DNA from: an uncultured Clostridia bacterium
GTDB taxonomy: Bacteria; Bacillota; Clostridia; TANB77; CAG-508
NCBI GenBank assembly: GCA_944386415.1
Contig: CALXAY010000001.1
Location: forward strand, 30,655 to 94,654
DNA length: 64,000 bases
Direction: 5' to 3'
Position numbers and translations under genes: made by a program. Below are positions 1 to 64,000 of this stretch, one piece after another. Below the pieces are notes generated by a model that saw nothing but the letters and a program-made list of their open reading frames with translations, was not told the origin of the DNA and ran no database searches. The number at the start of each line of letters is the position of its first letter. Position 1 is the stretch's first letter.

Positions 1-444
1 GAAGCAAGACTTGCTAAGGAGCAACAAGAATTTGAATTGGCTAAAATGAGAGAACAAGCACAAATTGAATATGAGAACAATAAAGCATTATATCAATTAA
101 AAGCAGAGTTAGATAAAGACCAAGCTAAATATGCTTATGAATTAGAGAAAGCATATGGTGGGAGTTCTACTTCAAGAAGTTCAAGTAATACAACAAGTTT
201 AAGTACATATCAAGACATTATTAATAATAGATGGGCTAATTACGATGAATTTAGCAGAAAATATACAGTAGATGATAATGTTGGACTATATAACTATTTA
301 GTTTCTGAATATTATGCAGGAAGATTATCCTCATCTGACTTAGCAAACCTAACAGCTATGTATAATGTAACTCAACCAACAGACGCGGAAATAGCTCAAG
401 AAGAGAGACGAAAATATCTTGACAGTTTAGAACAATATATGTAG
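1..444 (+). CDS. Internal virion protein, 3' end only
   Basis: This is the last 147 codons of the gene that is complete at 43059-44495; the reading frame is open from base 1. The visible part is the charged helical segment, a Gly/Ser/Thr-rich linker and the C-terminal helical domain. It is followed 11 bases later by the next ejection-protein gene. The upstream part lies outside the window. Confidence 0.85.
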   Translation, partial: EARLAKEQQEFELAKMREQAQIEYENNKALYQLKAELDKDQAKYAYELEKAYGGSSTSRSSSNTTSLSTYQDIINNRWANYDEFSRKYTVDDNVGLYNYLVSEYYAGRLSSSDLANLTAMYNVTQPTDAEIAQEERRKYLDSLEQYM

Positions 445-455
445 GAGGTGGAATA

Positions 456-3191
456 ATGCCACAAGATGAAGAAGAAAAGAAAAAAAGAGAAGAAGAAGCA
501 AGAGCAATAATTTCAAGTAATAGTATAGGGAGTTCAATAAATTCAATTAATTATGCTAATATGAGAGGAACTCCATTAACCAGTAAAAATGACAATGAAC
601 AATATTTTATAAATAAAGTAAATGAAGCAAACAGTATAATTAATTCAATTAATCCAAGACAGAATGTTCCAGCACCTTCTACTACTGATGAAGAACGAGA
701 GCAAGGACATAAAAATGTGCAATCACTTTTAGATTTAATGGATAGAAATATAGAGCCAGAAATAGAAAAAACAAGTAATGTTCAACAAGAAGAAAATAAT
801 CCAAATGCTAATCATAGATTTAGAATAAATGGAACAAAATCTAAAGAAGAAATAGATAAGCAAGTACAACAAGCAAGTTCTTTAAATGTGCAACCAAATA
901 CTAATAACACTAATAATGTTAAAAGCATTACAGACCGTGATATAAAAGTAGGTCTAGCTTCACAAGCAGATACACAGAATGCAAAAGAATTAACAAATAC
1001 TAACATTAATGCTATGACCGAAGCAAATAGAAAAAACGAAAATATAGAAAAAGGTGGACTTTCTAAATTTGAAGAAATGTTAGATACATTTTTTGATAAT
1101 ATAATTGGAGGAGTAAAACAAACTGTATCAGGTTTAGCAAATGTTGTTACTACTGGTGCAGCTTTAGGCATAAGAGGGTTAGAAGGTGCAGCAGGAATAT
1201 TAGGACTAGAAAATGCAAGAAATTCATTAAATGAAGCTTATAACTCAATAGTTAAAACAGGAAGTAATATTAATGAAATAGCTAACTATGAAAGAACAGT
1301 AAACAGTCAAATAGATGATGATTTAACAAAAACTGTTGGAGATGTAACAAATGTAATTTCTAATATGGTTTCATCACAAGTTATAGGATATGCAATTCCA
1401 AGCAGTGTACCTGGTGTTGTAATACAAGGTTTATCTGTAGGTGGAAATTCTGCTCAAGAAGTACTAGATGAAAATAAAGATAATATTGGACAAGCAACAT
1501 TAACTGGTATTGCAAAAGGTTATACATCTTATTTAACAGAGAAAATGTTTGACGCTAACATACTTACTATGGGAACTAATAAAACCAGTATTCAAAAATC
1601 AGTTGATAAGTTAATATCAGATAGATTAAGCTCAAAATTAGGTAAAGAAGTAGCTAATAAAACAGTAGGAATAATAGGAGAAAACGCAGAAGAGTTGGTA
1701 GAGGACAATGTTGATAATTTAATAGATAAGCTTATTAACAATAAAGATTTACCAGGATTTAAAGAATGGTGGAATAATACAACAGAAACTGCTAAGGTCA
1801 CTACTTTATCAACATTGATAATGAGTATGGTAGGATTAGGTGGAGAAAGTTTTCACAATAAAGAAATTGATATGGAAGCAGATTATTGGATAGATCAAGC
1901 TCAACAAATAATAGAACAAGAAGATATGGCAATACATTTTAATCCTAGTGAAGTTAAAACTTTAAACGACACTAAAGACTTCTATATAACAAGATTTACA
2001 CAAGATGGAGAGATTGCTAATGTAGTTCCAACAAGAGGGAAAACAATAGCAAATCCTAATGAAAACTTAAATATAAAGCCTGCAATAGTAAGAGATAATA
2101 TAACTAACTTTTATACTGTTATAGATGAAGATACTGGAATTGTATTAGATAGTACACCATATAATACAACAATAGAAGCTGAAAGTGGTTTTAATGAAAA
2201 AGTAAATAAATTATCTGATTTACAAGTAAGAGATATTAACCAAAAGATAAGTAAAGCAAATTACGCAGTTACTAATGAATTTACTAGAGTTATTAATGAA
2301 GCTAAAAACGAATTATCTCAAATGACACCAACAGATTATGGAATAAATACAAGACAAAATACACAACAAAATCAAGAGAAGGAAAGACAAAATTTTGAAA
2401 ATATAAACAAAACAATTAACCAAATATCAGATAAAAGTGTTTATAACCAGACAGCAGTTGATAATTTATTAACAACCGTAAGTAATAATATGGATAATAT
2501 TGAATATGTTCCAGAAGATAATAGCGGTGGAGTATTATATTCTTTTGACAATGACAGAAATATAACAGGGCAACAAAATATAAATAGCAAAGTTTATACA
2601 GGTAAGAAAATAAAAAGTATAGTAAATACAGCTATACAAAATGCTGATACAACAAATCTATATCAAGAAACGAATATAGATAGCACCCAGACGTCCTCAG
2701 AGCCAAATTCAAGCAATTTCTATACTAATCAAGGTAATAACTATACTAATGATACTGGATATGCTGTACAAGATATTAAGAGAGTAACAAAGCCTTTTGA
2801 TAATCAAGAAAGTTATTCAAGAGATGATATGGTAGATATATGGAATAACCAAGTATCTAACAACAACTATGACGCATATTATGATAACAATGGTAACATA
2901 GAAAGATACATTGCTATTGAAGAAGAAGGTAAAAATATTGTTGTAAATCAATACGATAATAACGACAATGTAGTAAAAAGTGAGGTTATATCAAACGAGA
3001 ATGGAAGATATAAAGCTAGTGATATACAAGATACCCTTAATAGAGTTGCAAGCCTATATGACGAAAATAGACCAATAAAAGGACAAAGAGATATAGAAGG
3101 CAACGAAGTTTTGAGCATGAAGAAAAATAATAAAAATAAAGATACTACCTTAGCGTTACCTAAAAATCAAGGTGTTGCTAATTCACGGTAG
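456..3191 (+). CDS. Large internal/ejection protein (911 aa)
   Basis: No family could be named. Residues 1-20 are very acidic and basic (E/K/R), followed by a long Asn/Gln-rich low-complexity region. Glycine- and alanine-rich hydrophobic stretches at about 211-250 and 293-330 could insert into or cross a membrane. The start ATG has a good ribosome site (AGGAGG). It lies between an internal virion protein gene and a giant polyvalent protein gene, the place where podoviruses encode ejection proteins, so a role in DNA delivery is inferred. The last codons overlap the next ORF, which is in the +1 frame, and the protein ends in a linker-like sequence (MKKNNKNKD) similar to the linkers inside the next protein. 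The two may once have been one polypeptide. Confidence 0.65.
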   Translation: MPQDEEEKKKREEEARAIISSNSIGSSINSINYANMRGTPLTSKNDNEQYFINKVNEANSIINSINPRQNVPAPSTTDEEREQGHKNVQSLLDLMDRNIEPEIEKTSNVQQEENNPNANHRFRINGTKSKEEIDKQVQQASSLNVQPNTNNTNNVKSITDRDIKVGLASQADTQNAKELTNTNINAMTEANRKNENIEKGGLSKFEEMLDTFFDNIIGGVKQTVSGLANVVTTGAALGIRGLEGAAGILGLENARNSLNEAYNSIVKTGSNINEIANYERTVNSQIDDDLTKTVGDVTNVISNMVSSQVIGYAIPSSVPGVVIQGLSVGGNSAQEVLDENKDNIGQATLTGIAKGYTSYLTEKMFDANILTMGTNKTSIQKSVDKLISDRLSSKLGKEVANKTVGIIGENAEELVEDNVDNLIDKLINNKDLPGFKEWWNNTTETAKVTTLSTLIMSMVGLGGESFHNKEIDMEADYWIDQAQQIIEQEDMAIHFNPSEVKTLNDTKDFYITRFTQDGEIANVVPTRGKTIANPNENLNIKPAIVRDNITNFYTVIDEDTGIVLDSTPYNTTIEAESGFNEKVNKLSDLQVRDINQKISKANYAVTNEFTRVINEAKNELSQMTPTDYGINTRQNTQQNQEKERQNFENINKTINQISDKSVYNQTAVDNLLTTVSNNMDNIEYVPEDNSGGVLYSFDNDRNITGQQNINSKVYTGKKIKSIVNTAIQNADTTNLYQETNIDSTQTSSEPNSSNFYTNQGNNYTNDTGYAVQDIKRVTKPFDNQESYSRDDMVDIWNNQVSNNNYDAYYDNNGNIERYIAIEEEGKNIVVNQYDNNDNVVKSEVISNENGRYKASDIQDTLNRVASLYDENRPIKGQRDIEGNEVLSMKKNNKNKDTTLALPKNQGVANSR

Positions 3192-6100
3192 TACCTCTAA
3201 TAACAATATATCACAAAGTAGAGACATTATCAAATCTATTGAAAAGTTTGAAAAGGCTAAAAATAATATAGATAGAGAAACAGTTGTAAATATTGCTAAT
3301 AGTTTAGATATAAAGATTAAAGAAGGAGCTACTAAAATTGAAAATACAAATATGTCTAAACTAGCAGGTAAGAACAAAACTCCTAATATTATAACTATTG
3401 ATGAATTATTCAAAGATTTAACTAGTAAAAATATTAAGGAATATAGAAAAGAAGCTGAAAGCATTGCTAATAATCTTTATAGAGATAAACTAGTAAAAAT
3501 ATTTGATACACAAACAGAAACAGAAATAAATAAAAGTGGTATTGAAAAAACTCTTTCTGGAAACATTACTAAAAGTAAAATTCAAAGCATTAATAAATTA
3601 CAAGATATTATTGAACAAGGAATTTATGGTTATACTACATATAATCCAGATGACAATAATGGAATACTTTATCATCATTTCTTCACACCAGTAAATTATC
3701 AAAATAAAAATGGATTAATTAGAGTAGTTATAAGAGAATTTACTAATGATAATTCATTAAATGATAAATATTATTATCATCAACTTGAATTTATTAGCAA
3801 TAAAAAAATAGAAGGTATTAACGCCTTACCCCAAATTAATGGAAATAAGGAAATTAAGTTTTTACCTTCTACTAAGAATAGTATACCACAAAATAATCAA
3901 AGTGTCAAAAATAAAACAAAACAGACCCAAACACAAAAGGCAATAAACTCTTTAGAAGATATAAAGACAAAATACAAGAGTCAAACAGACCAATTAAATA
4001 TATTTGAAAATGAAGATAATACTATAAGTATTAATAATTTAGTTGTAAAACAAAATTTAAGAAATAAAGGAATTGGTCAAAATATTCTTAATGATATTAT
4101 TGATTATGCTGATAAGAATGGTAAAACAATAACTTTAACACCTACCAGCCAATATCTTACAAAAAATAGATTAACAAATTGGTATAAGAAAAATGGTTTT
4201 GTAGAAAATAAAGGTAGAAATACAGATTATTCTATTAGTGATACTATGTATAGGCTTCCTAAAAATAATACTCAAAATAACAAAAACATCAAAGACAACA
4301 GTGTCAGAGCTATGAGAAAAAATACTTCAAGAAGTGATACAGTAGTTGACAATCATGGTAGAACTTTAACTAAGCAGCAACAAGAATATTTCAAGGATAG
4401 TAAGGTTAGAGATGAAAACGGAAATTTACAAGTTGTATATCATGGTATTAACGATTTTGGTTTTACAGAATTTAAAAGAAACTTTAATTATTATACAAGT
4501 AGAGAAGATGTTGCTAATACCTATACTGGAAATAACGGAATATATAGAGGTTACATAAACATAACAAATCCAATAATAATAGACGCAAATAAAGAAAAAT
4601 GGTCTATGATAGATATTGACAATATTAAAATTAATGGAATTAACGATATAAGAAAGTTCCTAAATCAACAAGGAGCTTCTATATGGCAAGAAAATGGAAA
4701 GACAAGAACATCTACAGCAGATTTAGTCCAAGCAATATCAGACGCAATAGATGAAGGTGAAATAACCGCTGACGGAATTATTATACAAAATATCTATGAT
4801 GAAGGAAGTTATAATAGTGGAGAAGCAAAACTAGGTACAGATTATATAACATTTAAAAGTAATCAATTCAAAAATTTAGATAATTCTTCTCCTACTTCTA
4901 ATAATGATATAAGGTATATGAAAAAGAGTAATTCAAGAAATAGAACAAATACAACTAATAATTCTAAAAAATTAATAGCTCAACATAATACATCAGAAGA
5001 AAAATTAATGGAAGCATTAGACTTAGGAGCTTTACCAGTACCAAGTATAGCTATAACAAAATCAGACACACCTATTTCTAATTATGGAGATATTACATTA
5101 CTATTCAACAAAGACACAATAAATCCAACAGACAGAAGAAATGTAGCTTATAATAGTGATATTTACTCTACAAGAAGACCACAAACAGTAAACAGCTTAG
5201 ATAAGAATAAGGTTAAAACCTTCGAAAAGTCTATGAATGATAAAGGTATAAGTTATGGTTATATAAGTCAGATTGAAGAATACATACAAGATAATGATTT
5301 TACAAGAGCTAAAGATACAATAAGATATGAACTACAAAAAGCTAATCCAGATATTACAGAGCAAGAAATAGAAGATAGCTTTACAGAAGCAATAGAAACT
5401 ATTAAAGATAAACGTATATTAAGAGAAGATGTTGACCCATATACTCCTAGTGGCAACAGGAAAAGTATTGAACAAATGTCAGTTCCATATACACTAGATA
5501 ATATTGTTAGATTAATGACTAAAAAATCTAATAAAGGAGCTGAAAGTAATAACTTTGCAGGTCTTCCAGAAGTAAGAGCAAATCTTTCACAACAATTCAA
5601 AAATGTTGAAGAAATGCACCAACAGGAAAACAATCTTGTTTCAACAGAAGAAATGCAAAAGGTAAAAGAACAACTAAATGATGAATTTTACAACTTAATA
5701 GACGAAATAGGAAAATATGATAAGGTTGAGAGATATTTTGGTAGTGCTGATACAGTTGCTAATGCACTAAATGAAACAGCAAAATCTAAAAATATTTCAA
5801 AAGAAGTACTAGAAAATGAACTTGATTTTGTTTCAATAACAAATGTTCCAGACAAAACACTTCAAAAAGCAATTGATTTTTTGAATAGTTTAAAGAATGT
5901 TCCTACTGAATACTTTGAAGTAAAGCCACAAAGAGCGGTTGGTTTAAATGAAATTCAAAGTGCCATTGTACCAAAAAATACTTCTAAAGAACTTATAGAC
6001 AAATTAAAAGAAAATAACATTCCTATTACTTATTACGATACTCAACAAGAAAGAAATAAAATAATTGCAAATGAGACAGAAAATAAAAATATACGTTTTG

Positions 6101-9100
6101 CTAAGAAAACAGCTAAGACACCTAAAGTAGAGGGAGAAATACTAGAGCCAGGACAAACAAATGCACAAAGAGAAAGTAATTACATAGAGCAAGAAATAAG
6201 AAAAATAGAAGAAAGTGGTAATTGGGACGACAGTATTCCTGTAACAAGAATGACTGATATAAGAAAAACGATTGAAGATTATCTAGGTATTGGAGTTCAA
6301 AAAGGACGTTTTAGACAACAGGCTTATGGTATTTATAAAGGAAATAGAGATGTAATAAGAACTAAAGAACTTAAAGACATTGATACAATCTTGCATGAGA
6401 CCGGACATGCTTTAGACATTGGAAAAAGAATAAAACTGGATAAAGAAAGTATCTCAAATGAACTTCTAAAAGCAGTAAATAGATATGGTGGATATGAAGC
6501 TGAAACAAGAGAAGTACAACTTGAAGAAGGTTTTGCAGAAGTAATAAGAGAATATACTATTGTACCTAATCAAGCTAAAATTGATTATCCTCAAACTGTT
6601 GAGATATTAGAAGGTATAAGACAAACAGATAAAGATTTTAATAAATTTATTACCGATGTACAACAGCAAACATACAATTACATACATCAAAATCCAGAAA
6701 ATAGAGTTTTAAGTAACCAAAGCATAGGAGAAAGGACAGATAAACCTAAGTGGTCAAAAGAATATATACAGCAAGAAGTAATGAGAAATATCTATGATAA
6801 AGATATTTCAATTAAATATGCAGTAAATGAAATGCAAAAGGTAAATGGTAAATCTACAAACGATTTAAAAGCGAGTGAAAACGCATATTATTTAACAAGA
6901 CTTTCTAGTGGTATTGGAGATAAAGTTGTATCTATGCTATCTAAAGGCTATATAGATGAAAATGGAAATAAATTAATGCCAGGGCTAGAACAACTAGGAG
7001 AAATACTTGGAAATAGTGAGAAAAGATTTAATGACTTAAGAGCTTATCTAGTAGCACAAAGGGATTTAGAGTATAAAGCTAAAACATTAAAGACAGGTAT
7101 AAGAACAATGGATAGTAAAGCTGTTGTAGAGCAATTTAAGAATGATAAACAAATACAAGAAGCAGCTAAAATTGTATATGATACTCTAGATGGTGTTATG
7201 CAATATGCAGTAAATAACGGATTAATAGACCAAGAAACAGCAAATAGCTTACGAGAAAGCAATGCTTTCTATGTACCTATGCAAAGGGTTTTAGAAGGCA
7301 ACAAAAACAATGTAGGTAGAAGGGGAGCAGTAGCAGATATTATAAAAGCTAGAACTGGAAGTGAACTTGATGTAAAAGATGTTTTAGAAAATATTGTTGC
7401 AAATTGTGCTAACATAATTCAACAAGTAGAAAATAATAACATTTTAAAAGCACTATATAATCAAGGAGAACAAGTTGGTATGACCGGTAAAATTTACGAT
7501 GTTATAGACGCACCTATGATAAAAATAGGAACTGCTAAATTAAGTACTTGGGAAAGAGAATTAAGAAATCAAGGGGTTGACACAACTGAATTAAACCTAG
7601 AAAAAACAATTGATTTATTTGCACCCAATAACAAAGTAGATACAAATAATCTTATTACAAGTTTTATAAATACAAATGGAAAAAGAATATATTTACAATT
7701 TAATGATGAAGTATTGTTCAATTCTTTAATGAATATGGATAAAAAGTTTATGAGTACTGTTTTAAATATAAATAGGAAATTAAATATGCCTTTAAGATAT
7801 GGTGCTACAATGGCTAATATTGGTTTTGCAATTCCAAATATGATATCAGATACAGCACAAGCAACAATATTTAGTGAAGCTGGCTTTATTCCAGTAGTAG
7901 ATAATGTAATTGGAATAATGGATATTTTATCAGTTCAAAATAAATCTGCCAGAAATTTCTTTAATAAAGTTGTTCCTGGATATGCAAATAGAATAAATAC
8001 TTTATATGCTATATATGAACAAACAGGAGCTACAAGTGCAACAAGAATGAGTCAATATAGAGAAAAAACTCAAGCACTTATGAAAGATGTTTATGGTACA
8101 AAAAATAGTGAAGTTCTAGGAATAAAAGAGAAATTTAAACCTTTAAAAAGACTTTTAGATATAATGACATATATTCCAGAATTATCTGAACAAAGTACAA
8201 GATTTAGAGTTTTTGAAAAAAACTTAGACTTATATAGAAGTAAAGGTATGTCAGAAACAGACGCAAGAATACAAGCAGCCTTACAGAGTAGAGACGCGAC
8301 ACAAGATTTTGGAAGAACTGGTAATGTTACAAGAGAGATAAATCAATTAATACCTTTCTCTGCTGCTAGAGTTGGAAGTGCTTATACATTTGCAGAAAAA
8401 GTAAAAGCTAACCCTAAACGTGTTGCAAGTAGAATGGCTATATTAATTGCAATATCTACAGCCATAAAAGCAATAGGTTATGATGACGATGAAATAGAAG
8501 AATTAAATCAAAGAAAGAAAGATGATAACTTTGTGCTAAAAGTCGGCGACCAAATTATAACTATTAAGAAGCCACAAGGAATACTTAGAAGTATTATAAA
8601 CCTAGGAGAATATGTACAAGACTTATTTACAGGACATATTGAAGAAGGTAAAGAAGGAGAAAGACTAACTGAATGGGTTACTAATGCAATAATGGATAAT
8701 ATGCCAGCAGACAGTGTAACAGGTTTAGTTCCTAATATGATAGCTCCTGTAGTTGAAAATGCGATTAATAAAGACTTGTATTATAACTCTGATATAGTAA
8801 AGAGTTATGATTTAGAATTACCAGATAATGAACAATATTATGATTATAATTCTCAACTTGCAATATGGCTAGGACAGATATTTAATTATTCTCCTGCTAA
8901 GATAGATAATTTAATAAGTGGATATTTGGGAGGACTTGGAACATCTGTAACAAATGTTATTGACTGGATAGCTGGTAAAACTGGAATAACAGTAGAACAA
9001 CCAAATATGGGAGCAGAAGATAGTGCAGTTGGAAAAAGATTTTTTGTAAACGTAAACTCTAACAGCCAGAGTGTTGACGACGTTTACACACTAAAAACAG

Positions 9101-9585
9101 ACTTAACAAAAAAACAGAATGGTGGTACAATAACAGAGGAAGAAGAAAAGCAACTTGAAGCATTAACAGAAGCAACAAGTAATATGGCTAAACTTAATAA
9201 ACAAATAAAAGAGATCAAGAAAAGTTTAACATTATCTGCTAATGAAAAAGCTGACCAAATAAGAGTTTTACAACAACAAAAAACAGATACAGCAAGAAAA
9301 GCACTAGGAAAAGACCTTCTATTTTCTGAAAATCAACAAGCAATTGAAAGCACACAGTTCTATCCTTCACGAGACACCTTAAGTCAAAACAAAAGAACTC
9401 TAACACTTACTTCTGAAATGAAAAAAGAATATGAAGAAGTAGCAACCGAATATTACCAAAAATACGAAAAGCAAGGAATATATAGCGAAGAAAAGCTAGA
9501 ACAAATAAAACAAAAAGCAAAAGACTATGCTAAGAACTATTTAATGAAAAAATATAAAAGCGAATTAGTAAAGTCTGGAGAATAA
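3172..9585 (+). CDS. Giant polyvalent ejection protein: GNAT-, ART- and metallopeptidase-like domains (2137 aa)
   Basis: Domains in order: about 255-362 resembles a GNAT acetyltransferase, with the acetyl-CoA loop motif LRNKGIGQNIL; about 397-585 resembles the ADP-ribosyltransferase domains of phage polyvalent proteins (VVYHGIND near its start, NDIRYMKK at its end); about 600-966 is a conserved domain common in such proteins (LPVPSIAITK, YFEVKPQRAVGL); H1075-E-T-G-H1079 with EEGFAE about 40 residues later is a zinc metallopeptidase signature; about 1540-1760 resembles an LPD38-type domain (LRYGATMANIGFAIPN); about 1980-2050 is a coiled coil. Known relatives are packaged in the virion and thought to enter the cell with the DNA. 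The assigned start is a GTG inside the preceding gene with no clear ribosome site, so the true N-terminus, or a frameshift fusion, is uncertain. Confidence 0.75.
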   Translation: MLLIHGSTSNNNISQSRDIIKSIEKFEKAKNNIDRETVVNIANSLDIKIKEGATKIENTNMSKLAGKNKTPNIITIDELFKDLTSKNIKEYRKEAESIANNLYRDKLVKIFDTQTETEINKSGIEKTLSGNITKSKIQSINKLQDIIEQGIYGYTTYNPDDNNGILYHHFFTPVNYQNKNGLIRVVIREFTNDNSLNDKYYYHQLEFISNKKIEGINALPQINGNKEIKFLPSTKNSIPQNNQSVKNKTKQTQTQKAINSLEDIKTKYKSQTDQLNIFENEDNTISINNLVVKQNLRNKGIGQNILNDIIDYADKNGKTITLTPTSQYLTKNRLTNWYKKNGFVENKGRNTDYSISDTMYRLPKNNTQNNKNIKDNSVRAMRKNTSRSDTVVDNHGRTLTKQQQEYFKDSKVRDENGNLQVVYHGINDFGFTEFKRNFNYYTSREDVANTYTGNNGIYRGYINITNPIIIDANKEKWSMIDIDNIKINGINDIRKFLNQQGASIWQENGKTRTSTADLVQAISDAIDEGEITADGIIIQNIYDEGSYNSGEAKLGTDYITFKSNQFKNLDNSSPTSNNDIRYMKKSNSRNRTNTTNNSKKLIAQHNTSEEKLMEALDLGALPVPSIAITKSDTPISNYGDITLLFNKDTINPTDRRNVAYNSDIYSTRRPQTVNSLDKNKVKTFEKSMNDKGISYGYISQIEEYIQDNDFTRAKDTIRYELQKANPDITEQEIEDSFTEAIETIKDKRILREDVDPYTPSGNRKSIEQMSVPYTLDNIVRLMTKKSNKGAESNNFAGLPEVRANLSQQFKNVEEMHQQENNLVSTEEMQKVKEQLNDEFYNLIDEIGKYDKVERYFGSADTVANALNETAKSKNISKEVLENELDFVSITNVPDKTLQKAIDFLNSLKNVPTEYFEVKPQRAVGLNEIQSAIVPKNTSKELIDKLKENNIPITYYDTQQERNKIIANETENKNIRFAKKTAKTPKVEGEILEPGQTNAQRESNYIEQEIRKIEESGNWDDSIPVTRMTDIRKTIEDYLGIGVQKGRFRQQAYGIYKGNRDVIRTKELKDIDTILHETGHALDIGKRIKLDKESISNELLKAVNRYGGYEAETREVQLEEGFAEVIREYTIVPNQAKIDYPQTVEILEGIRQTDKDFNKFITDVQQQTYNYIHQNPENRVLSNQSIGERTDKPKWSKEYIQQEVMRNIYDKDISIKYAVNEMQKVNGKSTNDLKASENAYYLTRLSSGIGDKVVSMLSKGYIDENGNKLMPGLEQLGEILGNSEKRFNDLRAYLVAQRDLEYKAKTLKTGIRTMDSKAVVEQFKNDKQIQEAAKIVYDTLDGVMQYAVNNGLIDQETANSLRESNAFYVPMQRVLEGNKNNVGRRGAVADIIKARTGSELDVKDVLENIVANCANIIQQVENNNILKALYNQGEQVGMTGKIYDVIDAPMIKIGTAKLSTWERELRNQGVDTTELNLEKTIDLFAPNNKVDTNNLITSFINTNGKRIYLQFNDEVLFNSLMNMDKKFMSTVLNINRKLNMPLRYGATMANIGFAIPNMISDTAQATIFSEAGFIPVVDNVIGIMDILSVQNKSARNFFNKVVPGYANRINTLYAIYEQTGATSATRMSQYREKTQALMKDVYGTKNSEVLGIKEKFKPLKRLLDIMTYIPELSEQSTRFRVFEKNLDLYRSKGMSETDARIQAALQSRDATQDFGRTGNVTREINQLIPFSAARVGSAYTFAEKVKANPKRVASRMAILIAISTAIKAIGYDDDEIEELNQRKKDDNFVLKVGDQIITIKKPQGILRSIINLGEYVQDLFTGHIEEGKEGERLTEWVTNAIMDNMPADSVTGLVPNMIAPVVENAINKDLYYNSDIVKSYDLELPDNEQYYDYNSQLAIWLGQIFNYSPAKIDNLISGYLGGLGTSVTNVIDWIAGKTGITVEQPNMGAEDSAVGKRFFVNVNSNSQSVDDVYTLKTDLTKKQNGGTITEEEEKQLEALTEATSNMAKLNKQIKEIKKSLTLSANEKADQIRVLQQQKTDTARKALGKDLLFSENQQAIESTQFYPSRDTLSQNKRTLTLTSEMKKEYEEVATEYYQKYEKQGIYSEEKLEQIKQKAKDYAKNYLMKKYKSELVKSGE

Positions 9586-9592
9586 TTAATAA

Positions 9593-9623
9593 GGGTTATT
9601 ACAATAAGTGTAATAGCCCTTTT
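9593..9623 (+). terminator. Rho-independent terminator after the ejection genes
   Basis: An 11-bp stem (GGGTTATTACA with TGTAATAGCCC, one G-U pair) is followed by TTTTAT. It separates the virion protein genes from the lysis cassette. Confidence 0.85.
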
Positions 9624-9646
9624 ATCTTTATTTAAAGGTGGGAAAT

Positions 9647-10273
9647 ATGGAAGGAATAACAAGTATAATAATTAGTTTAACAGCCTTAGTTACAGCAATA
9701 GCAGGACTCGTAGTAGCAATTGCAAAAGCAAAAAAAGAAATAGAAAATTCTATTCCAAAAAAAATAAAAAACCAGATTAATATTGATAATGAAATTATAA
9801 AACGTATGGAGAATTTAAAAGAATATCTAAATGCGGATCGTGTGCAAGTCTATGATTTTCATAATGGCGGACATTACGCAAATGGTAGAAGTGCTTTAAA
9901 AACATCTTGTACATATGAAGTATGTAGAAGTGGTTGTAGAAGTTATCAAATGTATTTACAAGCAATACCTCTTAGTTGTATACCACAATTTGTAGAAACA
10001 TTGCTTAATAAAGAAGAGTTAAAGATAAATAATTTAGAAGATATAAAAGAAAATATGAACTCTACGTATCACTTGAAGAAAGACCAAGGAGTAAGAAGCT
10101 TCTTTGATGTAGTAATTTATAATAAAAATAAAGAACCAATAGGCTTTTTAGCAGTTCAATATTTAACAGAAAACAAAGTGAACTTTAGTCACAACGAATT
10201 AAACGAAATATTAAAATTAAAATTCTTTATAGAAGAAAACTTAGAGAAAATGACAGCAAAAAAATCTAAATAG
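9647..10273 (+). CDS. Membrane-anchored GAF-like protein in the lysis cassette (208 aa)
   Basis: The ATG at 9647 follows AAAGGTGGG and is preferred over an upstream in-frame GTG. Residues about 4-25 form one transmembrane helix, followed by a charged linker and a soluble domain of about 150 residues. That domain has the look of a GAF-type sensor (RVQVYDFHNGGHYANG, then a cysteine-containing segment CTYEVCRSGC, and a last strand PIGFLAVQYL). It lies 14 bases upstream of the holin gene. The role is unknown; a membrane sensor that tunes lysis or superinfection is an inference. The fold assignment is by pattern only. Confidence 0.5.
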   Translation: MEGITSIIISLTALVTAIAGLVVAIAKAKKEIENSIPKKIKNQINIDNEIIKRMENLKEYLNADRVQVYDFHNGGHYANGRSALKTSCTYEVCRSGCRSYQMYLQAIPLSCIPQFVETLLNKEELKINNLEDIKENMNSTYHLKKDQGVRSFFDVVIYNKNKEPIGFLAVQYLTENKVNFSHNELNEILKLKFFIEENLEKMTAKKSK

Positions 10274-10287
10274 GAAGGAGGGATACT

Positions 10288-10485
10288 ATGAGTAATAAAG
10301 TATATGATGTTTTAAAATGGATAACACTTATATTTTTACCAGCATTAACAACTTTAGTTGGTGTTATACTGAACAGCTTTAATGTTGGTTGTACAGAAAT
10401 AGTCTTAACTATAATGACAGCAGTAACAACATTCTTAGGAGCTATACTTGGAATATCTAATATTAATTATAAAAACAAGGAGTGA
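10288..10485 (+). CDS. Phage holin (r1t-like, 65 aa)
   Basis: A short protein with two hydrophobic helices (about 10-28 and 36-56) separated by a turn, and a charged C-terminus. The opening MSNKVYDVLKWI and the segment TFLGAILGIS match the pattern of small holins of the lactococcal phage r1t family. It has the strong ribosome site GGAAGGAGG and is followed directly by the endolysin. Expected role: opening the cytoplasmic membrane so that endolysin can reach the wall. Confidence 0.85.
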   Translation: MSNKVYDVLKWITLIFLPALTTLVGVILNSFNVGCTEIVLTIMTAVTTFLGAILGISNINYKNKE

Positions 10486-10490
10486 TAATT

Positions 10491-11159
10491 ATGGCTACAA
10501 ATATACCATTAACAGGTGCATTTAGAGTAACATGTGAATACAAAAGAAAAGGAGACTGGGCTGCTGGTTGGCATACAGGAATTGATTTAGTTGGAGATGA
10601 TACAATTTACGGTACTTGTGATGGAACAGTAACAAAAATAGGTTGGGATAATAGTTATGGAAATTATATTACCGTTAAAGCTTCTGACGGGAAATATCAC
10701 TGGTTTTGTCATTTAAGTAAGGTAACTTGTAGTGAAGGAGATAAAATAAGCCGTACGACGAAAATAGGAGTTATGGGTAGTACAGGAAATTCAACAGATA
10801 AACATTTGCATTTCGAAATAAGAAATTCTAGTAATAAATACGCAGATAATTCAAACCCAGCAGGCTATATGGGAATACCAAATAAAGTTGGAAGTTATAA
10901 TACTCCTAATTATCAAATTGGAAACACAACGGCTTCTAGTAATTCAAATACAACAGGAGAACTAAAAACATTAAATCATAATACTAATTTAAGAAAAGCC
11001 CCTACAACATCTGCTGATATATTAAGTTTATACATACCAAATACAACATTATATGTTTTAGAACCTAGTGTAGCAGTAGCTGATGGATATACTTGGGATA
11101 AAGTAAAAATACGTGTAACTGGAGAAGAAGGTTATATGATAAATAAAAATTATAAATAA
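10491..11159 (+). CDS. Endolysin: M23 peptidase plus SH3-like domain (222 aa)
   Basis: The ATG at 10491 is chosen because AAGGAGTG lies just upstream. Residues 1-130 form a LytM/M23 zinc endopeptidase: H28 and D32 in WHTGID and the HLHFE motif provide the metal ligands, with a further His in WFCHLS. Residues about 155-222 resemble a bacterial SH3 domain (NLRKAPTTSADILS, YTWDKVKI), which would bind the cell wall. There is no signal peptide, consistent with release through the holin. The enzyme would cut peptidoglycan cross-bridges. Confidence 0.9.
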   Translation: MATNIPLTGAFRVTCEYKRKGDWAAGWHTGIDLVGDDTIYGTCDGTVTKIGWDNSYGNYITVKASDGKYHWFCHLSKVTCSEGDKISRTTKIGVMGSTGNSTDKHLHFEIRNSSNKYADNSNPAGYMGIPNKVGSYNTPNYQIGNTTASSNSNTTGELKTLNHNTNLRKAPTTSADILSLYIPNTTLYVLEPSVAVADGYTWDKVKIRVTGEEGYMINKNYK

Positions 11160-11174
11160 AATAGGAGGTAAAAT

Positions 11175-11537
11175 ATGTTAAAAGGTTTTGATGAAAATGG
11201 AAATATGCAAAATGTAAAAGTAAGTGAAAATGGAGAAGTGCTTGTAAAAACATCTGGAGAAACTAGTGAAAATCAAGAAGAAACGACATTGAACGCAAGT
11301 GTACAAACAGTTGGAACAACAGCTACTACAATTGCAATAAATAAAAAAGTAACACAAATAGATATAGCAAATTATAGCGAAGAAGCAAATATAACATTAA
11401 CCGCTGGTGGAGTTAGTGCAGTAATAGGAGCTAATATTGCAACTACAATTAAATTAAATAAACAAGTAGATAACATATCTCTAGTTTCTACAGTAGCAGA
11501 TACTAAAGTACAATTAGTTGTAAGTGGGGTGGAGTAA
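11175..11537 (+). CDS. Small phage protein of unknown function (120 aa)
   Basis: The ribosome site is AGGAGG. The first 30 residues (NVKVSENGEVLVK) resemble a short beta motif seen near the start of some phage minor structural proteins. The rest is rich in Thr, Val and Ala with alternating polarity, suggesting a beta-sandwich. It lies between the endolysin and a propeller protein, so it may be a virion surface or tail-associated component. This is inference; no family is recognised. Confidence 0.6.
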   Translation: MLKGFDENGNMQNVKVSENGEVLVKTSGETSENQEETTLNASVQTVGTTATTIAINKKVTQIDIANYSEEANITLTAGGVSAVIGANIATTIKLNKQVDNISLVSTVADTKVQLVVSGVE

Positions 11538-11538
11538 T

Positions 11539-12705
11539 ATGGCAATTAAATTTTTAAATAAAGGAAATAGCAAAAGTATCCCAAATATCTTTATGCAAGA
11601 AATAGAACCTTCTATTAAAAATGGTATATGGCTTAAGAGTTCACAAACATTTAATAATTTAATAATCACTGATAAACTGTCTAGTGCCCCAGTATTTACA
11701 AATATATATAGTGTTGAAAATTTACCAGAAAATGCTACATATAGTAATACACGTTTATTTAAATATAATGGAAATATTTATATAGCTCAAAATAACTTTT
11801 TAGGTATATTAAATTTAGAAGATATGACTGTTACACAAGTATATAATACCTTACCTTTTACTATACATGAATCAGACTATTATACAAATATAGTAGTAGT
11901 TGGTAATGACATTTTTGTAGGAAAAATTTTTTCAAATAAAATTATAAAATATAACTTGGAAGAAAACACAGTTGAAGATTTTATTACATTACCAAACTCC
12001 GGTAGACAATTTACATTGTCTTATTATAACGGAAATCTATATGTAATAGTCTACTATAATTTTAGCTTTTTTTATAAAATAAATATATCTCAGAAGATAG
12101 TAACAAGTCTAGCTTATCCAGACAATAATGACAATTACCTAAACGGTACTAATAGTGTTGTAGCAGGCAATAAAATGTATATGTTTTCAGGTGTATCAGC
12201 AAATGAGAAAGCATTTTGCTTTGATTTAGATACAGAAATATATGAAAACTTACCAGACATAGCTATAGAAGATTATGGCTTTAATAGACTATACTATGGT
12301 ACAGTTTTATATTATAATAATGTTTGTTACATATTAGGTGGAAGTGAAGGAATAAATGGTATTATAACTTATAACATACAAACTAAAACATACGGTGTAA
12401 TATCTTCTACAGGATATTCAAACCAAATGGGTATATTTGTAGATAATATTGCATACATATTTGAAAGCAAAAAAGTTTCTTTATTAGAAATACCATTCTT
12501 GAATTTTAAAGAAAAAAGTATCATTTTAGATATTAGCCAAAATACATATACAACTAAATTAGTAGAATATGATACAACTAATATTACTGGCGATATTACA
12601 TTTAAATTTAATGATGCTAATTATAATGATGCAAGTAATAAATTAATACAAACATTACCAACTTACTATGGTAATGGAACAGAATGGATTAAATTTAAAA
12701 ATTAA
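11539..12705 (+). CDS. Kelch-like beta-propeller protein, probable receptor-binding or tail protein (388 aa)
   Basis: The ATG at 11539 follows GGGGTGGAG. About six repeats of 45-55 residues run from about 70 to 320, each with a YNGNIYI- or VVAGNKMYM-like strand pair and a [FY][ND]L-type turn; this is the pattern of a Kelch-type propeller. The final 60 residues are a separate beta-rich domain. It is the last late gene before a terminator and lies next to lysis genes, a common place for host-recognition proteins. A receptor-binding role is inferred, not shown. Confidence 0.6.
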   Translation: MAIKFLNKGNSKSIPNIFMQEIEPSIKNGIWLKSSQTFNNLIITDKLSSAPVFTNIYSVENLPENATYSNTRLFKYNGNIYIAQNNFLGILNLEDMTVTQVYNTLPFTIHESDYYTNIVVVGNDIFVGKIFSNKIIKYNLEENTVEDFITLPNSGRQFTLSYYNGNLYVIVYYNFSFFYKINISQKIVTSLAYPDNNDNYLNGTNSVVAGNKMYMFSGVSANEKAFCFDLDTEIYENLPDIAIEDYGFNRLYYGTVLYYNNVCYILGGSEGINGIITYNIQTKTYGVISSTGYSNQMGIFVDNIAYIFESKKVSLLEIPFLNFKEKSIILDISQNTYTTKLVEYDTTNITGDITFKFNDANYNDASNKLIQTLPTYYGNGTEWIKFKN

Positions 12706-12749
12706 TTATAACTATATGGTGGAAGAAGTATATATAAAATAATAAGCAT

Positions 12750-12779
12750 AGTAGCTAGAATTATATCTAGCTGCTTTTT
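12750..12779 (+). terminator. Terminator at the end of the late operon
   Basis: AGTAGCTAGA pairs with TCTAGCTGCT (10 bp, one wobble) around a 6-nt loop, followed by a T run. It ends transcription after the propeller gene. Confidence 0.85.
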
Positions 12780-12791
12780 CTTCGACAGTTT

Positions 12792-12819
12792 TCGACACAA
12801 TATTTTTATAAAATATGAT
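12792..12819 (+). promoter_or_regulatory. Possible promoter for the 57-aa gene
   Basis: TCGACA and TATGAT are separated by 16 bases and lie 27 bases upstream of the ATG of the small gene that follows, just after the late terminator. The -35 match is imperfect. Confidence 0.45.
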
Positions 12820-12845
12820 ACAATTGTTGAAAGGAGATGATAAAT

Positions 12846-13019
12846 ATGACAATTCAAGAAGCTTATTTAAAATCTCTTCAGAAAATAAAAGAAGAAAAAA
12901 TTAAAGACATAAAGGAGTACACAAAGTTAGCAAAAAAAGAAAATCTTTTAAATGCAACATCACTAGAATATATTTCTAGGAAAGACTTCAATAACTTAAT
13001 AAAAAACCAGGATATTTAG
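12846..13019 (+). CDS. Small helical protein of unknown function (57 aa)
   Basis: The second ATG (12846) is preferred because AAAGGAG sits 9 bases upstream; the first ATG at 12837 abuts it. The protein is Lys/Glu-rich and probably all helical (QKIKEEKIKDIKEY). It has its own candidate promoter and shares a bidirectional terminator with the opposing membrane genes, which suggests expression in the lysogen. No function is recognised. Confidence 0.55.
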   Translation: MTIQEAYLKSLQKIKEEKIKDIKEYTKLAKKENLLNATSLEYISRKDFNNLIKNQDI

Positions 13020-13032
13020 TCCTGGTTATTTT
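13005..13032. terminator. Bidirectional terminator between converging genes
   Basis: AACCAGGA and TCCTGGTT form an 8-bp stem. A run of A precedes it and ATTTTTATT follows, so it can act on both strands. The stop codon of the plus-strand gene lies in the loop. Confidence 0.8.
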
Positions 13033-13258
13033 TATTATTATATTTCTTTTCTAAATAATCTTCTGCTATAATATGTGAATATACAGATATTGCAATTGAA
13101 ATAGAACATAATATATAACCTAAAATGCTATTGAAACTTTCATAGAAGAATATAAAAGTAATTCCCCAAACAAAAAAAGTATTAATAGCAAAAATGTATG
13201 GAAAAATCTTTTTTAAAAGTTTAGTCAAAAATTCATATATATTATTACTTCTATTCAT
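13016..13258 (-). CDS. Small membrane protein (80 aa), candidate conversion gene
   Basis: Two hydrophobic helices (about 17-37 and 43-62) with a charged C-terminus (EKKYNNKNN). It lies 2 bases downstream of the DUF805-like gene and is probably cotranscribed with it, against the direction of nearly all phage genes. That arrangement is typical of genes expressed from the prophage. No family is recognised; superinfection exclusion is only a possibility. Confidence 0.6.
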   Translation of the reverse strand: MNRSNNIYEFLTKLLKKIFPYIFAINTFFVWGITFIFFYESFNSILGYILCSISIAISVYSHIIAEDYLEKKYNNKNNQD

Positions 13259-13260
13259 AA

Positions 13261-13647
13261 TTATTCTTCCTCCTTAATTAGATTTGTTGTAGGAGGTCTT
13301 TGGGTTGGTAATAATAGCAATATTAGTAAAACTATATATACGATATAATTAAAAGCAGGAATACCAAAAATAAATAAAACATACACAAATAAAAAATATG
13401 GACTTATATTTGCGTCACGTAATCTTTTAATTTGCATGATAATATTTAATACTAAAAATGAAAAATATAGAAAATCTTGATACCTATCTATGTAGAATCC
13501 ATAACTGTACATATTTTGAATTACTATACCTAAAAGAAGTAATAATAACAAAATTAATAGTGATACTCCAAAAAATATCCAATAATTCTTTCTTGAACAA
13601 TATTTTGATTCAAATAAATTTGTTATTTTATTTAATACTTTATCCAT
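13261..13647 (-). CDS. DUF805-like membrane protein (128 aa), candidate conversion gene
   Basis: The N-terminal segment (YCSRKNYWIFFGVSLL) and the IKRLRDANISPYFL loop fit the DUF805 family pattern (R-x-x-YW near the first helix and an RL-x-D motif between helices). Four hydrophobic segments are visible. The start follows AGGAGATG on the minus strand. As part of a two-gene minus-strand unit in a lysogeny region it may act on the host envelope, for example in exclusion of other phages; that is inference. Confidence 0.65.
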   Translation of the reverse strand: MDKVLNKITNLFESKYCSRKNYWIFFGVSLLILLLLLLLGIVIQNMYSYGFYIDRYQDFLYFSFLVLNIIMQIKRLRDANISPYFLFVYVLFIFGIPAFNYIVYIVLLILLLLPTQRPPTTNLIKEEE

Positions 13648-13761
13648 TGTAACATCTCCTAATATTTTCTTTAGTTTATTTTTTTTATTATATCATTATG
13701 AATTATAAATTTCTATATTTTTTGATATTTTTAGATATTTTTTATGAAACATTGATAATCA

Positions 13762-13790
13762 TTTACAAAAATCCTTTTTTTTGTTATAAT
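13762..13790 (+). promoter_or_regulatory. Promoter for the HTH+AbrB-like regulator
   Basis: TTTACA and a perfect TATAAT are separated by 17 bases, 41 bases upstream of the ATG at 13832. Just upstream (13715-13745) are three copies of an ATATTTTT-like motif that could serve as operators for this gene or for the divergent membrane genes. Confidence 0.7.
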
Positions 13791-13831
13791 ATATTAAATT
13801 TAATGTTTTATATAAAATAGAGGTAACAAAA

Positions 13832-14146
13832 ATGGAAAAGGAAAAATTAAAGGAAGAATGTATAAAACTATTTCTTAGTGGAAAAAGTTACACAGAGATA
13901 GCAAAACTGACCAACTATTCGAGGCAACATGTATCAAATTTAATAAAAAATGATAAAAGAATAAAAGAAAAGTTAAATAATAAAACTGTTAAAGTCTATA
14001 AATTAAAAAATAGATCCAGAATGAATATACCAATAAATGCGGAATTTTTAAGAAAAATAGGTGTTAGTAAGAATTGTGAAAAGGAAGATTTTGTTGAAGT
14101 TCATTTAGACGAAAAAAATAAAATAATAACAATAAAAAAATTGTAA
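13832..14146 (+). CDS. HTH plus AbrB-like DNA-binding regulator (104 aa)
   Basis: Residues about 1-45 form a helix-turn-helix of the resolvase/Hin type (LFLSGKSYTEIAKLTNYSRQ). Residues about 58-104 have the short beta pattern of an AbrB/MazE-type swapped hairpin (RMNIPINAEFLRKIGV then DFVEVHLDEKNKIITIKKL). The two-domain architecture suggests a dimeric transcription factor. It has a strong promoter and lies between divergent membrane genes and the integrase, so control of lysogeny or of int is plausible. The AbrB assignment is by pattern. Confidence 0.6.
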   Translation: MEKEKLKEECIKLFLSGKSYTEIAKLTNYSRQHVSNLIKNDKRIKEKLNNKTVKVYKLKNRSRMNIPINAEFLRKIGVSKNCEKEDFVEVHLDEKNKIITIKKL

Positions 14147-14193
14147 AATGTGTAAGAAATAATATATTTACTTACATATTTTTTTACCCTCAC

Positions 14194-14222
14194 TTGCATT
14201 TGCACTGTGCTTATGTTATTAT
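14194..14222 (+). promoter_or_regulatory. Integrase promoter
   Basis: TTGCAT and TATTAT are spaced by 17 bases; the ATG follows 22 bases after the -10, with GGGGGTG as ribosome site. Confidence 0.6.
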
Positions 14223-14243
14223 GTAAAGTATGGGGGTGAAAAA

Positions 14244-15239
14244 ATGAAATTAAATTATTTTGAAATACCAGAAATACTAAAAAATTTTTTAAATTATTTA
14301 TTAGGTATAAAAGGATATTCAATAAATACTGCAGAAGCTTATTGCGGAGATTTACTTATGTTTTTTCACTTTATAAACGAATATCTTAACTTTAATATTT
14401 CTATAATGAAATTTAATGCTTTAATATTATTTCAAGTAAAAAAAAGTGATGTTATAGCTTTTTTAGTTCATTGTGGCTTTTCAAAAGATAATTCTGCTAA
14501 TACAAGGCAACGTAAACTTGCAGCTATAAGAACATTTTATTGTTGGCTAATTACTACGACTCCAGGAGGTTATAATCAAGAAAACCCAACAAGAGAAATA
14601 CCTAATATAGAAAAGATAGAAAAAATACCTAGACATCTGTCATTAGATCAAGCTAAAAAGATTCAAGAAATATTTACAATAAAAAATTCAAGATTTCCTA
14701 TAAGAAACAATGCAATAATCTCTACTTTTCTATCAACTGGTGCAAGAGCTTCTGAATTAATAAATGCAAATTTAAAAGATGTAAATTTAAAAAATAATAC
14801 ATTAACCGTAATAGGAAAAGGAAATAATGAAAGAATATTATATCTAAATAAGACTTGTAAAGAAAAATTAAATAAATATATCGAGCAAAGAAATAGAAAT
14901 AAAAAAGTAATTAGTCTTAATGAACCATTATTCTTAAATAAAAACGGCTCTAGGATTGGTATAGATTGCGTAGAGAATATTTGTGAAAAAGCTTTTGAAC
15001 TCATGGGACTTAGTAATTGTGGATATACAACACATACATTAAGACATACAGCAGCAAGCATGATATATATATACGTAACACAAAATATTTTAGTATTAAA
15101 AGAATTTTTAGGTCATAAAAGTGTTGCAACAACACAAATATATACTCATATTTATAACGAACATATAAAGGAAGCTGTGGATAAAAATCCATTAAATAAT
15201 TTTGAAAAAACTGCAAATAGGGAAGAGGAGGTAGCGTAA
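14244..15239 (+). CDS. int: Tyrosine recombinase, phage integrase (331 aa)
   Basis: The N-terminal SAM-like core-binding domain (residues about 8-110, GYSINTAEAYCGDLLMF) resembles XerC/D-type proteins and lacks the extra arm-binding domain of lambda-type integrases. The catalytic domain has R168 (STGARASEL), H264-x-x-R267-H268 (HTLRHT), H291 in LGHKS and the nucleophile Y300. All key residues are present, so it should be active. It lies 510 bases from the att junction, with one small gene between. It would integrate and excise the phage at the site by rho. Confidence 0.95.
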   Translation: MKLNYFEIPEILKNFLNYLLGIKGYSINTAEAYCGDLLMFFHFINEYLNFNISIMKFNALILFQVKKSDVIAFLVHCGFSKDNSANTRQRKLAAIRTFYCWLITTTPGGYNQENPTREIPNIEKIEKIPRHLSLDQAKKIQEIFTIKNSRFPIRNNAIISTFLSTGARASELINANLKDVNLKNNTLTVIGKGNNERILYLNKTCKEKLNKYIEQRNRNKKVISLNEPLFLNKNGSRIGIDCVENICEKAFELMGLSNCGYTTHTLRHTAASMIYIYVTQNILVLKEFLGHKSVATTQIYTHIYNEHIKEAVDKNPLNNFEKTANREEEVA

Positions 15240-15240
15240 A

Positions 15241-15516
15241 TTGAACAAGTTGGATTTTGATATAAATTCTATTAAAAAAAATAAAATAGAATTATTAAAT
15301 TGTCAAGTAGATTTAATTTTAAGAAGTTTAGAATTTTATTCATATACATATAATTATATTTATCCAAGACGAGGAAAATCTGAAACTTTAGAAGAAAATT
15401 TAAGAAAAAATTTAGTTCGTGATACTTATCATCAAATTACTAGTCAATTACATATTAACGAACATATTTACGATGATTATAATAAGTTTAAAAAAGATTT
15501 TGAAAAAGTTGCGTAA
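15241..15516 (+). CDS. Small protein between integrase and att site (91 aa)
   Basis: Translation starts at TTG, directly behind the integrase stop, with the strong ribosome site GAGGAGGT. The protein is largely helical, with many Tyr, Asn and Lys residues and a basic patch (PRRGKSETLEENLRKNLVRD). No family is recognised. Its position between int and attP would suit a recombination directionality factor, but there is no sequence support for that. Confidence 0.6.
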   Translation: MNKLDFDINSIKKNKIELLNCQVDLILRSLEFYSYTYNYIYPRRGKSETLEENLRKNLVRDTYHQITSQLHINEHIYDDYNKFKKDFEKVA

Positions 15517-15522
15517 AATCTA

Positions 15523-15551
15523 TTGACAGCGAAAAAAAAATATGATATTAA
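15523..15551 (+). promoter_or_regulatory. Possible promoter pointing across the att site
   Basis: A consensus TTGACA is followed after 17 bases by TATTAA. In the circular or tandem form it would read into the phage left end, where a terminator follows; at the second copy it would read into the chromosome towards the 3' end of rho. Confidence 0.4.
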
Positions 15552-15732
15552 AATAATAATAAATTTTGATTAGTATTCTATGAAAAAACGACGCATGAAA
15601 ATCAAAAATAAGCCGATTTAATTTTTAAGACGACAAGTTATATTAATAAAAAATAGCTTGAAATAAGGTATTTTAGAGATATTTATTATTTTGAAGGAAT
15701 ATAGGTCTCTATATTTTTTCTCCTATTCTTGT

Positions 15733-15758
15733 TTGCACAAAAGATTGATTAATCGGTT
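15733..15758. other. attP-like junction (phage right end joined to left end)
   Basis: TTGCACAAAA then GATTGATT are shared with the second copy (59784-59801). After 15750 the sequence turns to AATCGGTT, the phage left end, instead of the chromosomal TTTGTGCAA. This is what an attP, or the centre of a tandem prophage pair, should look like. The exact crossover base cannot be set without attL. Confidence 0.8.
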
Positions 15759-15778
15759 ATAAATGTAAAATAAATTTA

Positions 15779-15812
15779 CACATAGAATACAAAAAAATTC
15801 TATGTGTTTTTT
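15779..15812 (+). terminator. Terminator just inside the phage left end
   Basis: A perfect 10-bp stem, CACATAGAAT with ATTCTATGTG, is followed by six T. It would shield the early region from transcription entering across the att site. Confidence 0.85.
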
Positions 15813-15833
15813 ATTATTTAAAGGAGTGAAAAA

Positions 15834-16025
15834 ATGTTAAGCGAGAATTTAAAAAATGCGAGAGAGAAACAAAGATATACAGTAAAAGAGCTTAGTCAAT
15901 TAACTGGGGTATCAGAGTCTACTATTAATAATATAGAAAACGGTAGAAACGAAAACCCAGGAATACAAGTACTTATAGAATTATCTAAAGTACTTAAAGT
16001 GGCTGTAAGTAAATTGATTAAATAA
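15834..16025 (+). CDS. XRE-family HTH regulator (63 aa)
   Basis: A minimal Cro/CI-type helix-turn-helix protein: LSQLTGVSESTINNIENGRNE is the HTH core, and there is nothing beyond the DNA-binding domain. GGAGTG precedes the ATG. It is the leftmost phage gene and is followed by a hairpin before the replication genes. It may be a Cro-like early regulator; without a C-terminal domain it is unlikely to be a CI-type repressor cleaved on DNA damage. Confidence 0.85.
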   Translation: MLSENLKNAREKQRYTVKELSQLTGVSESTINNIENGRNENPGIQVLIELSKVLKVAVSKLIK

Positions 16026-16032
16026 AATAAAA

Positions 16033-16073
16033 AAACTATACGAACCTAGACAGAAAGGAACTTCGTATAGTTT
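16033..16073 (+). promoter_or_regulatory. 12-bp stem-loop between XRE gene and replication genes
   Basis: AAACTATACGAA and TTCGTATAGTTT form a perfect stem around a 17-nt loop, without a T tail. It could be a weak terminator, an RNA control element, or a split operator for the XRE protein. A strong ribosome site (AAGGGGGTGG, 16125-16134) follows, in front of a 24-codon GTG ORF (16142-16216) that overlaps the next gene and may be a leader. Confidence 0.55.
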
Positions 16074-16187
16074 AGTTGCAATTGATGAACTATTTTTCTT
16101 ATAGCAAAAAAATTAAAACTTGTCAAGGGGGTGGTTATATTGTGCTAAGAAATATAACTGAGAGTAAAAAACAAAGGAGTATGAAGT

Positions 16188-16556
16188 ATGGCGAGAAAGA
16201 GAATGATAGACCCTAACTTTTGGACTGATGAAAAACTAGGCAAATGTTCAATTCAAGAAAGATTATTGTTTATGGGGCTTATAAGCAATGCTAATGATGA
16301 GGGGTATGGAAGAGCTAATTCAAAATTAATAAAAGCTACAATTTTTCCTTATGATGATATAGAAAATGATGAATTAGAAAAATGGCTAAATCATTTAATA
16401 GAATTTAATATGGTAGTTATTTTTGAATATGACAAACAAAAATATTATTACATACCTAATTTTTTAAAACACCAAACAATAAATAAACCTACTAAATCAA
16501 CGTTTCCACATATTGAAGATGAACGGTGTTGTAGTACTACGGTAGTCCTACTGTAA
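16188..16556 (+). CDS. Phage replisome organiser, N-terminal fragment (frameshifted)
   Basis: The N-terminus (MARKRMIDPNFWTDEKLG, then ANDEGYGRANSKLIKATIFPYDD and YYIPNFLKHQTINKPTKS) matches the winged-helix domain of phage replisome organiser / replication initiation proteins, which bind the phage origin. The frame ends abruptly (ERCCSTTVVLL). The -1 frame is open from about 16535 and continues with the expected PPKRKEK linker and C-terminal domain. The full protein should be about 260 aa. A one- or two-base indel between 16535 and 16554 best explains this; no classic slippery heptamer is seen. Confidence 0.75.
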   Translation: MARKRMIDPNFWTDEKLGKCSIQERLLFMGLISNANDEGYGRANSKLIKATIFPYDDIENDELEKWLNHLIEFNMVVIFEYDKQKYYYIPNFLKHQTINKPTKSTFPHIEDERCCSTTVVLL

Positions 16557-16696
16557 AACTACCGCCTAAAAGAAAAGAAAAGAATATAAAAGAAAAAGAA
16601 GTAAAAGAGAATATAAAAGAAAATAATTTTGATGAAATTATTGAAAACAATTTCTCTGACAAAGAAGTTATTGATTGTGTAAAAGAATTTATTAAA

Positions 16697-16966
16697 ATGC
16701 GTAAAGCTATTAAAAAACCGTTAACTCAAAGAGGATTAGAGCTGATGATTAAAAAGTTATATGGGTTTACAACAAACATTGATGAGCAAATAGAAATATT
16801 AAATAATTCCATTATGAACAATTGGCAAGGTATATTTCCACTAAAAAAAGATATTAGAAATATTAACAAAGGGAGTTTCAATGATTTTAAAGAATTATGG
16901 GAGGAGGCAAAAAAAGAAGATGAACAAGCAGGAAACAGCACAGATAATAGCTTTACTAGCTGGTAA
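16697..16966 (+). pseudogene. Replisome organiser, C-terminal fragment
   Basis: This is the out-of-frame remainder of the preceding gene. Its frame is open back to 16535, and the ATG at 16697 has no ribosome site. The conserved C-terminal pattern is visible (MRKAIKKPLTQRGLELMIKKL, then NNWQGIFPLK), which in relatives is the domain that recruits the helicase loader. The next gene, a helicase loader, starts inside it. It is unlikely to be made on its own. Confidence 0.65.
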
Positions 16967-17477
16967 TTATAATAACATTGCTGAAAAGACCAAAGAACAA
17001 AAGCAAATGATGATAAACACATGGTACGAATGTTTAAATGATTTAGAATACAAGCTAGTTTTGCAAGCAGTAAAGAAAACAATAATGACAAGCCCATATC
17101 CACCAACGATACATGACATTAGAAAAAATGCAATGGAGTTAGTAAATCCGTCTACTCAAAAAACAGCCATAGAGGCTTGGAGTGAAGCTTACGGAATGAT
17201 TTGCAATGGTATTTATATGACTGAAGAACAATTTAATGAACATAGTCCAGAAGTAAAAAGATTTTTTGGTAATGTTGCTCAAGTAAGGGAATTAGCTAAG
17301 ACTAATACAGATACAGTAAATACTGTTACAAAAGGTCAATTTTTAAAGCAATATGAAATACTTGTAAAAAGAACAAAAGAGCAAAAATTGTTGCCAGAGC
17401 AAATGCAAAACATTATAGGAAAATTAGCTAACAAAATGGATATTAAAAAGCTTGATGAAAAAAATAGAGATAATTAG
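16920..17477 (+). CDS. Helicase loader-like protein (185 aa)
   Basis: The ATG at 16920 follows GGGAGGAGG. The N-terminal 65 residues (KQETAQIIALLAGNYNN, a W at about 36, PYPPTIHDIRKNA) fit the replicative helicase loader/inhibitor family (G39P-like). The remainder is helical. It follows the replisome organiser and overlaps its end by 47 bases, the usual phage order. It would bring the host DnaB-type helicase to the phage origin. Confidence 0.65.
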   Translation: MNKQETAQIIALLAGNYNNIAEKTKEQKQMMINTWYECLNDLEYKLVLQAVKKTIMTSPYPPTIHDIRKNAMELVNPSTQKTAIEAWSEAYGMICNGIYMTEEQFNEHSPEVKRFFGNVAQVRELAKTNTDTVNTVTKGQFLKQYEILVKRTKEQKLLPEQMQNIIGKLANKMDIKKLDEKNRDN

Positions 17478-17577
17478 CGAAAGCTAAAAATCTCTATGTA
17501 TTCCAAAAAACTATACCGAAAGGTCATTTGGAAAATTTAGCATAAAAAAAGCATATCAAAAAGGAGTAAAAAAATCA

Positions 17578-17742
17578 ATGGAAAAATTTATTTTAGTGCC
17601 ATACGAATTACAAGGAAAAAACGGAAAGATAGTAGTTAAAGAAGGAAAAACAGAGGAAGAAATAAAAGAATTTTGTGTAATAGATTGTTTAGAAAAAGAT
17701 ATTGAGAAATTAGCAAAGGAAGTGAATTTGGAAAATGAGTGA
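17578..17742 (+). CDS. Small protein of unknown function (54 aa)
   Basis: This short ORF starts at ATG 17578 with AAGGAG upstream and overlaps the next start by 8 bases, so it is translationally coupled. It begins MEKFILVPYELQGKNGK and is acidic towards the end (KEGKTEEEIKEF). No family is recognised. Confidence 0.55.
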   Translation: MEKFILVPYELQGKNGKIVVKEGKTEEEIKEFCVIDCLEKDIEKLAKEVNLENE

Positions 17743-18238
17743 TATTAGATTATATGAAATACCAAAGAAATTTGAAGATTTAATGACAAAAGCAGAAGAA
17801 GGAGAATTAACACAAGAAGAATACGACTGTATAGGAACTGAGATAGCCGTAGAGCTACAAAAAAAGAGTACGAGCATAATTGGATATTATCAAAACAAAA
17901 ATGCTTTTATTGACGCAATAGACTTACAAATTAAAAGATTACAAGAAATAAAAAAAGCTGAACAAAACAACTTAGATAGATTTAAGAAATATGTAAAAGA
18001 CAATATGGAAAGAATGCAATTAACAAAAATTGAAACAGAACTAGGTACTTTATTTATTGCTAAAAGTCCAGCTACAGTTGAGGTAATAGACCAAGAACAA
18101 GTTCCAGATAAATTTTTAAGAGTTAAAACAAATATTGAAGTTGATAAAACAGCAATTAAAAAGAACTTTAAAGAAACAGGAGAAGTACCTGATGGAATTA
18201 GAATTGCAACAAACAATACAAGTTTAAGAATTAAATAG
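17735..18238 (+). CDS. Gp157-like phage protein (167 aa)
   Basis: Length and layout fit the siphovirus Gp157 family: a helical N-terminal half with a long coiled coil (residues about 55-105, KRLQEIKKAEQNNLDRFKKYV), then a beta-rich C-terminal part (TELGTLFIAKSPATVEVID, VPDKFLRVK). Members usually lie just upstream of phage recombination genes, as here. The molecular role is not established. Confidence 0.75.
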   Translation: MSDIRLYEIPKKFEDLMTKAEEGELTQEEYDCIGTEIAVELQKKSTSIIGYYQNKNAFIDAIDLQIKRLQEIKKAEQNNLDRFKKYVKDNMERMQLTKIETELGTLFIAKSPATVEVIDQEQVPDKFLRVKTNIEVDKTAIKKNFKETGEVPDGIRIATNNTSLRIK

Positions 18239-18251
18239 GAGGATTAGAAAT

Positions 18252-19007
18252 ATGGAAAATGAAACTGAAAACGAAAACCTGAAAATATACAACCAAATAA
18301 AATCAGTTCCTGATAATGCTAAGAAAAAAATAGCAGGTGGAAGATTAAAGGGAATGACTGATATAAAGCCAATGTGGAGAATAGAAAAACTAACAGAAAT
18401 GTTTGGAGTATGTGGTTTTGGTTGGAAAACTAATATAAAAAACAAAGAAATAATTGAAGGTGCTAATGGAGAGAAAATAGCAATAGTGGATATAGATTTA
18501 TATGTTAAGATAGGCGACAAATGGTCAGAGGCAATTGAAGGAACAGGTGGAAGTAGTCTTATATCTAAAGAAAAGTCAGGAGAAAATATAAGATATTATA
18601 CAAGTGATGAATGTTTTAAAATGGCATATACTGATGCATTATCTGTTGCTTGTAAATCTTTAGGAATGGGAGCAGATGTCTACTGGGGAGATAGCAAATA
18701 TAATGACAAACCAAAAAAAGATAATGATAAAACACCATCAGTGAATGATAAACCAATTAATAGAGTAACAGAAACAGAAGCAAAAGCAGCTTATGCACTT
18801 ATGATAAGAAAAGGTTGCGACGTAGTAAAAGATTTACAACATAACTTTGGAATAAGCAATACTAAAGATTTAACTAAGCAACAATACATAATGATGTTAA
18901 AAAGCTTAAACAAATTACCTGATAAGAAACCACAAGAAGAATTAGACTCTAATGATAAAAGGCAATATGATGGTGGACGGACAAGCATAAAGGAGTTGTT
19001 AGTATGA
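18252..19007 (+). CDS. Rad52/Sak-like single-strand annealing protein (251 aa)
   Basis: Residues about 35-150 contain the pattern of phage annealing proteins in the Rad52-like superfamily: PMWRIEKLTEMFGVCGFGW, GTGGSSLISKE and the highly conserved DECFKMAYTDALSVACKSLGMGADVYW. A disordered, Lys/Asp-rich linker follows, and then a small C-terminal helical domain. It lies between the Gp157-like and NinB-like genes, a recombination module. The family name is inferred from the motif pattern. Confidence 0.6.
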   Translation: MENETENENLKIYNQIKSVPDNAKKKIAGGRLKGMTDIKPMWRIEKLTEMFGVCGFGWKTNIKNKEIIEGANGEKIAIVDIDLYVKIGDKWSEAIEGTGGSSLISKEKSGENIRYYTSDECFKMAYTDALSVACKSLGMGADVYWGDSKYNDKPKKDNDKTPSVNDKPINRVTETEAKAAYALMIRKGCDVVKDLQHNFGISNTKDLTKQQYIMMLKSLNKLPDKKPQEELDSNDKRQYDGGRTSIKELLV

Positions 19008-19561
19008 AAACTACTGGACAAATAACAGATGTATCTATTAATTTTAAAAATTCTAAAGGAAAAATAGTTTTAGATATAAATACAAAGAATGTTGAAACAT
19101 TAGATTTGTTAGATAAGTTAAGAAATAAGGAACTTGATATAGAAATAAAGCAACATAGAGAGAAAAGAAGCGGACGAGCTAATAGATATTTTTGGCAACT
19201 TCTTGGAGAATTATGCGAAATGCAAAATATAAATCCAGTAGAAGATTATAAAAGACGTGTCAAAGAACTAGGCATATTTAGAACAACTAGGATAGAAGCT
19301 ACAGATTTTGAAACTTTGAAAAAAAGCTGGGAGAACTGGGGCGAAGCTTGGTTTTGTGAAAAAGCAGATACAGAAATAATAAATGAATTAGAGTTTTATA
19401 TAGTGAATTTATATTATGGATCTAGTTCATTTAATACAAAACAAATGTCAAGATTAATAGATGGAGTAGTACAAGATTGTAAAGCTTGTGGAATAGAAAC
19501 AAAACCGCAGCAAGAAATTGACAGTTTACTAGAAGAATGGGAGGAAGAGCATAAGAAGTGA
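19004..19561 (+). CDS. NinB-like phage recombination protein (185 aa)
   Basis: It overlaps the annealing-protein stop (ATGA). The sequence has KRSGRANRYFWQLLGELCEMQ and, near the end, YGSSSFNTKQMSRLIDGVVQDCKACGIET, a pattern of NinB/Orf-type proteins that act with phage recombinases. The assignment is tentative; the genome position, between an annealing protein and an HNH-like protein, supports a recombination role. Confidence 0.45.
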   Translation: MKTTGQITDVSINFKNSKGKIVLDINTKNVETLDLLDKLRNKELDIEIKQHREKRSGRANRYFWQLLGELCEMQNINPVEDYKRRVKELGIFRTTRIEATDFETLKKSWENWGEAWFCEKADTEIINELEFYIVNLYYGSSSFNTKQMSRLIDGVVQDCKACGIETKPQQEIDSLLEEWEEEHKK

Positions 19562-19842
19562 AAGAGAAATGCATAATGCCAGAAGATTTACTATGGGAAA
19601 CAGAAAGATTTGAAGGAAGTCATAGACATGAATGTTTTGGAGGAGCTAATAGAAAGTTAAGTATAGAAGATGGGTTAGTAATATTTCTAAGCCCACAAAT
19701 ACACAATATGGGAGATGACGGTATTCATTATAACAAAGAGTTTATGGACTATGTACATAGAATAGCACAACAAACCTGGCAAGACTATTATGGAAAAACA
19801 AAAGAAGATTTTATTAAAAAGTATGGCAAGAATTATTTATAG
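19558..19842 (+). CDS. HNH-like recombination nuclease relative (94 aa)
   Basis: It begins with GTG in a 4-base overlap (GTGA) with the previous stop. The pattern HRHECFGGANRKLS ... GLVIFLSPQIHNM ... GIHYNKEFMD ... FGKNYL-like end (KKYGKNYL) is that of small phage HNH/treble-clef proteins. The usual C-x-x-C zinc pairs are absent or reduced, so nuclease activity is uncertain. Coupling to the NinB-like gene suggests a joint role. Confidence 0.55.
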   Translation: MKEKCIMPEDLLWETERFEGSHRHECFGGANRKLSIEDGLVIFLSPQIHNMGDDGIHYNKEFMDYVHRIAQQTWQDYYGKTKEDFIKKYGKNYL

Positions 19843-19857
19843 GAGGTAAAGAAGAAA

Positions 19858-20268
19858 TTGGAAAAAGAAGTAATTGAAAAAATGATGAGAGAAGCTTGCG
19901 AAAGTTATATTCAAGATTATGATTTTAGATATTTAGTAAAAGAAGTCGTAAGAGAAAAGATGGAAAAAAGAGTTGAAAGCTGTGTCAACGAAAGAATAGA
20001 CGAAGAAATAAAAAAGGTTTTAGATGAACCTGTTCATATAGACAATGGGTGGGGAGATAGAAGAGATTATGATAGTTTTGAAGATTTATTCAAACAAACA
20101 TTTAATAAAAAGTTATCAAATGATTGGAAAATGAACGAAACAATAAAAAGAACAATAGAAGATAGAGTAGATGAATTAGTAAAGAAGAAATCAAAAGAAT
20201 TAGCAGGAAAAATACAAGACCTAATATTAAGTGAAATAATAAAAGACGAGGAGAAAAAAGATGTATAG
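19858..20268 (+). CDS. Helical protein of unknown function (136 aa)
   Basis: It starts at TTG behind the strong ribosome site AGGAGGT. It is almost entirely charged helices (VREKMEKRVESCVNERIDEEIKK) with one aromatic loop (GWGDRRDYDSFEDLF), as in coiled-coil scaffolds or nucleic-acid-binding accessory proteins. No family is recognised. Confidence 0.55.
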   Translation: MEKEVIEKMMREACESYIQDYDFRYLVKEVVREKMEKRVESCVNERIDEEIKKVLDEPVHIDNGWGDRRDYDSFEDLFKQTFNKKLSNDWKMNETIKRTIEDRVDELVKKKSKELAGKIQDLILSEIIKDEEKKDV

Positions 20269-20491
20269 TAAAAAAGATTTTAAAGAAGGAGAATATGTAG
20301 TTTACATTGGTATGACACCAGAAAAAGAAATTTACGCAATAGAAGTTGGTAAAATCAAAAGATTATGTGATGATGGTGCTTTTGTATATTATCACACAGG
20401 AGATACAGCAGCAAAAACAGAATACAAAAATTTATATAAAATAAAAAATGAATATGCAATAAATAATTTAGGAGGTAGAAAAAATGATTAG
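20261..20491 (+). CDS. Small phage protein (76 aa)
   Basis: It overlaps the upstream stop by 8 bases. The predicted strands (EGEYVVYIG, EIYAIEVGKIKRL, GAFVYYHTG) suggest an SH3-like barrel of the kind found in small phage early proteins. The function is unknown. Confidence 0.55.
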   Translation: MYSKKDFKEGEYVVYIGMTPEKEIYAIEVGKIKRLCDDGAFVYYHTGDTAAKTEYKNLYKIKNEYAINNLGGRKND

Positions 20492-20768
20492 AACTCATAA
20501 AGGAGAAGTTATTGTAAATGGAGATGGTGCTGAATTATTAGCAGATTTAGTTTGTATAGTAGCAACAATAAATACAAAAACAAACATAAGAAAGAAATTT
20601 CTTAAAAAAGCATTTAGAGAAGGAATGAAAGTATCTAGCACAACAAAAAGAAGAAAGATATGTATAAAGAAAGTTAGAAGGCTCCAAAAATCTGATTTAG
20701 ATGATGAAGATAAAAAAGTGATAGAAGATATTTTACAAGCATTATCAGGAGGTAACGATGATATTTAA
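20484..20768 (+). CDS. Small phage protein (94 aa)
   Basis: It overlaps the previous gene by 8 bases and has AGGAGG upstream. There is a short N-terminal beta hairpin (HKGEVIVNGDGAELLADLV), then a basic middle (KKFLKKAFREGMKVSSTTKRRKI) and an acidic end. It is unrecognised; the basic stretch could bind nucleic acid. Confidence 0.55.
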   Translation: MIRTHKGEVIVNGDGAELLADLVCIVATINTKTNIRKKFLKKAFREGMKVSSTTKRRKICIKKVRRLQKSDLDDEDKKVIEDILQALSGGNDDI

Positions 20769-20970
20769 AGTACAAAAGCCATTAAGAGGTGAAACATATT
20801 TAATTTACAACAAAGATAGGACAGTAGTAAATACCTCCTTAAAAATTGGAGATGATAAACAATTTGATAAACTTTTTGACGACGCAGACTACAAGATTTT
20901 TGTTAAAGGTTATCTAGATAAAAAGGGAAGATTAATTTTAAATAGAAGGGTTGAAGGACAAAATTGGTAA
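20758..20970 (+). CDS. Small phage protein (70 aa)
   Basis: It overlaps the previous gene by 11 bases, with AGGAGG before the ATG. It is mixed beta and charged loops (TYLIYNKDRTVVNTSLKIGD, FVKGYLDKKGRLILNRR). No family is recognised; the chained overlaps suggest one early operon. Confidence 0.5.
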   Translation: MIFKVQKPLRGETYLIYNKDRTVVNTSLKIGDDKQFDKLFDDADYKIFVKGYLDKKGRLILNRRVEGQNW

Positions 20971-21080
20971 AGGAAATTAAAATTGAAACAAAGTGCAAGA
21001 CTTGTCTAGGGTGTAATAAACTAAAAGACAAGAATTTTAAAGAAGTTTATAGATGTAAAAATTATGTGAAAGGAAAGTAG
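20964..21080 (+). CDS. Small four-cysteine protein (38 aa)
   Basis: The TTG at 20964 has AAGGA 5 bases upstream and overlaps the preceding stop. The protein has four cysteines (CKTCLGC and a later RCKNY), which may bind one zinc ion. It is one of several very small Cys-rich phage proteins in this accessory region. The function is unknown. Confidence 0.4.
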   Translation: MVKEIKIETKCKTCLGCNKLKDKNFKEVYRCKNYVKGK

Positions 21081-21081
21081 A

Positions 21082-21429
21082 ATGAATAAATATAGAAATG
21101 AAGAAAAAATAGTAGATGGAATAAAGTTTGATAGTAAACTAGAGGCTAGAAGATATATACAGTTAAAATTATTACAACGTGCAGGAGAAATAACAGACCT
21201 CCGTACACAAGCTGAGTTCGTCTTACAGCCAAGTTATAAGAAAAATGGTAAAACTATAAGAGCAATAAAATATGTTGCTGATTTTGTCTACTATGATGTT
21301 AGAGAGAAAAAAACAATTATAGAAGACACAAAAGGATTTAGAAATGATGTTTATAAACTAAAAAAGAAAATATTTGAATATAAATATCCAGATTTAGAAA
21401 TAAGGGAGATAAATAAAAATGACATATAA
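21082..21429 (+). CDS. DUF1064-like nuclease (115 aa)
   Basis: The whole length fits the DUF1064 phage family: NEEKIVDGIKFDSKLEARRY at the start, then EITDLRTQAEFVLQPSYKKNGKTIRAIKYVADFVYYD and a final KLKKKIFEYKYPDLEIREI. D-x-K/E pairs (FDSKLEA, VADF, IEDTKG) match a PD-(D/E)XK-type nuclease core. It probably processes DNA in phage recombination or junction resolution. Confidence 0.75.
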   Translation: MNKYRNEEKIVDGIKFDSKLEARRYIQLKLLQRAGEITDLRTQAEFVLQPSYKKNGKTIRAIKYVADFVYYDVREKKTIIEDTKGFRNDVYKLKKKIFEYKYPDLEIREINKNDI

Positions 21430-21841
21430 AGAAATTATTCAAAAGACTGTAGAAGGAAAATATAGAAGTGTAGATAACACATGCAATGGCATATGCAGCA
21501 AATGTGGAGAGTGTTGTGGACATGTATTACCACTTGACCAAACAGATCTAGACCAAATAGTTGAATATGTTGTTAAAAACAATATACATTCAAATGCAAC
21601 GCAATTAATCTTACAAAATAAGTTGCAATGTCCATATTATACAGGAAAAAAAGATAAAGGTTGTGCAATATATCAAGCACGTCCTAAAATATGTAGATAT
21701 TATAAATGTGACAAAAAGAATATTAGTTATGAGGAATTTGAAGGATTAAAAAATGCAATACCTTGTGATATGTGGTTATTAGCAAAAGAATTAGACAAAG
21801 ATATAGAAAAAAGAAAAATTGGAAAGGAAGATAGAAAGTGA
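21419..21841 (+). CDS. YkgJ-like cysteine-cluster protein (140 aa)
   Basis: The Cys motif CNGICSKCGECC near residue 22, followed by CPYY, GCAIYQARPKICRYYKC and a final Cys, is the pattern of the YkgJ zinc- or iron-binding cysteine cluster family. It overlaps the DUF1064-like gene by 11 bases. The role of this family is not established, and it is unusual in a phage early operon. Confidence 0.75.
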   Translation: MTYKEIIQKTVEGKYRSVDNTCNGICSKCGECCGHVLPLDQTDLDQIVEYVVKNNIHSNATQLILQNKLQCPYYTGKKDKGCAIYQARPKICRYYKCDKKNISYEEFEGLKNAIPCDMWLLAKELDKDIEKRKIGKEDRK

Positions 21842-22485
21842 AAAAGAAAAAAGTAGAGGAAGATAATTTAACTAAAATGATTAACGAAATAGAAGGAATT
21901 TTAGATAGAGAGTATTTTCATATGAATATTAAAATAACAGAAGAGCAAAAGATAGAATGGGTTGTTTACTATAGAAATTTAAATACGAAGATTTATTTTT
22001 CTAATAAAAATAAGCCACTTCTAACTAGTAGCAAAAATACAATAGCAGATATTTACACTTTAAGAGATATTTTTCAAGAGCTACAAGACCAGATAATAGA
22101 AGAAGAAGGATATGATTTTTTTAAAGATAAATTCAATATATATTATTTAATATTAGAAATAAAAGAAAGAGCTACTCTTGGTATGTTAGATATTTTTACA
22201 ACATACGTTTTGGTTAATTTAGTAACAAATCTTATTACAAATAATCTTGTAGTAAGTTTTATAAACCTTATAGCTTGTATAGGAATTGCTATTTTCATTT
22301 CATATAAAAGCAAAAAGTTAAACAAACTGATAGATAATGCAGAAAAAATAGAAAATAAAATATTATTAAAAAACCTTATAAAAGGAAAAGGGTTGGGCTT
22401 TGTAAAAGAAATAAGAAGAGAATTACATAATAAAGGAGTGTATAAATATGGAATTAACAAAAAGACAGGAAAAGCAATTAAATAA
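21838..22485 (+). CDS. Two-helix membrane protein of unknown function (215 aa)
   Basis: It starts with GTG in a 4-base overlap with the YkgJ-like gene. The first 110 residues are soluble and charged; two adjoining transmembrane helices follow at about 118-160 (YVLVNLVTNLITNNLVVSF, INLIACIGIAIFISY), then a basic cytoplasmic tail. No family is recognised. It may act at the host membrane during infection. Confidence 0.55.
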   Translation: MKKKKVEEDNLTKMINEIEGILDREYFHMNIKITEEQKIEWVVYYRNLNTKIYFSNKNKPLLTSSKNTIADIYTLRDIFQELQDQIIEEEGYDFFKDKFNIYYLILEIKERATLGMLDIFTTYVLVNLVTNLITNNLVVSFINLIACIGIAIFISYKSKKLNKLIDNAEKIENKILLKNLIKGKGLGFVKEIRRELHNKGVYKYGINKKTGKAIK

Positions 22486-22759
22486 AGTATTTGATAATCC
22501 AAAGAAATTGAGAAAATGGGTAGATGATGTATATGCAGATATGATTGTTAGTTGCGAAAAAAAGACAGAAAAAAGAGTATGTGAGTATTTAGATATCTAT
22601 AGTATATCTGTTGCTTATACTTTATCTTATGTATGCGGACTAGGAAAAAAAAGATTACCAGAAGTAATGTGGAGAATATGGAATAATGTAGATTGTTTTA
22701 AAAGTGGTCACTTAAGTTTAGATGATTGTATAGAAGAATTAGAGAAAAAGCGGAGTTAG
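22448..22759 (+). CDS. Hypothetical phage protein (103 aa)
   Basis: It starts inside the preceding gene, with AAGGAG upstream. It is a helical, soluble protein with several Cys and Trp residues (WVDDVYADMIVSCEKK, EVMWRIWNNVDCF). It is not recognised. Confidence 0.55.
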   Translation: MELTKRQEKQLNKVFDNPKKLRKWVDDVYADMIVSCEKKTEKRVCEYLDIYSISVAYTLSYVCGLGKKRLPEVMWRIWNNVDCFKSGHLSLDDCIEELEKKRS

Positions 22760-22812
22760 TTTTGAAAGTATCTTACAAGGCAAGAGCCTATTTGATAAGG
22801 AGAAAAAAGAAA

Positions 22813-23142
22813 ATGAATAGTTTTGATTATAGATATATGGTTTATAACACGAGAAAAGGCGAATTTCAATTTATGCGTGTTTGTGAGACCACAAGACAAG
22901 GAGCAGAGAAGATTTTTTACAACTTAGTTGGAAGAGATAGTTTAAAGCATAGATTTGAAATTAGGAAGGTAACTAAACAAGAAGCAATAAGAATAAAAGC
23001 AGCAAGTAAATTGAAAGGAATAGAAAGAAAAATAAAGGAATTATTACCAGAGCTAACAGAAGATGAAATAAAAGAACTAATAAAAGAAAATGAAAAAAGA
23101 GGAGTAGAAAAATGCAAGAAGAGGGAAATATATTTGAATTAA
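22813..23142 (+). CDS. Hypothetical phage protein (109 aa)
   Basis: The ATG at 22813 follows AAGGAG; TTG starts farther upstream (22726 or 22762) are possible but weaker. The N-terminal half appears mixed alpha/beta (FDYRYMVYNTRKGEFQFMRV); the C-terminal half is a Lys/Glu-rich helix. The function is unknown. Confidence 0.5.
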   Translation: MNSFDYRYMVYNTRKGEFQFMRVCETTRQGAEKIFYNLVGRDSLKHRFEIRKVTKQEAIRIKAASKLKGIERKIKELLPELTEDEIKELIKENEKRGVEKCKKREIYLN

Positions 23143-23216
23143 TTGCAGAAGAAAATTACTATAATGATTTATGGCTAGAAAGGAAGGAATTGGAAGATGA
23201 TAAAAATAGACAATGA
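23112..23216 (+). CDS. Very small acidic protein (34 aa)
   Basis: GAGGAG lies upstream of the ATG at 23112, and the ORF overlaps genes on both sides (end of the 109-aa gene, start of the 88-aa gene). The sequence is acidic (MQEEGNIFELIAEENYY). The strong ribosome site is the main support; it could also act as a coupling ORF. Confidence 0.4.
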   Translation: MQEEGNIFELIAEENYYNDLWLERKELEDDKNRQ

Positions 23217-23463
23217 ATATTTAATAAATGCAAATGAAAGTTGCTATACACTTGAAAGAAAAACAAAAGTAACAGATGAAAATAGTAAAAACTATGGCAA
23301 AGAAGTAACAATTATAGAAGGATATTATACAAGTATTGATGGAGCTTTAAATGGGTATTTAAAGAAACAAATGAGAAAGTATGTCTCTAGCGAAAAAGAA
23401 AATTCTATTCAAGAAGCAATAAAAAAATTAGAAGAGTTAAGAATAGGAGTTTTTAAGGATTAA
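23197..23463 (+). CDS. Conserved small phage protein (88 aa)
   Basis: The pattern IKIDNEYLINANESCYTLER ... GYYTSIDGALNGYLKKQMRKYV is one seen in many Firmicute phage early regions (possibly the DUF5405 type, from memory). It is probably alpha/beta. The stop overlaps the next start (TAATG). The function is unknown. Confidence 0.55.
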   Translation: MIKIDNEYLINANESCYTLERKTKVTDENSKNYGKEVTIIEGYYTSIDGALNGYLKKQMRKYVSSEKENSIQEAIKKLEELRIGVFKD

Positions 23464-23969
23464 TGGAGATAATGGAAATTTGGAAAGACATTTTAGGATA
23501 CGAAGGTAAATATCAAGTGTCTAATACTGGCAAAGTAAGGAGTATGAATTACAATAACACAGGTAAAGTTAAAGAATTAAAGCCAAAATTAAATAGATAT
23601 GGCTATTATGAAGTTAAATTATCTAAAAATAATATCACGCAAAATTTTCTGGTAGGAAGACTTGTTGCAGAACATTTTATTCCTAATAATAACTTTAAGC
23701 CTAAAGTAATTCATATAGGAGATGTTAGAGACAATTCTGTAGAAAATTTAAAATGGGCTTACGAAAGTGAAGCAATGCACAATCAATACAATTCCAAGAA
23801 AAGAAAAGGAAAAGCTAGTAAAAAAGTAATAACATACAATGGAAAATCTTATAAAAGATATTCTGAAATAGCTAAAGAATTAGGAATCAATAAGAATACT
23901 TTTTATAAAAGAATGAAGTTGGGGTGGAGCTTGTACGAAGCTTTAGAAATACCAATAGGAAGGAAATAA
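23463..23969 (+). CDS. NUMOD4/HNH homing-type endonuclease (168 aa)
   Basis: It opens with a NUMOD4 motif (EIWKDILGYEGKYQVSNTGKVRSM). The HNH region is present in altered form (AEHFIP ... VIHIGDVRDNSVENLKWAYESEAMHNQY, where relatives have NHIDG), and a helix-turn-helix/NUMOD1-like tail follows (YSEIAKELGINKNTFYKRM). Because the usual N-H-I-D is changed, catalysis may be impaired. It is a free-standing mobile gene inserted among small early genes. Confidence 0.8.
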   Translation: MEIMEIWKDILGYEGKYQVSNTGKVRSMNYNNTGKVKELKPKLNRYGYYEVKLSKNNITQNFLVGRLVAEHFIPNNNFKPKVIHIGDVRDNSVENLKWAYESEAMHNQYNSKKRKGKASKKVITYNGKSYKRYSEIAKELGINKNTFYKRMKLGWSLYEALEIPIGRK

Positions 23970-23971
23970 AA

Positions 23972-24436
23972 ATGAAAAATTATAATAAAACAAAGAAGAG
24001 TTTTGAATCAGAAGAAATAGAAAAATATTTCTATAGCAAAGATTTTGGAGAGACAATTACATTTAAAGAATTACAAAAGTTCACACATTTTAATTTAGAA
24101 GATGAATATGAAGGGTATAAATTTAAAGCTAATGTAATGAGAAGAGTAAAAAATAGATTAATAGAAAACGGATATGTAGTAAAATCTATAAGAAACGTTG
24201 GATATTATATTTTGAGACCAAATCAAGTCCAGAGTTATTCATACAGAACATATATAATAAAACCATTAAAAAGCTTTGAAAAAGCTAAAATTATTTTAAT
24301 GAATACTAAAAAAAGCAATCTAAATAAAAAAGAATTAGTAAAACATAAACTAACTGAAGAATTAAATGAGGAATTAAATAATCAAACAAGAGACTTATTA
24401 AATTCACAAAAATACAATAAGTTAAAAGTTGAATAA
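23972..24436 (+). CDS. Probable winged-helix protein (154 aa)
   Basis: The ATG at 23972 follows GGAAGG. Residues about 20-80 (DFGETITFKELQKFT ... VMRRVKNRLIENGYVVKSIRNVGYYIL) have the layout of a winged helix, with the last two strands forming the wing. The C-terminal 60 residues are basic and helical. A DNA-binding early regulator is plausible; no close family is recognised. Confidence 0.5.
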   Translation: MKNYNKTKKSFESEEIEKYFYSKDFGETITFKELQKFTHFNLEDEYEGYKFKANVMRRVKNRLIENGYVVKSIRNVGYYILRPNQVQSYSYRTYIIKPLKSFEKAKIILMNTKKSNLNKKELVKHKLTEELNEELNNQTRDLLNSQKYNKLKVE

Positions 24437-24453
24437 AAAGGAGAATAAAATTT

Positions 24454-24975
24454 ATGGCATTTGATTTAGATGATGAAGAATTAGAAGCTACAAGAAAGCT
24501 TAATGGAGTAGCTAAAGATAGTAATATAGAAATAATAGAAGATTTTATAAATGAAATAAAAGATTTTGAATTAAATAAAGATGTTGTAGAGATAGTAAAT
24601 GCATTAGAGGACATTTTAGAAGAACGAGAAGCAGATAAAAAGAGAATAAAAGAATTAGAAGAAGAAAATAAAAACAGAATTAATAGAGAAATTGTAGATT
24701 ATAAAAGAATATTAAAAATAAATAATGTAAAAGCAACAGAAGAAGACTGGAAAAATGATAAAAGCTGGATTATTGCAATGCTAAATGTAGCAGAGGAAGA
24801 CGCAACTAGGTACAAAAAGGAATTAGAAGACAGCATACCAAAACAAAAAATTATAGATAAGATAGAAGAATTAAAAGAACATTATAATACAGATAATAAT
24901 ATAAGGATTTATACATTAAAAGGCAGTTATGAATTACAAGTAGCTGTTTTACAGGAATTATTGGAGGATAAATGA
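24454..24975 (+). CDS. Coiled-coil protein of unknown function (173 aa)
   Basis: Mostly acidic helix; residues about 45-80 form a strong coiled coil (ILEEREADKKRIKELEEENK). It is preceded by AAGGAG. Such proteins are common fillers of phage early operons. The function is unknown. Confidence 0.55.
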   Translation: MAFDLDDEELEATRKLNGVAKDSNIEIIEDFINEIKDFELNKDVVEIVNALEDILEEREADKKRIKELEEENKNRINREIVDYKRILKINNVKATEEDWKNDKSWIIAMLNVAEEDATRYKKELEDSIPKQKIIDKIEELKEHYNTDNNIRIYTLKGSYELQVAVLQELLEDK

Positions 24976-24976
24976 T

Positions 24977-25132
24977 ATGAACTGGAAAGATGAATTAGCA
25001 GAAGAAATGGGATATATAATTTGTCCAATATGTTTCCCAGAATATGTTTACTGTGATGAAAAATGTGATAAATGTAAAGATTATATTGAATTTAAGAATG
25101 CAGTAGAAGAAAAGTATAAAGAAGAGAATTAG
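24977..25132 (+). CDS. Small zinc-ribbon-like protein (51 aa)
   Basis: ATG 24977 is 1 base after the upstream stop, with GGAGG before it. Cysteines are arranged as C-x-x-C (IICPICFPE) and CDEKCDKC, enough for one or two zinc ions. The tail is acidic. The function is unknown. Confidence 0.5.
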   Translation: MNWKDELAEEMGYIICPICFPEYVYCDEKCDKCKDYIEFKNAVEEKYKEEN

Positions 25133-25145
25133 AGAAGGTGATTAA

Positions 25146-25325
25146 ATGAAGATAGAATGTTGTAACAAATGTGGAAGTGACAAACTATTTGTAGAGATAC
25201 AAGGAAACAGAAGAGGTTTATATTGTGGAAATTGTGGTAAATGGCAAAAGTGGATAACAAAACAAGAACTACAAATTGCTAAGTTTAGAGGTTATAAGAT
25301 AATAAACAAGGAGGACAAGCAATGA
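25146..25325 (+). CDS. Small zinc-ribbon-like protein (59 aa)
   Basis: It carries the pattern CCNKCGS ... YCGNCGKW, a two-knuckle zinc ribbon, followed by a basic helix (KFRGYKIINKED). AGAAGGTG lies upstream of the ATG. It ends in the repeated GGAGGACAAGCAATGA module that starts the next gene. Confidence 0.55.
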   Translation: MKIECCNKCGSDKLFVEIQGNRRGLYCGNCGKWQKWITKQELQIAKFRGYKIINKEDKQ

Positions 25326-25474
25326 ATTATGATATAACATTTTGTTCTAAAAAGAAATGTAAAAATCTAAAATGTGAAAGAAATCAAAACAATATACCTG
25401 AAATAGAATATAAAGCTAGATATATATGGATAAGTGATTTTAAAGAATGTGAATATTGGGAGGACAAGCAATGA
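25322..25474 (+). CDS. Small Cys-rich phage protein (50 aa)
   Basis: Start and stop overlap the neighbours through ATGA. The Cys spacing (FCSKKKCKNLKC and later KECEYW) resembles a small phage family with an opening MNYDITFC motif and a closing Cys-Glu-Tyr. It may bind metal. The role is unknown. Confidence 0.5.
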   Translation: MNYDITFCSKKKCKNLKCERNQNNIPEIEYKARYIWISDFKECEYWEDKQ

Positions 25475-25776
25475 AACAAATATTAGATTATGGTTTAGAA
25501 TTAGAAAATGTAAAAGAAAATGAATTACCTGAAAAAGATAATGAAAAAATAATTCAATTCAATAATAGTTTATCAGAAAAATACGGATTATTTGAAGTCA
25601 ATGTTTTAAAAAATGATAATTTGTATTTTAGAGGAAGAATAACTTCAAATACTAAATCTGAAAACAATGCAAAATTAAAGCTACTTATAGTAGAGTTAAA
25701 TGAATTTTATAAAAAATACAATTTAAAAAAGGTAATTAAATCAATGATAGCTTATGGACATACTATAAAATATTAA
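25471..25776 (+). CDS. Hypothetical phage protein (101 aa)
   Basis: The ATG at 25471 is in the repeated ribosome-site module; an upstream TTG is less likely. The central part is beta-rich (YGLFEVNVLKNDNLYFRGRI), and it ends in a helix and a short strand. It is not recognised. Confidence 0.5.
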   Translation: MKQILDYGLELENVKENELPEKDNEKIIQFNNSLSEKYGLFEVNVLKNDNLYFRGRITSNTKSENNAKLKLLIVELNEFYKKYNLKKVIKSMIAYGHTIKY

Positions 25777-25788
25777 GGAGGACAAGCA

Positions 25789-26001
25789 ATGACATATAAA
25801 GAATTTAAAAGTTGGTGCAACGATAGAACCTGCGATGGTTGTTGGGGTATGAAAGAAGCAATAATCTGTATAGGAATAATACAAGAAATTGAAATTATGC
25901 CTTTTTGGAAACGTAATAAAAGGTGGAAAGAATTAGAGAAAGATGTAGTTACAACACTTGTAGAACCTATAAATAAGAAGATAGAGGAAGTGATTAAATG
26001 A
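25789..26001 (+). CDS. Small hypothetical phage protein (70 aa)
   Basis: It starts in the third copy of the GGAGGACAAGCAATGA module. The N-terminus has three Cys with Trp (SWCNDRTCDGCWGM), possibly a metal site, followed by helices. The function is unknown. Confidence 0.5.
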   Translation: MTYKEFKSWCNDRTCDGCWGMKEAIICIGIIQEIEIMPFWKRNKRWKELEKDVVTTLVEPINKKIEEVIK

Positions 26002-26285
26002 CAAAGAAACAAGAAGAAGCAATAAAAATATTAAGTGATAGTAAGATTTTAATGAATATACAAAGAGATACATCCTTATCAATTAGAGTTGCAATAGAAA
26101 CAGTCTTAAATATGCTAAAAGAAAAAGATAAAGAGATAGAAAAGAAAGATAAAATAATAGATTTAATGGCAGAAGTATTTTATAAAAAGTTTAAAGCTGA
26201 ATTGTTACTAGAATATGGATTTGAAAATGAAAAAGATTTAAAACAATATTTTAAAGAAATAGCAGAAAGGAAACGCGAAGAATGA
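25998..26285 (+). CDS. Coiled-coil phage protein (95 aa)
   Basis: It overlaps the previous stop (ATGA). A central coiled coil (LKEKDKEIEKKDKIIDLMAE) is flanked by short helices. This type is very common in Firmicute phages; the role is unknown. Confidence 0.5.
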   Translation: MTKKQEEAIKILSDSKILMNIQRDTSLSIRVAIETVLNMLKEKDKEIEKKDKIIDLMAEVFYKKFKAELLLEYGFENEKDLKQYFKEIAERKREE

Positions 26286-26464
26286 TTGAAGTAGGAGAAT
26301 ATGTAAATGAAAATAGAGTATATAAGATAACAAGTGCTTGTATATATTGCGTAGGAAAAGCAGTGCAAAATAAACTTACCATTAATATTGAAACAATACT
26401 AACCAAAGAACAGTATATGCAGAACTGTTACAAAATACACGAAAACATTTCGGATATTAATTAA
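26282..26464 (+). CDS. Small phage protein (60 aa)
   Basis: It overlaps the previous gene through ATGA. It opens MIEVGEYVNENRVYKIT, a beta-strand pattern seen in small phage proteins of the SH3-like kind. A perfect hairpin begins at its stop codon. Confidence 0.5.
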   Translation: MIEVGEYVNENRVYKITSACIYCVGKAVQNKLTINIETILTKEQYMQNCYKIHENISDIN

Positions 26465-26498
26465 ATACCAGAAGAAAATCAAAAAATGTTCTGGTATT
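26464..26498 (+). promoter_or_regulatory. 10-bp stem-loop before the next ribosome site
   Basis: AATACCAGAA pairs perfectly with TTCTGGTATT around 15 bases. No T run follows; the ribosome site GGAAGGA comes next. It is more likely an mRNA processing or stability element than a terminator. Confidence 0.6.
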
Positions 26499-26515
26499 AG
26501 AAAGGAAGGAAAACG

Positions 26516-26830
26516 ATGATTAAAAAAATAGGCGAACAAACAATAATTGAATTTGGAACTGGAGATATAAATATAATACCAGGTATTTTAATACAAGAAA
26601 AAATAGGAATACTAGGATTCAGGGAACAAAAGCCAAGAAAAATAGGATTAAATAATGGAGATAAAGCACCAGACAGTACAAATGCTTTTGAAATATTAAT
26701 GCAATTTAATAAAACAGAAAGTATTGATGTATTAATACATGCTTTAAAACAAACTAAAGAAATGATGAAAAGAAGAGAAAAAATAGTTGATACAGTAGAA
26801 AGGAAGGAAGAAAAATGGGACAAAGATTAA
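26516..26830 (+). CDS. Hypothetical phage protein (104 aa)
   Basis: The N-terminal half appears beta-rich (EQTIIEFGTGDINIIPGILIQEKIGILGF); the C-terminal half is helical and basic (LKQTKEMMKRREKIV). Its end overlaps the next start by 16 bases. It is not recognised. Confidence 0.5.
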   Translation: MIKKIGEQTIIEFGTGDINIIPGILIQEKIGILGFREQKPRKIGLNNGDKAPDSTNAFEILMQFNKTESIDVLIHALKQTKEMMKRREKIVDTVERKEEKWDKD

Positions 26831-27423
26831 ATATAGAAATAGTAAAAAATGGAGAAGTATTAGCTAATAGTTATTATCATTGGGACGCTTTTTCTAATGT
26901 TGCTATAAATTTAGCAATCAAAATAATTAATAATTTTGATTATATCAAAAGATGTAATGTTGAAGAATATATTGAAAATAAAGATTTATTATTTGCAATA
27001 AGACTTTTAGAAGAAACGGGAGCAGGAATAAGTAATATAGACAATGCAAGAAAACTATTAAAGGATAAGACTAATAATCTTAAATTAAAAAAATGTGAAG
27101 GACGAAACGAAGGAATAATCGGAATCACAAAAGAGGATATTGAGGAAACAAGATACTGGGAAGAAGGAAGAGTATCAATTGATATTGAAAAGAAAACGGT
27201 AGATTTTAATGTAATAAATGAATATACAGTAGAAGAATTAAAAGAAGATTATGATGAAGAAGATATAAAAGAAATGAACATAAAAGAAATAAATAGAGAT
27301 TTTAAAAATATATCATTTGAAGATATTTTTGAATTAAAAGCATTTATTGATAAAGCTAATTATAACGAAGAATATTATTTCTATAACAAGAAAGATGATA
27401 AATATGTATTTTTAATTCAATAA
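26815..27423 (+). CDS. Conserved phage protein of unknown function (202 aa)
   Basis: The opening MGQRLNIEIVKNGEVLANSYYHWDAF and the later EETRYWEEGRVSIDI match a protein widely found in Firmicute phages. It is an alpha/beta protein with an acidic middle (EELKEDYDEEDIKEM). The acidic surface could mimic nucleic acid, but no function is established. Confidence 0.6.
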   Translation: MGQRLNIEIVKNGEVLANSYYHWDAFSNVAINLAIKIINNFDYIKRCNVEEYIENKDLLFAIRLLEETGAGISNIDNARKLLKDKTNNLKLKKCEGRNEGIIGITKEDIEETRYWEEGRVSIDIEKKTVDFNVINEYTVEELKEDYDEEDIKEMNIKEINRDFKNISFEDIFELKAFIDKANYNEEYYFYNKKDDKYVFLIQ

Positions 27424-27442
27424 AGAAAGTAGAGGAAGAAAG

Positions 27443-27718
27443 ATGAAAGATATATTTAAAGTATTAGAACAAATAAAAGAAGCTTTAGGAGAAGATAATG
27501 AATATAGCGAAATAAAAGCAGGAATTGATGATATAGAATACAGCTTAAGATTTAAAGCACCAGAAGAAGATACATGGAACTATGTATACGATAGATTAAT
27601 AGTGGATTTTATACCACCAAACACGGAAATAGATTATAAAGTATTATCAATATGGACAACGAAATCAGTAGCAGAATTAAAGGAGTATGCTTTAATAATA
27701 GGAGAGGAAGGAGAATAA
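27443..27718 (+). CDS. Hypothetical phage protein (91 aa)
   Basis: An acidic protein of alternating helix and strand (EIKAGIDDIEYSLRFKAPEEDTWNYVYDRLIV). The ribosome site is GAGGAAG. It is not recognised. Confidence 0.45.
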   Translation: MKDIFKVLEQIKEALGEDNEYSEIKAGIDDIEYSLRFKAPEEDTWNYVYDRLIVDFIPPNTEIDYKVLSIWTTKSVAELKEYALIIGEEGE

Positions 27719-27720
27719 AG

Positions 27721-27885
27721 ATGATTAGAATATTAAAAGCATTATTAAAAACAATAGTAGTCGTTTTAGCAATAGCTGTATTTATATTTCTAGGAAACAA
27801 GTTTCCTGCCTTATTAGCAACTTTGCTAATAATTATCATGATAATATATTTATTTTTTACTTTTTATGAGAGTGAGGAGGAATAG
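27721..27885 (+). CDS. Small membrane protein (54 aa)
   Basis: The ATG at 27721 follows GGAAGGAG. Two transmembrane helices (residues about 8-26 and 29-48) are joined by a short GNKF turn, and the tail is acidic. It resembles a holin in size, but lies in the early accessory region, so a membrane role during takeover is as likely. Confidence 0.55.
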   Translation: MIRILKALLKTIVVVLAIAVFIFLGNKFPALLATLLIIIMIIYLFFTFYESEEE

Positions 27886-27888
27886 CTA

Positions 27889-28173
27889 ATGAATAAAGAA
27901 GAAATAGAAAAAGCAAAATGTCATTTAGAATGGCTATTAGATAATGGAATATTAGCAAGTGAAGATGAACCACATATAGAAAATATATTAAAATACATAC
28001 AACACTTAGAGCAAAAATCAGAGACATTAGATAAAGTAACAGAACTTGCAACCAAAATAGCAACAGAAAATGCAGAAAAATACAATTCCGAAAATCAAAA
28101 AGAAGTAGATTTTTCTGAGTGGAATTTAGCTCTAGAAATATTAAATATTATAGAAGGAGATGAAAAACAATGA
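27889..28173 (+). CDS. Helical phage protein (94 aa)
   Basis: Mostly charged helix (EEIEKAKCHLEWLLDNGIL, EPHIENILKYIQHLEQKS). GAGGAGG precedes the start and the stop overlaps the next ATG. The function is unknown. Confidence 0.5.
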   Translation: MNKEEIEKAKCHLEWLLDNGILASEDEPHIENILKYIQHLEQKSETLDKVTELATKIATENAEKYNSENQKEVDFSEWNLALEILNIIEGDEKQ

Positions 28174-28586
28174 AACTATTTAGATTTATGAGTTTAGGAG
28201 AGTTCCAGAAATACTGTAATGGAGAAATATTAATAAACAATACAGATCATAACAAAGATAGAAATAAAAAAACCGCTTCTGTTGGATTTTGCTTTTTCAA
28301 TTATGCTGATTTTGAACCAGAAAAAATATTACATAGTATAACTGGTATTGCAAATACAAGTATATGTGTTATATTTGAAACAAAAAGAGAAAATGTAATG
28401 AAAAGCTGGGGTAGATATTCAAGAACAATTAATGAATATCCTCCTATAAGAGAATCATTTATAGCAAAAGAATATTGCACACCTAAATATAGCAAAGACA
28501 CATTTAATGTATTACGATGGACTATACCAGATTGGTTTAGCGATAAATGGGAATGGAAAGAAGGTGGAGAAATAAATGGCAAGTAG
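28170..28586 (+). CDS. Conserved phage protein, possible ART-like fold (138 aa)
   Basis: The pattern MKLFRFMSLGEFQKYCNGEILINNTDHNKD ... SVGFCFFNYADFEPEKILH recurs in many Firmicute phages. The R-F-M-S opening and the SVGFCF strand recall small ADP-ribosyltransferase-like domains, but catalytic residues cannot be assigned with confidence. An effect on a host target is conceivable. Confidence 0.5.
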   Translation: MKLFRFMSLGEFQKYCNGEILINNTDHNKDRNKKTASVGFCFFNYADFEPEKILHSITGIANTSICVIFETKRENVMKSWGRYSRTINEYPPIRESFIAKEYCTPKYSKDTFNVLRWTIPDWFSDKWEWKEGGEINGK

Positions 28587-28749
28587 AAAACCACTTGTGG
28601 AATGGGAGATGGACAAAGGAGTAGAATTACGTAAAAGAAAATTTAAATATAATACTTTTACAGAGCGAGAATACAAAAACTTAATTAGAAAGAATTACAT
28701 AATCATAAAAACAGAAAAAGGACTAAAATATTTAGAAGAAGAAATATAA
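28576..28749 (+). CDS. Small basic protein (57 aa)
   Basis: It starts inside the end of the previous gene, with GGTGGAG upstream. It is strongly basic (GVELRKRKFKYNTFTEREYK) with a helical C-terminus, like a small DNA- or RNA-binding protein. It is not recognised. Confidence 0.5.
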   Translation: MASRKPLVEWEMDKGVELRKRKFKYNTFTEREYKNLIRKNYIIIKTEKGLKYLEEEI

Positions 28750-28763
28750 ATGGAGGTAATACA

Positions 28764-29084
28764 ATGATAAAGAAAAAATTACCTAAAGAAGTTAAGAAAT
28801 ACTATGAGAGAGAGCTACGTCAGTATTGGTCAAACAAGAATAAATTAAAATACATAGAGAAAATGAATACCAAAACAGCCTTATTTTTAACAGAGAGGAT
28901 ACACTGCATAGAAACAGTAATAAGTAGACTAGATGATTTTGAAAAAGAGGTATTTAATTTAATTTTTAGAGATAATATGAGTTGGCTATATTGCAAAAAT
29001 ATTAAAAATATCAGTAAAACAACTTATTATAACATCTTAAACAAGTGTATTTATATGCTTGCAGAAGAAACTGGAGAAATATAG
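28764..29084 (+). CDS. ArpU/sigma-like late regulator (106 aa)
   Basis: The C-terminal 50 residues contain a sigma-70 region 4-like HTH (FEKEVFNLIFRDNMSWLYCKNIKNISKTTYYNILNKCI), and the N-terminal part is a helical segment with an RIHCIE stretch. It is the last gene before the strong terminator that divides early from late genes, where ArpU/RinA-type activators of late transcription are usually found. It probably switches on the terminase and structural genes. Confidence 0.65.
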   Translation: MIKKKLPKEVKKYYERELRQYWSNKNKLKYIEKMNTKTALFLTERIHCIETVISRLDDFEKEVFNLIFRDNMSWLYCKNIKNISKTTYYNILNKCIYMLAEETGEI

Positions 29085-29216
29085 ATGGAAAAAATAAAGA
29101 AAAATTACTCTAGTAAATATGTTAAAATAAATATGAATTGTATAACCCTATACATTTCAATTTGCTTTTTGTTTGGTGGCTGGGAGAAATCCCAGTCTTT
29201 TTTGTGGAAAAAATAA
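29085..29216 (+). CDS. Possible small ORF over the early terminator (43 aa)
   Basis: ATG 29085 follows the regulator stop directly, with GGAG 8 bases upstream. It encodes one hydrophobic segment (CITLYISICFLFGGW), but its last codons lie in the terminator hairpin. It may be translated, but could equally be chance. Confidence 0.25.
   Translation: MEKIKKNYSSKYVKINMNCITLYISICFLFGGWEKSQSFLWKK
29178..29203 (+). terminator. Strong terminator ending the early region
   Basis: CTGGGA and TCCCAG, extended to 8 bp, close a GAAA tetraloop and are followed by TTTTTT. It separates the early operon from the late genes. Confidence 0.9.
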
Positions 29217-29507
29217 GGAAAACTAACATTACCTTTTGTGATACAATTAAGATGTGCTAATAATAAGAACATGGTTATTCCCCAATTCTTAAGTGTTAGA
29301 AAATTCATTTTTAACTTTTGTTATTACTAGGGTAACAAAAATCTTCCTTTTACAAATGTAGCAATCCTAGTTAAGCTATATTTTAGTTGTAATATAAATA
29401 GTATATAAGACATATTTGTTTTTTTCCATCTCCTTTAATTGGAATTAATCGGTTTTTATTTTTTCAAATATGTCTTATATAGTGTTTATATAGAAAGGAT
29501 AGGACTA
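29217..29507 (+). other. Non-coding early/late boundary region
   Basis: About 290 bases without a convincing gene. It contains the 17-bp inverted repeat and no clear consensus promoter, as expected if late transcription needs the phage activator encoded just upstream. The motif ATGTCTTATATAGT (29470-29483) recurs in shortened form at 30104-30116, before the structured RNA. Confidence 0.6.
29402..29481. repeat. 17-bp perfect inverted repeat around a 46-nt loop
   Basis: TATATAAGACATATTTG (29402-29418) is the exact reverse complement of 29465-29481. The loop contains CATCTCCTTT (29427-29436), which in RNA would pair with a Shine-Dalgarno sequence. It lies 27 bases before the start of the zinc-protease gene. 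It could be a binding site pair for the late activator, or a stable RNA hairpin. Confidence 0.85.
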
Positions 29508-29846
29508 ATGGAATTTAAAATAAATAATAGAACTTGGAAAATAGAAGAATTAAGTCAAGAAGAAATAAAAGCTGAAATGAAAAAGCATTATGATAAACCA
29601 GATGAAGATGGAAGATACTTTGGAATTACATATGCTGACATGCAAACTATTTACATTGATAAGGATCTATGTACAGAACAAAAAAGAACTACTTTATTAC
29701 ACGAATTAATGCATTGTTATCTAGAAACATATGTAACACATATAAATGGAACAACTTATTCAACTGAAGATTTATGCGACATTGCTTCTTACTCACATGA
29801 TATTGTTGGAGAAATAATAAATAAATATTTTAAAGAGGTAAAATAA
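29508..29846 (+). CDS. Zinc metallopeptidase-like protein (112 aa)
   Basis: The ATG at 29508 follows AAAGGAT; upstream codons of the ORF lie in the inverted repeat. H65-E66-L-M-H69 (TTLLHELMHCYLE) is a zincin HExxH motif, with a downstream acidic/His segment (DIASYSHDIVGE) that may give the third ligand. It is short for a protease and has no other recognised domain. It resembles small phage metallopeptidases encoded near terminase genes. The substrate is unknown. Confidence 0.65.
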   Translation: MEFKINNRTWKIEELSQEEIKAEMKKHYDKPDEDGRYFGITYADMQTIYIDKDLCTEQKRTTLLHELMHCYLETYVTHINGTTYSTEDLCDIASYSHDIVGEIINKYFKEVK

Positions 29847-30049
29847 TGAAAACTATAAAATACATGATATTCTTTATTAAAGAAAGTCCAAAATTTATGG
29901 GAGATAGTTTAATAAAATTAATCTTACATAAACATTTTTTTAAGACAATGAAGATTTATATCAGAAATATGAAAACTTGGGATAAAAATATAAAGAAGCA
30001 TGGAGTAGACGCAACATATTGCATGCTAAATAGAAATATAGAAATGTAG
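29846..30049 (+). CDS. Small basic phage protein (67 aa)
   Basis: The ATG overlaps the previous stop (TAATG), with GAGG upstream. The N-terminus is hydrophobic (TIKYMIFFIK) and the rest is basic with many His and Lys residues (LHKHFFKTMKIYIRNMK). It is the last clear gene before the non-coding RNA region. The function is unknown. Confidence 0.5.
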   Translation: MKTIKYMIFFIKESPKFMGDSLIKLILHKHFFKTMKIYIRNMKTWDKNIKKHGVDATYCMLNRNIEM

Positions 30050-30059
30050 GAGGAAGAAA

Positions 30060-30101
30060 ATGGAGCAAGGAATTGAAAGAATAGATTTTAACAATTACTA
30101 A
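30060..30101 (+). CDS. 13-codon ORF with strong ribosome site
   Basis: AGGAGG lies 7 bases before an ATG that opens only MEQGIERIDFNNY. It may be a leader ORF, or the start of a gene cut off when the structured RNA region was inserted. Confidence 0.25.
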   Translation: MEQGIERIDFNNY

Positions 30102-30550
30102 CTATGTCTATATAGTTAAAGGATTATAAAATAAATTGTGTAGTGGTGGAATAGACATATCTAGTTTGATATTAGATATGGTAAAACTAAACGGCTTTAT
30201 CTTAGACATAATTAGATTTTGCTGAATAGTAATAGTAGACACTCTTAAAACCAACCCCATTTGTGACATTGTGGGCTCATTCAAGGAAAGCTGTTGTTGG
30301 TTATCTGAAGGCTTTCATATAAGGTGCAAATCCTTATCTACACAGGCTACTAGACTGGAACTGCACTGCTAGTAGGCGAAAAGCGAAAGCTGTTATAAGC
30401 CTGCGTATACTAGTTAGCAATAGCATTTCCAGATAATGATTAATATATACTAGGTAATATTAATAATAATTTTATTAAATTAGAATACTTATTTATTATC
30501 CTTTTTGTAGAATACATATTCCTATTCTCTTTCCTAGTGAGAGAATAATT
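30100..30550 (+). ncRNA. Large structured RNA candidate with two pseudoknots and a tRNA-like domain
   Basis: There is no gene in this stretch. Visible pairings: TGTGTAG (30137-30143) with CTACACA (30338-30344); hairpin CATATCTA/TAGATATG (30156-30180); AACCAAC (30249) with GTTGGTT (30296), enclosing CCCAT/GTGGG; a T-arm-like hairpin TAAGG-TGCAAAT-CCTTA (30320-30336); CAGGCT (30343) with AGCCTG (30398); CTACTAG/CTAGTAG (30347-30375), whose loop CTGGAA (30355) pairs with TTCCAG (30427); TATTCTCT/AGAGAATA (30523-30547), whose loop CCTAGT (30533) pairs with ACTAGG (30449). The density of such pairings, with a tRNA-like element downstream, recalls large ornate phage RNAs of the ROOL or GOLLD type. 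Membership is not shown. The ends are approximate. Confidence 0.6.
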
Positions 30551-30554
30551 ATAC

Positions 30555-30629
30555 GTTTGTTTAGTTTATATAGTAAAACAACAGTCTCCAAAACTGTAAA
30601 AGGTAGTGCAAGTCTATCAACATTCGCCA
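30555..30629 (+). tRNA. tRNA-Trp-like element, anticodon CCA, with encoded CCA end
   Basis: The layout fits a 75-nt tRNA. The D-stem is GTTT/AAAC with an 8-nt loop that lacks the usual GG. The anticodon stem ACAGT/ACTGT holds the loop CTCCAAA, so the anticodon is CCA. The variable region has 4 nt, and the T-stem GGTAG/CTATC has the loop TGCAAGT. The 3' strand AACATTC is followed by G and an encoded CCA. The 5' acceptor strand GTTTGTT gives 5 of 7 pairs (T-T at 2-71 and 3-70). It is either a diverged phage tRNA or a tRNA mimic. Confidence 0.5.
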
Positions 30630-30653
30630 AAAAAGAAAGCAAGGTGCTACTAT

Positions 30654-31142
30654 ATGATAGGTGAAAAAAGAAAAGCAGGAAGAAAAAGCAAATATGAAAC
30701 ACATGTACAACCAAGGCTTTTAGAAATTGCAGCTTGGTGTAGAGATGGTTTAACAGACAAAGAAATATGCGAAAAATTAGGAATAAGCCAAGATAGTTTT
30801 TATGTATATAAGAACAAATACAGCGAATTTTCCGACACCTTAAAAGAAACAAAGGAAATAGCTGATATAAAAGTAGAAAATAGTTTAAATAAAAATGCAA
30901 ATGGATATGACTACATAGAAGAAACAGTAGTTATGAAAAAGGAAGTAATATATAAAGACGGAAAAAGAGTAAAAGAAGTAACATATCCAGAAGTAGTACC
31001 ATTGACAAAACATAAAGAAGCAGAAACAAGAGCACAAATGTTTTGGCTACAAAATAGAAAACCTGATAAATGGAGAAATCAAGCACAAGTAGAATTAAAA
31101 GTAAGCAAGTTGGAGGATATCCTAAATGGTAATAACAGCTAA
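30654..31142 (+). CDS. terS: Terminase small subunit (162 aa)
   Basis: The ATG at 30654 follows AAGGTG; an upstream in-frame ATG lies inside the tRNA-like element and is rejected. The N-terminal HTH (LTDKEICEKLGISQDSFYVYKNKY) and the helical segment after it (KVENSLNKNANGYDY) match phage terminase small subunits. It overlaps the TerL start by 17 bases. It would recognise the packaging site and hand DNA to TerL. Confidence 0.85.
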   Translation: MIGEKRKAGRKSKYETHVQPRLLEIAAWCRDGLTDKEICEKLGISQDSFYVYKNKYSEFSDTLKETKEIADIKVENSLNKNANGYDYIEETVVMKKEVIYKDGKRVKEVTYPEVVPLTKHKEAETRAQMFWLQNRKPDKWRNQAQVELKVSKLEDILNGNNS

Positions 31143-32970
31143 GCAAGTTATAGAAAAAAGAAAAGAACTTTGGAAAGAATATAAAGACCCAAATAAAGAT
31201 TTTGAATTTGTTTATGCAGTAGCAAAAGAATTAATGAGTAATATGCAATTATTAAAAGAAGTAATAGAAAGACCAGAACTTTTAATTGAAATGACTTTTA
31301 ACATAGTGGATAAAGAAAAAAGCACAGTTCCATTTTTTCTAAATGATGTTCAACATAGTTTTATAGATTTATTAAATGAAAGTATAGAAAAACATAGACA
31401 AGGTAAGTTATTACATTTAAGATTTTTAGTTCTTAAAGGAAGACAACAAGGTTTTACGTCTGTTATCACTGCTTATCAATTAGCTAATACATTAATAAAG
31501 AAGAATTTTACTGGTTTTACTCTTGCAGATACAGCAGATAACGTAAGAGCAATTTTCCAGGATAAAGCTAAATATGTATATAATCAATTACCAGATATAC
31601 TAAAACCTACTGAAAAATATAACAGTAAAACTGAAATGTTCTTTGAAAACTTAAATAGTTCTTGGAGAATAAATGTAGCAACAGACCAAGTAGGAAGGTC
31701 AAGAACAATAAACTTCTTCCATGGAAGTGAAGCGGCTTTCTGGAATTGTTTAATATCTGCTACTCAAAGTTCTTTAGGAGAAGCATTAACAAAAGACAGC
31801 ATACAGATATTAGAAAGTACAGCAAATGGTTTTAATGAATTTAAAGACCTATGGGATAGTGGCGAGTGGATAAATTGTTTTTATGAGTGGTGGAGAACAC
31901 AAGAATATAGAGACAATTTTGAAAGCTTAGAAATTAAAAAACAATTTTCTAATAATATAGAAAATAAAGAAGATTGGATATGGCAACGTTTAAAATGGCT
32001 TAAACATAGCATAAAATTAAAAGACGAACAATTGTATTGGTATTATAACAAATATAGAAATTATTTAAATAAAGACCTAATAAAACAAGAGTATCCTTGT
32101 ATACCAGAAGAGGCATTTTTAAATAGTGGTAATTGTGTATTTAATACGGAAATATTAACCCAAAGAAAAGTTGAACTTCAAGAATTATATAAAGAAAAAC
32201 CATATATACAAGGCTTTTTCAAGTTTAGATGGAATGATGAAGAAGCTAAAGATTATATACTAAATAGTTCTATAGAGTTTGAAAAAAGCCCTATGGGTAT
32301 GATAAAAATATATGATAAACCAAAAACTTATGGATTTTATGTTCTAGGTGGAGATACAGCAGGAGATGGGAGCGACTTTAATGCAGGAACAATGATTGAT
32401 AATACAATAGGGAAAAGAGTTGCTACACTACATACAAAATCAGACCCAGACATATATACTTATCAAATGTATTGCTTAGGAATTTATTATAATAAAGCAT
32501 TAGTAAGTATAGAAGTAAATTTCAACTTATTCCCAGTTATAGAGCTTCAAAGGCTTAAATATCCTCATCAATATATAAGAGAAGAATACGACAATATATC
32601 TAGAAAAATGCAACAAAAATTTGGTTGGAAAACAGATAGAAATACAAGACCTAAAATAATAAGTGAAGAGCAAAGTATTGTAAAAGACCACCCAGAATTA
32701 TTTACTGATATAGATACTATAGGAGAAATGCTAACATTTATATATGATGAAGATATGAGACCAGACGCAACAGAAGGAAAGCATGATGATTTATTATTTA
32801 GTGATATGATTGCACAAGCTACAAGGTGGCAACAAGGAATAGAAAAGATACAACCAAAAACATTAGAAGGCTTTTTCACAAAAACTGAATTAGAAGATTT
32901 AGGATATAAGCAAATAGCAAATGTTACTACAGTTAAAAGTAAGCCTGTAAGTAGCAGAAGGAGAAGATAG
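31126..32970 (+). CDS. terL: Terminase large subunit (614 aa)
   Basis: The ATPase half has the phage-type nucleotide-binding motif G105RQQGFTS112, after the usual ndvQ-type segment (FFLNDVQHSFIDLL), and a Walker B-like stretch at about 198-207 (FFHGSEAAFW). The nuclease half has the first acidic residue of an RNase H-like fold at D410 (GGDTAGDGSDF) and late acidic residues at D554-D555 (KHDDLLF). The length is typical. It packages DNA into the prohead. Confidence 0.95.
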   Translation: MVITAKQVIEKRKELWKEYKDPNKDFEFVYAVAKELMSNMQLLKEVIERPELLIEMTFNIVDKEKSTVPFFLNDVQHSFIDLLNESIEKHRQGKLLHLRFLVLKGRQQGFTSVITAYQLANTLIKKNFTGFTLADTADNVRAIFQDKAKYVYNQLPDILKPTEKYNSKTEMFFENLNSSWRINVATDQVGRSRTINFFHGSEAAFWNCLISATQSSLGEALTKDSIQILESTANGFNEFKDLWDSGEWINCFYEWWRTQEYRDNFESLEIKKQFSNNIENKEDWIWQRLKWLKHSIKLKDEQLYWYYNKYRNYLNKDLIKQEYPCIPEEAFLNSGNCVFNTEILTQRKVELQELYKEKPYIQGFFKFRWNDEEAKDYILNSSIEFEKSPMGMIKIYDKPKTYGFYVLGGDTAGDGSDFNAGTMIDNTIGKRVATLHTKSDPDIYTYQMYCLGIYYNKALVSIEVNFNLFPVIELQRLKYPHQYIREEYDNISRKMQQKFGWKTDRNTRPKIISEEQSIVKDHPELFTDIDTIGEMLTFIYDEDMRPDATEGKHDDLLFSDMIAQATRWQQGIEKIQPKTLEGFFTKTELEDLGYKQIANVTTVKSKPVSSRRRR

Positions 32971-32971
32971 T

Positions 32972-33262
32972 ATGATTTATCTATTGATATTAATATATAT
33001 GTTATTACTTCCAGGAACAATTCTAATCATGTTATGCAAAATAATTAACGAACTGGAAGAAATAAAAAAAGAACCAAAACAAGAAAAAGCAAAAAGTATT
33101 TTAAGTAAAAGAAAACATACAAACATAAAAGCAAGTGATTATTCAAGTGTATTTACTAGTAGAAACAAAACTAGTAAAGCCTACGAAGAATATAAAACAA
33201 ATAAAGGGTTATACGAGCCAGTAACACCACACAAAGGTGTGAAAATAAAGAAGGAGGTATAA
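32972..33262 (+). CDS. Small membrane-anchored phage protein (96 aa)
   Basis: One N-terminal transmembrane helix (YLLILIYMLLLPGTILIML) is followed by a basic, disordered tail (KSILSKRKHTNIK). It lies between TerL and portal, with AGAAGGAG upstream. The role is unknown; other phages also carry a small protein at this spot. Confidence 0.55.
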   Translation: MIYLLILIYMLLLPGTILIMLCKIINELEEIKKEPKQEKAKSILSKRKHTNIKASDYSSVFTSRNKTSKAYEEYKTNKGLYEPVTPHKGVKIKKEV

Positions 33263-33272
33263 CTCTTTTATT

Positions 33273-35231
33273 ATGGAAGTAGAAAATAATAGTTATGATG
33301 AATTAATAAAAGAAAAGACAGCCAAGAAGCAAGCTATAATGAACGAGAAACAAATAAAACTTGCTGACCAATATCTTATGTGGTATAGACGTGCTTATTC
33401 TGATAAACAACGTTTAGGACTTCAAGAGAAATGGCAAGATACTGAAAAATACTGGGAGGGCGAGTTTGAATATGACAATGAAGAAGACCCAGCACCAAAT
33501 ACTAATATTACTAATTCTAGTGTAGAAGGGAAAACAGCTTTGCTTTGTGACCAGACTATTGCTATACAAGTAGACCCAAGAGAACCAGGAGATAGACCAT
33601 TTTGTAATATGGCTAGAACTCTAGCAGACTTTATAAAAGAACGTAACAAAATGTATAGAAAAATAGAAGTTCATGAAAGACGTAGAGAATTGTTTGGTAC
33701 TGGAATATTTAGAGTCTTATGGAATTTTGACAAATTAGATGGTAAAGGATTACCAGACATTGAGCCAATACACCCTAATCTATTATTTATAGACCCTGCA
33801 ATTACAGATGTTTACGACATACAAGACGCACAGTACATAATAGAAGCTAAATCAAAATCTTTATATAGTGCTTTTGTAGAATATGGAGACGAAAAAGCAG
33901 ACGCAATTATACCTAACTTAGACCCAGTACAAAACATTATTCAAAATAATGAAGAAGACCAATATGTACATCTAATGGTATGGACTAGATATAAAGAAGA
34001 TGGAAAATTAAAGTTAAGGCTTGTAGAGATGTCTGGCGATGGTGTAATTCTTAAAGATACTAAGGAAGAAGTAGAAAAATACAACAAGAAAAGAGAAGAA
34101 GAGGACGAAGAGAAATGGTTTGATTCTAAAGATAAAAAAGAAAAGAAAGACGAGAAATTAGAATTGTTTCCAAATGCTACATATCCTTACTTCTTAACAC
34201 CAGATATGCATAGAGAAAATACAGTATGGGGAAAAGCTAGTGCTGAACTAATTCTTCCAATTAGTGACCAGATAGACGAAATAGACGACAGCACATTAAG
34301 AAATGCAAGACTAACAGGTAACCCTATGGGAATAGTTGCTACAAGTTCTGGTATAGACCCAGAAAGAATAACAAACACGGCAGGACAAATGCTTACAACA
34401 AATGATATAAACGGCTTTAAATGGCTAAACCCACCAACTATGCCACAATACTTGTTAAATAGAAGAACTGAATTAATGAATAATGATAGACAAGTTGTAA
34501 CAAGATTTACAGACCAAATGATAGGAAAACAACAAAGTGGTGTTGATACGGCTACTGAAAGTTTAGCATTACAAAATTCTGGTAATGCAATGATAGAACA
34601 TAAGAAAGGATTACTTCAAGAAACTTTAGGAGAAGTTTTTGAATATGCTTTAGAGCTTGCATTACTAAACTGGAATACAACAATGTTATTTAGAATAACA
34701 GGAGATAATGGCGAAGACGATTTTGAAGAATTTAACCCAGACCAATTAAACCACGTACCAATTATGATAGAAGCGGATACAGATTATAGAAAAAAATATG
34801 AAGAAGAATGGAAAAAGAGAAATAAAGGAAAAGACATAAGCGAATTAGACCCAAACGAATACAAATATATGCAAGTAGAGAATGAAACAAGAAAAATACA
34901 ATATGACCTAAGTGTTTCTGTAGGAGCAGGATTGCCAAATAATAAAGCATATAGATATGCAATAGTAAGACAAATGCATGTAGATAAAGCACTTACAAAA
35001 CGTGAATACAGGAATTATATGATTAAAGCTTTAGGAATGAATATTCCAGAAATACCAGAAACAGATACAGAACAACAAGAGTTACAAATATTTGATGAAG
35101 AAAAAATAAAACAAATGCAACAACAAGTAATTGAGCAACAAAATGCACAAACTGGAATGAATGCTAATATAGAAGGTTTAACAGCTAATGGTAACCCAGC
35201 ACCAAGTCAAGTAAGGGGAGGAGTATTATAA
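33273..35231 (+). CDS. Portal protein (652 aa)
   Basis: It is the right size for, and lies in the place of, a podovirus portal. Typical features are the N-terminal RRAYSDKQRLGLQEKW segment, the charged insertion at about 270-290, PYFLTPDMHRENTVWGKASAELILPISDQIDEIDDS, and the long C-terminal helix rich in Gln. It forms the dodecameric ring through which DNA enters. The ribosome site AAGGAGGT is unusually far (about 14 bases) from the ATG. Confidence 0.85.
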   Translation: MEVENNSYDELIKEKTAKKQAIMNEKQIKLADQYLMWYRRAYSDKQRLGLQEKWQDTEKYWEGEFEYDNEEDPAPNTNITNSSVEGKTALLCDQTIAIQVDPREPGDRPFCNMARTLADFIKERNKMYRKIEVHERRRELFGTGIFRVLWNFDKLDGKGLPDIEPIHPNLLFIDPAITDVYDIQDAQYIIEAKSKSLYSAFVEYGDEKADAIIPNLDPVQNIIQNNEEDQYVHLMVWTRYKEDGKLKLRLVEMSGDGVILKDTKEEVEKYNKKREEEDEEKWFDSKDKKEKKDEKLELFPNATYPYFLTPDMHRENTVWGKASAELILPISDQIDEIDDSTLRNARLTGNPMGIVATSSGIDPERITNTAGQMLTTNDINGFKWLNPPTMPQYLLNRRTELMNNDRQVVTRFTDQMIGKQQSGVDTATESLALQNSGNAMIEHKKGLLQETLGEVFEYALELALLNWNTTMLFRITGDNGEDDFEEFNPDQLNHVPIMIEADTDYRKKYEEEWKKRNKGKDISELDPNEYKYMQVENETRKIQYDLSVSVGAGLPNNKAYRYAIVRQMHVDKALTKREYRNYMIKALGMNIPEIPETDTEQQELQIFDEEKIKQMQQQVIEQQNAQTGMNANIEGLTANGNPAPSQVRGGVL

Positions 35232-35612
35232 ATGATTTTAGAAAATAAAGAATACGAAATAAGAAGTTCTATAAAATGTGACTGTGGTCATGAATTTGAA
35301 GCAAGAGAAATGGAAGAACTAAAAAGAATAAATCAAGACGGCTTTTATGGAAATATTATTAAACATTATGGACATGCAACTTGTCCTAACTGTGGTAAAA
35401 AAGTAGTTCTTTTAATGAAACAACTAGGACAAACATATAAAGTAATTGATACCGCTTCTTTAAAAGAAGTACAAACAGCCATAAAAAGACCTGTGATAAA
35501 CGTAGACTCAAAAATAAATAACAGTAATGAATTTATATGTCTAACGTGCGGAAAGGTGTGTAAAAGCCAATTAGGACTTAACTCACATCTTAAAACACAT
35601 CAAAATAATTAG
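35232..35612 (+). CDS. Zinc ribbon plus C2H2 zinc-finger protein (126 aa)
   Basis: The N-terminal half has two zinc knuckles (CDCGHEFE and TCPNCGKKV). The last 25 residues form a classic C2H2 finger, C-x2-C-x12-H-x3-H (CLTCGKVCKSQLGL then NSHLKTH). This combination between portal and scaffold is uncommon. It could bind DNA or RNA during packaging, or regulate genes. It starts one base after the portal stop. Confidence 0.7.
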   Translation: MILENKEYEIRSSIKCDCGHEFEAREMEELKRINQDGFYGNIIKHYGHATCPNCGKKVVLLMKQLGQTYKVIDTASLKEVQTAIKRPVINVDSKINNSNEFICLTCGKVCKSQLGLNSHLKTHQNN

Positions 35613-35648
35613 TTATTAAATTTTTAAATATAAATTAGAGCAGAAAAG

Positions 35649-35725
35649 CTGGCTAAAAATCAAGAACAAAAATTAGAGGAGTAAACCTGGCTAAAAATCT
35701 TAGAGGATAAAACCTGGCTAAAAAT
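35649..35725 (+). repeat. Triple CTGGCTAAAAAT repeat in the scaffold leader
   Basis: The 12-mer occurs at 35649, 35687 and 35714. The last two copies are each preceded by TTAGAGGA and TAAA, giving a repeat unit of about 27 bases. The array lies between the zinc-finger gene and the scaffold ribosome site AAAGGAG. It may be a regulatory RNA or a slipped duplication. Confidence 0.7.
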
Positions 35726-35740
35726 AGAAAGGAGAACATT

Positions 35741-36514
35741 ATGGAAGATGAATTACAAGAAGGAATTGAACTAGAAACAGTTAATTCAAATGTAGGTGGA
35801 GAGGTTATTGATAATGATGTAGATAATAATATAGAAACTACACAAGAAAATAACCAAGGAACTAGCGAAGATGATAAAACAGCTAGTTTACAAAGAGGTT
35901 TAAATAAGGAAAGAGCTTTAAGAAAAGCAGCTGAAAAGAGAAACAAAGAATTTGAAGCTAGATTAGAAGCTTTAGAAAAAGCAAATCAAAAACAAGAAAA
36001 GAGTACTTATGAAACTTTAATTGAAGGTGGAATTGATGAAGAGGTTGCTAAATCTGTTAGTAAAGCTATTGATAGCAAGAGAACAGACACAAGTAAACTT
36101 GAAAAAGAAATTGCAGAACTAAAGTTTGACAATTCTCTGAAAGCTCTATCTAAAGAAGAAGGCTATGAAGATATTGAAGACTATGCCGATGAGATTAAAG
36201 ACCTAGTCGACAAGGGATTAACTATCGAGCAAAGCTATCATGCAGTTGCTTATGATAAACCTCATACACAAAATACAAAAAGTGAAATGCAAAGGAAGTT
36301 GGAAGTAAAAATGCAAAACAATAATGCTAGAAGAGAGATATTACAAAACGCAAACAACAATTCTGGTGCAGCTAATAATTCTAAAACAATAAAATTAACA
36401 GTAGCTGAAAAAGAAGCCGCAGCAGCGGCTGGCATGACTCCAGAGGATTATGCAGCACTAAGAGATATGGAAGATATAAATCAATATAATAGTTATAAGA
36501 GTAGGAAAAAATAA
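35741..36514 (+). CDS. Scaffolding protein (257 aa)
   Basis: A highly acidic N-terminus, a long coiled coil (residues about 60-135, EKRNKEFEARLEALEKANQKQEK) and a short C-terminal part (TVAEKEAAAAAGMTPEDYAALRDMEDINQYN), which in relatives contacts the coat protein. It sits directly before the coat gene. It would guide prohead assembly and leave before maturation. Confidence 0.75.
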   Translation: MEDELQEGIELETVNSNVGGEVIDNDVDNNIETTQENNQGTSEDDKTASLQRGLNKERALRKAAEKRNKEFEARLEALEKANQKQEKSTYETLIEGGIDEEVAKSVSKAIDSKRTDTSKLEKEIAELKFDNSLKALSKEEGYEDIEDYADEIKDLVDKGLTIEQSYHAVAYDKPHTQNTKSEMQRKLEVKMQNNNARREILQNANNNSGAANNSKTIKLTVAEKEAAAAAGMTPEDYAALRDMEDINQYNSYKSRKK

Positions 36515-36526
36515 TTAATGTTCTTT

Positions 36527-36557
36527 ATTATTTGAAGCACAAAAAAATTCAAATAAT
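36527..36557 (+). promoter_or_regulatory. 10-bp stem-loop in the coat-gene leader
   Basis: ATTATTTGAA pairs perfectly with TTCAAATAAT, ending 2 bases before the ribosome site AGGAGAG of the coat gene. No T tail follows. It may protect the coat mRNA 5' end or reduce read-through from the scaffold gene. Confidence 0.55.
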
Positions 36558-36572
36558 AAGGAGAGATGAAAA

Positions 36573-37784
36573 ATGCTAGATATTATGACAAGAAATGATT
36601 TTGGTGCTTTACTTACACCAATTCATAAAAAAATATTCTTTGATTCATACAATGAAGTAGAGAAAAAATATCCATTATTCTTTAAAGTGGATACAATGAC
36701 TAAGAAAGACCAAACATACCCACATTTAGGAGCTTTTGGTCTATGGTCTCAAAACCAAGAAGGAAATAGCTTCAATGAGAGTGACTTCGAGCAAGGAGAA
36801 ATCGCAAGCTTCGAAGCTAAACGTTTTGATAATTCTTATAGAGTTACATGGGAATTAATGCAAGACGACCAATATGGAGTAATGAGAGGTATTGGTAAAG
36901 GTGGTTCTGCCCAAGGACTTGGACGTTCTTTAAGAGCTACAGAGGAAACAAGTGCAGCTAATGTTATTAAAAATGGATTTACTAATGTTGGATACGATGG
37001 TAAACCACTATTTGCTACAGACCACCCACTAATTTCAAGTTCTGCTAAAGTTAGTAACGTACTTAACTTACCTCTTACAGACGAAAACTTAAAGAAAGCT
37101 TTAACAATGATGAGTACACAAGTTGACGAAGCTGATGTATTCATTGCAGCTTCTGCTAAACAATTAGTAGTATGTCCTGAATTAGAGTTCCAAGCTAAAG
37201 CAATTGTAAATTCTATTTTACAATCTGGAACAGACTACAACGACGTAAACACAGTTCCAAACTTAAAAATTGTTGTTGACCCATACTTATCAGACCCAAC
37301 AGGAGCAACAAGAATATGGTTCATTCAAGATACAACAATTGATAACCTATTATTCTTAAGAAGAGAAGCTCCAATATTCGACTCTGAGAGATTAGAAGGA
37401 AAAATGGACTATAGAATGTTTGGATACACAAGATACGACGTTGGTTACTGCGATTGGAGAGGACTTGTTGGTTCTAAAGGTACTCAAGAAGAAATTGTAG
37501 TTCCTGGAGTACTTGGAACATTAACAATTCAAGTAGCAGCAGGTAGCGACGCAACTCATACTAAAGTAACAAGTGTAACAGGTCAAGGTACAGGAACACT
37601 TAAATACAAAGTAGGAGCAGACGTTACAAAACCATCTCTAAACGACGCAGATACAGGATATACAGCTTTAACACAAAACACAGATATTACTGTAACTAGT
37701 GGAGATAAAATCGTAGTTGTAGAGTCTGTAGAAGGAAAGATTAAAAAATCAAGTGAAGTAACTAACGTAGTTGTTGGTGCTTAA
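36573..37784 (+). CDS. Major capsid (coat) protein (403 aa)
   Basis: It follows scaffold and precedes a terminator. Residues 1-300 have the layout of a Mu gpT-like, HK97-fold coat (DFGALLTPIHKKIFFDSYNE, LFFKVDTMTKKDQTYPHLGAFG, KPLFATDHPL, FDSERLEGKMDYRMFGYTRYDVGYCDWRG). The last 100 residues are a beta-rich extra domain, perhaps Ig-like, that could decorate the capsid surface. The codons are more C-ending than in the neighbours, as expected for a very abundant protein. Confidence 0.85.
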   Translation: MLDIMTRNDFGALLTPIHKKIFFDSYNEVEKKYPLFFKVDTMTKKDQTYPHLGAFGLWSQNQEGNSFNESDFEQGEIASFEAKRFDNSYRVTWELMQDDQYGVMRGIGKGGSAQGLGRSLRATEETSAANVIKNGFTNVGYDGKPLFATDHPLISSSAKVSNVLNLPLTDENLKKALTMMSTQVDEADVFIAASAKQLVVCPELEFQAKAIVNSILQSGTDYNDVNTVPNLKIVVDPYLSDPTGATRIWFIQDTTIDNLLFLRREAPIFDSERLEGKMDYRMFGYTRYDVGYCDWRGLVGSKGTQEEIVVPGVLGTLTIQVAAGSDATHTKVTSVTGQGTGTLKYKVGADVTKPSLNDADTGYTALTQNTDITVTSGDKIVVVESVEGKIKKSSEVTNVVVGA

Positions 37785-37797
37785 TTATAACAACCAT

Positions 37798-37832
37798 AGG
37801 GAAGCAATTAGCAATAGTTGTTTCCCTTTTTT
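37798..37832 (+). terminator. Terminator after the coat gene
   Basis: AGGGAAGCAATT pairs with AGTTGTTTCCCT (12 bp, two wobbles), then TTTTTT. It probably lets some transcripts stop after the coat gene, raising coat over tail protein. Confidence 0.85.
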
Positions 37833-37852
37833 AAAAGAAAGGAGCAAGAAAA

Positions 37853-40042
37853 ATGTCAAGAGTAAGTGAACAAATAAGTAAATCAAATGCAACATCACAA
37901 GGAAGAACAGACGCAAATCTAGCTAATGACGCATTGCATTTAGGTGGTATTGAAGCTAACGATTATGCAACTAAACAATGGGTACAAGACTACCATGATG
38001 GCAAAGAAAATGCTTTAAAACAATATATAGATAGTCAAGACGCAAACGTGTTACAACAAGCTAAAGAGTACGCTAATTCTCAAATTAGAAATCAAGATTT
38101 TTCTAATTTTGCAGAAATAGGAGATTTACAAGCTTTAAATACCAATTTAAGTTCGCAAATAACACAAGGATTAACAGAACAAAAGAATTATACAGATAGT
38201 AAAACACAAGCAATAGTAGATGATGTAAATGCAAACTTCCAAGATGTAAATGGAGCTATTAGTACATTAAATGGAAATGTAAACAACCTTTTTCAATCTG
38301 TCAGTAATGGAAAGAGTGCCATAGCAGAGGCTATTACTGACAAAGGAGTACCAACCTCTGCAAATGATAGTTACTCAACAATGGCAGGAAATATTAGAGC
38401 AATTCCAACTGGTGGTGGAAGTGGAACAGACCCAAACTATGTAAACACATCAGACGCAGATGCAATACCAGAAGATATAAAAGTAGGTAAGACAGCTTAT
38501 GCTAAAGGTCAAAAAATAATAGGAACATATATTCCAGATAATACGCCTATAGTTGGTATAGATACAAGTGATGCAACGGCTACATCAGGGGATATTATGT
38601 ATGGTAAAACAGCGTATGCTAAAGGAATAAAACTAGTAGGTACTTTACTACAAGGTGATATAGAGGAAATATATGGATTAAGTATAGATGCCATAGCACC
38701 AAAATATTTAACAGAAAATAAAACGGACTTAGATACACAAAATCCTATAACAGAAGAATTAATAGCTTATTCAAAAGACTTGACTTATGTAGTAAGACTG
38801 GTACATATAGGCGATGATACATCTACTAAATATATCGAAAGCTTTAGTATTAATGATGATGGATATAGTATTATAGAAAATGTAGGTGGCTCAGGAAGTG
38901 CGACAATATTAAAATATAGATACACAATGGAAGAGTTAGGAATACCAGCAGATGAAACAATTAGTAGTATAGCTTTTGGTGCAAGAGGAATAGATGGCTC
39001 ACAAAATAAATGTAGATTATTTATATCAACAGTTAAAAAAGTTGAAAGCAACTATGTTTGTATGGTGTATGCCTATACATATAATTTGCATAATAACGGA
39101 GAAATAAAAACAGAAACTATCAAAAGCTTTGAGATTTTAAATGAACAAAGAAGCGGTCTTGATACTTATCTTGTTACACCAAACTTGGATATGAATAGAT
39201 TTGTAGTATTAACTACAGGTGGAAAATATAATGGGTCAGCATATATAATTAGTTGTAAATGCATGCCTGTTACTGGTGATGTGGGGGAAATTGTATCAAA
39301 AGTTACAAAAAAAATAGACCTTAGCGATGCTTATTATAGTGTTACTTTCTCTAGTAAATTATCAGCAAATTATAAATTTACAACAAATGATAAATATATA
39401 GTATATTGTGGTGCACAATTAAGTACAGTTAATTACTGTATGTATATTGAATTTGATAGTCAATATAATGTTGTTAATAGTCATGTACGAGATATGACTT
39501 ATATGTATAACAATATAGTTGGTACAGATTTATTTATAACATATTCTACTAATACTATTAATTCATTACACGATATACAAATTGCAAGTTTTGCTTCAAC
39601 AAGTGTCAATACTATAAAAACAATAAAAACTAATTCCAGCTATTGGACAATAGGGTATGCATTAGCAACAAATGATGTAGTAATTTTATTTAGAAAAAGT
39701 ACTAGTGGTGTTTATGGAATAGAAATATATAATATTGATATTACAACTGTAGAAGATGGAGCAACAATAACACCAGACGCTATAATAACAACTAGTGCAT
39801 ACTGGAGTGTAAAAGATTTTACAAATAATTTAACAACTATATTTTATAGAGATATTAATGGTAAATTACTTAAATTAAATATGACAGAAGATATGCAAAA
39901 TGTAATAGGTGTTAGATATAAAGATAAAGTATTCTATCGTTTAGATTATAATAGTTTAACAGCAACGCAAGCAGATGTAGTAGCAGGAAAAACATTTATA
40001 GGAAATAATGGTATGTTAGAGACAGGAACTCTGGAGGTGTAA
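37853..40042 (+). CDS. Tail appendage/fibre-like protein (729 aa)
   Basis: The N-terminus (residues 1-130) is a helical/coiled-coil connector with a typical fibre motif (LGGIEANDYATKQWVQ). Three short repeats follow the pattern D-I-x-x-GKTAYAKG-x-x-x-x-GT (about 203-232, 241-266 and at the C-terminus). The central 400 residues are beta-rich and may form a beta-solenoid or propeller. It probably binds the host surface or links such proteins to the tail. Confidence 0.65.
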   Translation: MSRVSEQISKSNATSQGRTDANLANDALHLGGIEANDYATKQWVQDYHDGKENALKQYIDSQDANVLQQAKEYANSQIRNQDFSNFAEIGDLQALNTNLSSQITQGLTEQKNYTDSKTQAIVDDVNANFQDVNGAISTLNGNVNNLFQSVSNGKSAIAEAITDKGVPTSANDSYSTMAGNIRAIPTGGGSGTDPNYVNTSDADAIPEDIKVGKTAYAKGQKIIGTYIPDNTPIVGIDTSDATATSGDIMYGKTAYAKGIKLVGTLLQGDIEEIYGLSIDAIAPKYLTENKTDLDTQNPITEELIAYSKDLTYVVRLVHIGDDTSTKYIESFSINDDGYSIIENVGGSGSATILKYRYTMEELGIPADETISSIAFGARGIDGSQNKCRLFISTVKKVESNYVCMVYAYTYNLHNNGEIKTETIKSFEILNEQRSGLDTYLVTPNLDMNRFVVLTTGGKYNGSAYIISCKCMPVTGDVGEIVSKVTKKIDLSDAYYSVTFSSKLSANYKFTTNDKYIVYCGAQLSTVNYCMYIEFDSQYNVVNSHVRDMTYMYNNIVGTDLFITYSTNTINSLHDIQIASFASTSVNTIKTIKTNSSYWTIGYALATNDVVILFRKSTSGVYGIEIYNIDITTVEDGATITPDAIITTSAYWSVKDFTNNLTTIFYRDINGKLLKLNMTEDMQNVIGVRYKDKVFYRLDYNSLTATQADVVAGKTFIGNNGMLETGTLEV

Positions 40043-40047
40043 TAAAA

Positions 40048-40593
40048 ATGATAAATGAGATAAAAATGCAAGAACTAAAAGACATGTTCTTTTATACATT
40101 TGGAATAGTACCGCTTCAAAACTACAATGTAGTAGGAGATGGAATAACAGATAATAGACTAGGAATACAACAAGCTATATATGACGCAATAGAAAATAAA
40201 GTAAAATATATATTTGTACCTAAAGGTAATTACTATTATTCTGGTCAATTGTTTAAAACAGATGAAGTAATATTCTTAGGTAACAGTGTAGACACACAAA
40301 TACAAGGAATAGATATAAGACAATTTCCAGACTTATGGAAAGAAGCACAATCAACTACGCCAGCATTAGTTCCTATAGGTGGAGTAATTTTATATGCTGG
40401 AAAGAAAAACTTGTCTGTGGCTTATTTAGAGTGCAATGGGCAAGCAGTAAATACAACTGACTACTTAAGCTTATATGAAACTTTAAATAATGTTAGTGTA
40501 GATGAGGACACAGAAGAATTACCAGAAACATTTAACGTACCTAATCTTACTACAGGTCAAGAAGGTACAAAATACATAATTAGAGCTAAATAG
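40048..40593 (+). CDS. Pectate-lyase-like plus tail-collar protein (181 aa)
   Basis: Residues about 20-95 resemble the start of a pectate-lyase-3 type beta-helix (NVVGDGITDNRLGIQQAIYDAI, YIFVPKGNYYYSG). Residues about 112-181 match the phage tail collar domain (PIGGVILYAGKKN ... LECNGQAVNTTDYLSLYETL ... FNVPNLT ... YIIRAK). It is a small composite tail protein, probably a distal adhesin part. Confidence 0.7.
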   Translation: MINEIKMQELKDMFFYTFGIVPLQNYNVVGDGITDNRLGIQQAIYDAIENKVKYIFVPKGNYYYSGQLFKTDEVIFLGNSVDTQIQGIDIRQFPDLWKEAQSTTPALVPIGGVILYAGKKNLSVAYLECNGQAVNTTDYLSLYETLNNVSVDEDTEELPETFNVPNLTTGQEGTKYIIRAK

Positions 40594-40611
40594 GGAAGGA
40601 GGAAATATTAA

Positions 40612-41271
40612 ATGGCAATAATGAGTAGAACAACAGCTAAGCAAGTTCTAGATGATATACAAACAAGACTTCCACATGAATATAGTCAAGAGAGTTTATT
40701 TCTTTGGATTAATGAAAGTATGAAAAAAATATATAGAGATTTAGCAATACAGAGTCAATATAGCTTTACAACCAGAGCAGGAGAAGAACTTTACTCTCTA
40801 CCTGATGACTGTAGTATAGACATGATTAGTCATGTAACAAGAAGTGAAAAAGCTAGAAGTCAAGATAATCCTTATGACTGGGGAGGCTTTACAGAATTAA
40901 GAAGTTACCTACCTGAAGAGAATATGACAGTTGACGGATATTTCGATGGTAGAGAAGGACTACTTGGTTTATACCCTTGTCCTAAAGATGTAAGAAAGAT
41001 AGATGTTTATTATTGGAAAAAGCCAGATATGATAACTAAAGAGACAGATTTTATACAGCTAAATGATAATTATATAGACTTAGTTAAATACAACGTAATG
41101 TCTATTATAGCAATGAGCGGACATAATCCAGATATAGAACTAGCTAATGAATATATTCTTTTATATAACAACTTAGTTACACAAGCAAATGAAGCAAAGA
41201 ATGAGCAACAGCAAAGATATCCAGTAATTAGAGATATAACCAAACGTAATAGAAGGAGGAGAAGGCTATAA
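40612..41271 (+). CDS. P22 gp4-like tail adaptor (219 aa)
   Basis: The pattern TTAKQVLDDIQTRLPHEYSQESLFLWINESMKKIYRDL, then YSLPDDCSIDMISHVTR and YYWKKPDMI, is that of the gp4-like head-to-tail adaptors of podoviruses. A basic tail ends the protein (KRNRRRRRL). It would bind the portal and plug the packaged DNA. It overlaps the next start (TAATG). Confidence 0.7.
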   Translation: MAIMSRTTAKQVLDDIQTRLPHEYSQESLFLWINESMKKIYRDLAIQSQYSFTTRAGEELYSLPDDCSIDMISHVTRSEKARSQDNPYDWGGFTELRSYLPEENMTVDGYFDGREGLLGLYPCPKDVRKIDVYYWKKPDMITKETDFIQLNDNYIDLVKYNVMSIIAMSGHNPDIELANEYILLYNNLVTQANEAKNEQQQRYPVIRDITKRNRRRRRL

Positions 41272-42809
41272 TGCAAAAGTTACCTTATTTGAACAATGTA
41301 AATTACAAAAGCAATAATCAAATAAATTACTTAGCTGGTGGAATAAGCAATATCTATCCTCCTGAAAACATACAAGATGATGAAGTTCAAGATATGTATA
41401 ACATGTGTTTAGATAACTACCCAGCAATTCGTACGAGAATAGGTAGAACAATGATGAGAAATCCTGGTTTAAAAGGAGAGAAAATAAAATACTTTGGAGT
41501 TGCTGGTGTAAAATATCTATTTTATATACAAGGAACTCAGTTAAAGGATATGGACGGAACAGTAATATCAGAAGGAATAACTGGGACTAAGTTTAATCAT
41601 GTATATTATGCAGATGGTAATCAAGAATACATGATTTTATATGGAGAAGGTGTAACAGCAACAAGACATAAGCTTCCTTTATCTCCTGTTAATACACCAG
41701 AGATAGTACCGCTTCCAAGTGAATGTGATAAGTTTGAACACATGTGCTATCACAAAAATAGAATGATAGCAAGTAATGGAAATATGTTATATTTTAGTGC
41801 TTTGCAAAATCCAATGGACTGGGCTACTACAGAAGATAGTAGAGTTGATAGAGTAGAAAACTGTAATCAAATAACGGGGCTAGTTAGTTTTGATGATAAA
41901 TTAATTGTTTTTTCTCAAAAGAATATGCACTTGTATTATGGAAGTAATGTAATTGCAGGAGAAACAAATAGTTATACTTGTGTAACCTTAGACAATAATA
42001 TAGGGTGTTATGACCAATGCACTATAAAAGTACATAATTCTTATTTATATTGGCTATATGGTCGTTCTATCTATGAATATGATGGTAGTACGATTAGAAC
42101 TATTGATAGAGCAGAGAGTAATAACGGTATGACTGGTGGAATAAGAGAGTTTTTAGAAGGAATAACAATAAATGAAGCAAAGAATGTATCTGTTGCAGGA
42201 AGTGAAGATAAAGTATATTTCTGGTTTCCAGATTATAAATACTTTCTTATCTTTGACCAAAGACTTAGAAAATGGACTAAAGAGTTACAACCAGATAATG
42301 TAACTGATGAACTTTATTATACAACAATATGTGATAGCTATGCAGATTTAAACTTTTCTCAAACACCTCAACCAGTATATGCTTTAACAGCAAATGGAAC
42401 CATCTATGAACTAACAGGTGGAAGAAAAGACGGAACTGAATATATTCGTACATATGGGGAAGACGAATTTACAGATGAAGAAGACATAGTCTATAAAGAA
42501 CAAATACCATTTTATTTAAAAACAAAAGAATTTAAAAATGGAGTAATAAGTAAAAAGATACAACTAAGCAAGATATGGTTTTTCTACGATTTAGCAGAAA
42601 ATAGTAAAGTAGATATCAAAATACTTGCAGACAATGGTAAGAAAGTACATTTAATAGAAAATGCTTTAAAACCAGGTAATAATATGACAGAAGCAATATT
42701 AGTTCCAAATGATATGCAAAATGTAAATTCCTATACTTTTGAAATAAGAGGATATGGAGATTTTAGATTAAGAGCAATGGAAAGAGTAGATAGGACAAAC
42801 CCTAGATAA
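41271..42809 (+). CDS. P22 gp10-like tail/DNA-stabilisation protein (512 aa)
   Basis: It starts within the adaptor stop. It is beta-rich, with repeats such as KIKYFGVAGVKYLFYIQGTQL, ALQNPMDWATTEDSRVDRVENCNQITGL and DDKLIVFSQKNMHLYYGS. The layout (portal - adaptor - this - internal proteins) and size fit the tail hub/stabilisation protein of short-tailed phages. Confidence 0.7.
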   Translation: MQKLPYLNNVNYKSNNQINYLAGGISNIYPPENIQDDEVQDMYNMCLDNYPAIRTRIGRTMMRNPGLKGEKIKYFGVAGVKYLFYIQGTQLKDMDGTVISEGITGTKFNHVYYADGNQEYMILYGEGVTATRHKLPLSPVNTPEIVPLPSECDKFEHMCYHKNRMIASNGNMLYFSALQNPMDWATTEDSRVDRVENCNQITGLVSFDDKLIVFSQKNMHLYYGSNVIAGETNSYTCVTLDNNIGCYDQCTIKVHNSYLYWLYGRSIYEYDGSTIRTIDRAESNNGMTGGIREFLEGITINEAKNVSVAGSEDKVYFWFPDYKYFLIFDQRLRKWTKELQPDNVTDELYYTTICDSYADLNFSQTPQPVYALTANGTIYELTGGRKDGTEYIRTYGEDEFTDEEDIVYKEQIPFYLKTKEFKNGVISKKIQLSKIWFFYDLAENSKVDIKILADNGKKVHLIENALKPGNNMTEAILVPNDMQNVNSYTFEIRGYGDFRLRAMERVDRTNPR

Positions 42810-43043
42810 ATGTATTTTAGAGAATATGATAGCTCATCATCTACTCTAAAAGAATGGGCTAAGCAATTAAACGTCGTAAATAAAGGTAATTATCCACTAT
42901 ATTCTACAGTGGAACAAACTCTTTCTCATTGGCAAAGTATATTAAATCAAAATATAGGAACAAATACTTTTGGACTATCTGGAACAGCAGAAGCAACCAT
43001 ATCAAATTGGAAAGATAAATTAAATGTTATTTATAACAAATAG
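42810..43043 (+). CDS. Small virion-associated protein (77 aa)
   Basis: It starts immediately after the gp10-like stop; no separate ribosome site is obvious, so coupling is likely. It contains two similar helical segments (TLKEWAKQLNVVNKGN and TISNWKDKLNVIYNK). The function is unknown; it may be a minor tail or internal protein. Confidence 0.5.
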   Translation: MYFREYDSSSSTLKEWAKQLNVVNKGNYPLYSTVEQTLSHWQSILNQNIGTNTFGLSGTAEATISNWKDKLNVIYNK

Positions 43044-43058
43044 AAAGGAGATATATAA

Positions 43059-44495
43059 ATGCCTAACACTTTTCTAAATACAGGAAGAACTGCAACTGTA
43101 AGAGCTACAAGTAATCCGCAAGCAAATGTACAACAAGTACAACCTACAAATGCTCAAGCAGCTCAAACTCAAGTTAATCCTGTTCAATCTGTACAAAATA
43201 ATAATACAGCACAACCAAGTACTAATAATCAAACTCAAAGTAATAATTCTATTAATCCTATTACAATACCTATTCAAATACAACCAACAGTAGCAACTCA
43301 AAATACACAACCTCAAACGCAGTCAGTACAGCCACAACAGAATTTACAAGTACAACAAAGAAGTAATGTGGCTCCTACACCTCAAACTTATCAAGCACCT
43401 CAATACAATAATAATGTAATAGATTTTAACCAAATCTATTCTAGTTATCAAAGTGCTTATGGAAATAATAATTATACTACAAACATAGGAGCAAGTGGAA
43501 TAAAGAAAACAAGCATAGGAACCACTATTGTAACACCAACCACGGCTAATATGAATAGTGTTGAAGGTATGTATCAAAGTGCATATTCTAACACTATAAA
43601 TAGTTTAATATCAGAAATGATAACACAATTAGAAAACGGATTTCAATATGATCCTACACAAGATGGAGCTTTAAGAGTGGCTAGTGAATATGCTGCTAAT
43701 ACAACAATGCAAAGTTTAGCAGGAAGTGGTGTTTTAAATAGTTCTTCTACTGCTGAAAGAGTTGCAAGAGTTGTAAGTGAATTAGTTCCACAATATGAAC
43801 AATTAGCATATACAAGATGGACTGATTATATAGGTCAATTGTCAGATACAGCACAATTAGTTATGAATTATGACGCACAACAATTTGAGTATTGGAAGGA
43901 CGCAAAAGATAGAGAGTTCCAAAATAAACAATTTGAATATCAAAAACAACAAGACGCACTAGAAAATGCATGGAAACGTGTAGATGAATTAGGTTATGTT
44001 GATAATAATGCAAGTGCTATTTTGGGAGTTCCAGTAGGTACTTTATCAGGAGAAGCAAGACTTGCTAAGGAGCAACAAGAATTTGAATTGGCTAAAATGA
44101 GAGAACAAGCACAAATTGAATATGAGAACAATAAAGCATTATATCAATTAAAAGCAGAGTTAGATAAAGACCAAGCTAAATATGCTTATGAATTAGAGAA
44201 AGCATATGGTGGGAGTTCTACTTCAAGAAGTTCAAGTAATACAACAAGTTTAAGTACATATCAAGACATTATTAATAATAGATGGGCTAATTACGATGAA
44301 TTTAGCAGAAAATATACAGTAGATGATAATGTTGGACTATATAACTATTTAGTTTCTGAATATTATGCAGGAAGATTATCCTCATCTGACTTAGCAAACC
44401 TAACAGCTATGTATAATGTAACTCAACCAACAGACGCGGAAATAGCTCAAGAAGAGAGACGAAAATATCTTGACAGTTTAGAACAATATATGTAG
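43059..44495 (+). CDS. Internal virion protein with Gln/Asn-rich N-terminus and coiled coil (478 aa)
   Basis: Residues 1-125 are a Gln/Asn/Pro/Thr-rich disordered region. The middle (about 165-290) is helical, with SVEGMYQSAYSNTINSLI and AQQFEYWKDAKDREF. Residues about 330-375 are a charged coiled coil, followed by a Ser/Thr linker and a C-terminal helical domain. It is the first of three internal/ejection proteins. Its 3' part is repeated at 1-444. Confidence 0.65.
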   Translation: MPNTFLNTGRTATVRATSNPQANVQQVQPTNAQAAQTQVNPVQSVQNNNTAQPSTNNQTQSNNSINPITIPIQIQPTVATQNTQPQTQSVQPQQNLQVQQRSNVAPTPQTYQAPQYNNNVIDFNQIYSSYQSAYGNNNYTTNIGASGIKKTSIGTTIVTPTTANMNSVEGMYQSAYSNTINSLISEMITQLENGFQYDPTQDGALRVASEYAANTTMQSLAGSGVLNSSSTAERVARVVSELVPQYEQLAYTRWTDYIGQLSDTAQLVMNYDAQQFEYWKDAKDREFQNKQFEYQKQQDALENAWKRVDELGYVDNNASAILGVPVGTLSGEARLAKEQQEFELAKMREQAQIEYENNKALYQLKAELDKDQAKYAYELEKAYGGSSTSRSSSNTTSLSTYQDIINNRWANYDEFSRKYTVDDNVGLYNYLVSEYYAGRLSSSDLANLTAMYNVTQPTDAEIAQEERRKYLDSLEQYM

Positions 44496-44506
44496 GAGGT
44501 GGAATA

Positions 44507-47242
44507 ATGCCACAAGATGAAGAAGAAAAGAAAAAAAGAGAAGAAGAAGCAAGAGCAATAATTTCAAGTAATAGTATAGGGAGTTCAATAAATTCAATTA
44601 ATTATGCTAATATGAGAGGAACTCCATTAACCAGTAAAAATGACAATGAACAATATTTTATAAATAAAGTAAATGAAGCAAACAGTATAATTAATTCAAT
44701 TAATCCAAGACAGAATGTTCCAGCACCTTCTACTACTGATGAAGAACGAGAGCAAGGACATAAAAATGTGCAATCACTTTTAGATTTAATGGATAGAAAT
44801 ATAGAGCCAGAAATAGAAAAAACAAGTAATGTTCAACAAGAAGAAAATAATCCAAATGCTAATCATAGATTTAGAATAAATGGAACAAAATCTAAAGAAG
44901 AAATAGATAAGCAAGTACAACAAGCAAGTTCTTTAAATGTGCAACCAAATACTAATAACACTAATAATGTTAAAAGCATTACAGACCGTGATATAAAAGT
45001 AGGTCTAGCTTCACAAGCAGATACACAGAATGCAAAAGAATTAACAAATACTAACATTAATGCTATGACCGAAGCAAATAGAAAAAACGAAAATATAGAA
45101 AAAGGTGGACTTTCTAAATTTGAAGAAATGTTAGATACATTTTTTGATAATATAATTGGAGGAGTAAAACAAACTGTATCAGGTTTAGCAAATGTTGTTA
45201 CTACTGGTGCAGCTTTAGGCATAAGAGGGTTAGAAGGTGCAGCAGGAATATTAGGACTAGAAAATGCAAGAAATTCATTAAATGAAGCTTATAACTCAAT
45301 AGTTAAAACAGGAAGTAATATTAATGAAATAGCTAACTATGAAAGAACAGTAAACAGTCAAATAGATGATGATTTAACAAAAACTGTTGGAGATGTAACA
45401 AATGTAATTTCTAATATGGTTTCATCACAAGTTATAGGATATGCAATTCCAAGCAGTGTACCTGGTGTTGTAATACAAGGTTTATCTGTAGGTGGAAATT
45501 CTGCTCAAGAAGTACTAGATGAAAATAAAGATAATATTGGACAAGCAACATTAACTGGTATTGCAAAAGGTTATACATCTTATTTAACAGAGAAAATGTT
45601 TGACGCTAACATACTTACTATGGGAACTAATAAAACCAGTATTCAAAAATCAGTTGATAAGTTAATATCAGATAGATTAAGCTCAAAATTAGGTAAAGAA
45701 GTAGCTAATAAAACAGTAGGAATAATAGGAGAAAACGCAGAAGAGTTGGTAGAGGACAATGTTGATAATTTAATAGATAAGCTTATTAACAATAAAGATT
45801 TACCAGGATTTAAAGAATGGTGGAATAATACAACAGAAACTGCTAAGGTCACTACTTTATCAACATTGATAATGAGTATGGTAGGATTAGGTGGAGAAAG
45901 TTTTCACAATAAAGAAATTGATATGGAAGCAGATTATTGGATAGATCAAGCTCAACAAATAATAGAACAAGAAGATATGGCAATACATTTTAATCCTAGT
46001 GAAGTTAAAACTTTAAACGACACTAAAGACTTCTATATAACAAGATTTACACAAGATGGAGAGATTGCTAATGTAGTTCCAACAAGAGGGAAAACAATAG
46101 CAAATCCTAATGAAAACTTAAATATAAAGCCTGCAATAGTAAGAGATAATATAACTAACTTTTATACTGTTATAGATGAAGATACTGGAATTGTATTAGA
46201 TAGTACACCATATAATACAACAATAGAAGCTGAAAGTGGTTTTAATGAAAAAGTAAATAAATTATCTGATTTACAAGTAAGAGATATTAACCAAAAGATA
46301 AGTAAAGCAAATTACGCAGTTACTAATGAATTTACTAGAGTTATTAATGAAGCTAAAAACGAATTATCTCAAATGACACCAACAGATTATGGAATAAATA
46401 CAAGACAAAATACACAACAAAATCAAGAGAAGGAAAGACAAAATTTTGAAAATATAAACAAAACAATTAACCAAATATCAGATAAAAGTGTTTATAACCA
46501 GACAGCAGTTGATAATTTATTAACAACCGTAAGTAATAATATGGATAATATTGAATATGTTCCAGAAGATAATAGCGGTGGAGTATTATATTCTTTTGAC
46601 AATGACAGAAATATAACAGGGCAACAAAATATAAATAGCAAAGTTTATACAGGTAAGAAAATAAAAAGTATAGTAAATACAGCTATACAAAATGCTGATA
46701 CAACAAATCTATATCAAGAAACGAATATAGATAGCACCCAGACGTCCTCAGAGCCAAATTCAAGCAATTTCTATACTAATCAAGGTAATAACTATACTAA
46801 TGATACTGGATATGCTGTACAAGATATTAAGAGAGTAACAAAGCCTTTTGATAATCAAGAAAGTTATTCAAGAGATGATATGGTAGATATATGGAATAAC
46901 CAAGTATCTAACAACAACTATGACGCATATTATGATAACAATGGTAACATAGAAAGATACATTGCTATTGAAGAAGAAGGTAAAAATATTGTTGTAAATC
47001 AATACGATAATAACGACAATGTAGTAAAAAGTGAGGTTATATCAAACGAGAATGGAAGATATAAAGCTAGTGATATACAAGATACCCTTAATAGAGTTGC
47101 AAGCCTATATGACGAAAATAGACCAATAAAAGGACAAAGAGATATAGAAGGCAACGAAGTTTTGAGCATGAAGAAAAATAATAAAAATAAAGATACTACC
47201 TTAGCGTTACCTAAAAATCAAGGTGTTGCTAATTCACGGTAG
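44507..47242 (+). CDS. Large internal/ejection protein, second copy (911 aa)
   Basis: Identical to 456-3191. Here the whole late operon upstream is present, so it follows the complete internal virion protein gene by 11 bases. It has the hydrophobic Gly/Ala stretches that could reach the host membrane. Confidence 0.65.
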   Translation: MPQDEEEKKKREEEARAIISSNSIGSSINSINYANMRGTPLTSKNDNEQYFINKVNEANSIINSINPRQNVPAPSTTDEEREQGHKNVQSLLDLMDRNIEPEIEKTSNVQQEENNPNANHRFRINGTKSKEEIDKQVQQASSLNVQPNTNNTNNVKSITDRDIKVGLASQADTQNAKELTNTNINAMTEANRKNENIEKGGLSKFEEMLDTFFDNIIGGVKQTVSGLANVVTTGAALGIRGLEGAAGILGLENARNSLNEAYNSIVKTGSNINEIANYERTVNSQIDDDLTKTVGDVTNVISNMVSSQVIGYAIPSSVPGVVIQGLSVGGNSAQEVLDENKDNIGQATLTGIAKGYTSYLTEKMFDANILTMGTNKTSIQKSVDKLISDRLSSKLGKEVANKTVGIIGENAEELVEDNVDNLIDKLINNKDLPGFKEWWNNTTETAKVTTLSTLIMSMVGLGGESFHNKEIDMEADYWIDQAQQIIEQEDMAIHFNPSEVKTLNDTKDFYITRFTQDGEIANVVPTRGKTIANPNENLNIKPAIVRDNITNFYTVIDEDTGIVLDSTPYNTTIEAESGFNEKVNKLSDLQVRDINQKISKANYAVTNEFTRVINEAKNELSQMTPTDYGINTRQNTQQNQEKERQNFENINKTINQISDKSVYNQTAVDNLLTTVSNNMDNIEYVPEDNSGGVLYSFDNDRNITGQQNINSKVYTGKKIKSIVNTAIQNADTTNLYQETNIDSTQTSSEPNSSNFYTNQGNNYTNDTGYAVQDIKRVTKPFDNQESYSRDDMVDIWNNQVSNNNYDAYYDNNGNIERYIAIEEEGKNIVVNQYDNNDNVVKSEVISNENGRYKASDIQDTLNRVASLYDENRPIKGQRDIEGNEVLSMKKNNKNKDTTLALPKNQGVANSR

Positions 47243-50200
47243 TACCTCTAATAACAATATATCACAAAGTAGAGACATTATCAAATCTATTGAAAAGTTT
47301 GAAAAGGCTAAAAATAATATAGATAGAGAAACAGTTGTAAATATTGCTAATAGTTTAGATATAAAGATTAAAGAAGGAGCTACTAAAATTGAAAATACAA
47401 ATATGTCTAAACTAGCAGGTAAGAACAAAACTCCTAATATTATAACTATTGATGAATTATTCAAAGATTTAACTAGTAAAAATATTAAGGAATATAGAAA
47501 AGAAGCTGAAAGCATTGCTAATAATCTTTATAGAGATAAACTAGTAAAAATATTTGATACACAAACAGAAACAGAAATAAATAAAAGTGGTATTGAAAAA
47601 ACTCTTTCTGGAAACATTACTAAAAGTAAAATTCAAAGCATTAATAAATTACAAGATATTATTGAACAAGGAATTTATGGTTATACTACATATAATCCAG
47701 ATGACAATAATGGAATACTTTATCATCATTTCTTCACACCAGTAAATTATCAAAATAAAAATGGATTAATTAGAGTAGTTATAAGAGAATTTACTAATGA
47801 TAATTCATTAAATGATAAATATTATTATCATCAACTTGAATTTATTAGCAATAAAAAAATAGAAGGTATTAACGCCTTACCCCAAATTAATGGAAATAAG
47901 GAAATTAAGTTTTTACCTTCTACTAAGAATAGTATACCACAAAATAATCAAAGTGTCAAAAATAAAACAAAACAGACCCAAACACAAAAGGCAATAAACT
48001 CTTTAGAAGATATAAAGACAAAATACAAGAGTCAAACAGACCAATTAAATATATTTGAAAATGAAGATAATACTATAAGTATTAATAATTTAGTTGTAAA
48101 ACAAAATTTAAGAAATAAAGGAATTGGTCAAAATATTCTTAATGATATTATTGATTATGCTGATAAGAATGGTAAAACAATAACTTTAACACCTACCAGC
48201 CAATATCTTACAAAAAATAGATTAACAAATTGGTATAAGAAAAATGGTTTTGTAGAAAATAAAGGTAGAAATACAGATTATTCTATTAGTGATACTATGT
48301 ATAGGCTTCCTAAAAATAATACTCAAAATAACAAAAACATCAAAGACAACAGTGTCAGAGCTATGAGAAAAAATACTTCAAGAAGTGATACAGTAGTTGA
48401 CAATCATGGTAGAACTTTAACTAAGCAGCAACAAGAATATTTCAAGGATAGTAAGGTTAGAGATGAAAACGGAAATTTACAAGTTGTATATCATGGTATT
48501 AACGATTTTGGTTTTACAGAATTTAAAAGAAACTTTAATTATTATACAAGTAGAGAAGATGTTGCTAATACCTATACTGGAAATAACGGAATATATAGAG
48601 GTTACATAAACATAACAAATCCAATAATAATAGACGCAAATAAAGAAAAATGGTCTATGATAGATATTGACAATATTAAAATTAATGGAATTAACGATAT
48701 AAGAAAGTTCCTAAATCAACAAGGAGCTTCTATATGGCAAGAAAATGGAAAGACAAGAACATCTACAGCAGATTTAGTCCAAGCAATATCAGACGCAATA
48801 GATGAAGGTGAAATAACCGCTGACGGAATTATTATACAAAATATCTATGATGAAGGAAGTTATAATAGTGGAGAAGCAAAACTAGGTACAGATTATATAA
48901 CATTTAAAAGTAATCAATTCAAAAATTTAGATAATTCTTCTCCTACTTCTAATAATGATATAAGGTATATGAAAAAGAGTAATTCAAGAAATAGAACAAA
49001 TACAACTAATAATTCTAAAAAATTAATAGCTCAACATAATACATCAGAAGAAAAATTAATGGAAGCATTAGACTTAGGAGCTTTACCAGTACCAAGTATA
49101 GCTATAACAAAATCAGACACACCTATTTCTAATTATGGAGATATTACATTACTATTCAACAAAGACACAATAAATCCAACAGACAGAAGAAATGTAGCTT
49201 ATAATAGTGATATTTACTCTACAAGAAGACCACAAACAGTAAACAGCTTAGATAAGAATAAGGTTAAAACCTTCGAAAAGTCTATGAATGATAAAGGTAT
49301 AAGTTATGGTTATATAAGTCAGATTGAAGAATACATACAAGATAATGATTTTACAAGAGCTAAAGATACAATAAGATATGAACTACAAAAAGCTAATCCA
49401 GATATTACAGAGCAAGAAATAGAAGATAGCTTTACAGAAGCAATAGAAACTATTAAAGATAAACGTATATTAAGAGAAGATGTTGACCCATATACTCCTA
49501 GTGGCAACAGGAAAAGTATTGAACAAATGTCAGTTCCATATACACTAGATAATATTGTTAGATTAATGACTAAAAAATCTAATAAAGGAGCTGAAAGTAA
49601 TAACTTTGCAGGTCTTCCAGAAGTAAGAGCAAATCTTTCACAACAATTCAAAAATGTTGAAGAAATGCACCAACAGGAAAACAATCTTGTTTCAACAGAA
49701 GAAATGCAAAAGGTAAAAGAACAACTAAATGATGAATTTTACAACTTAATAGACGAAATAGGAAAATATGATAAGGTTGAGAGATATTTTGGTAGTGCTG
49801 ATACAGTTGCTAATGCACTAAATGAAACAGCAAAATCTAAAAATATTTCAAAAGAAGTACTAGAAAATGAACTTGATTTTGTTTCAATAACAAATGTTCC
49901 AGACAAAACACTTCAAAAAGCAATTGATTTTTTGAATAGTTTAAAGAATGTTCCTACTGAATACTTTGAAGTAAAGCCACAAAGAGCGGTTGGTTTAAAT
50001 GAAATTCAAAGTGCCATTGTACCAAAAAATACTTCTAAAGAACTTATAGACAAATTAAAAGAAAATAACATTCCTATTACTTATTACGATACTCAACAAG
50101 AAAGAAATAAAATAATTGCAAATGAGACAGAAAATAAAAATATACGTTTTGCTAAGAAAACAGCTAAGACACCTAAAGTAGAGGGAGAAATACTAGAGCC

Positions 50201-53200
50201 AGGACAAACAAATGCACAAAGAGAAAGTAATTACATAGAGCAAGAAATAAGAAAAATAGAAGAAAGTGGTAATTGGGACGACAGTATTCCTGTAACAAGA
50301 ATGACTGATATAAGAAAAACGATTGAAGATTATCTAGGTATTGGAGTTCAAAAAGGACGTTTTAGACAACAGGCTTATGGTATTTATAAAGGAAATAGAG
50401 ATGTAATAAGAACTAAAGAACTTAAAGACATTGATACAATCTTGCATGAGACCGGACATGCTTTAGACATTGGAAAAAGAATAAAACTGGATAAAGAAAG
50501 TATCTCAAATGAACTTCTAAAAGCAGTAAATAGATATGGTGGATATGAAGCTGAAACAAGAGAAGTACAACTTGAAGAAGGTTTTGCAGAAGTAATAAGA
50601 GAATATACTATTGTACCTAATCAAGCTAAAATTGATTATCCTCAAACTGTTGAGATATTAGAAGGTATAAGACAAACAGATAAAGATTTTAATAAATTTA
50701 TTACCGATGTACAACAGCAAACATACAATTACATACATCAAAATCCAGAAAATAGAGTTTTAAGTAACCAAAGCATAGGAGAAAGGACAGATAAACCTAA
50801 GTGGTCAAAAGAATATATACAGCAAGAAGTAATGAGAAATATCTATGATAAAGATATTTCAATTAAATATGCAGTAAATGAAATGCAAAAGGTAAATGGT
50901 AAATCTACAAACGATTTAAAAGCGAGTGAAAACGCATATTATTTAACAAGACTTTCTAGTGGTATTGGAGATAAAGTTGTATCTATGCTATCTAAAGGCT
51001 ATATAGATGAAAATGGAAATAAATTAATGCCAGGGCTAGAACAACTAGGAGAAATACTTGGAAATAGTGAGAAAAGATTTAATGACTTAAGAGCTTATCT
51101 AGTAGCACAAAGGGATTTAGAGTATAAAGCTAAAACATTAAAGACAGGTATAAGAACAATGGATAGTAAAGCTGTTGTAGAGCAATTTAAGAATGATAAA
51201 CAAATACAAGAAGCAGCTAAAATTGTATATGATACTCTAGATGGTGTTATGCAATATGCAGTAAATAACGGATTAATAGACCAAGAAACAGCAAATAGCT
51301 TACGAGAAAGCAATGCTTTCTATGTACCTATGCAAAGGGTTTTAGAAGGCAACAAAAACAATGTAGGTAGAAGGGGAGCAGTAGCAGATATTATAAAAGC
51401 TAGAACTGGAAGTGAACTTGATGTAAAAGATGTTTTAGAAAATATTGTTGCAAATTGTGCTAACATAATTCAACAAGTAGAAAATAATAACATTTTAAAA
51501 GCACTATATAATCAAGGAGAACAAGTTGGTATGACCGGTAAAATTTACGATGTTATAGACGCACCTATGATAAAAATAGGAACTGCTAAATTAAGTACTT
51601 GGGAAAGAGAATTAAGAAATCAAGGGGTTGACACAACTGAATTAAACCTAGAAAAAACAATTGATTTATTTGCACCCAATAACAAAGTAGATACAAATAA
51701 TCTTATTACAAGTTTTATAAATACAAATGGAAAAAGAATATATTTACAATTTAATGATGAAGTATTGTTCAATTCTTTAATGAATATGGATAAAAAGTTT
51801 ATGAGTACTGTTTTAAATATAAATAGGAAATTAAATATGCCTTTAAGATATGGTGCTACAATGGCTAATATTGGTTTTGCAATTCCAAATATGATATCAG
51901 ATACAGCACAAGCAACAATATTTAGTGAAGCTGGCTTTATTCCAGTAGTAGATAATGTAATTGGAATAATGGATATTTTATCAGTTCAAAATAAATCTGC
52001 CAGAAATTTCTTTAATAAAGTTGTTCCTGGATATGCAAATAGAATAAATACTTTATATGCTATATATGAACAAACAGGAGCTACAAGTGCAACAAGAATG
52101 AGTCAATATAGAGAAAAAACTCAAGCACTTATGAAAGATGTTTATGGTACAAAAAATAGTGAAGTTCTAGGAATAAAAGAGAAATTTAAACCTTTAAAAA
52201 GACTTTTAGATATAATGACATATATTCCAGAATTATCTGAACAAAGTACAAGATTTAGAGTTTTTGAAAAAAACTTAGACTTATATAGAAGTAAAGGTAT
52301 GTCAGAAACAGACGCAAGAATACAAGCAGCCTTACAGAGTAGAGACGCGACACAAGATTTTGGAAGAACTGGTAATGTTACAAGAGAGATAAATCAATTA
52401 ATACCTTTCTCTGCTGCTAGAGTTGGAAGTGCTTATACATTTGCAGAAAAAGTAAAAGCTAACCCTAAACGTGTTGCAAGTAGAATGGCTATATTAATTG
52501 CAATATCTACAGCCATAAAAGCAATAGGTTATGATGACGATGAAATAGAAGAATTAAATCAAAGAAAGAAAGATGATAACTTTGTGCTAAAAGTCGGCGA
52601 CCAAATTATAACTATTAAGAAGCCACAAGGAATACTTAGAAGTATTATAAACCTAGGAGAATATGTACAAGACTTATTTACAGGACATATTGAAGAAGGT
52701 AAAGAAGGAGAAAGACTAACTGAATGGGTTACTAATGCAATAATGGATAATATGCCAGCAGACAGTGTAACAGGTTTAGTTCCTAATATGATAGCTCCTG
52801 TAGTTGAAAATGCGATTAATAAAGACTTGTATTATAACTCTGATATAGTAAAGAGTTATGATTTAGAATTACCAGATAATGAACAATATTATGATTATAA
52901 TTCTCAACTTGCAATATGGCTAGGACAGATATTTAATTATTCTCCTGCTAAGATAGATAATTTAATAAGTGGATATTTGGGAGGACTTGGAACATCTGTA
53001 ACAAATGTTATTGACTGGATAGCTGGTAAAACTGGAATAACAGTAGAACAACCAAATATGGGAGCAGAAGATAGTGCAGTTGGAAAAAGATTTTTTGTAA
53101 ACGTAAACTCTAACAGCCAGAGTGTTGACGACGTTTACACACTAAAAACAGACTTAACAAAAAAACAGAATGGTGGTACAATAACAGAGGAAGAAGAAAA

Positions 53201-53636
53201 GCAACTTGAAGCATTAACAGAAGCAACAAGTAATATGGCTAAACTTAATAAACAAATAAAAGAGATCAAGAAAAGTTTAACATTATCTGCTAATGAAAAA
53301 GCTGACCAAATAAGAGTTTTACAACAACAAAAAACAGATACAGCAAGAAAAGCACTAGGAAAAGACCTTCTATTTTCTGAAAATCAACAAGCAATTGAAA
53401 GCACACAGTTCTATCCTTCACGAGACACCTTAAGTCAAAACAAAAGAACTCTAACACTTACTTCTGAAATGAAAAAAGAATATGAAGAAGTAGCAACCGA
53501 ATATTACCAAAAATACGAAAAGCAAGGAATATATAGCGAAGAAAAGCTAGAACAAATAAAACAAAAAGCAAAAGACTATGCTAAGAACTATTTAATGAAA
53601 AAATATAAAAGCGAATTAGTAAAGTCTGGAGAATAA
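47223..53636 (+). CDS. Giant polyvalent ejection protein, second copy (2137 aa)
   Basis: Identical to 3172-9585, with the same GNAT-like, ART-like, HETGH metallopeptidase-like and LPD38-like domains, and the same GTG start inside the upstream gene. Both copies share the out-of-frame overlap, so if it is an error it predates or is common to both. Confidence 0.75.
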   Translation: MLLIHGSTSNNNISQSRDIIKSIEKFEKAKNNIDRETVVNIANSLDIKIKEGATKIENTNMSKLAGKNKTPNIITIDELFKDLTSKNIKEYRKEAESIANNLYRDKLVKIFDTQTETEINKSGIEKTLSGNITKSKIQSINKLQDIIEQGIYGYTTYNPDDNNGILYHHFFTPVNYQNKNGLIRVVIREFTNDNSLNDKYYYHQLEFISNKKIEGINALPQINGNKEIKFLPSTKNSIPQNNQSVKNKTKQTQTQKAINSLEDIKTKYKSQTDQLNIFENEDNTISINNLVVKQNLRNKGIGQNILNDIIDYADKNGKTITLTPTSQYLTKNRLTNWYKKNGFVENKGRNTDYSISDTMYRLPKNNTQNNKNIKDNSVRAMRKNTSRSDTVVDNHGRTLTKQQQEYFKDSKVRDENGNLQVVYHGINDFGFTEFKRNFNYYTSREDVANTYTGNNGIYRGYINITNPIIIDANKEKWSMIDIDNIKINGINDIRKFLNQQGASIWQENGKTRTSTADLVQAISDAIDEGEITADGIIIQNIYDEGSYNSGEAKLGTDYITFKSNQFKNLDNSSPTSNNDIRYMKKSNSRNRTNTTNNSKKLIAQHNTSEEKLMEALDLGALPVPSIAITKSDTPISNYGDITLLFNKDTINPTDRRNVAYNSDIYSTRRPQTVNSLDKNKVKTFEKSMNDKGISYGYISQIEEYIQDNDFTRAKDTIRYELQKANPDITEQEIEDSFTEAIETIKDKRILREDVDPYTPSGNRKSIEQMSVPYTLDNIVRLMTKKSNKGAESNNFAGLPEVRANLSQQFKNVEEMHQQENNLVSTEEMQKVKEQLNDEFYNLIDEIGKYDKVERYFGSADTVANALNETAKSKNISKEVLENELDFVSITNVPDKTLQKAIDFLNSLKNVPTEYFEVKPQRAVGLNEIQSAIVPKNTSKELIDKLKENNIPITYYDTQQERNKIIANETENKNIRFAKKTAKTPKVEGEILEPGQTNAQRESNYIEQEIRKIEESGNWDDSIPVTRMTDIRKTIEDYLGIGVQKGRFRQQAYGIYKGNRDVIRTKELKDIDTILHETGHALDIGKRIKLDKESISNELLKAVNRYGGYEAETREVQLEEGFAEVIREYTIVPNQAKIDYPQTVEILEGIRQTDKDFNKFITDVQQQTYNYIHQNPENRVLSNQSIGERTDKPKWSKEYIQQEVMRNIYDKDISIKYAVNEMQKVNGKSTNDLKASENAYYLTRLSSGIGDKVVSMLSKGYIDENGNKLMPGLEQLGEILGNSEKRFNDLRAYLVAQRDLEYKAKTLKTGIRTMDSKAVVEQFKNDKQIQEAAKIVYDTLDGVMQYAVNNGLIDQETANSLRESNAFYVPMQRVLEGNKNNVGRRGAVADIIKARTGSELDVKDVLENIVANCANIIQQVENNNILKALYNQGEQVGMTGKIYDVIDAPMIKIGTAKLSTWERELRNQGVDTTELNLEKTIDLFAPNNKVDTNNLITSFINTNGKRIYLQFNDEVLFNSLMNMDKKFMSTVLNINRKLNMPLRYGATMANIGFAIPNMISDTAQATIFSEAGFIPVVDNVIGIMDILSVQNKSARNFFNKVVPGYANRINTLYAIYEQTGATSATRMSQYREKTQALMKDVYGTKNSEVLGIKEKFKPLKRLLDIMTYIPELSEQSTRFRVFEKNLDLYRSKGMSETDARIQAALQSRDATQDFGRTGNVTREINQLIPFSAARVGSAYTFAEKVKANPKRVASRMAILIAISTAIKAIGYDDDEIEELNQRKKDDNFVLKVGDQIITIKKPQGILRSIINLGEYVQDLFTGHIEEGKEGERLTEWVTNAIMDNMPADSVTGLVPNMIAPVVENAINKDLYYNSDIVKSYDLELPDNEQYYDYNSQLAIWLGQIFNYSPAKIDNLISGYLGGLGTSVTNVIDWIAGKTGITVEQPNMGAEDSAVGKRFFVNVNSNSQSVDDVYTLKTDLTKKQNGGTITEEEEKQLEALTEATSNMAKLNKQIKEIKKSLTLSANEKADQIRVLQQQKTDTARKALGKDLLFSENQQAIESTQFYPSRDTLSQNKRTLTLTSEMKKEYEEVATEYYQKYEKQGIYSEEKLEQIKQKAKDYAKNYLMKKYKSELVKSGE

Positions 53637-53643
53637 TTAATAA

Positions 53644-53674
53644 GGGTTATTACAATAAGTGTAATAGCCCTTTT
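53644..53674 (+). terminator. Terminator after ejection genes, second copy
   Basis: Same hairpin and T run as at 9593-9623. Confidence 0.85.
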
Positions 53675-53697
53675 ATCTTTATTTAAAGGTGGGAAAT

Positions 53698-54324
53698 ATG
53701 GAAGGAATAACAAGTATAATAATTAGTTTAACAGCCTTAGTTACAGCAATAGCAGGACTCGTAGTAGCAATTGCAAAAGCAAAAAAAGAAATAGAAAATT
53801 CTATTCCAAAAAAAATAAAAAACCAGATTAATATTGATAATGAAATTATAAAACGTATGGAGAATTTAAAAGAATATCTAAATGCGGATCGTGTGCAAGT
53901 CTATGATTTTCATAATGGCGGACATTACGCAAATGGTAGAAGTGCTTTAAAAACATCTTGTACATATGAAGTATGTAGAAGTGGTTGTAGAAGTTATCAA
54001 ATGTATTTACAAGCAATACCTCTTAGTTGTATACCACAATTTGTAGAAACATTGCTTAATAAAGAAGAGTTAAAGATAAATAATTTAGAAGATATAAAAG
54101 AAAATATGAACTCTACGTATCACTTGAAGAAAGACCAAGGAGTAAGAAGCTTCTTTGATGTAGTAATTTATAATAAAAATAAAGAACCAATAGGCTTTTT
54201 AGCAGTTCAATATTTAACAGAAAACAAAGTGAACTTTAGTCACAACGAATTAAACGAAATATTAAAATTAAAATTCTTTATAGAAGAAAACTTAGAGAAA
54301 ATGACAGCAAAAAAATCTAAATAG
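53698..54324 (+). CDS. Membrane-anchored GAF-like protein, second copy (208 aa)
   Basis: Identical to 9647-10273: one N-terminal transmembrane helix and a GAF-like domain, upstream of the holin. The function is unknown. Confidence 0.5.
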   Translation: MEGITSIIISLTALVTAIAGLVVAIAKAKKEIENSIPKKIKNQINIDNEIIKRMENLKEYLNADRVQVYDFHNGGHYANGRSALKTSCTYEVCRSGCRSYQMYLQAIPLSCIPQFVETLLNKEELKINNLEDIKENMNSTYHLKKDQGVRSFFDVVIYNKNKEPIGFLAVQYLTENKVNFSHNELNEILKLKFFIEENLEKMTAKKSK

Positions 54325-54338
54325 GAAGGAGGGATACT

Positions 54339-54536
54339 ATGAGTAATAAAGTATATGATGTTTTAAAATGGATAACACTTATATTTTTACCAGCATTAAC
54401 AACTTTAGTTGGTGTTATACTGAACAGCTTTAATGTTGGTTGTACAGAAATAGTCTTAACTATAATGACAGCAGTAACAACATTCTTAGGAGCTATACTT
54501 GGAATATCTAATATTAATTATAAAAACAAGGAGTGA
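54339..54536 (+). CDS. Phage holin, second copy (65 aa)
   Basis: Identical to 10288-10485, an r1t-like two-helix holin followed directly by the endolysin. Confidence 0.85.
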   Translation: MSNKVYDVLKWITLIFLPALTTLVGVILNSFNVGCTEIVLTIMTAVTTFLGAILGISNINYKNKE

Positions 54537-54541
54537 TAATT

Positions 54542-55210
54542 ATGGCTACAAATATACCATTAACAGGTGCATTTAGAGTAACATGTGAATACAAAAGAAA
54601 AGGAGACTGGGCTGCTGGTTGGCATACAGGAATTGATTTAGTTGGAGATGATACAATTTACGGTACTTGTGATGGAACAGTAACAAAAATAGGTTGGGAT
54701 AATAGTTATGGAAATTATATTACCGTTAAAGCTTCTGACGGGAAATATCACTGGTTTTGTCATTTAAGTAAGGTAACTTGTAGTGAAGGAGATAAAATAA
54801 GCCGTACGACGAAAATAGGAGTTATGGGTAGTACAGGAAATTCAACAGATAAACATTTGCATTTCGAAATAAGAAATTCTAGTAATAAATACGCAGATAA
54901 TTCAAACCCAGCAGGCTATATGGGAATACCAAATAAAGTTGGAAGTTATAATACTCCTAATTATCAAATTGGAAACACAACGGCTTCTAGTAATTCAAAT
55001 ACAACAGGAGAACTAAAAACATTAAATCATAATACTAATTTAAGAAAAGCCCCTACAACATCTGCTGATATATTAAGTTTATACATACCAAATACAACAT
55101 TATATGTTTTAGAACCTAGTGTAGCAGTAGCTGATGGATATACTTGGGATAAAGTAAAAATACGTGTAACTGGAGAAGAAGGTTATATGATAAATAAAAA
55201 TTATAAATAA
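54542..55210 (+). CDS. M23/SH3 endolysin, second copy (222 aa)
   Basis: Identical to 10491-11159, with the zinc-binding WHTGID and HLHFE motifs and a C-terminal wall-binding domain. Confidence 0.9.
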   Translation: MATNIPLTGAFRVTCEYKRKGDWAAGWHTGIDLVGDDTIYGTCDGTVTKIGWDNSYGNYITVKASDGKYHWFCHLSKVTCSEGDKISRTTKIGVMGSTGNSTDKHLHFEIRNSSNKYADNSNPAGYMGIPNKVGSYNTPNYQIGNTTASSNSNTTGELKTLNHNTNLRKAPTTSADILSLYIPNTTLYVLEPSVAVADGYTWDKVKIRVTGEEGYMINKNYK

Positions 55211-55225
55211 AATAGGAGGTAAAAT

Positions 55226-55588
55226 ATGTTAAAAGGTTTTGATGAAAATGGAAATATGCAAAATGTAAAAGTAAGTGAAAATGGAGAAGTGCTTGTAAAA
55301 ACATCTGGAGAAACTAGTGAAAATCAAGAAGAAACGACATTGAACGCAAGTGTACAAACAGTTGGAACAACAGCTACTACAATTGCAATAAATAAAAAAG
55401 TAACACAAATAGATATAGCAAATTATAGCGAAGAAGCAAATATAACATTAACCGCTGGTGGAGTTAGTGCAGTAATAGGAGCTAATATTGCAACTACAAT
55501 TAAATTAAATAAACAAGTAGATAACATATCTCTAGTTTCTACAGTAGCAGATACTAAAGTACAATTAGTTGTAAGTGGGGTGGAGTAA
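55226..55588 (+). CDS. Small phage protein, second copy (120 aa)
   Basis: Identical to 11175-11537; Thr/Val-rich, probably beta-structured, function unknown. Confidence 0.6.
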   Translation: MLKGFDENGNMQNVKVSENGEVLVKTSGETSENQEETTLNASVQTVGTTATTIAINKKVTQIDIANYSEEANITLTAGGVSAVIGANIATTIKLNKQVDNISLVSTVADTKVQLVVSGVE

Positions 55589-55589
55589 T

Positions 55590-56756
55590 ATGGCAATTAA
55601 ATTTTTAAATAAAGGAAATAGCAAAAGTATCCCAAATATCTTTATGCAAGAAATAGAACCTTCTATTAAAAATGGTATATGGCTTAAGAGTTCACAAACA
55701 TTTAATAATTTAATAATCACTGATAAACTGTCTAGTGCCCCAGTATTTACAAATATATATAGTGTTGAAAATTTACCAGAAAATGCTACATATAGTAATA
55801 CACGTTTATTTAAATATAATGGAAATATTTATATAGCTCAAAATAACTTTTTAGGTATATTAAATTTAGAAGATATGACTGTTACACAAGTATATAATAC
55901 CTTACCTTTTACTATACATGAATCAGACTATTATACAAATATAGTAGTAGTTGGTAATGACATTTTTGTAGGAAAAATTTTTTCAAATAAAATTATAAAA
56001 TATAACTTGGAAGAAAACACAGTTGAAGATTTTATTACATTACCAAACTCCGGTAGACAATTTACATTGTCTTATTATAACGGAAATCTATATGTAATAG
56101 TCTACTATAATTTTAGCTTTTTTTATAAAATAAATATATCTCAGAAGATAGTAACAAGTCTAGCTTATCCAGACAATAATGACAATTACCTAAACGGTAC
56201 TAATAGTGTTGTAGCAGGCAATAAAATGTATATGTTTTCAGGTGTATCAGCAAATGAGAAAGCATTTTGCTTTGATTTAGATACAGAAATATATGAAAAC
56301 TTACCAGACATAGCTATAGAAGATTATGGCTTTAATAGACTATACTATGGTACAGTTTTATATTATAATAATGTTTGTTACATATTAGGTGGAAGTGAAG
56401 GAATAAATGGTATTATAACTTATAACATACAAACTAAAACATACGGTGTAATATCTTCTACAGGATATTCAAACCAAATGGGTATATTTGTAGATAATAT
56501 TGCATACATATTTGAAAGCAAAAAAGTTTCTTTATTAGAAATACCATTCTTGAATTTTAAAGAAAAAAGTATCATTTTAGATATTAGCCAAAATACATAT
56601 ACAACTAAATTAGTAGAATATGATACAACTAATATTACTGGCGATATTACATTTAAATTTAATGATGCTAATTATAATGATGCAAGTAATAAATTAATAC
56701 AAACATTACCAACTTACTATGGTAATGGAACAGAATGGATTAAATTTAAAAATTAA
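55590..56756 (+). CDS. Kelch-like propeller protein, second copy (388 aa)
   Basis: Identical to 11539-12705; candidate host-recognition protein at the end of the late genes. Confidence 0.6.
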   Translation: MAIKFLNKGNSKSIPNIFMQEIEPSIKNGIWLKSSQTFNNLIITDKLSSAPVFTNIYSVENLPENATYSNTRLFKYNGNIYIAQNNFLGILNLEDMTVTQVYNTLPFTIHESDYYTNIVVVGNDIFVGKIFSNKIIKYNLEENTVEDFITLPNSGRQFTLSYYNGNLYVIVYYNFSFFYKINISQKIVTSLAYPDNNDNYLNGTNSVVAGNKMYMFSGVSANEKAFCFDLDTEIYENLPDIAIEDYGFNRLYYGTVLYYNNVCYILGGSEGINGIITYNIQTKTYGVISSTGYSNQMGIFVDNIAYIFESKKVSLLEIPFLNFKEKSIILDISQNTYTTKLVEYDTTNITGDITFKFNDANYNDASNKLIQTLPTYYGNGTEWIKFKN

Positions 56757-56800
56757 TTATAACTATATGGTGGAAGAAGTATATATAAAATAATAAGCAT

Positions 56801-56830
56801 AGTAGCTAGAATTATATCTAGCTGCTTTTT
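56801..56830 (+). terminator. Late-operon terminator, second copy
   Basis: Same hairpin as at 12750-12779. Confidence 0.85.
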
Positions 56831-56842
56831 CTTCGACAGTTT

Positions 56843-56870
56843 TCGACACAATATTTTTATAAAATATGAT
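56843..56870 (+). promoter_or_regulatory. Possible promoter for the 57-aa gene, second copy
   Basis: Same TCGACA / TATGAT pair as at 12792-12819. Confidence 0.45.
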
Positions 56871-56896
56871 ACAATTGTTGAAAGGAGATGATAAAT

Positions 56897-57070
56897 ATGA
56901 CAATTCAAGAAGCTTATTTAAAATCTCTTCAGAAAATAAAAGAAGAAAAAATTAAAGACATAAAGGAGTACACAAAGTTAGCAAAAAAAGAAAATCTTTT
57001 AAATGCAACATCACTAGAATATATTTCTAGGAAAGACTTCAATAACTTAATAAAAAACCAGGATATTTAG
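56897..57070 (+). CDS. Small helical protein, second copy (57 aa)
   Basis: Identical to 12846-13019. It faces the two minus-strand membrane genes across a shared terminator. Confidence 0.55.
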   Translation: MTIQEAYLKSLQKIKEEKIKDIKEYTKLAKKENLLNATSLEYISRKDFNNLIKNQDI

Positions 57071-57083
57071 TCCTGGTTATTTT
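57056..57083. terminator. Bidirectional terminator, second copy
   Basis: Same stem as at 13005-13027, with an A run before and a T-rich run after. Confidence 0.8.
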
Positions 57084-57309
57084 TATTATTATATTTCTTT
57101 TCTAAATAATCTTCTGCTATAATATGTGAATATACAGATATTGCAATTGAAATAGAACATAATATATAACCTAAAATGCTATTGAAACTTTCATAGAAGA
57201 ATATAAAAGTAATTCCCCAAACAAAAAAAGTATTAATAGCAAAAATGTATGGAAAAATCTTTTTTAAAAGTTTAGTCAAAAATTCATATATATTATTACT
57301 TCTATTCAT
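57067..57309 (-). CDS. Small membrane protein, second copy (80 aa)
   Basis: Identical to 13016-13258; second gene of the minus-strand conversion-type pair. Confidence 0.6.
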   Translation of the reverse strand: MNRSNNIYEFLTKLLKKIFPYIFAINTFFVWGITFIFFYESFNSILGYILCSISIAISVYSHIIAEDYLEKKYNNKNNQD

Positions 57310-57311
57310 AA

Positions 57312-57698
57312 TTATTCTTCCTCCTTAATTAGATTTGTTGTAGGAGGTCTTTGGGTTGGTAATAATAGCAATATTAGTAAAACTATATATACGATATAAT
57401 TAAAAGCAGGAATACCAAAAATAAATAAAACATACACAAATAAAAAATATGGACTTATATTTGCGTCACGTAATCTTTTAATTTGCATGATAATATTTAA
57501 TACTAAAAATGAAAAATATAGAAAATCTTGATACCTATCTATGTAGAATCCATAACTGTACATATTTTGAATTACTATACCTAAAAGAAGTAATAATAAC
57601 AAAATTAATAGTGATACTCCAAAAAATATCCAATAATTCTTTCTTGAACAATATTTTGATTCAAATAAATTTGTTATTTTATTTAATACTTTATCCAT
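57312..57698 (-). CDS. DUF805-like membrane protein, second copy (128 aa)
   Basis: Identical to 13261-13647; first gene of the minus-strand pair, likely expressed in the lysogen. Confidence 0.65.
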   Translation of the reverse strand: MDKVLNKITNLFESKYCSRKNYWIFFGVSLLILLLLLLLGIVIQNMYSYGFYIDRYQDFLYFSFLVLNIIMQIKRLRDANISPYFLFVYVLFIFGIPAFNYIVYIVLLILLLLPTQRPPTTNLIKEEE

Positions 57699-57812
57699 TG
57701 TAACATCTCCTAATATTTTCTTTAGTTTATTTTTTTTATTATATCATTATGAATTATAAATTTCTATATTTTTTGATATTTTTAGATATTTTTTATGAAA
57801 CATTGATAATCA

Positions 57813-57841
57813 TTTACAAAAATCCTTTTTTTTGTTATAAT
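57813..57841 (+). promoter_or_regulatory. Promoter of the HTH+AbrB-like regulator, second copy
   Basis: Same TTTACA-17-TATAAT arrangement as at 13762-13790. Confidence 0.7.
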
Positions 57842-57882
57842 ATATTAAATTTAATGTTTTATATAAAATAGAGGTAACAAAA

Positions 57883-58197
57883 ATGGAAAAGGAAAAATTA
57901 AAGGAAGAATGTATAAAACTATTTCTTAGTGGAAAAAGTTACACAGAGATAGCAAAACTGACCAACTATTCGAGGCAACATGTATCAAATTTAATAAAAA
58001 ATGATAAAAGAATAAAAGAAAAGTTAAATAATAAAACTGTTAAAGTCTATAAATTAAAAAATAGATCCAGAATGAATATACCAATAAATGCGGAATTTTT
58101 AAGAAAAATAGGTGTTAGTAAGAATTGTGAAAAGGAAGATTTTGTTGAAGTTCATTTAGACGAAAAAAATAAAATAATAACAATAAAAAAATTGTAA
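57883..58197 (+). CDS. HTH plus AbrB-like regulator, second copy (104 aa)
   Basis: Identical to 13832-14146; two-domain DNA-binding protein upstream of the integrase. Confidence 0.6.
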   Translation: MEKEKLKEECIKLFLSGKSYTEIAKLTNYSRQHVSNLIKNDKRIKEKLNNKTVKVYKLKNRSRMNIPINAEFLRKIGVSKNCEKEDFVEVHLDEKNKIITIKKL

Positions 58198-58244
58198 AAT
58201 GTGTAAGAAATAATATATTTACTTACATATTTTTTTACCCTCAC

Positions 58245-58273
58245 TTGCATTTGCACTGTGCTTATGTTATTAT
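58245..58273 (+). promoter_or_regulatory. Integrase promoter, second copy
   Basis: Same TTGCAT-17-TATTAT arrangement as at 14194-14222. Confidence 0.6.
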
Positions 58274-58294
58274 GTAAAGTATGGGGGTGAAAAA

Positions 58295-59290
58295 ATGAAA
58301 TTAAATTATTTTGAAATACCAGAAATACTAAAAAATTTTTTAAATTATTTATTAGGTATAAAAGGATATTCAATAAATACTGCAGAAGCTTATTGCGGAG
58401 ATTTACTTATGTTTTTTCACTTTATAAACGAATATCTTAACTTTAATATTTCTATAATGAAATTTAATGCTTTAATATTATTTCAAGTAAAAAAAAGTGA
58501 TGTTATAGCTTTTTTAGTTCATTGTGGCTTTTCAAAAGATAATTCTGCTAATACAAGGCAACGTAAACTTGCAGCTATAAGAACATTTTATTGTTGGCTA
58601 ATTACTACGACTCCAGGAGGTTATAATCAAGAAAACCCAACAAGAGAAATACCTAATATAGAAAAGATAGAAAAAATACCTAGACATCTGTCATTAGATC
58701 AAGCTAAAAAGATTCAAGAAATATTTACAATAAAAAATTCAAGATTTCCTATAAGAAACAATGCAATAATCTCTACTTTTCTATCAACTGGTGCAAGAGC
58801 TTCTGAATTAATAAATGCAAATTTAAAAGATGTAAATTTAAAAAATAATACATTAACCGTAATAGGAAAAGGAAATAATGAAAGAATATTATATCTAAAT
58901 AAGACTTGTAAAGAAAAATTAAATAAATATATCGAGCAAAGAAATAGAAATAAAAAAGTAATTAGTCTTAATGAACCATTATTCTTAAATAAAAACGGCT
59001 CTAGGATTGGTATAGATTGCGTAGAGAATATTTGTGAAAAAGCTTTTGAACTCATGGGACTTAGTAATTGTGGATATACAACACATACATTAAGACATAC
59101 AGCAGCAAGCATGATATATATATACGTAACACAAAATATTTTAGTATTAAAAGAATTTTTAGGTCATAAAAGTGTTGCAACAACACAAATATATACTCAT
59201 ATTTATAACGAACATATAAAGGAAGCTGTGGATAAAAATCCATTAAATAATTTTGAAAAAACTGCAAATAGGGAAGAGGAGGTAGCGTAA
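58295..59290 (+). CDS. int: Tyrosine integrase, second copy (331 aa)
   Basis: Identical to 14244-15239, with all catalytic residues. This copy lies about 510 bases from the phage-chromosome junction attR, the usual place of an integrase gene in an integrated prophage. Confidence 0.95.
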   Translation: MKLNYFEIPEILKNFLNYLLGIKGYSINTAEAYCGDLLMFFHFINEYLNFNISIMKFNALILFQVKKSDVIAFLVHCGFSKDNSANTRQRKLAAIRTFYCWLITTTPGGYNQENPTREIPNIEKIEKIPRHLSLDQAKKIQEIFTIKNSRFPIRNNAIISTFLSTGARASELINANLKDVNLKNNTLTVIGKGNNERILYLNKTCKEKLNKYIEQRNRNKKVISLNEPLFLNKNGSRIGIDCVENICEKAFELMGLSNCGYTTHTLRHTAASMIYIYVTQNILVLKEFLGHKSVATTQIYTHIYNEHIKEAVDKNPLNNFEKTANREEEVA

Positions 59291-59291
59291 A

Positions 59292-59567
59292 TTGAACAAG
59301 TTGGATTTTGATATAAATTCTATTAAAAAAAATAAAATAGAATTATTAAATTGTCAAGTAGATTTAATTTTAAGAAGTTTAGAATTTTATTCATATACAT
59401 ATAATTATATTTATCCAAGACGAGGAAAATCTGAAACTTTAGAAGAAAATTTAAGAAAAAATTTAGTTCGTGATACTTATCATCAAATTACTAGTCAATT
59501 ACATATTAACGAACATATTTACGATGATTATAATAAGTTTAAAAAAGATTTTGAAAAAGTTGCGTAA
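59292..59567 (+). CDS. Small protein between integrase and attR, second copy (91 aa)
   Basis: Identical to 15241-15516 (TTG start, strong ribosome site); the last phage gene before the chromosome. Confidence 0.6.
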   Translation: MNKLDFDINSIKKNKIELLNCQVDLILRSLEFYSYTYNYIYPRRGKSETLEENLRKNLVRDTYHQITSQLHINEHIYDDYNKFKKDFEKVA

Positions 59568-59573
59568 AATCTA

Positions 59574-59602
59574 TTGACAGCGAAAAAAAAATATGATATT
59601 AA
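59574..59602 (+). promoter_or_regulatory. Possible outward promoter, second copy
   Basis: Same TTGACA-17-TATTAA as at 15523-15551. Here it points into the chromosome, antisense to rho, with no terminator seen on this strand before rho. Confidence 0.35.
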
Positions 59603-59783
59603 AATAATAATAAATTTTGATTAGTATTCTATGAAAAAACGACGCATGAAAATCAAAAATAAGCCGATTTAATTTTTAAGACGACAAGTTATATTAATAA
59701 AAAATAGCTTGAAATAAGGTATTTTAGAGATATTTATTATTTTGAAGGAATATAGGTCTCTATATTTTTTCTCCTATTCTTGT

Positions 59784-59809
59784 TTGCACAAAAGATTGAT
59801 TTTGTGCAA
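59784..59809. other. attR: phage-chromosome junction
   Basis: The left arm TTGCACAAAA comes from the phage and the right arm TTTTGTGCAA from the chromosome (except its first two bases); they are exact reverse complements around GATTGA. Arms of about 10 bp around 6 bp fit a tyrosine recombinase core site. Identity with the attP-like junction ends at 59801. Confidence 0.8.
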
Positions 59810-60094
59810 TGTATATAATGCATTACCTTTTACCTTTTTTTATTAATCCTCTCCTATTCTTATAAATGTTCTGATAAATGTTCTGAATAATTTAATATTT
59901 TATTTAAATTATAGAATTTAAATTTTCTTTTAATTTTATTTTATAAAGCTTTTCTTGAGATTTTTTCTCATTTCTATTTTTTGGTGATATTTAATATTGC
60001 ATTTGTTTCTTTTTTTGCTCCTTCTCTTCCCTGAAGATAAAATTAAAATTTTTATAGAAAAAAAGATAGAAGTAAAACTTCCATCCTTTTTAGT
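59802..60094. other. Chromosomal intergenic region downstream of rho
   Basis: About 290 AT-rich bases with no gene. It contains a perfect tandem 12-bp duplication (TAAATGTTCTGA at 59863 and 59875), a 12-base match to the phage end (TCTCCTATTCTT at 59850, also at 59770), and the rho terminator at its right edge. Confidence 0.7.
60056..60085 (-). terminator. rho terminator
   Basis: On the minus strand GATGGAAG pairs with CTTCTATC (8 bp, one wobble), followed by a run of T. It ends rho transcription before the prophage. Confidence 0.8.
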
Positions 60095-61465
60095 TTATTT
60101 AAATCTTATTAAATAATTATCCATTTTATCAATAAACTCATCATTATTTTTTGTTTGAGTCATTTGACTAATAACTTGTTCAGTAACATCAGCAACTGGC
60201 ATACTATTCATAGCTTTTCTTAAAGCAAATACTGTTTCTTTTTCCTTTGTAGTTAGTAATAAGTCTTCCCTTCTAGTTCCAGATTTGTTGATATCTATAG
60301 CTGGGAAAATACGTCTTTCTGATAATTTTCTATCTAAATGAACTTCCATATTTCCAGTTCCTTTAAACTCCTCAAAAATAACATCATCCATTCTGCTTCC
60401 AGTTTCTATTAAAGCTGTTGCTAAAATAGTAAGACTTCCTCCAAATTCAATATTCCTAGCTGCACCAAAGAATTTTTTTGGTTTGTGTAATGCTGCAGGA
60501 TCAATACCACCTGATAAAGTTCTTCCTGAAGAAGGAATAACTAAGTTATAAGCTCTGGTTAATCTAGTAATGCTATCTAACAATATGACTACGTCTCTAC
60601 CTTGCTCTACAAGCCTTTTAGCTCTTTCTAAAACCATTTCTGCAACTTTTACATGATGTTCTGGTAATTCATCAAACGTTGAATGAATTACTTGACCTTT
60701 TATAGAACGTTTCATATCTGTTACTTCTTCTGGTCTTTCATCAATTAGAAGTACAATTAATTCTACTTCTGGGTTATTTTGACTAATTGCATTTGCAACT
60801 TTCTTTAATAATGTAGTCTTACCAACTTTTGGTGGAGCAACTATCATACCTCTTTGGCCTTTACCTATTGGACACATTAGGTCAATAATCCTAGTTGCGT
60901 ATTCATTTGATGTTGTTTCTAATTTTAATCTTTCATTTGGGTAAATAGGTGTTAATTCATCAAATCTTTTTCTTTTCATGGCTTTTTCTGGATGTTCTCC
61001 GTTTACTTCACCAACGAATATCAAAGATGGAAATTTCTCACCTTCTCTAAATCTTGAAATTCCCTTTATAATATCCCCTGTATCTAATCTAAATCTTCTT
61101 ATTTGTACCATAGATATATAAACATCTTTATCACTAGATAGATAATTATCTCCTCTTAAGAAACCATATCCATCTGGCAATATATCTAATATTCCCTCAA
61201 CTATTTCATCGCCTTCATTAGTTAATTTATAATCAACAATTGGTTCTCCATTCTCATCATAATGTCTTTCTACAGATTCCTTTTCATCTAGGTCATTGTC
61301 ATCATCTCTTTGCTTTTCATTATCATAAAAAATTTCAGAACTAGATGTGAGTTGTTTTAAAACAGTAATTAATTCATCTTTTTTTAATTTTGATATATTT
61401 TTAATATTATGTTCTTTTGCTAATGCTTTTAATTGTGTTAGTGTCATTTCTTCTAATTCTAACAT
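60095..61465 (-). CDS. rho: Transcription termination factor Rho (456 aa)
   Basis: Domains: an N-terminal SAP-like Rho_N domain (residues 1-42, [21 protein letters not shown]), an acidic linker of about 30 residues, the RNA-binding cold-shock-like domain ([15 protein letters not shown]), and the RecA-type ATPase with P-loop PPKVGKTT at about 210-217, Walker [11 protein letters not shown] and the Q/R-loop region [16 protein letters not shown]. The hexameric helicase ends transcription on untranslated RNA. The start has AGGAGGT. Its 3' end faces the prophage, so integration leaves it intact. Confidence 0.97.
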
Positions 61466-61598
61466 AAATACCTCCTATAAATATTTTATTTATTGTTTTG
61501 TTTTTGATATTGGGGAATTTTAAACGAAATTAAATAAATATTAATAACAATATATATATTATAACATGTTTTGGAAGTTTTTGGAATACCTTTTTATA

Positions 61599-61630
61599 AA
61601 AAAATAAAAGGAATGTTTTTTACATTCCTT
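61599..61630 (-). terminator. Terminator after the divIC-like gene
   Basis: On the minus strand AAGGAATGT and ACATTCCTT form a 9-bp stem with a T-rich tail; the stem overlaps the end of the coding region. Confidence 0.8.
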
Positions 61631-61886
61631 GATCCATATAAATTCTTTCATTTGGATAATACATATCTAATTTTTCTCTTGCCATTTGTTCAATAAAATC
61701 TAGTGAATCTACATTTTCCTTTTGTTTAGCAAGATTTTCTTTATTTTGAGTCTCTTCTGCTATTTCTTGATTTAATTGTTCTGTCTGATTACTATATTGA
61801 TTTAATGTTTTTTGTTGATTTATTATAGTAAATACTGCATATACAGCAATTATTAATATTATAAGTTTTCTATAAATTTTTTTCAT
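61620..61886 (-). CDS. divIC: Septum formation protein DivIC/FtsB family (88 aa)
   Basis: One N-terminal transmembrane helix (residues about 7-23) is followed by a coiled coil (NQYSNQTEQLNQEIAEETQ) and the C-terminal family motif FIEQMAREKLDMYYPNERIY. This is the layout of DivIC/FtsB, which bridges divisome proteins at the septum. Its position downstream of yabP and yabQ is the standard Clostridia/Bacilli order. Confidence 0.85.
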   Translation of the reverse strand: MKKIYRKLIILIIAVYAVFTIINQQKTLNQYSNQTEQLNQEIAEETQNKENLAKQKENVDSLDFIEQMAREKLDMYYPNERIYMDQGM

Positions 61887-61976
61887 AAGTTAATCTCTCC
61901 AATTCTAACGTGTTAATCCATTTGGATGCTATAATAATATAATTCTACATTTTTAAGGAAAATCCTTCTTATATTT

Positions 61977-62462
61977 TTAATTTTTTACATTATTTTCAAT
62001 CTTTTTATTCTTTTTAGTTATTTTTATAAAATTATTAAATAAATTTGTAAAATTTTTTCTAATATTAATAAAAATAAAAGAAATAGGTTTAAAAAACGTC
62101 TTTTTTATAAATTTGAAAGGAATCAAAATAATTTTTAAAATTTTGATAATAATTTTTTTTAAAAATAAAATTATTGTTACATTTATTTTTATAAAAAATG
62201 AACTAAATATCAACATGTATAATGTAATACCAACAGCTATTCCTAAAAACATAAATAAGCGAATTTCTCCATTATTAAAGACAAATATGAAATATAATAT
62301 AGAAATTCCTGTTAAAATCCAAAATAATATATCTTCAATATAAGTTATAATATCACTTGTTTTAAATGATTTTCTGAGTATTCTAAAAAAGTCAAATATA
62401 ATACCAATTAAACATCCATTTAATACAAAAATAAAAAATAAATATCCTTGATTCAAAATCAT
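61977..62462 (-). CDS. yabQ: Spore cortex protein YabQ (161 aa)
   Basis: Three hydrophobic helices occupy the first 95 residues; the opening (QGYLFFIFVLNGCLIGIIFDFFRILRK) is typical of YabQ, and a basic tail follows. YabQ is an outer-forespore membrane protein needed for cortex formation. Its presence shows that the host makes endospores. Confidence 0.85.
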   Translation of the reverse strand: MILNQGYLFFIFVLNGCLIGIIFDFFRILRKSFKTSDIITYIEDILFWILTGISILYFIFVFNNGEIRLFMFLGIAVGITLYMLIFSSFFIKINVTIILFLKKIIIKILKIILIPFKFIKKTFFKPISFIFINIRKNFTNLFNNFIKITKKNKKIENNVKN

Positions 62463-62487
62463 AAAAATGTCTCCTTAAAGTAAAATT

Positions 62488-62787
62488 CTATTTAAAAATT
62501 TTACTAATAAAACTTCCTTTTTGTTTTTCGATATTTTTGTTATCACTATAATTCATTGAAGAAATATCTCCTTCAACTATTACTTCTGAAGTATCAATAC
62601 TTAATTTATTTATCCTTAAATTATCTCCTTTTATTGTTAATAATCCAAGTTCAGTTTCTATAATGATTACTTGATCATCAAAGCTTAGTACATCTAAAAC
62701 TCCGGAAACACTTAATTTTCCTCTATTTTCTAGAATAAGATTTTGAATTACACTTGTTTGCTGTATTTTTCTTTCATCAATAGTCAT
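62488..62787 (-). CDS. yabP: Sporulation protein YabP (99 aa)
   Basis: The second of two close ATG codons is chosen because the ribosome site GGAGG overlaps the region of the first. The pattern LENRGKLSVSGVLDVLSFDDQVIIIETELGLLTIKGDNLRINKLSIDTSEVIVEGDI is the YabP beta-strand repeat. The C-terminal extension is basic. It is encoded just upstream of yabQ and acts with it in spore coat/cortex assembly. Confidence 0.9.
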   Translation of the reverse strand: MTIDERKIQQTSVIQNLILENRGKLSVSGVLDVLSFDDQVIIIETELGLLTIKGDNLRINKLSIDTSEVIVEGDISSMNYSDNKNIEKQKGSFISKIFK

Positions 62788-62859
62788 TAGCATTACCTCC
62801 CTATTTTGCTTAACCGTTAAAATATATATATTCAAGGTTTGTCTTATTTAGAACTTATT

Positions 62860-63822
62860 TTAGAATATTAACTCATGTAATTCTTTTAAATTTTTGTCTT
62901 CAATAATATTTTTAAAAACAATGGAAATTTTAGTTTCCGAAATTTCAAAATTAAGCAATTCCAAATCTTTTTTTCTTATAAAATCAATAATATTTTTTAT
63001 TAAATCAAAGTTCCTTATAATACCATTTCCTATTATGGAAATTCTTGATACTTCTTTTTTTATAATACTTTTTACTTTGTCTTCCTCAATTTTATCAGAT
63101 ATAATAGTTCCTTTTTCTTCATTAAAAGTTGATTTTGTTATAATAGGTATTTTAAACTTTTCTCCTATCTCAACACATCTATTATGAAGAACTTTTGCAC
63201 CTTCACTTGATAATTGCATCATTTCTTCATAAGAGAGATTTTTTATTTTTTGAGCATTTTCTATCTTATTAGGATCTGTTGTATATACACCATCTACATC
63301 TGAGAAAATATAACAATTTTTAGCATGTAAAGCTGCTGCAATTGCTACTGCTGTTGTGTCTGAACCTCCTCTACCTAAAGTTGTAATATCTAAATTTTCG
63401 TCTATTCCCTGAAAACCTGTTACTATTACTATTTTTTCTTTATCTAATTCCTTTAATATTCTTGATGTATCTATTTTTATTATACTAGCATTTTGATTAT
63501 TGTTATTAGTAAATATTCCAGCTTGCCATCCTGTTAATGATACTGAAGGATAACCCATATAATTTAGAAGAATACTTAGTTTTGCTGTAGACATTTGCTC
63601 CCCACAACTAACTAAAGCATCTAATTCCCTACTTGGTATATCATTAGACAGTTCTTTTGCTTCAGTTATTAATTTATCTGTTGTTTTTCCCTGAGCAGAA
63701 AGGACAACAACAACTCTATTTCCTTTGTCATATATTTTTGTAATTCTTTTTGCAACTAATTCTAATTTTTTATTATCAGCAATAGAACTGCCTCCAAATT
63801 TTAAGACCATTATTGTGTCCAT
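62860..63822 (-). CDS. lysC: Aspartate kinase, short form (320 aa)
   Basis: The kinase domain is complete: KFGGSS at residues 8-13, SCGEQMSTAKLS, VTGFQG, TTLGRGGSDTTAVAIAAAL, YIFSDVDGVYTTDP and EGAKVLHNRCVE. It phosphorylates aspartate at the start of lysine, threonine and methionine synthesis. The usual enzyme has about 400 aa with two ACT domains; here only about 65 residues follow the kinase region, enough for roughly one ACT-like unit (VSRISIIGNGIIRNFDLIKN). Feedback control may differ. Confidence 0.85.
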   Translation of the reverse strand: MDTIMVLKFGGSSIADNKKLELVAKRITKIYDKGNRVVVVLSAQGKTTDKLITEAKELSNDIPSRELDALVSCGEQMSTAKLSILLNYMGYPSVSLTGWQAGIFTNNNNQNASIIKIDTSRILKELDKEKIVIVTGFQGIDENLDITTLGRGGSDTTAVAIAAALHAKNCYIFSDVDGVYTTDPNKIENAQKIKNLSYEEMMQLSSEGAKVLHNRCVEIGEKFKIPIITKSTFNEEKGTIISDKIEEDKVKSIIKKEVSRISIIGNGIIRNFDLIKNIIDFIRKKDLELLNFEISETKISIVFKNIIEDKNLKELHELIF

Positions 63823-63930
63823 ATTTTTTGCTCCACCTCTTTTTATAATATAAAAACCATTTTAAATTTAAATCCGGCTTCGTTATATTATATGTAAAAT
63901 CAAAGAAAAAAGAGATAGAATATCTGAAGT

Positions 63931-64000
63931 TGTCAACAAAAAGTAGACACTAAAAAAGTTATCTATGAAAACCCTAATTGAATGCGATATTCAATTGGGG
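63931..64000. other. Possible IS-element end with hairpin at the window edge
   Basis: TGTCAACAAAAAGTAGACAC (63931) resembles the terminal repeats of some IS3-family elements. It is followed by a hairpin (CCCTAATTGAAT with ATTCAATTGGGG, one wobble) typical of sequence near such ends. The rest would lie beyond the window; no transposase is visible. Confidence 0.35.

What the first reader, a model, noticed from the sequence alone, without database searches (positions are those of the whole stretch)
30100..30550. Undescribed-looking ornate RNA between early and late phage genes
About 550 gene-free bases hold at least seven helices, two of them with loop bases that pair with distant sequence (CTGGAA with TTCCAG, CCTAGT with ACTAGG). 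A tRNA-like closing domain is present: a 7-bp acceptor-like helix 30137/30344, a D-arm-like start (TGGTGGAATAGACAT) and a T-arm with a TGCAAAT loop, but with about 135 extra bases where a tRNA has its variable loop. TATGTCTA at 30103-30110 can pair with either 30152 or 30203, hinting at a switch. A tRNA-Trp-like element follows. Large RNAs such as ROOL and GOLLD occupy similar places beside tRNAs in phages (established knowledge); that this is one of them, or a new class, is inference.
Basis: partly seen in the sequence, partly recalled or inferred. Interest (0 to 1): 0.85.

Follow-up and report, generated by a model that had tools for sequence, protein, structure and literature searches.

The report
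Phage tRNA-like RNA with swappable core
This unannotated phage RNA keeps the outer frame of a leucine tRNA but has a structured core where the anticodon arm should be, and closely related phages carry unrelated cores in the same frame, as if it were a holder for exchangeable RNA parts.

Summary
Window 30137-30344 has a 7-bp acceptor helix, a tRNA-Leu-like D arm and a 6-bp T stem with a TGCAAAT loop. It has no anticodon arm: there is an 80-nt insert in the D loop (30155-30234) and a pseudoknotted core (30243-30318). I hold 113 distinct elements (80-327 nt); frame pairs covary strongly. In 56 element-bearing loci scanned, no Rfam 15 family covers the element. Fifteen fetched records of cultured phages pass the full-frame script; phi3T, P70 and P100 carry variants. 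The striking property is modular exchange. Near-identical loci keep frame and flanks but hold unrelated cores (Clostridia, Listeria and SPbeta-like phages), and D inserts and cores recombine independently. In L152 the D-insert site holds an endonuclease gene inside an otherwise complete frame. It fails tested defining features of tRNA, tmRNA, ROOL and Y RNA. Best reading: a trans-acting phage RNA using a tRNA frame as a holder for exchangeable effector cores, probably in phage-host conflict. Architecture and swapping are shown; expression and function are inferred.

The parts
30082..30136 (+). Upstream block shared with relatives that have different interiors; holds an inverted repeat (AACTATGTCTATATAGTT) and a promoter-like site 30088-30116
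   Evidence: 84-91% identity to L003, L004/L174, L005, L032/L042; weaker or shorter to L041 and L084; promoter-like sites are no more frequent than in shuffles, so promoter function is inference
30137..30143 (+). Acceptor helix, 5' strand (TGTGTAG), pairs with 30338-30344
   Evidence: 7 of 7 pairs; 6 of 7 pairs of this helix show double changes in 41 relatives
30144..30154 (+). tRNA-Leu-like D arm, 5' part (TGGTGGAATAG); D stem 30146-30148 with 30240-30242
   Evidence: alignment A1; 2 of 3 D-stem pairs with double changes; the name tRNA-Leu-like is recalled from the D-arm sequence and fits the tRNA-Leu annotations
30155..30234 (+). D-loop insert of 80 nt: helix A 30156-30163/30173-30180, linker, helix B 30186-30195/30221-30230 (8 of 10 pairs); precise insertion between GGAATAG and GTAGAC
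   Evidence: present or absent at the same site in relatives, e.g. L209 has it and L195 lacks it with an identical centre; helix A: 23 of 29 distinct inserts have at least 5 consecutive pairs against 16% between different inserts; in L152 the same site holds a PD-(D/E)XK endonuclease gene
30235..30242 (+). D arm, 3' part (GTAGACAC)
   Evidence: alignment A1
30243..30318 (+). Exchangeable core of 76 nt with an H-type pseudoknot: stem 1 30249-30255/30296-30302, stem 2 30286-30291/30311-30316
   Evidence: eight-member core family; stem 1 has double changes in 4 of 7 pairs, stem 2 only G-C/G-U changes in one pair
30319..30337 (+). T arm with 6-bp stem and loop TGCAAAT
   Evidence: 6 of 6 pairs; 5 of 6 pairs with double changes; a TGYRAAT loop in 23 of 23 elements found from the D side alone
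30338..30344 (+). Acceptor helix, 3' strand (CTACACA); no CCA follows
30555..30629 (+). Neighbouring tRNA-Trp (CCA); not part of the element
   Evidence: ARAGORN, Rfam RF00005 45.7 bits

Best explanation
The element is a structured phage RNA descended from a tRNA-Leu gene. Acceptor helix, D arm and T arm are kept as a rigid frame; the anticodon and variable arms are replaced by an exchangeable structured core (in the window a pseudoknot), and some members also carry an insert in the D loop. I propose that it works as a natural 'tRNA scaffold': the tRNA-like frame gives defined ends and resistance to nucleases, and the core is the effector that binds a host or rival-phage target. Different targets would select for different cores, so phages swap cores by recombination in the constant frame. 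Shown here: the frame, its covariation, the pseudoknot of the window's core family, and core and insert swapping at fixed loci. Inferred: transcription as a separate RNA, processing by tRNA enzymes, trans action, and a role in phage-host conflict. The D insert may be a homing-type insertion rather than an effector.
For: Frame and covariation; the same frame recovered when only the D side was used as bait: of 32 de-duplicated sites with a continuing D loop, 23 have the acceptor partner and a hairpin arm, all 23 with a 6-bp stem and a TGYRAAT loop. Core swap at fixed loci: L002 v L180, upstream 140/150, frame 18/18 and 26/26, downstream 149/149 aligned bases identical, interiors 142 and 110 nt with 62 of 85 aligned; Listeria vB_LmoS_188 v FHC193-PLM9, flanks 141/149 and 140/150, interiors not alignable; L038 v L077, downstream 146/149 and upstream 105/135, cores unrelated. 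A further swap in Spbetavirus: BUCT082 v phi3T. Inserts and cores shuffle independently. The window core pseudoknot covaries; crossing helices reach p <= 0.05 in 22 of 71 cores and p <= 0.01 in 9 of 71. Mostly co-directional with neighbours: upstream 65 same, 11 opposite, 11 unclear of 87; downstream 64, 10, 13. A terminator-like hairpin with a T run follows the element in L002 and L180 (by eye). Precedents: an engineered tRNA scaffold in which the anticodon stem-loop becomes an insertion region (PMC3753655, passages) and a phage non-coding RNA mimicking the antitoxin ToxI to defeat abortive infection (PMC3475682, abstract).
Against: No transcript was seen in any tool result. In several loci a terminator-like hairpin with a T run lies just upstream of the element (L049, L060, L177, L185; by eye), so how the RNA is transcribed there is unclear; a -10-like hexamer close upstream is only weakly enriched among 88 upstream stretches. 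The folding energy of the window element is not exceptional (z = -1.05). The pseudoknot is not shown for most cores: 49 of 71 have p > 0.05. The D-loop site can be occupied by a 468-nt insert with an endonuclease gene (L152), so part of the variation is mobile-element traffic. No target was found and linked defence genes were not searched for. The element is absent from close relatives (vB_LmoS_293, SPR, Goe12), so it is dispensable.
Confidence: 0.48

Rival explanations
1. Cis-acting leader: the element is a structure of the late transcript that controls antitermination, processing or translation of the packaging genes; the core is free to vary because only the frame matters.
For: In the window it lies between a transcription-regulator-like gene (phrog_36, E = 5.7e-7) and the terminase genes (phrog_309, E = 3.7e-46; phrog_24361, E = 1.6e-17). 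H1-Guo, BtpYZU01 and FHC193-PLM9 show an annotated regulator or sigma factor before it (in H1-Guo a DUF1492 protein) and terminase genes after it. It is mostly co-directional with neighbours.
Against: Also found inside tRNA islands (EFDG1; between two tRNA-Arg in ATCC 8014-B2; P100), after the HU gene of SPbeta-like phages, and with a terminator-like hairpin after it (L002, L180). The window's core family keeps covarying pairs, which a free filler would not need.
Confidence: 0.2
2. Mobile or intron-like cargo: the D insert, and perhaps the core, are mobile elements or their remnants that home into a tRNA-Leu-like gene; the frame is mainly the target.
For: The D insert is precise and present/absent polymorphic. 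In L152 a PD-(D/E)XK endonuclease gene (PF11645, E = 8.8e-21) lies in a 468-nt D insert exactly between GGAATAG and GTAGACGC, with core, T arm and acceptor complete behind it; in L003 such a gene (E = 1.1e-13) lies between the D part and the rest of the T part.
Against: Only these two cases were seen, one of them in a scan of the held loci for genes in the D insert. No Rfam family matches. Members without a D insert still lack an anticodon arm, so excision would not give a tRNA. Acceptor and T stems keep covarying.
Confidence: 0.14
3. Punctuation or processing element: a tRNA mimic cut by RNase P/RNase Z to separate early and late transcripts or to trim tRNA-island precursors; cores are passive.
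For: tRNA-like acceptor/T stack; tRNA genes lie near many elements.
Against: Cores come in recurrent families shared between different frames and inserts; a passive spacer would not keep a covarying pseudoknot. RNase cleavage is not testable here.
Confidence: 0.12
4. Decaying tRNA-Leu genes of phages, no function.
For: tRNA-Leu ancestry of the D arm; no CCA, variable base after the acceptor (A 57, T 34, C 15, G 7 of 113); degenerate copies such as P70.
Against: Strong covariation of acceptor, D and T stems, a uniform 6-bp T stem and TGYRAAT loop in 23 of 23 finds from the D side, and recurrence across many phage genera.
Confidence: 0.05

Closest known systems
tRNA-Leu (RF00005 clan)
   Same: 7-bp acceptor helix, D arm sequence TGGYGGAA..GGTAGACGC, T arm with a 7-nt T-loop
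   Different: No anticodon arm, 6-bp rather than 5-bp T stem, G instead of U at T-loop position 2, no CCA and no fixed base after the acceptor; ARAGORN does not call it
tmRNA (RF00023)
   Same: tRNA-like ends plus pseudoknots; one element follows a phage tmRNA directly (EFDG1, L214)
   Different: No common tag reading frame seen: 11 of 113 elements have a frame open throughout; no tmRNA match over the element apart from one shared border base in EFDG1
ROOL (RF03087) and GOLLD
   Same: Large phage RNAs of unknown function, often near tRNA islands (PMC12286853, passages); ROOL is present in 5 of 58 scanned loci
   Different: Far longer (ROOL model 574 positions; many GOLLD members over 800 nt) and form RNA cages; no model match at the element
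Bacterial Y RNA (YrlA)
   Same: A non-coding RNA that mimics tRNA; proposed for abundant non-coding transcripts of the Listeria phage CKA15 (PMC12282133, passages)
   Different: No Rfam match; Ro (TROVE, PF05731) found in 0 of 30 genomes or records searched. That Rfam holds YrlA is recalled; the paper on bacterial Y RNA is not held
Engineered tRNA scaffold for recombinant RNA
   Same: Anticodon stem-loop replaced by a chosen structured RNA in a tRNA frame (PMC3753655, passages)
   Different: Man-made, from human tRNA-Lys; this would be a natural counterpart
Phage pseudo-ToxI RNA
   Same: Phage-coded non-coding RNA that mimics an RNA antitoxin and defeats a host defence (PMC3475682, abstract); ToxI is a pseudoknot (PMC5772629, search listing)
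   Different: Repeats without a tRNA frame; no sequence link tested here
Listeria sRNA rliG (RF02415)
   Same: Its match ends just before the element in vB_LmoS_188 (L218 1248-1395 v 1400-1529); part of prophage A118 (PMC3556495, passage)
   Different: Lies beside the element, not over it; A118 itself has no R1 match

Membership tests
tRNA | acceptor, D and T stems | tested here: met
tRNA | anticodon stem-loop and callable anticodon | tested here: not met
   ARAGORN calls no tRNA at the element in the window nor at the elements of L032-L060
tRNA | 5-bp T stem with U at position 55, discriminator and CCA end | tested here: not met
   6-bp stem and TGYRAAT in 23 of 23; no CCA, base after acceptor variable
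tmRNA | match to the tmRNA covariance model | tested here: not met
   the only contact is one shared border base in EFDG1
tmRNA | tag reading frame between the tRNA halves | tested here: inconclusive
   11 of 113 have a frame open throughout; short internal frames were not examined systematically
ROOL / GOLLD | match to their Rfam models | tested here: not met
   that Rfam holds a GOLLD model is recalled
Bacterial Y RNA | Rfam match and a Ro (TROVE) protein partner | tested here: not met
   no Rfam match; TROVE in 0 of 30 (control found it in 1 of 14 named genomes)
Group I intron | match to a group I intron model | tested here: not met
   (E up to 10); that Rfam holds such models is recalled
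Type III antitoxin RNA (ToxI-like) | binds and inhibits a ToxN-type endoribonuclease | not testable with these tools
   needs a bench assay; no Rfam match at the element
Trans-acting sRNA | discrete transcript with own ends | not tested
   no expression data held; terminator-like hairpin after L002/L180 by eye only

The most novel reading that the evidence does not exclude
A natural tRNA scaffold: a phage RNA family in which a tRNA-Leu-derived frame displays exchangeable RNA effector modules, traded between phages and aimed at different host defences (for instance as pseudoknot mimics of RNA antitoxins) or at rival phages; an RNA counterpart of modular anti-defence genes.
Probability: 0.35. 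Interest if true: 0.95.

Novelty: categorically new. Interest (0 to 1): 0.85.

Why it matters
If it holds, phages own a class of RNA gene that annotation has overlooked, in cultured phages (among them phi3T of Bacillus subtilis, Listeria B025, P100 and vB_LmoS_188, Enterococcus EFDG1, Lactobacillus phiJL-1) and in gut phages. It would be a natural tRNA scaffold, it would give a marker for finding RNA effectors (take whatever sits inside the frame), and it makes the role of the gene-free gap before the terminase genes directly testable in a laboratory phage. Unrelated cores swapped between near-identical loci are a pattern expected of genes in conflict and surprising for a structured RNA. The D-loop site with its precise inserts, one of them an endonuclease gene, may also be a new homing site.

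Tried and rejected
Rfam at gathering and at E <= 10 gave no family. BLAST of the 611-nt stretch against phages gave 4 weak records; one of them, H1-Guo, later proved to carry the element. The family appeared only after pattern searches on the T side and the D side. The pattern TATATAGTTAAAGGATT (9 stretches) and the insert pattern (1 stretch) gave hits without the element. Model R1 in 291 genomes of the class (82 with a match) returns, apart from the window's own copies, matches of 77-87 nt, the length of ordinary tRNA-Leu, and is no measure of prevalence. The T-arm pattern matched 10 of 391 and 23 of 398 genomes; among the fetched sites G000 and G435 carry the element, G440 (L276) one with a changed D arm by eye, and many others look to me like cobalamin riboswitches (my recognition, no model run). 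A promoter fixed at the acceptor start was tested and is not general. Y RNA tested through TROVE and rejected.

Rows dropped or missed: of 29 viral T-side hits 26 passed the full-frame script (L034, L035 and L044 failed it; by eye they hold the element with a mismatched acceptor, a contig end and a changed D arm); of 38 genome-contig hits 29 passed, L205 and L206 are partial by eye, and 7 (L175, L181, L184, L189, L193, L194, L210) show no element. Of the 32 sites, 9 gave no 3' half: two at contig ends (L095, L173), two that other scripts do find complete (L068, L149), five unresolved. For alignment A1, 41 of 62 short elements were kept (full acceptor, at most 160 nt, cores under 75% alike). 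In alignment A2 two of eight rows (L035, L296) are misaligned by one column in stem 1 and were counted as they stand. The script misses phi3T (one extra base between T stem and acceptor), P70 and P100 (changed T loop) and L152 (too long); these are by eye or by model. The 'ok' count had an off-by-one error and is not used.

Full report
What is in the window. Bases 30137-30344 form a tRNA-like RNA: acceptor 30137-30143/30338-30344, D stem 30146-30148/30240-30242, T stem 30319-30324/30332-30337 with the loop TGCAAAT. Between G154 and G235 of the D loop sits an 80-nt insert, and between the D arm and the T arm sits a 76-nt core instead of an anticodon arm. Rfam 15 finds only the neighbouring tRNA-Trp at gathering score (see for the weak IS128 match); ARAGORN finds only that tRNA. 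The element lies downstream of a transcription-regulator-like gene (28764-29084; phrog_36, E = 5.7e-7), a Peptidase_M78-like gene and a small ORF, and upstream of tRNA-Trp and the terminase genes (phrog_309, E = 3.7e-46; phrog_24361, E = 1.6e-17).

A large family. Related genomes share only parts of the stretch, which already showed a patchwork. A pattern for the T arm found 29 viral contigs; 26 of 29 pass a script that demands the full frame and the other three show it by eye. A like pattern in genome contigs gave 38 hits, 29 passing. A pattern for the D side alone, with nothing asked of the T side, led in 23 of 32 sites to the matching acceptor strand and a hairpin arm, each with a 6-bp stem and a TGYRAAT loop. 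In all I hold 113 distinct elements of 80-327 nt with 43 different acceptor 5' strands, every one with a continuing D loop. Fifteen fetched records of cultured phages pass the script: Listeria B025, vB_LmoS_188, B054, LP-HM00113468, FHC193-PLM9 and LP-101, Leuconostoc Ln-9, Enterococcus EFDG1, Weissella PWc, Lactiplantibacillus H1-Guo, Brochothrix BtpYZU01, Lactobacillus phiJL-1 and ATCC 8014-B2, Bacillus BUCT082 and KLEB27-1. None is annotated as an RNA there; small hypothetical ORFs overlap the element in B054 and KLEB27-1. phi3T carries a clear variant, P100 one found by the model (E = 3.7e-9, in its tRNA island), P70 a degenerate one; Paenibacillus SV21 looks like a reduced form.

Covariation. 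On 41 diverse short elements, 13 of 16 frame pairs show changes on both sides, with 126 such cells and a covariation score of 0.576 against 0.166 +/- 0.014 in shuffles and at most 0.129 when partners are slid. The rows were chosen to pair, so the percentage paired proves nothing, but the variety of pair types does. The model from these rows, which do not include the window, finds the window element at E = 3.5e-11.

The core. The window's core belongs to a family of eight. Its stem 1 crosses stem 2, and stem 1 has double changes in four of seven pairs; stem 2 is nearly invariant with only G-C/G-U changes in one pair. Over 71 non-redundant cores, a crossing pair of helices ending beside the T stem scores p <= 0.05 in 22 and p <= 0.01 in 9, against about 3.6 and 0.7 expected. 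So a pseudoknot is recurrent, but it is not shown for most cores. The usual D insert carries two hairpins; the first is supported by 23 of 29 distinct inserts with at least five consecutive pairs, against 16% when halves of different inserts are combined.

Modules are swapped. The same core occurs with different inserts or with none: the window core with insert (window, L208) and without (L038, L055); L046/L054/L177/L178/L198; L002/L037/L197; L209 with and L195 without. At fixed loci the flanks and frame stay while the interior changes: L002 v L180 (upstream 140/150, frame 18/18 and 26/26, downstream 149/149 aligned bases), vB_LmoS_188 v FHC193-PLM9 (141/149 and 140/150, frame 16/18 and 26/26), L038 v L077 (downstream 146/149, upstream 105/135, frame 18/18 and 20/26), and BUCT082 v phi3T. 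In vB_LmoS_293, SPR and Goe12 the place holds no element.

An endonuclease gene in the D loop. In L152 a complete PD-(D/E)XK gene (PF11645, E = 8.8e-21) lies in a 468-nt insert exactly between GGAATAG and GTAGACGC (its stop codon overlaps the first bases after the insert), and the core, T arm and acceptor strand follow intact. In L003 a related gene (E = 1.1e-13) lies between the D part and the last part of the T arm, the core being gone. So the D-loop site looks like a homing site, and the ordinary two-hairpin inserts may be gene-less relatives of such insertions. Whether any insert is removed from the RNA is unknown.

Context. In the window, H1-Guo, BtpYZU01 and FHC193-PLM9 it lies between a regulator-like or sigma-factor gene and the terminase genes. 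Elsewhere it lies in tRNA islands (EFDG1, P100) or after the HU gene of SPbeta-like phages. In EFDG1 it begins at the last base of a tmRNA match; in five of 58 scanned loci ROOL is on the same locus. Of those 58 loci, 56 hold a script-found element and no Rfam match covers it. In vB_LmoS_188 the match to the sRNA rliG ends at 1395, just before the element starts at 1400. It is mostly co-directional with its neighbours.

How it most likely works. A tRNA frame is stable, has defined ends and is compact; an engineered version with the anticodon stem-loop replaced is used to make recombinant RNA (PMC3753655, passages). Phages use non-coding RNA against host defence: pseudo-ToxI in phage PhiTE (PMC3475682, abstract). 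Unrelated cores exchanged inside a fixed frame fit an effector under changing selection. I therefore propose a trans-acting scaffold RNA with exchangeable effector cores. Frame, pseudoknot and swapping are shown; transcription, processing, trans action and target are inferred. The best rival is a cis-acting leader of the late operon; the endonuclease genes make a mobile-cargo reading of the D insert serious.

Known or not. It fails tested defining features of tRNA, tmRNA, ROOL, GOLLD, Y RNA and group I introns (see the membership test). Five searches of the held literature aimed at such an RNA gave no description of it in their listings; four more concerned related matters. The library covers open-licence PMC papers only. 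One paper reports very abundant unannotated non-coding transcripts near the tRNA genes of a P100-like Listeria phage and suggests Y RNAs (PMC12282133, passages); whether these are this element was not tested.

Noticed in passing
window 1-15500 and 44052-59550: The first 15 kb recur 44,051 bases later (identity 1.0 in 1-kb blocks up to 15,000, lost within the following two blocks); the contig holds two copies of the element. Either tandem prophages or an assembly that wraps round a circular 44-kb phage.
   Followed up: partly
L152 150-800 (+) and L003 1094-1489 (-): PD-(D/E)XK endonuclease genes (PF11645) inside the frame: in L152 exactly in the D-insert site of a complete element, in L003 replacing the core; L005 looks like a deletion remnant of the L003 form.
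   Followed up: partly
L132 9063-9210: An element-like frame whose core holds a nested tRNA-like gene (ARAGORN tRNA-??? at 9112-9182).
   Followed up: no
window 30345-30554: A second gene-free stretch that folds better than shuffles (z = -2.12) between the element and tRNA-Trp, with only short matches in the fetched loci.
   Followed up: partly
window 30082-30136: A 55-nt block, with an inverted repeat in most, recurs upstream of elements with unrelated interiors in six loci; possibly a shared promoter or operator.
   Followed up: partly
L212 2775-2825 and L224 2184-2234: Rfam mcrA RNA (RF03010) lies just downstream of the element in two Listeria phages.
   Followed up: no
window 30555-30629: The tRNA-Trp has a TGCAAGT T loop, also with G where tRNAs have U55 (sequence).
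   Followed up: no
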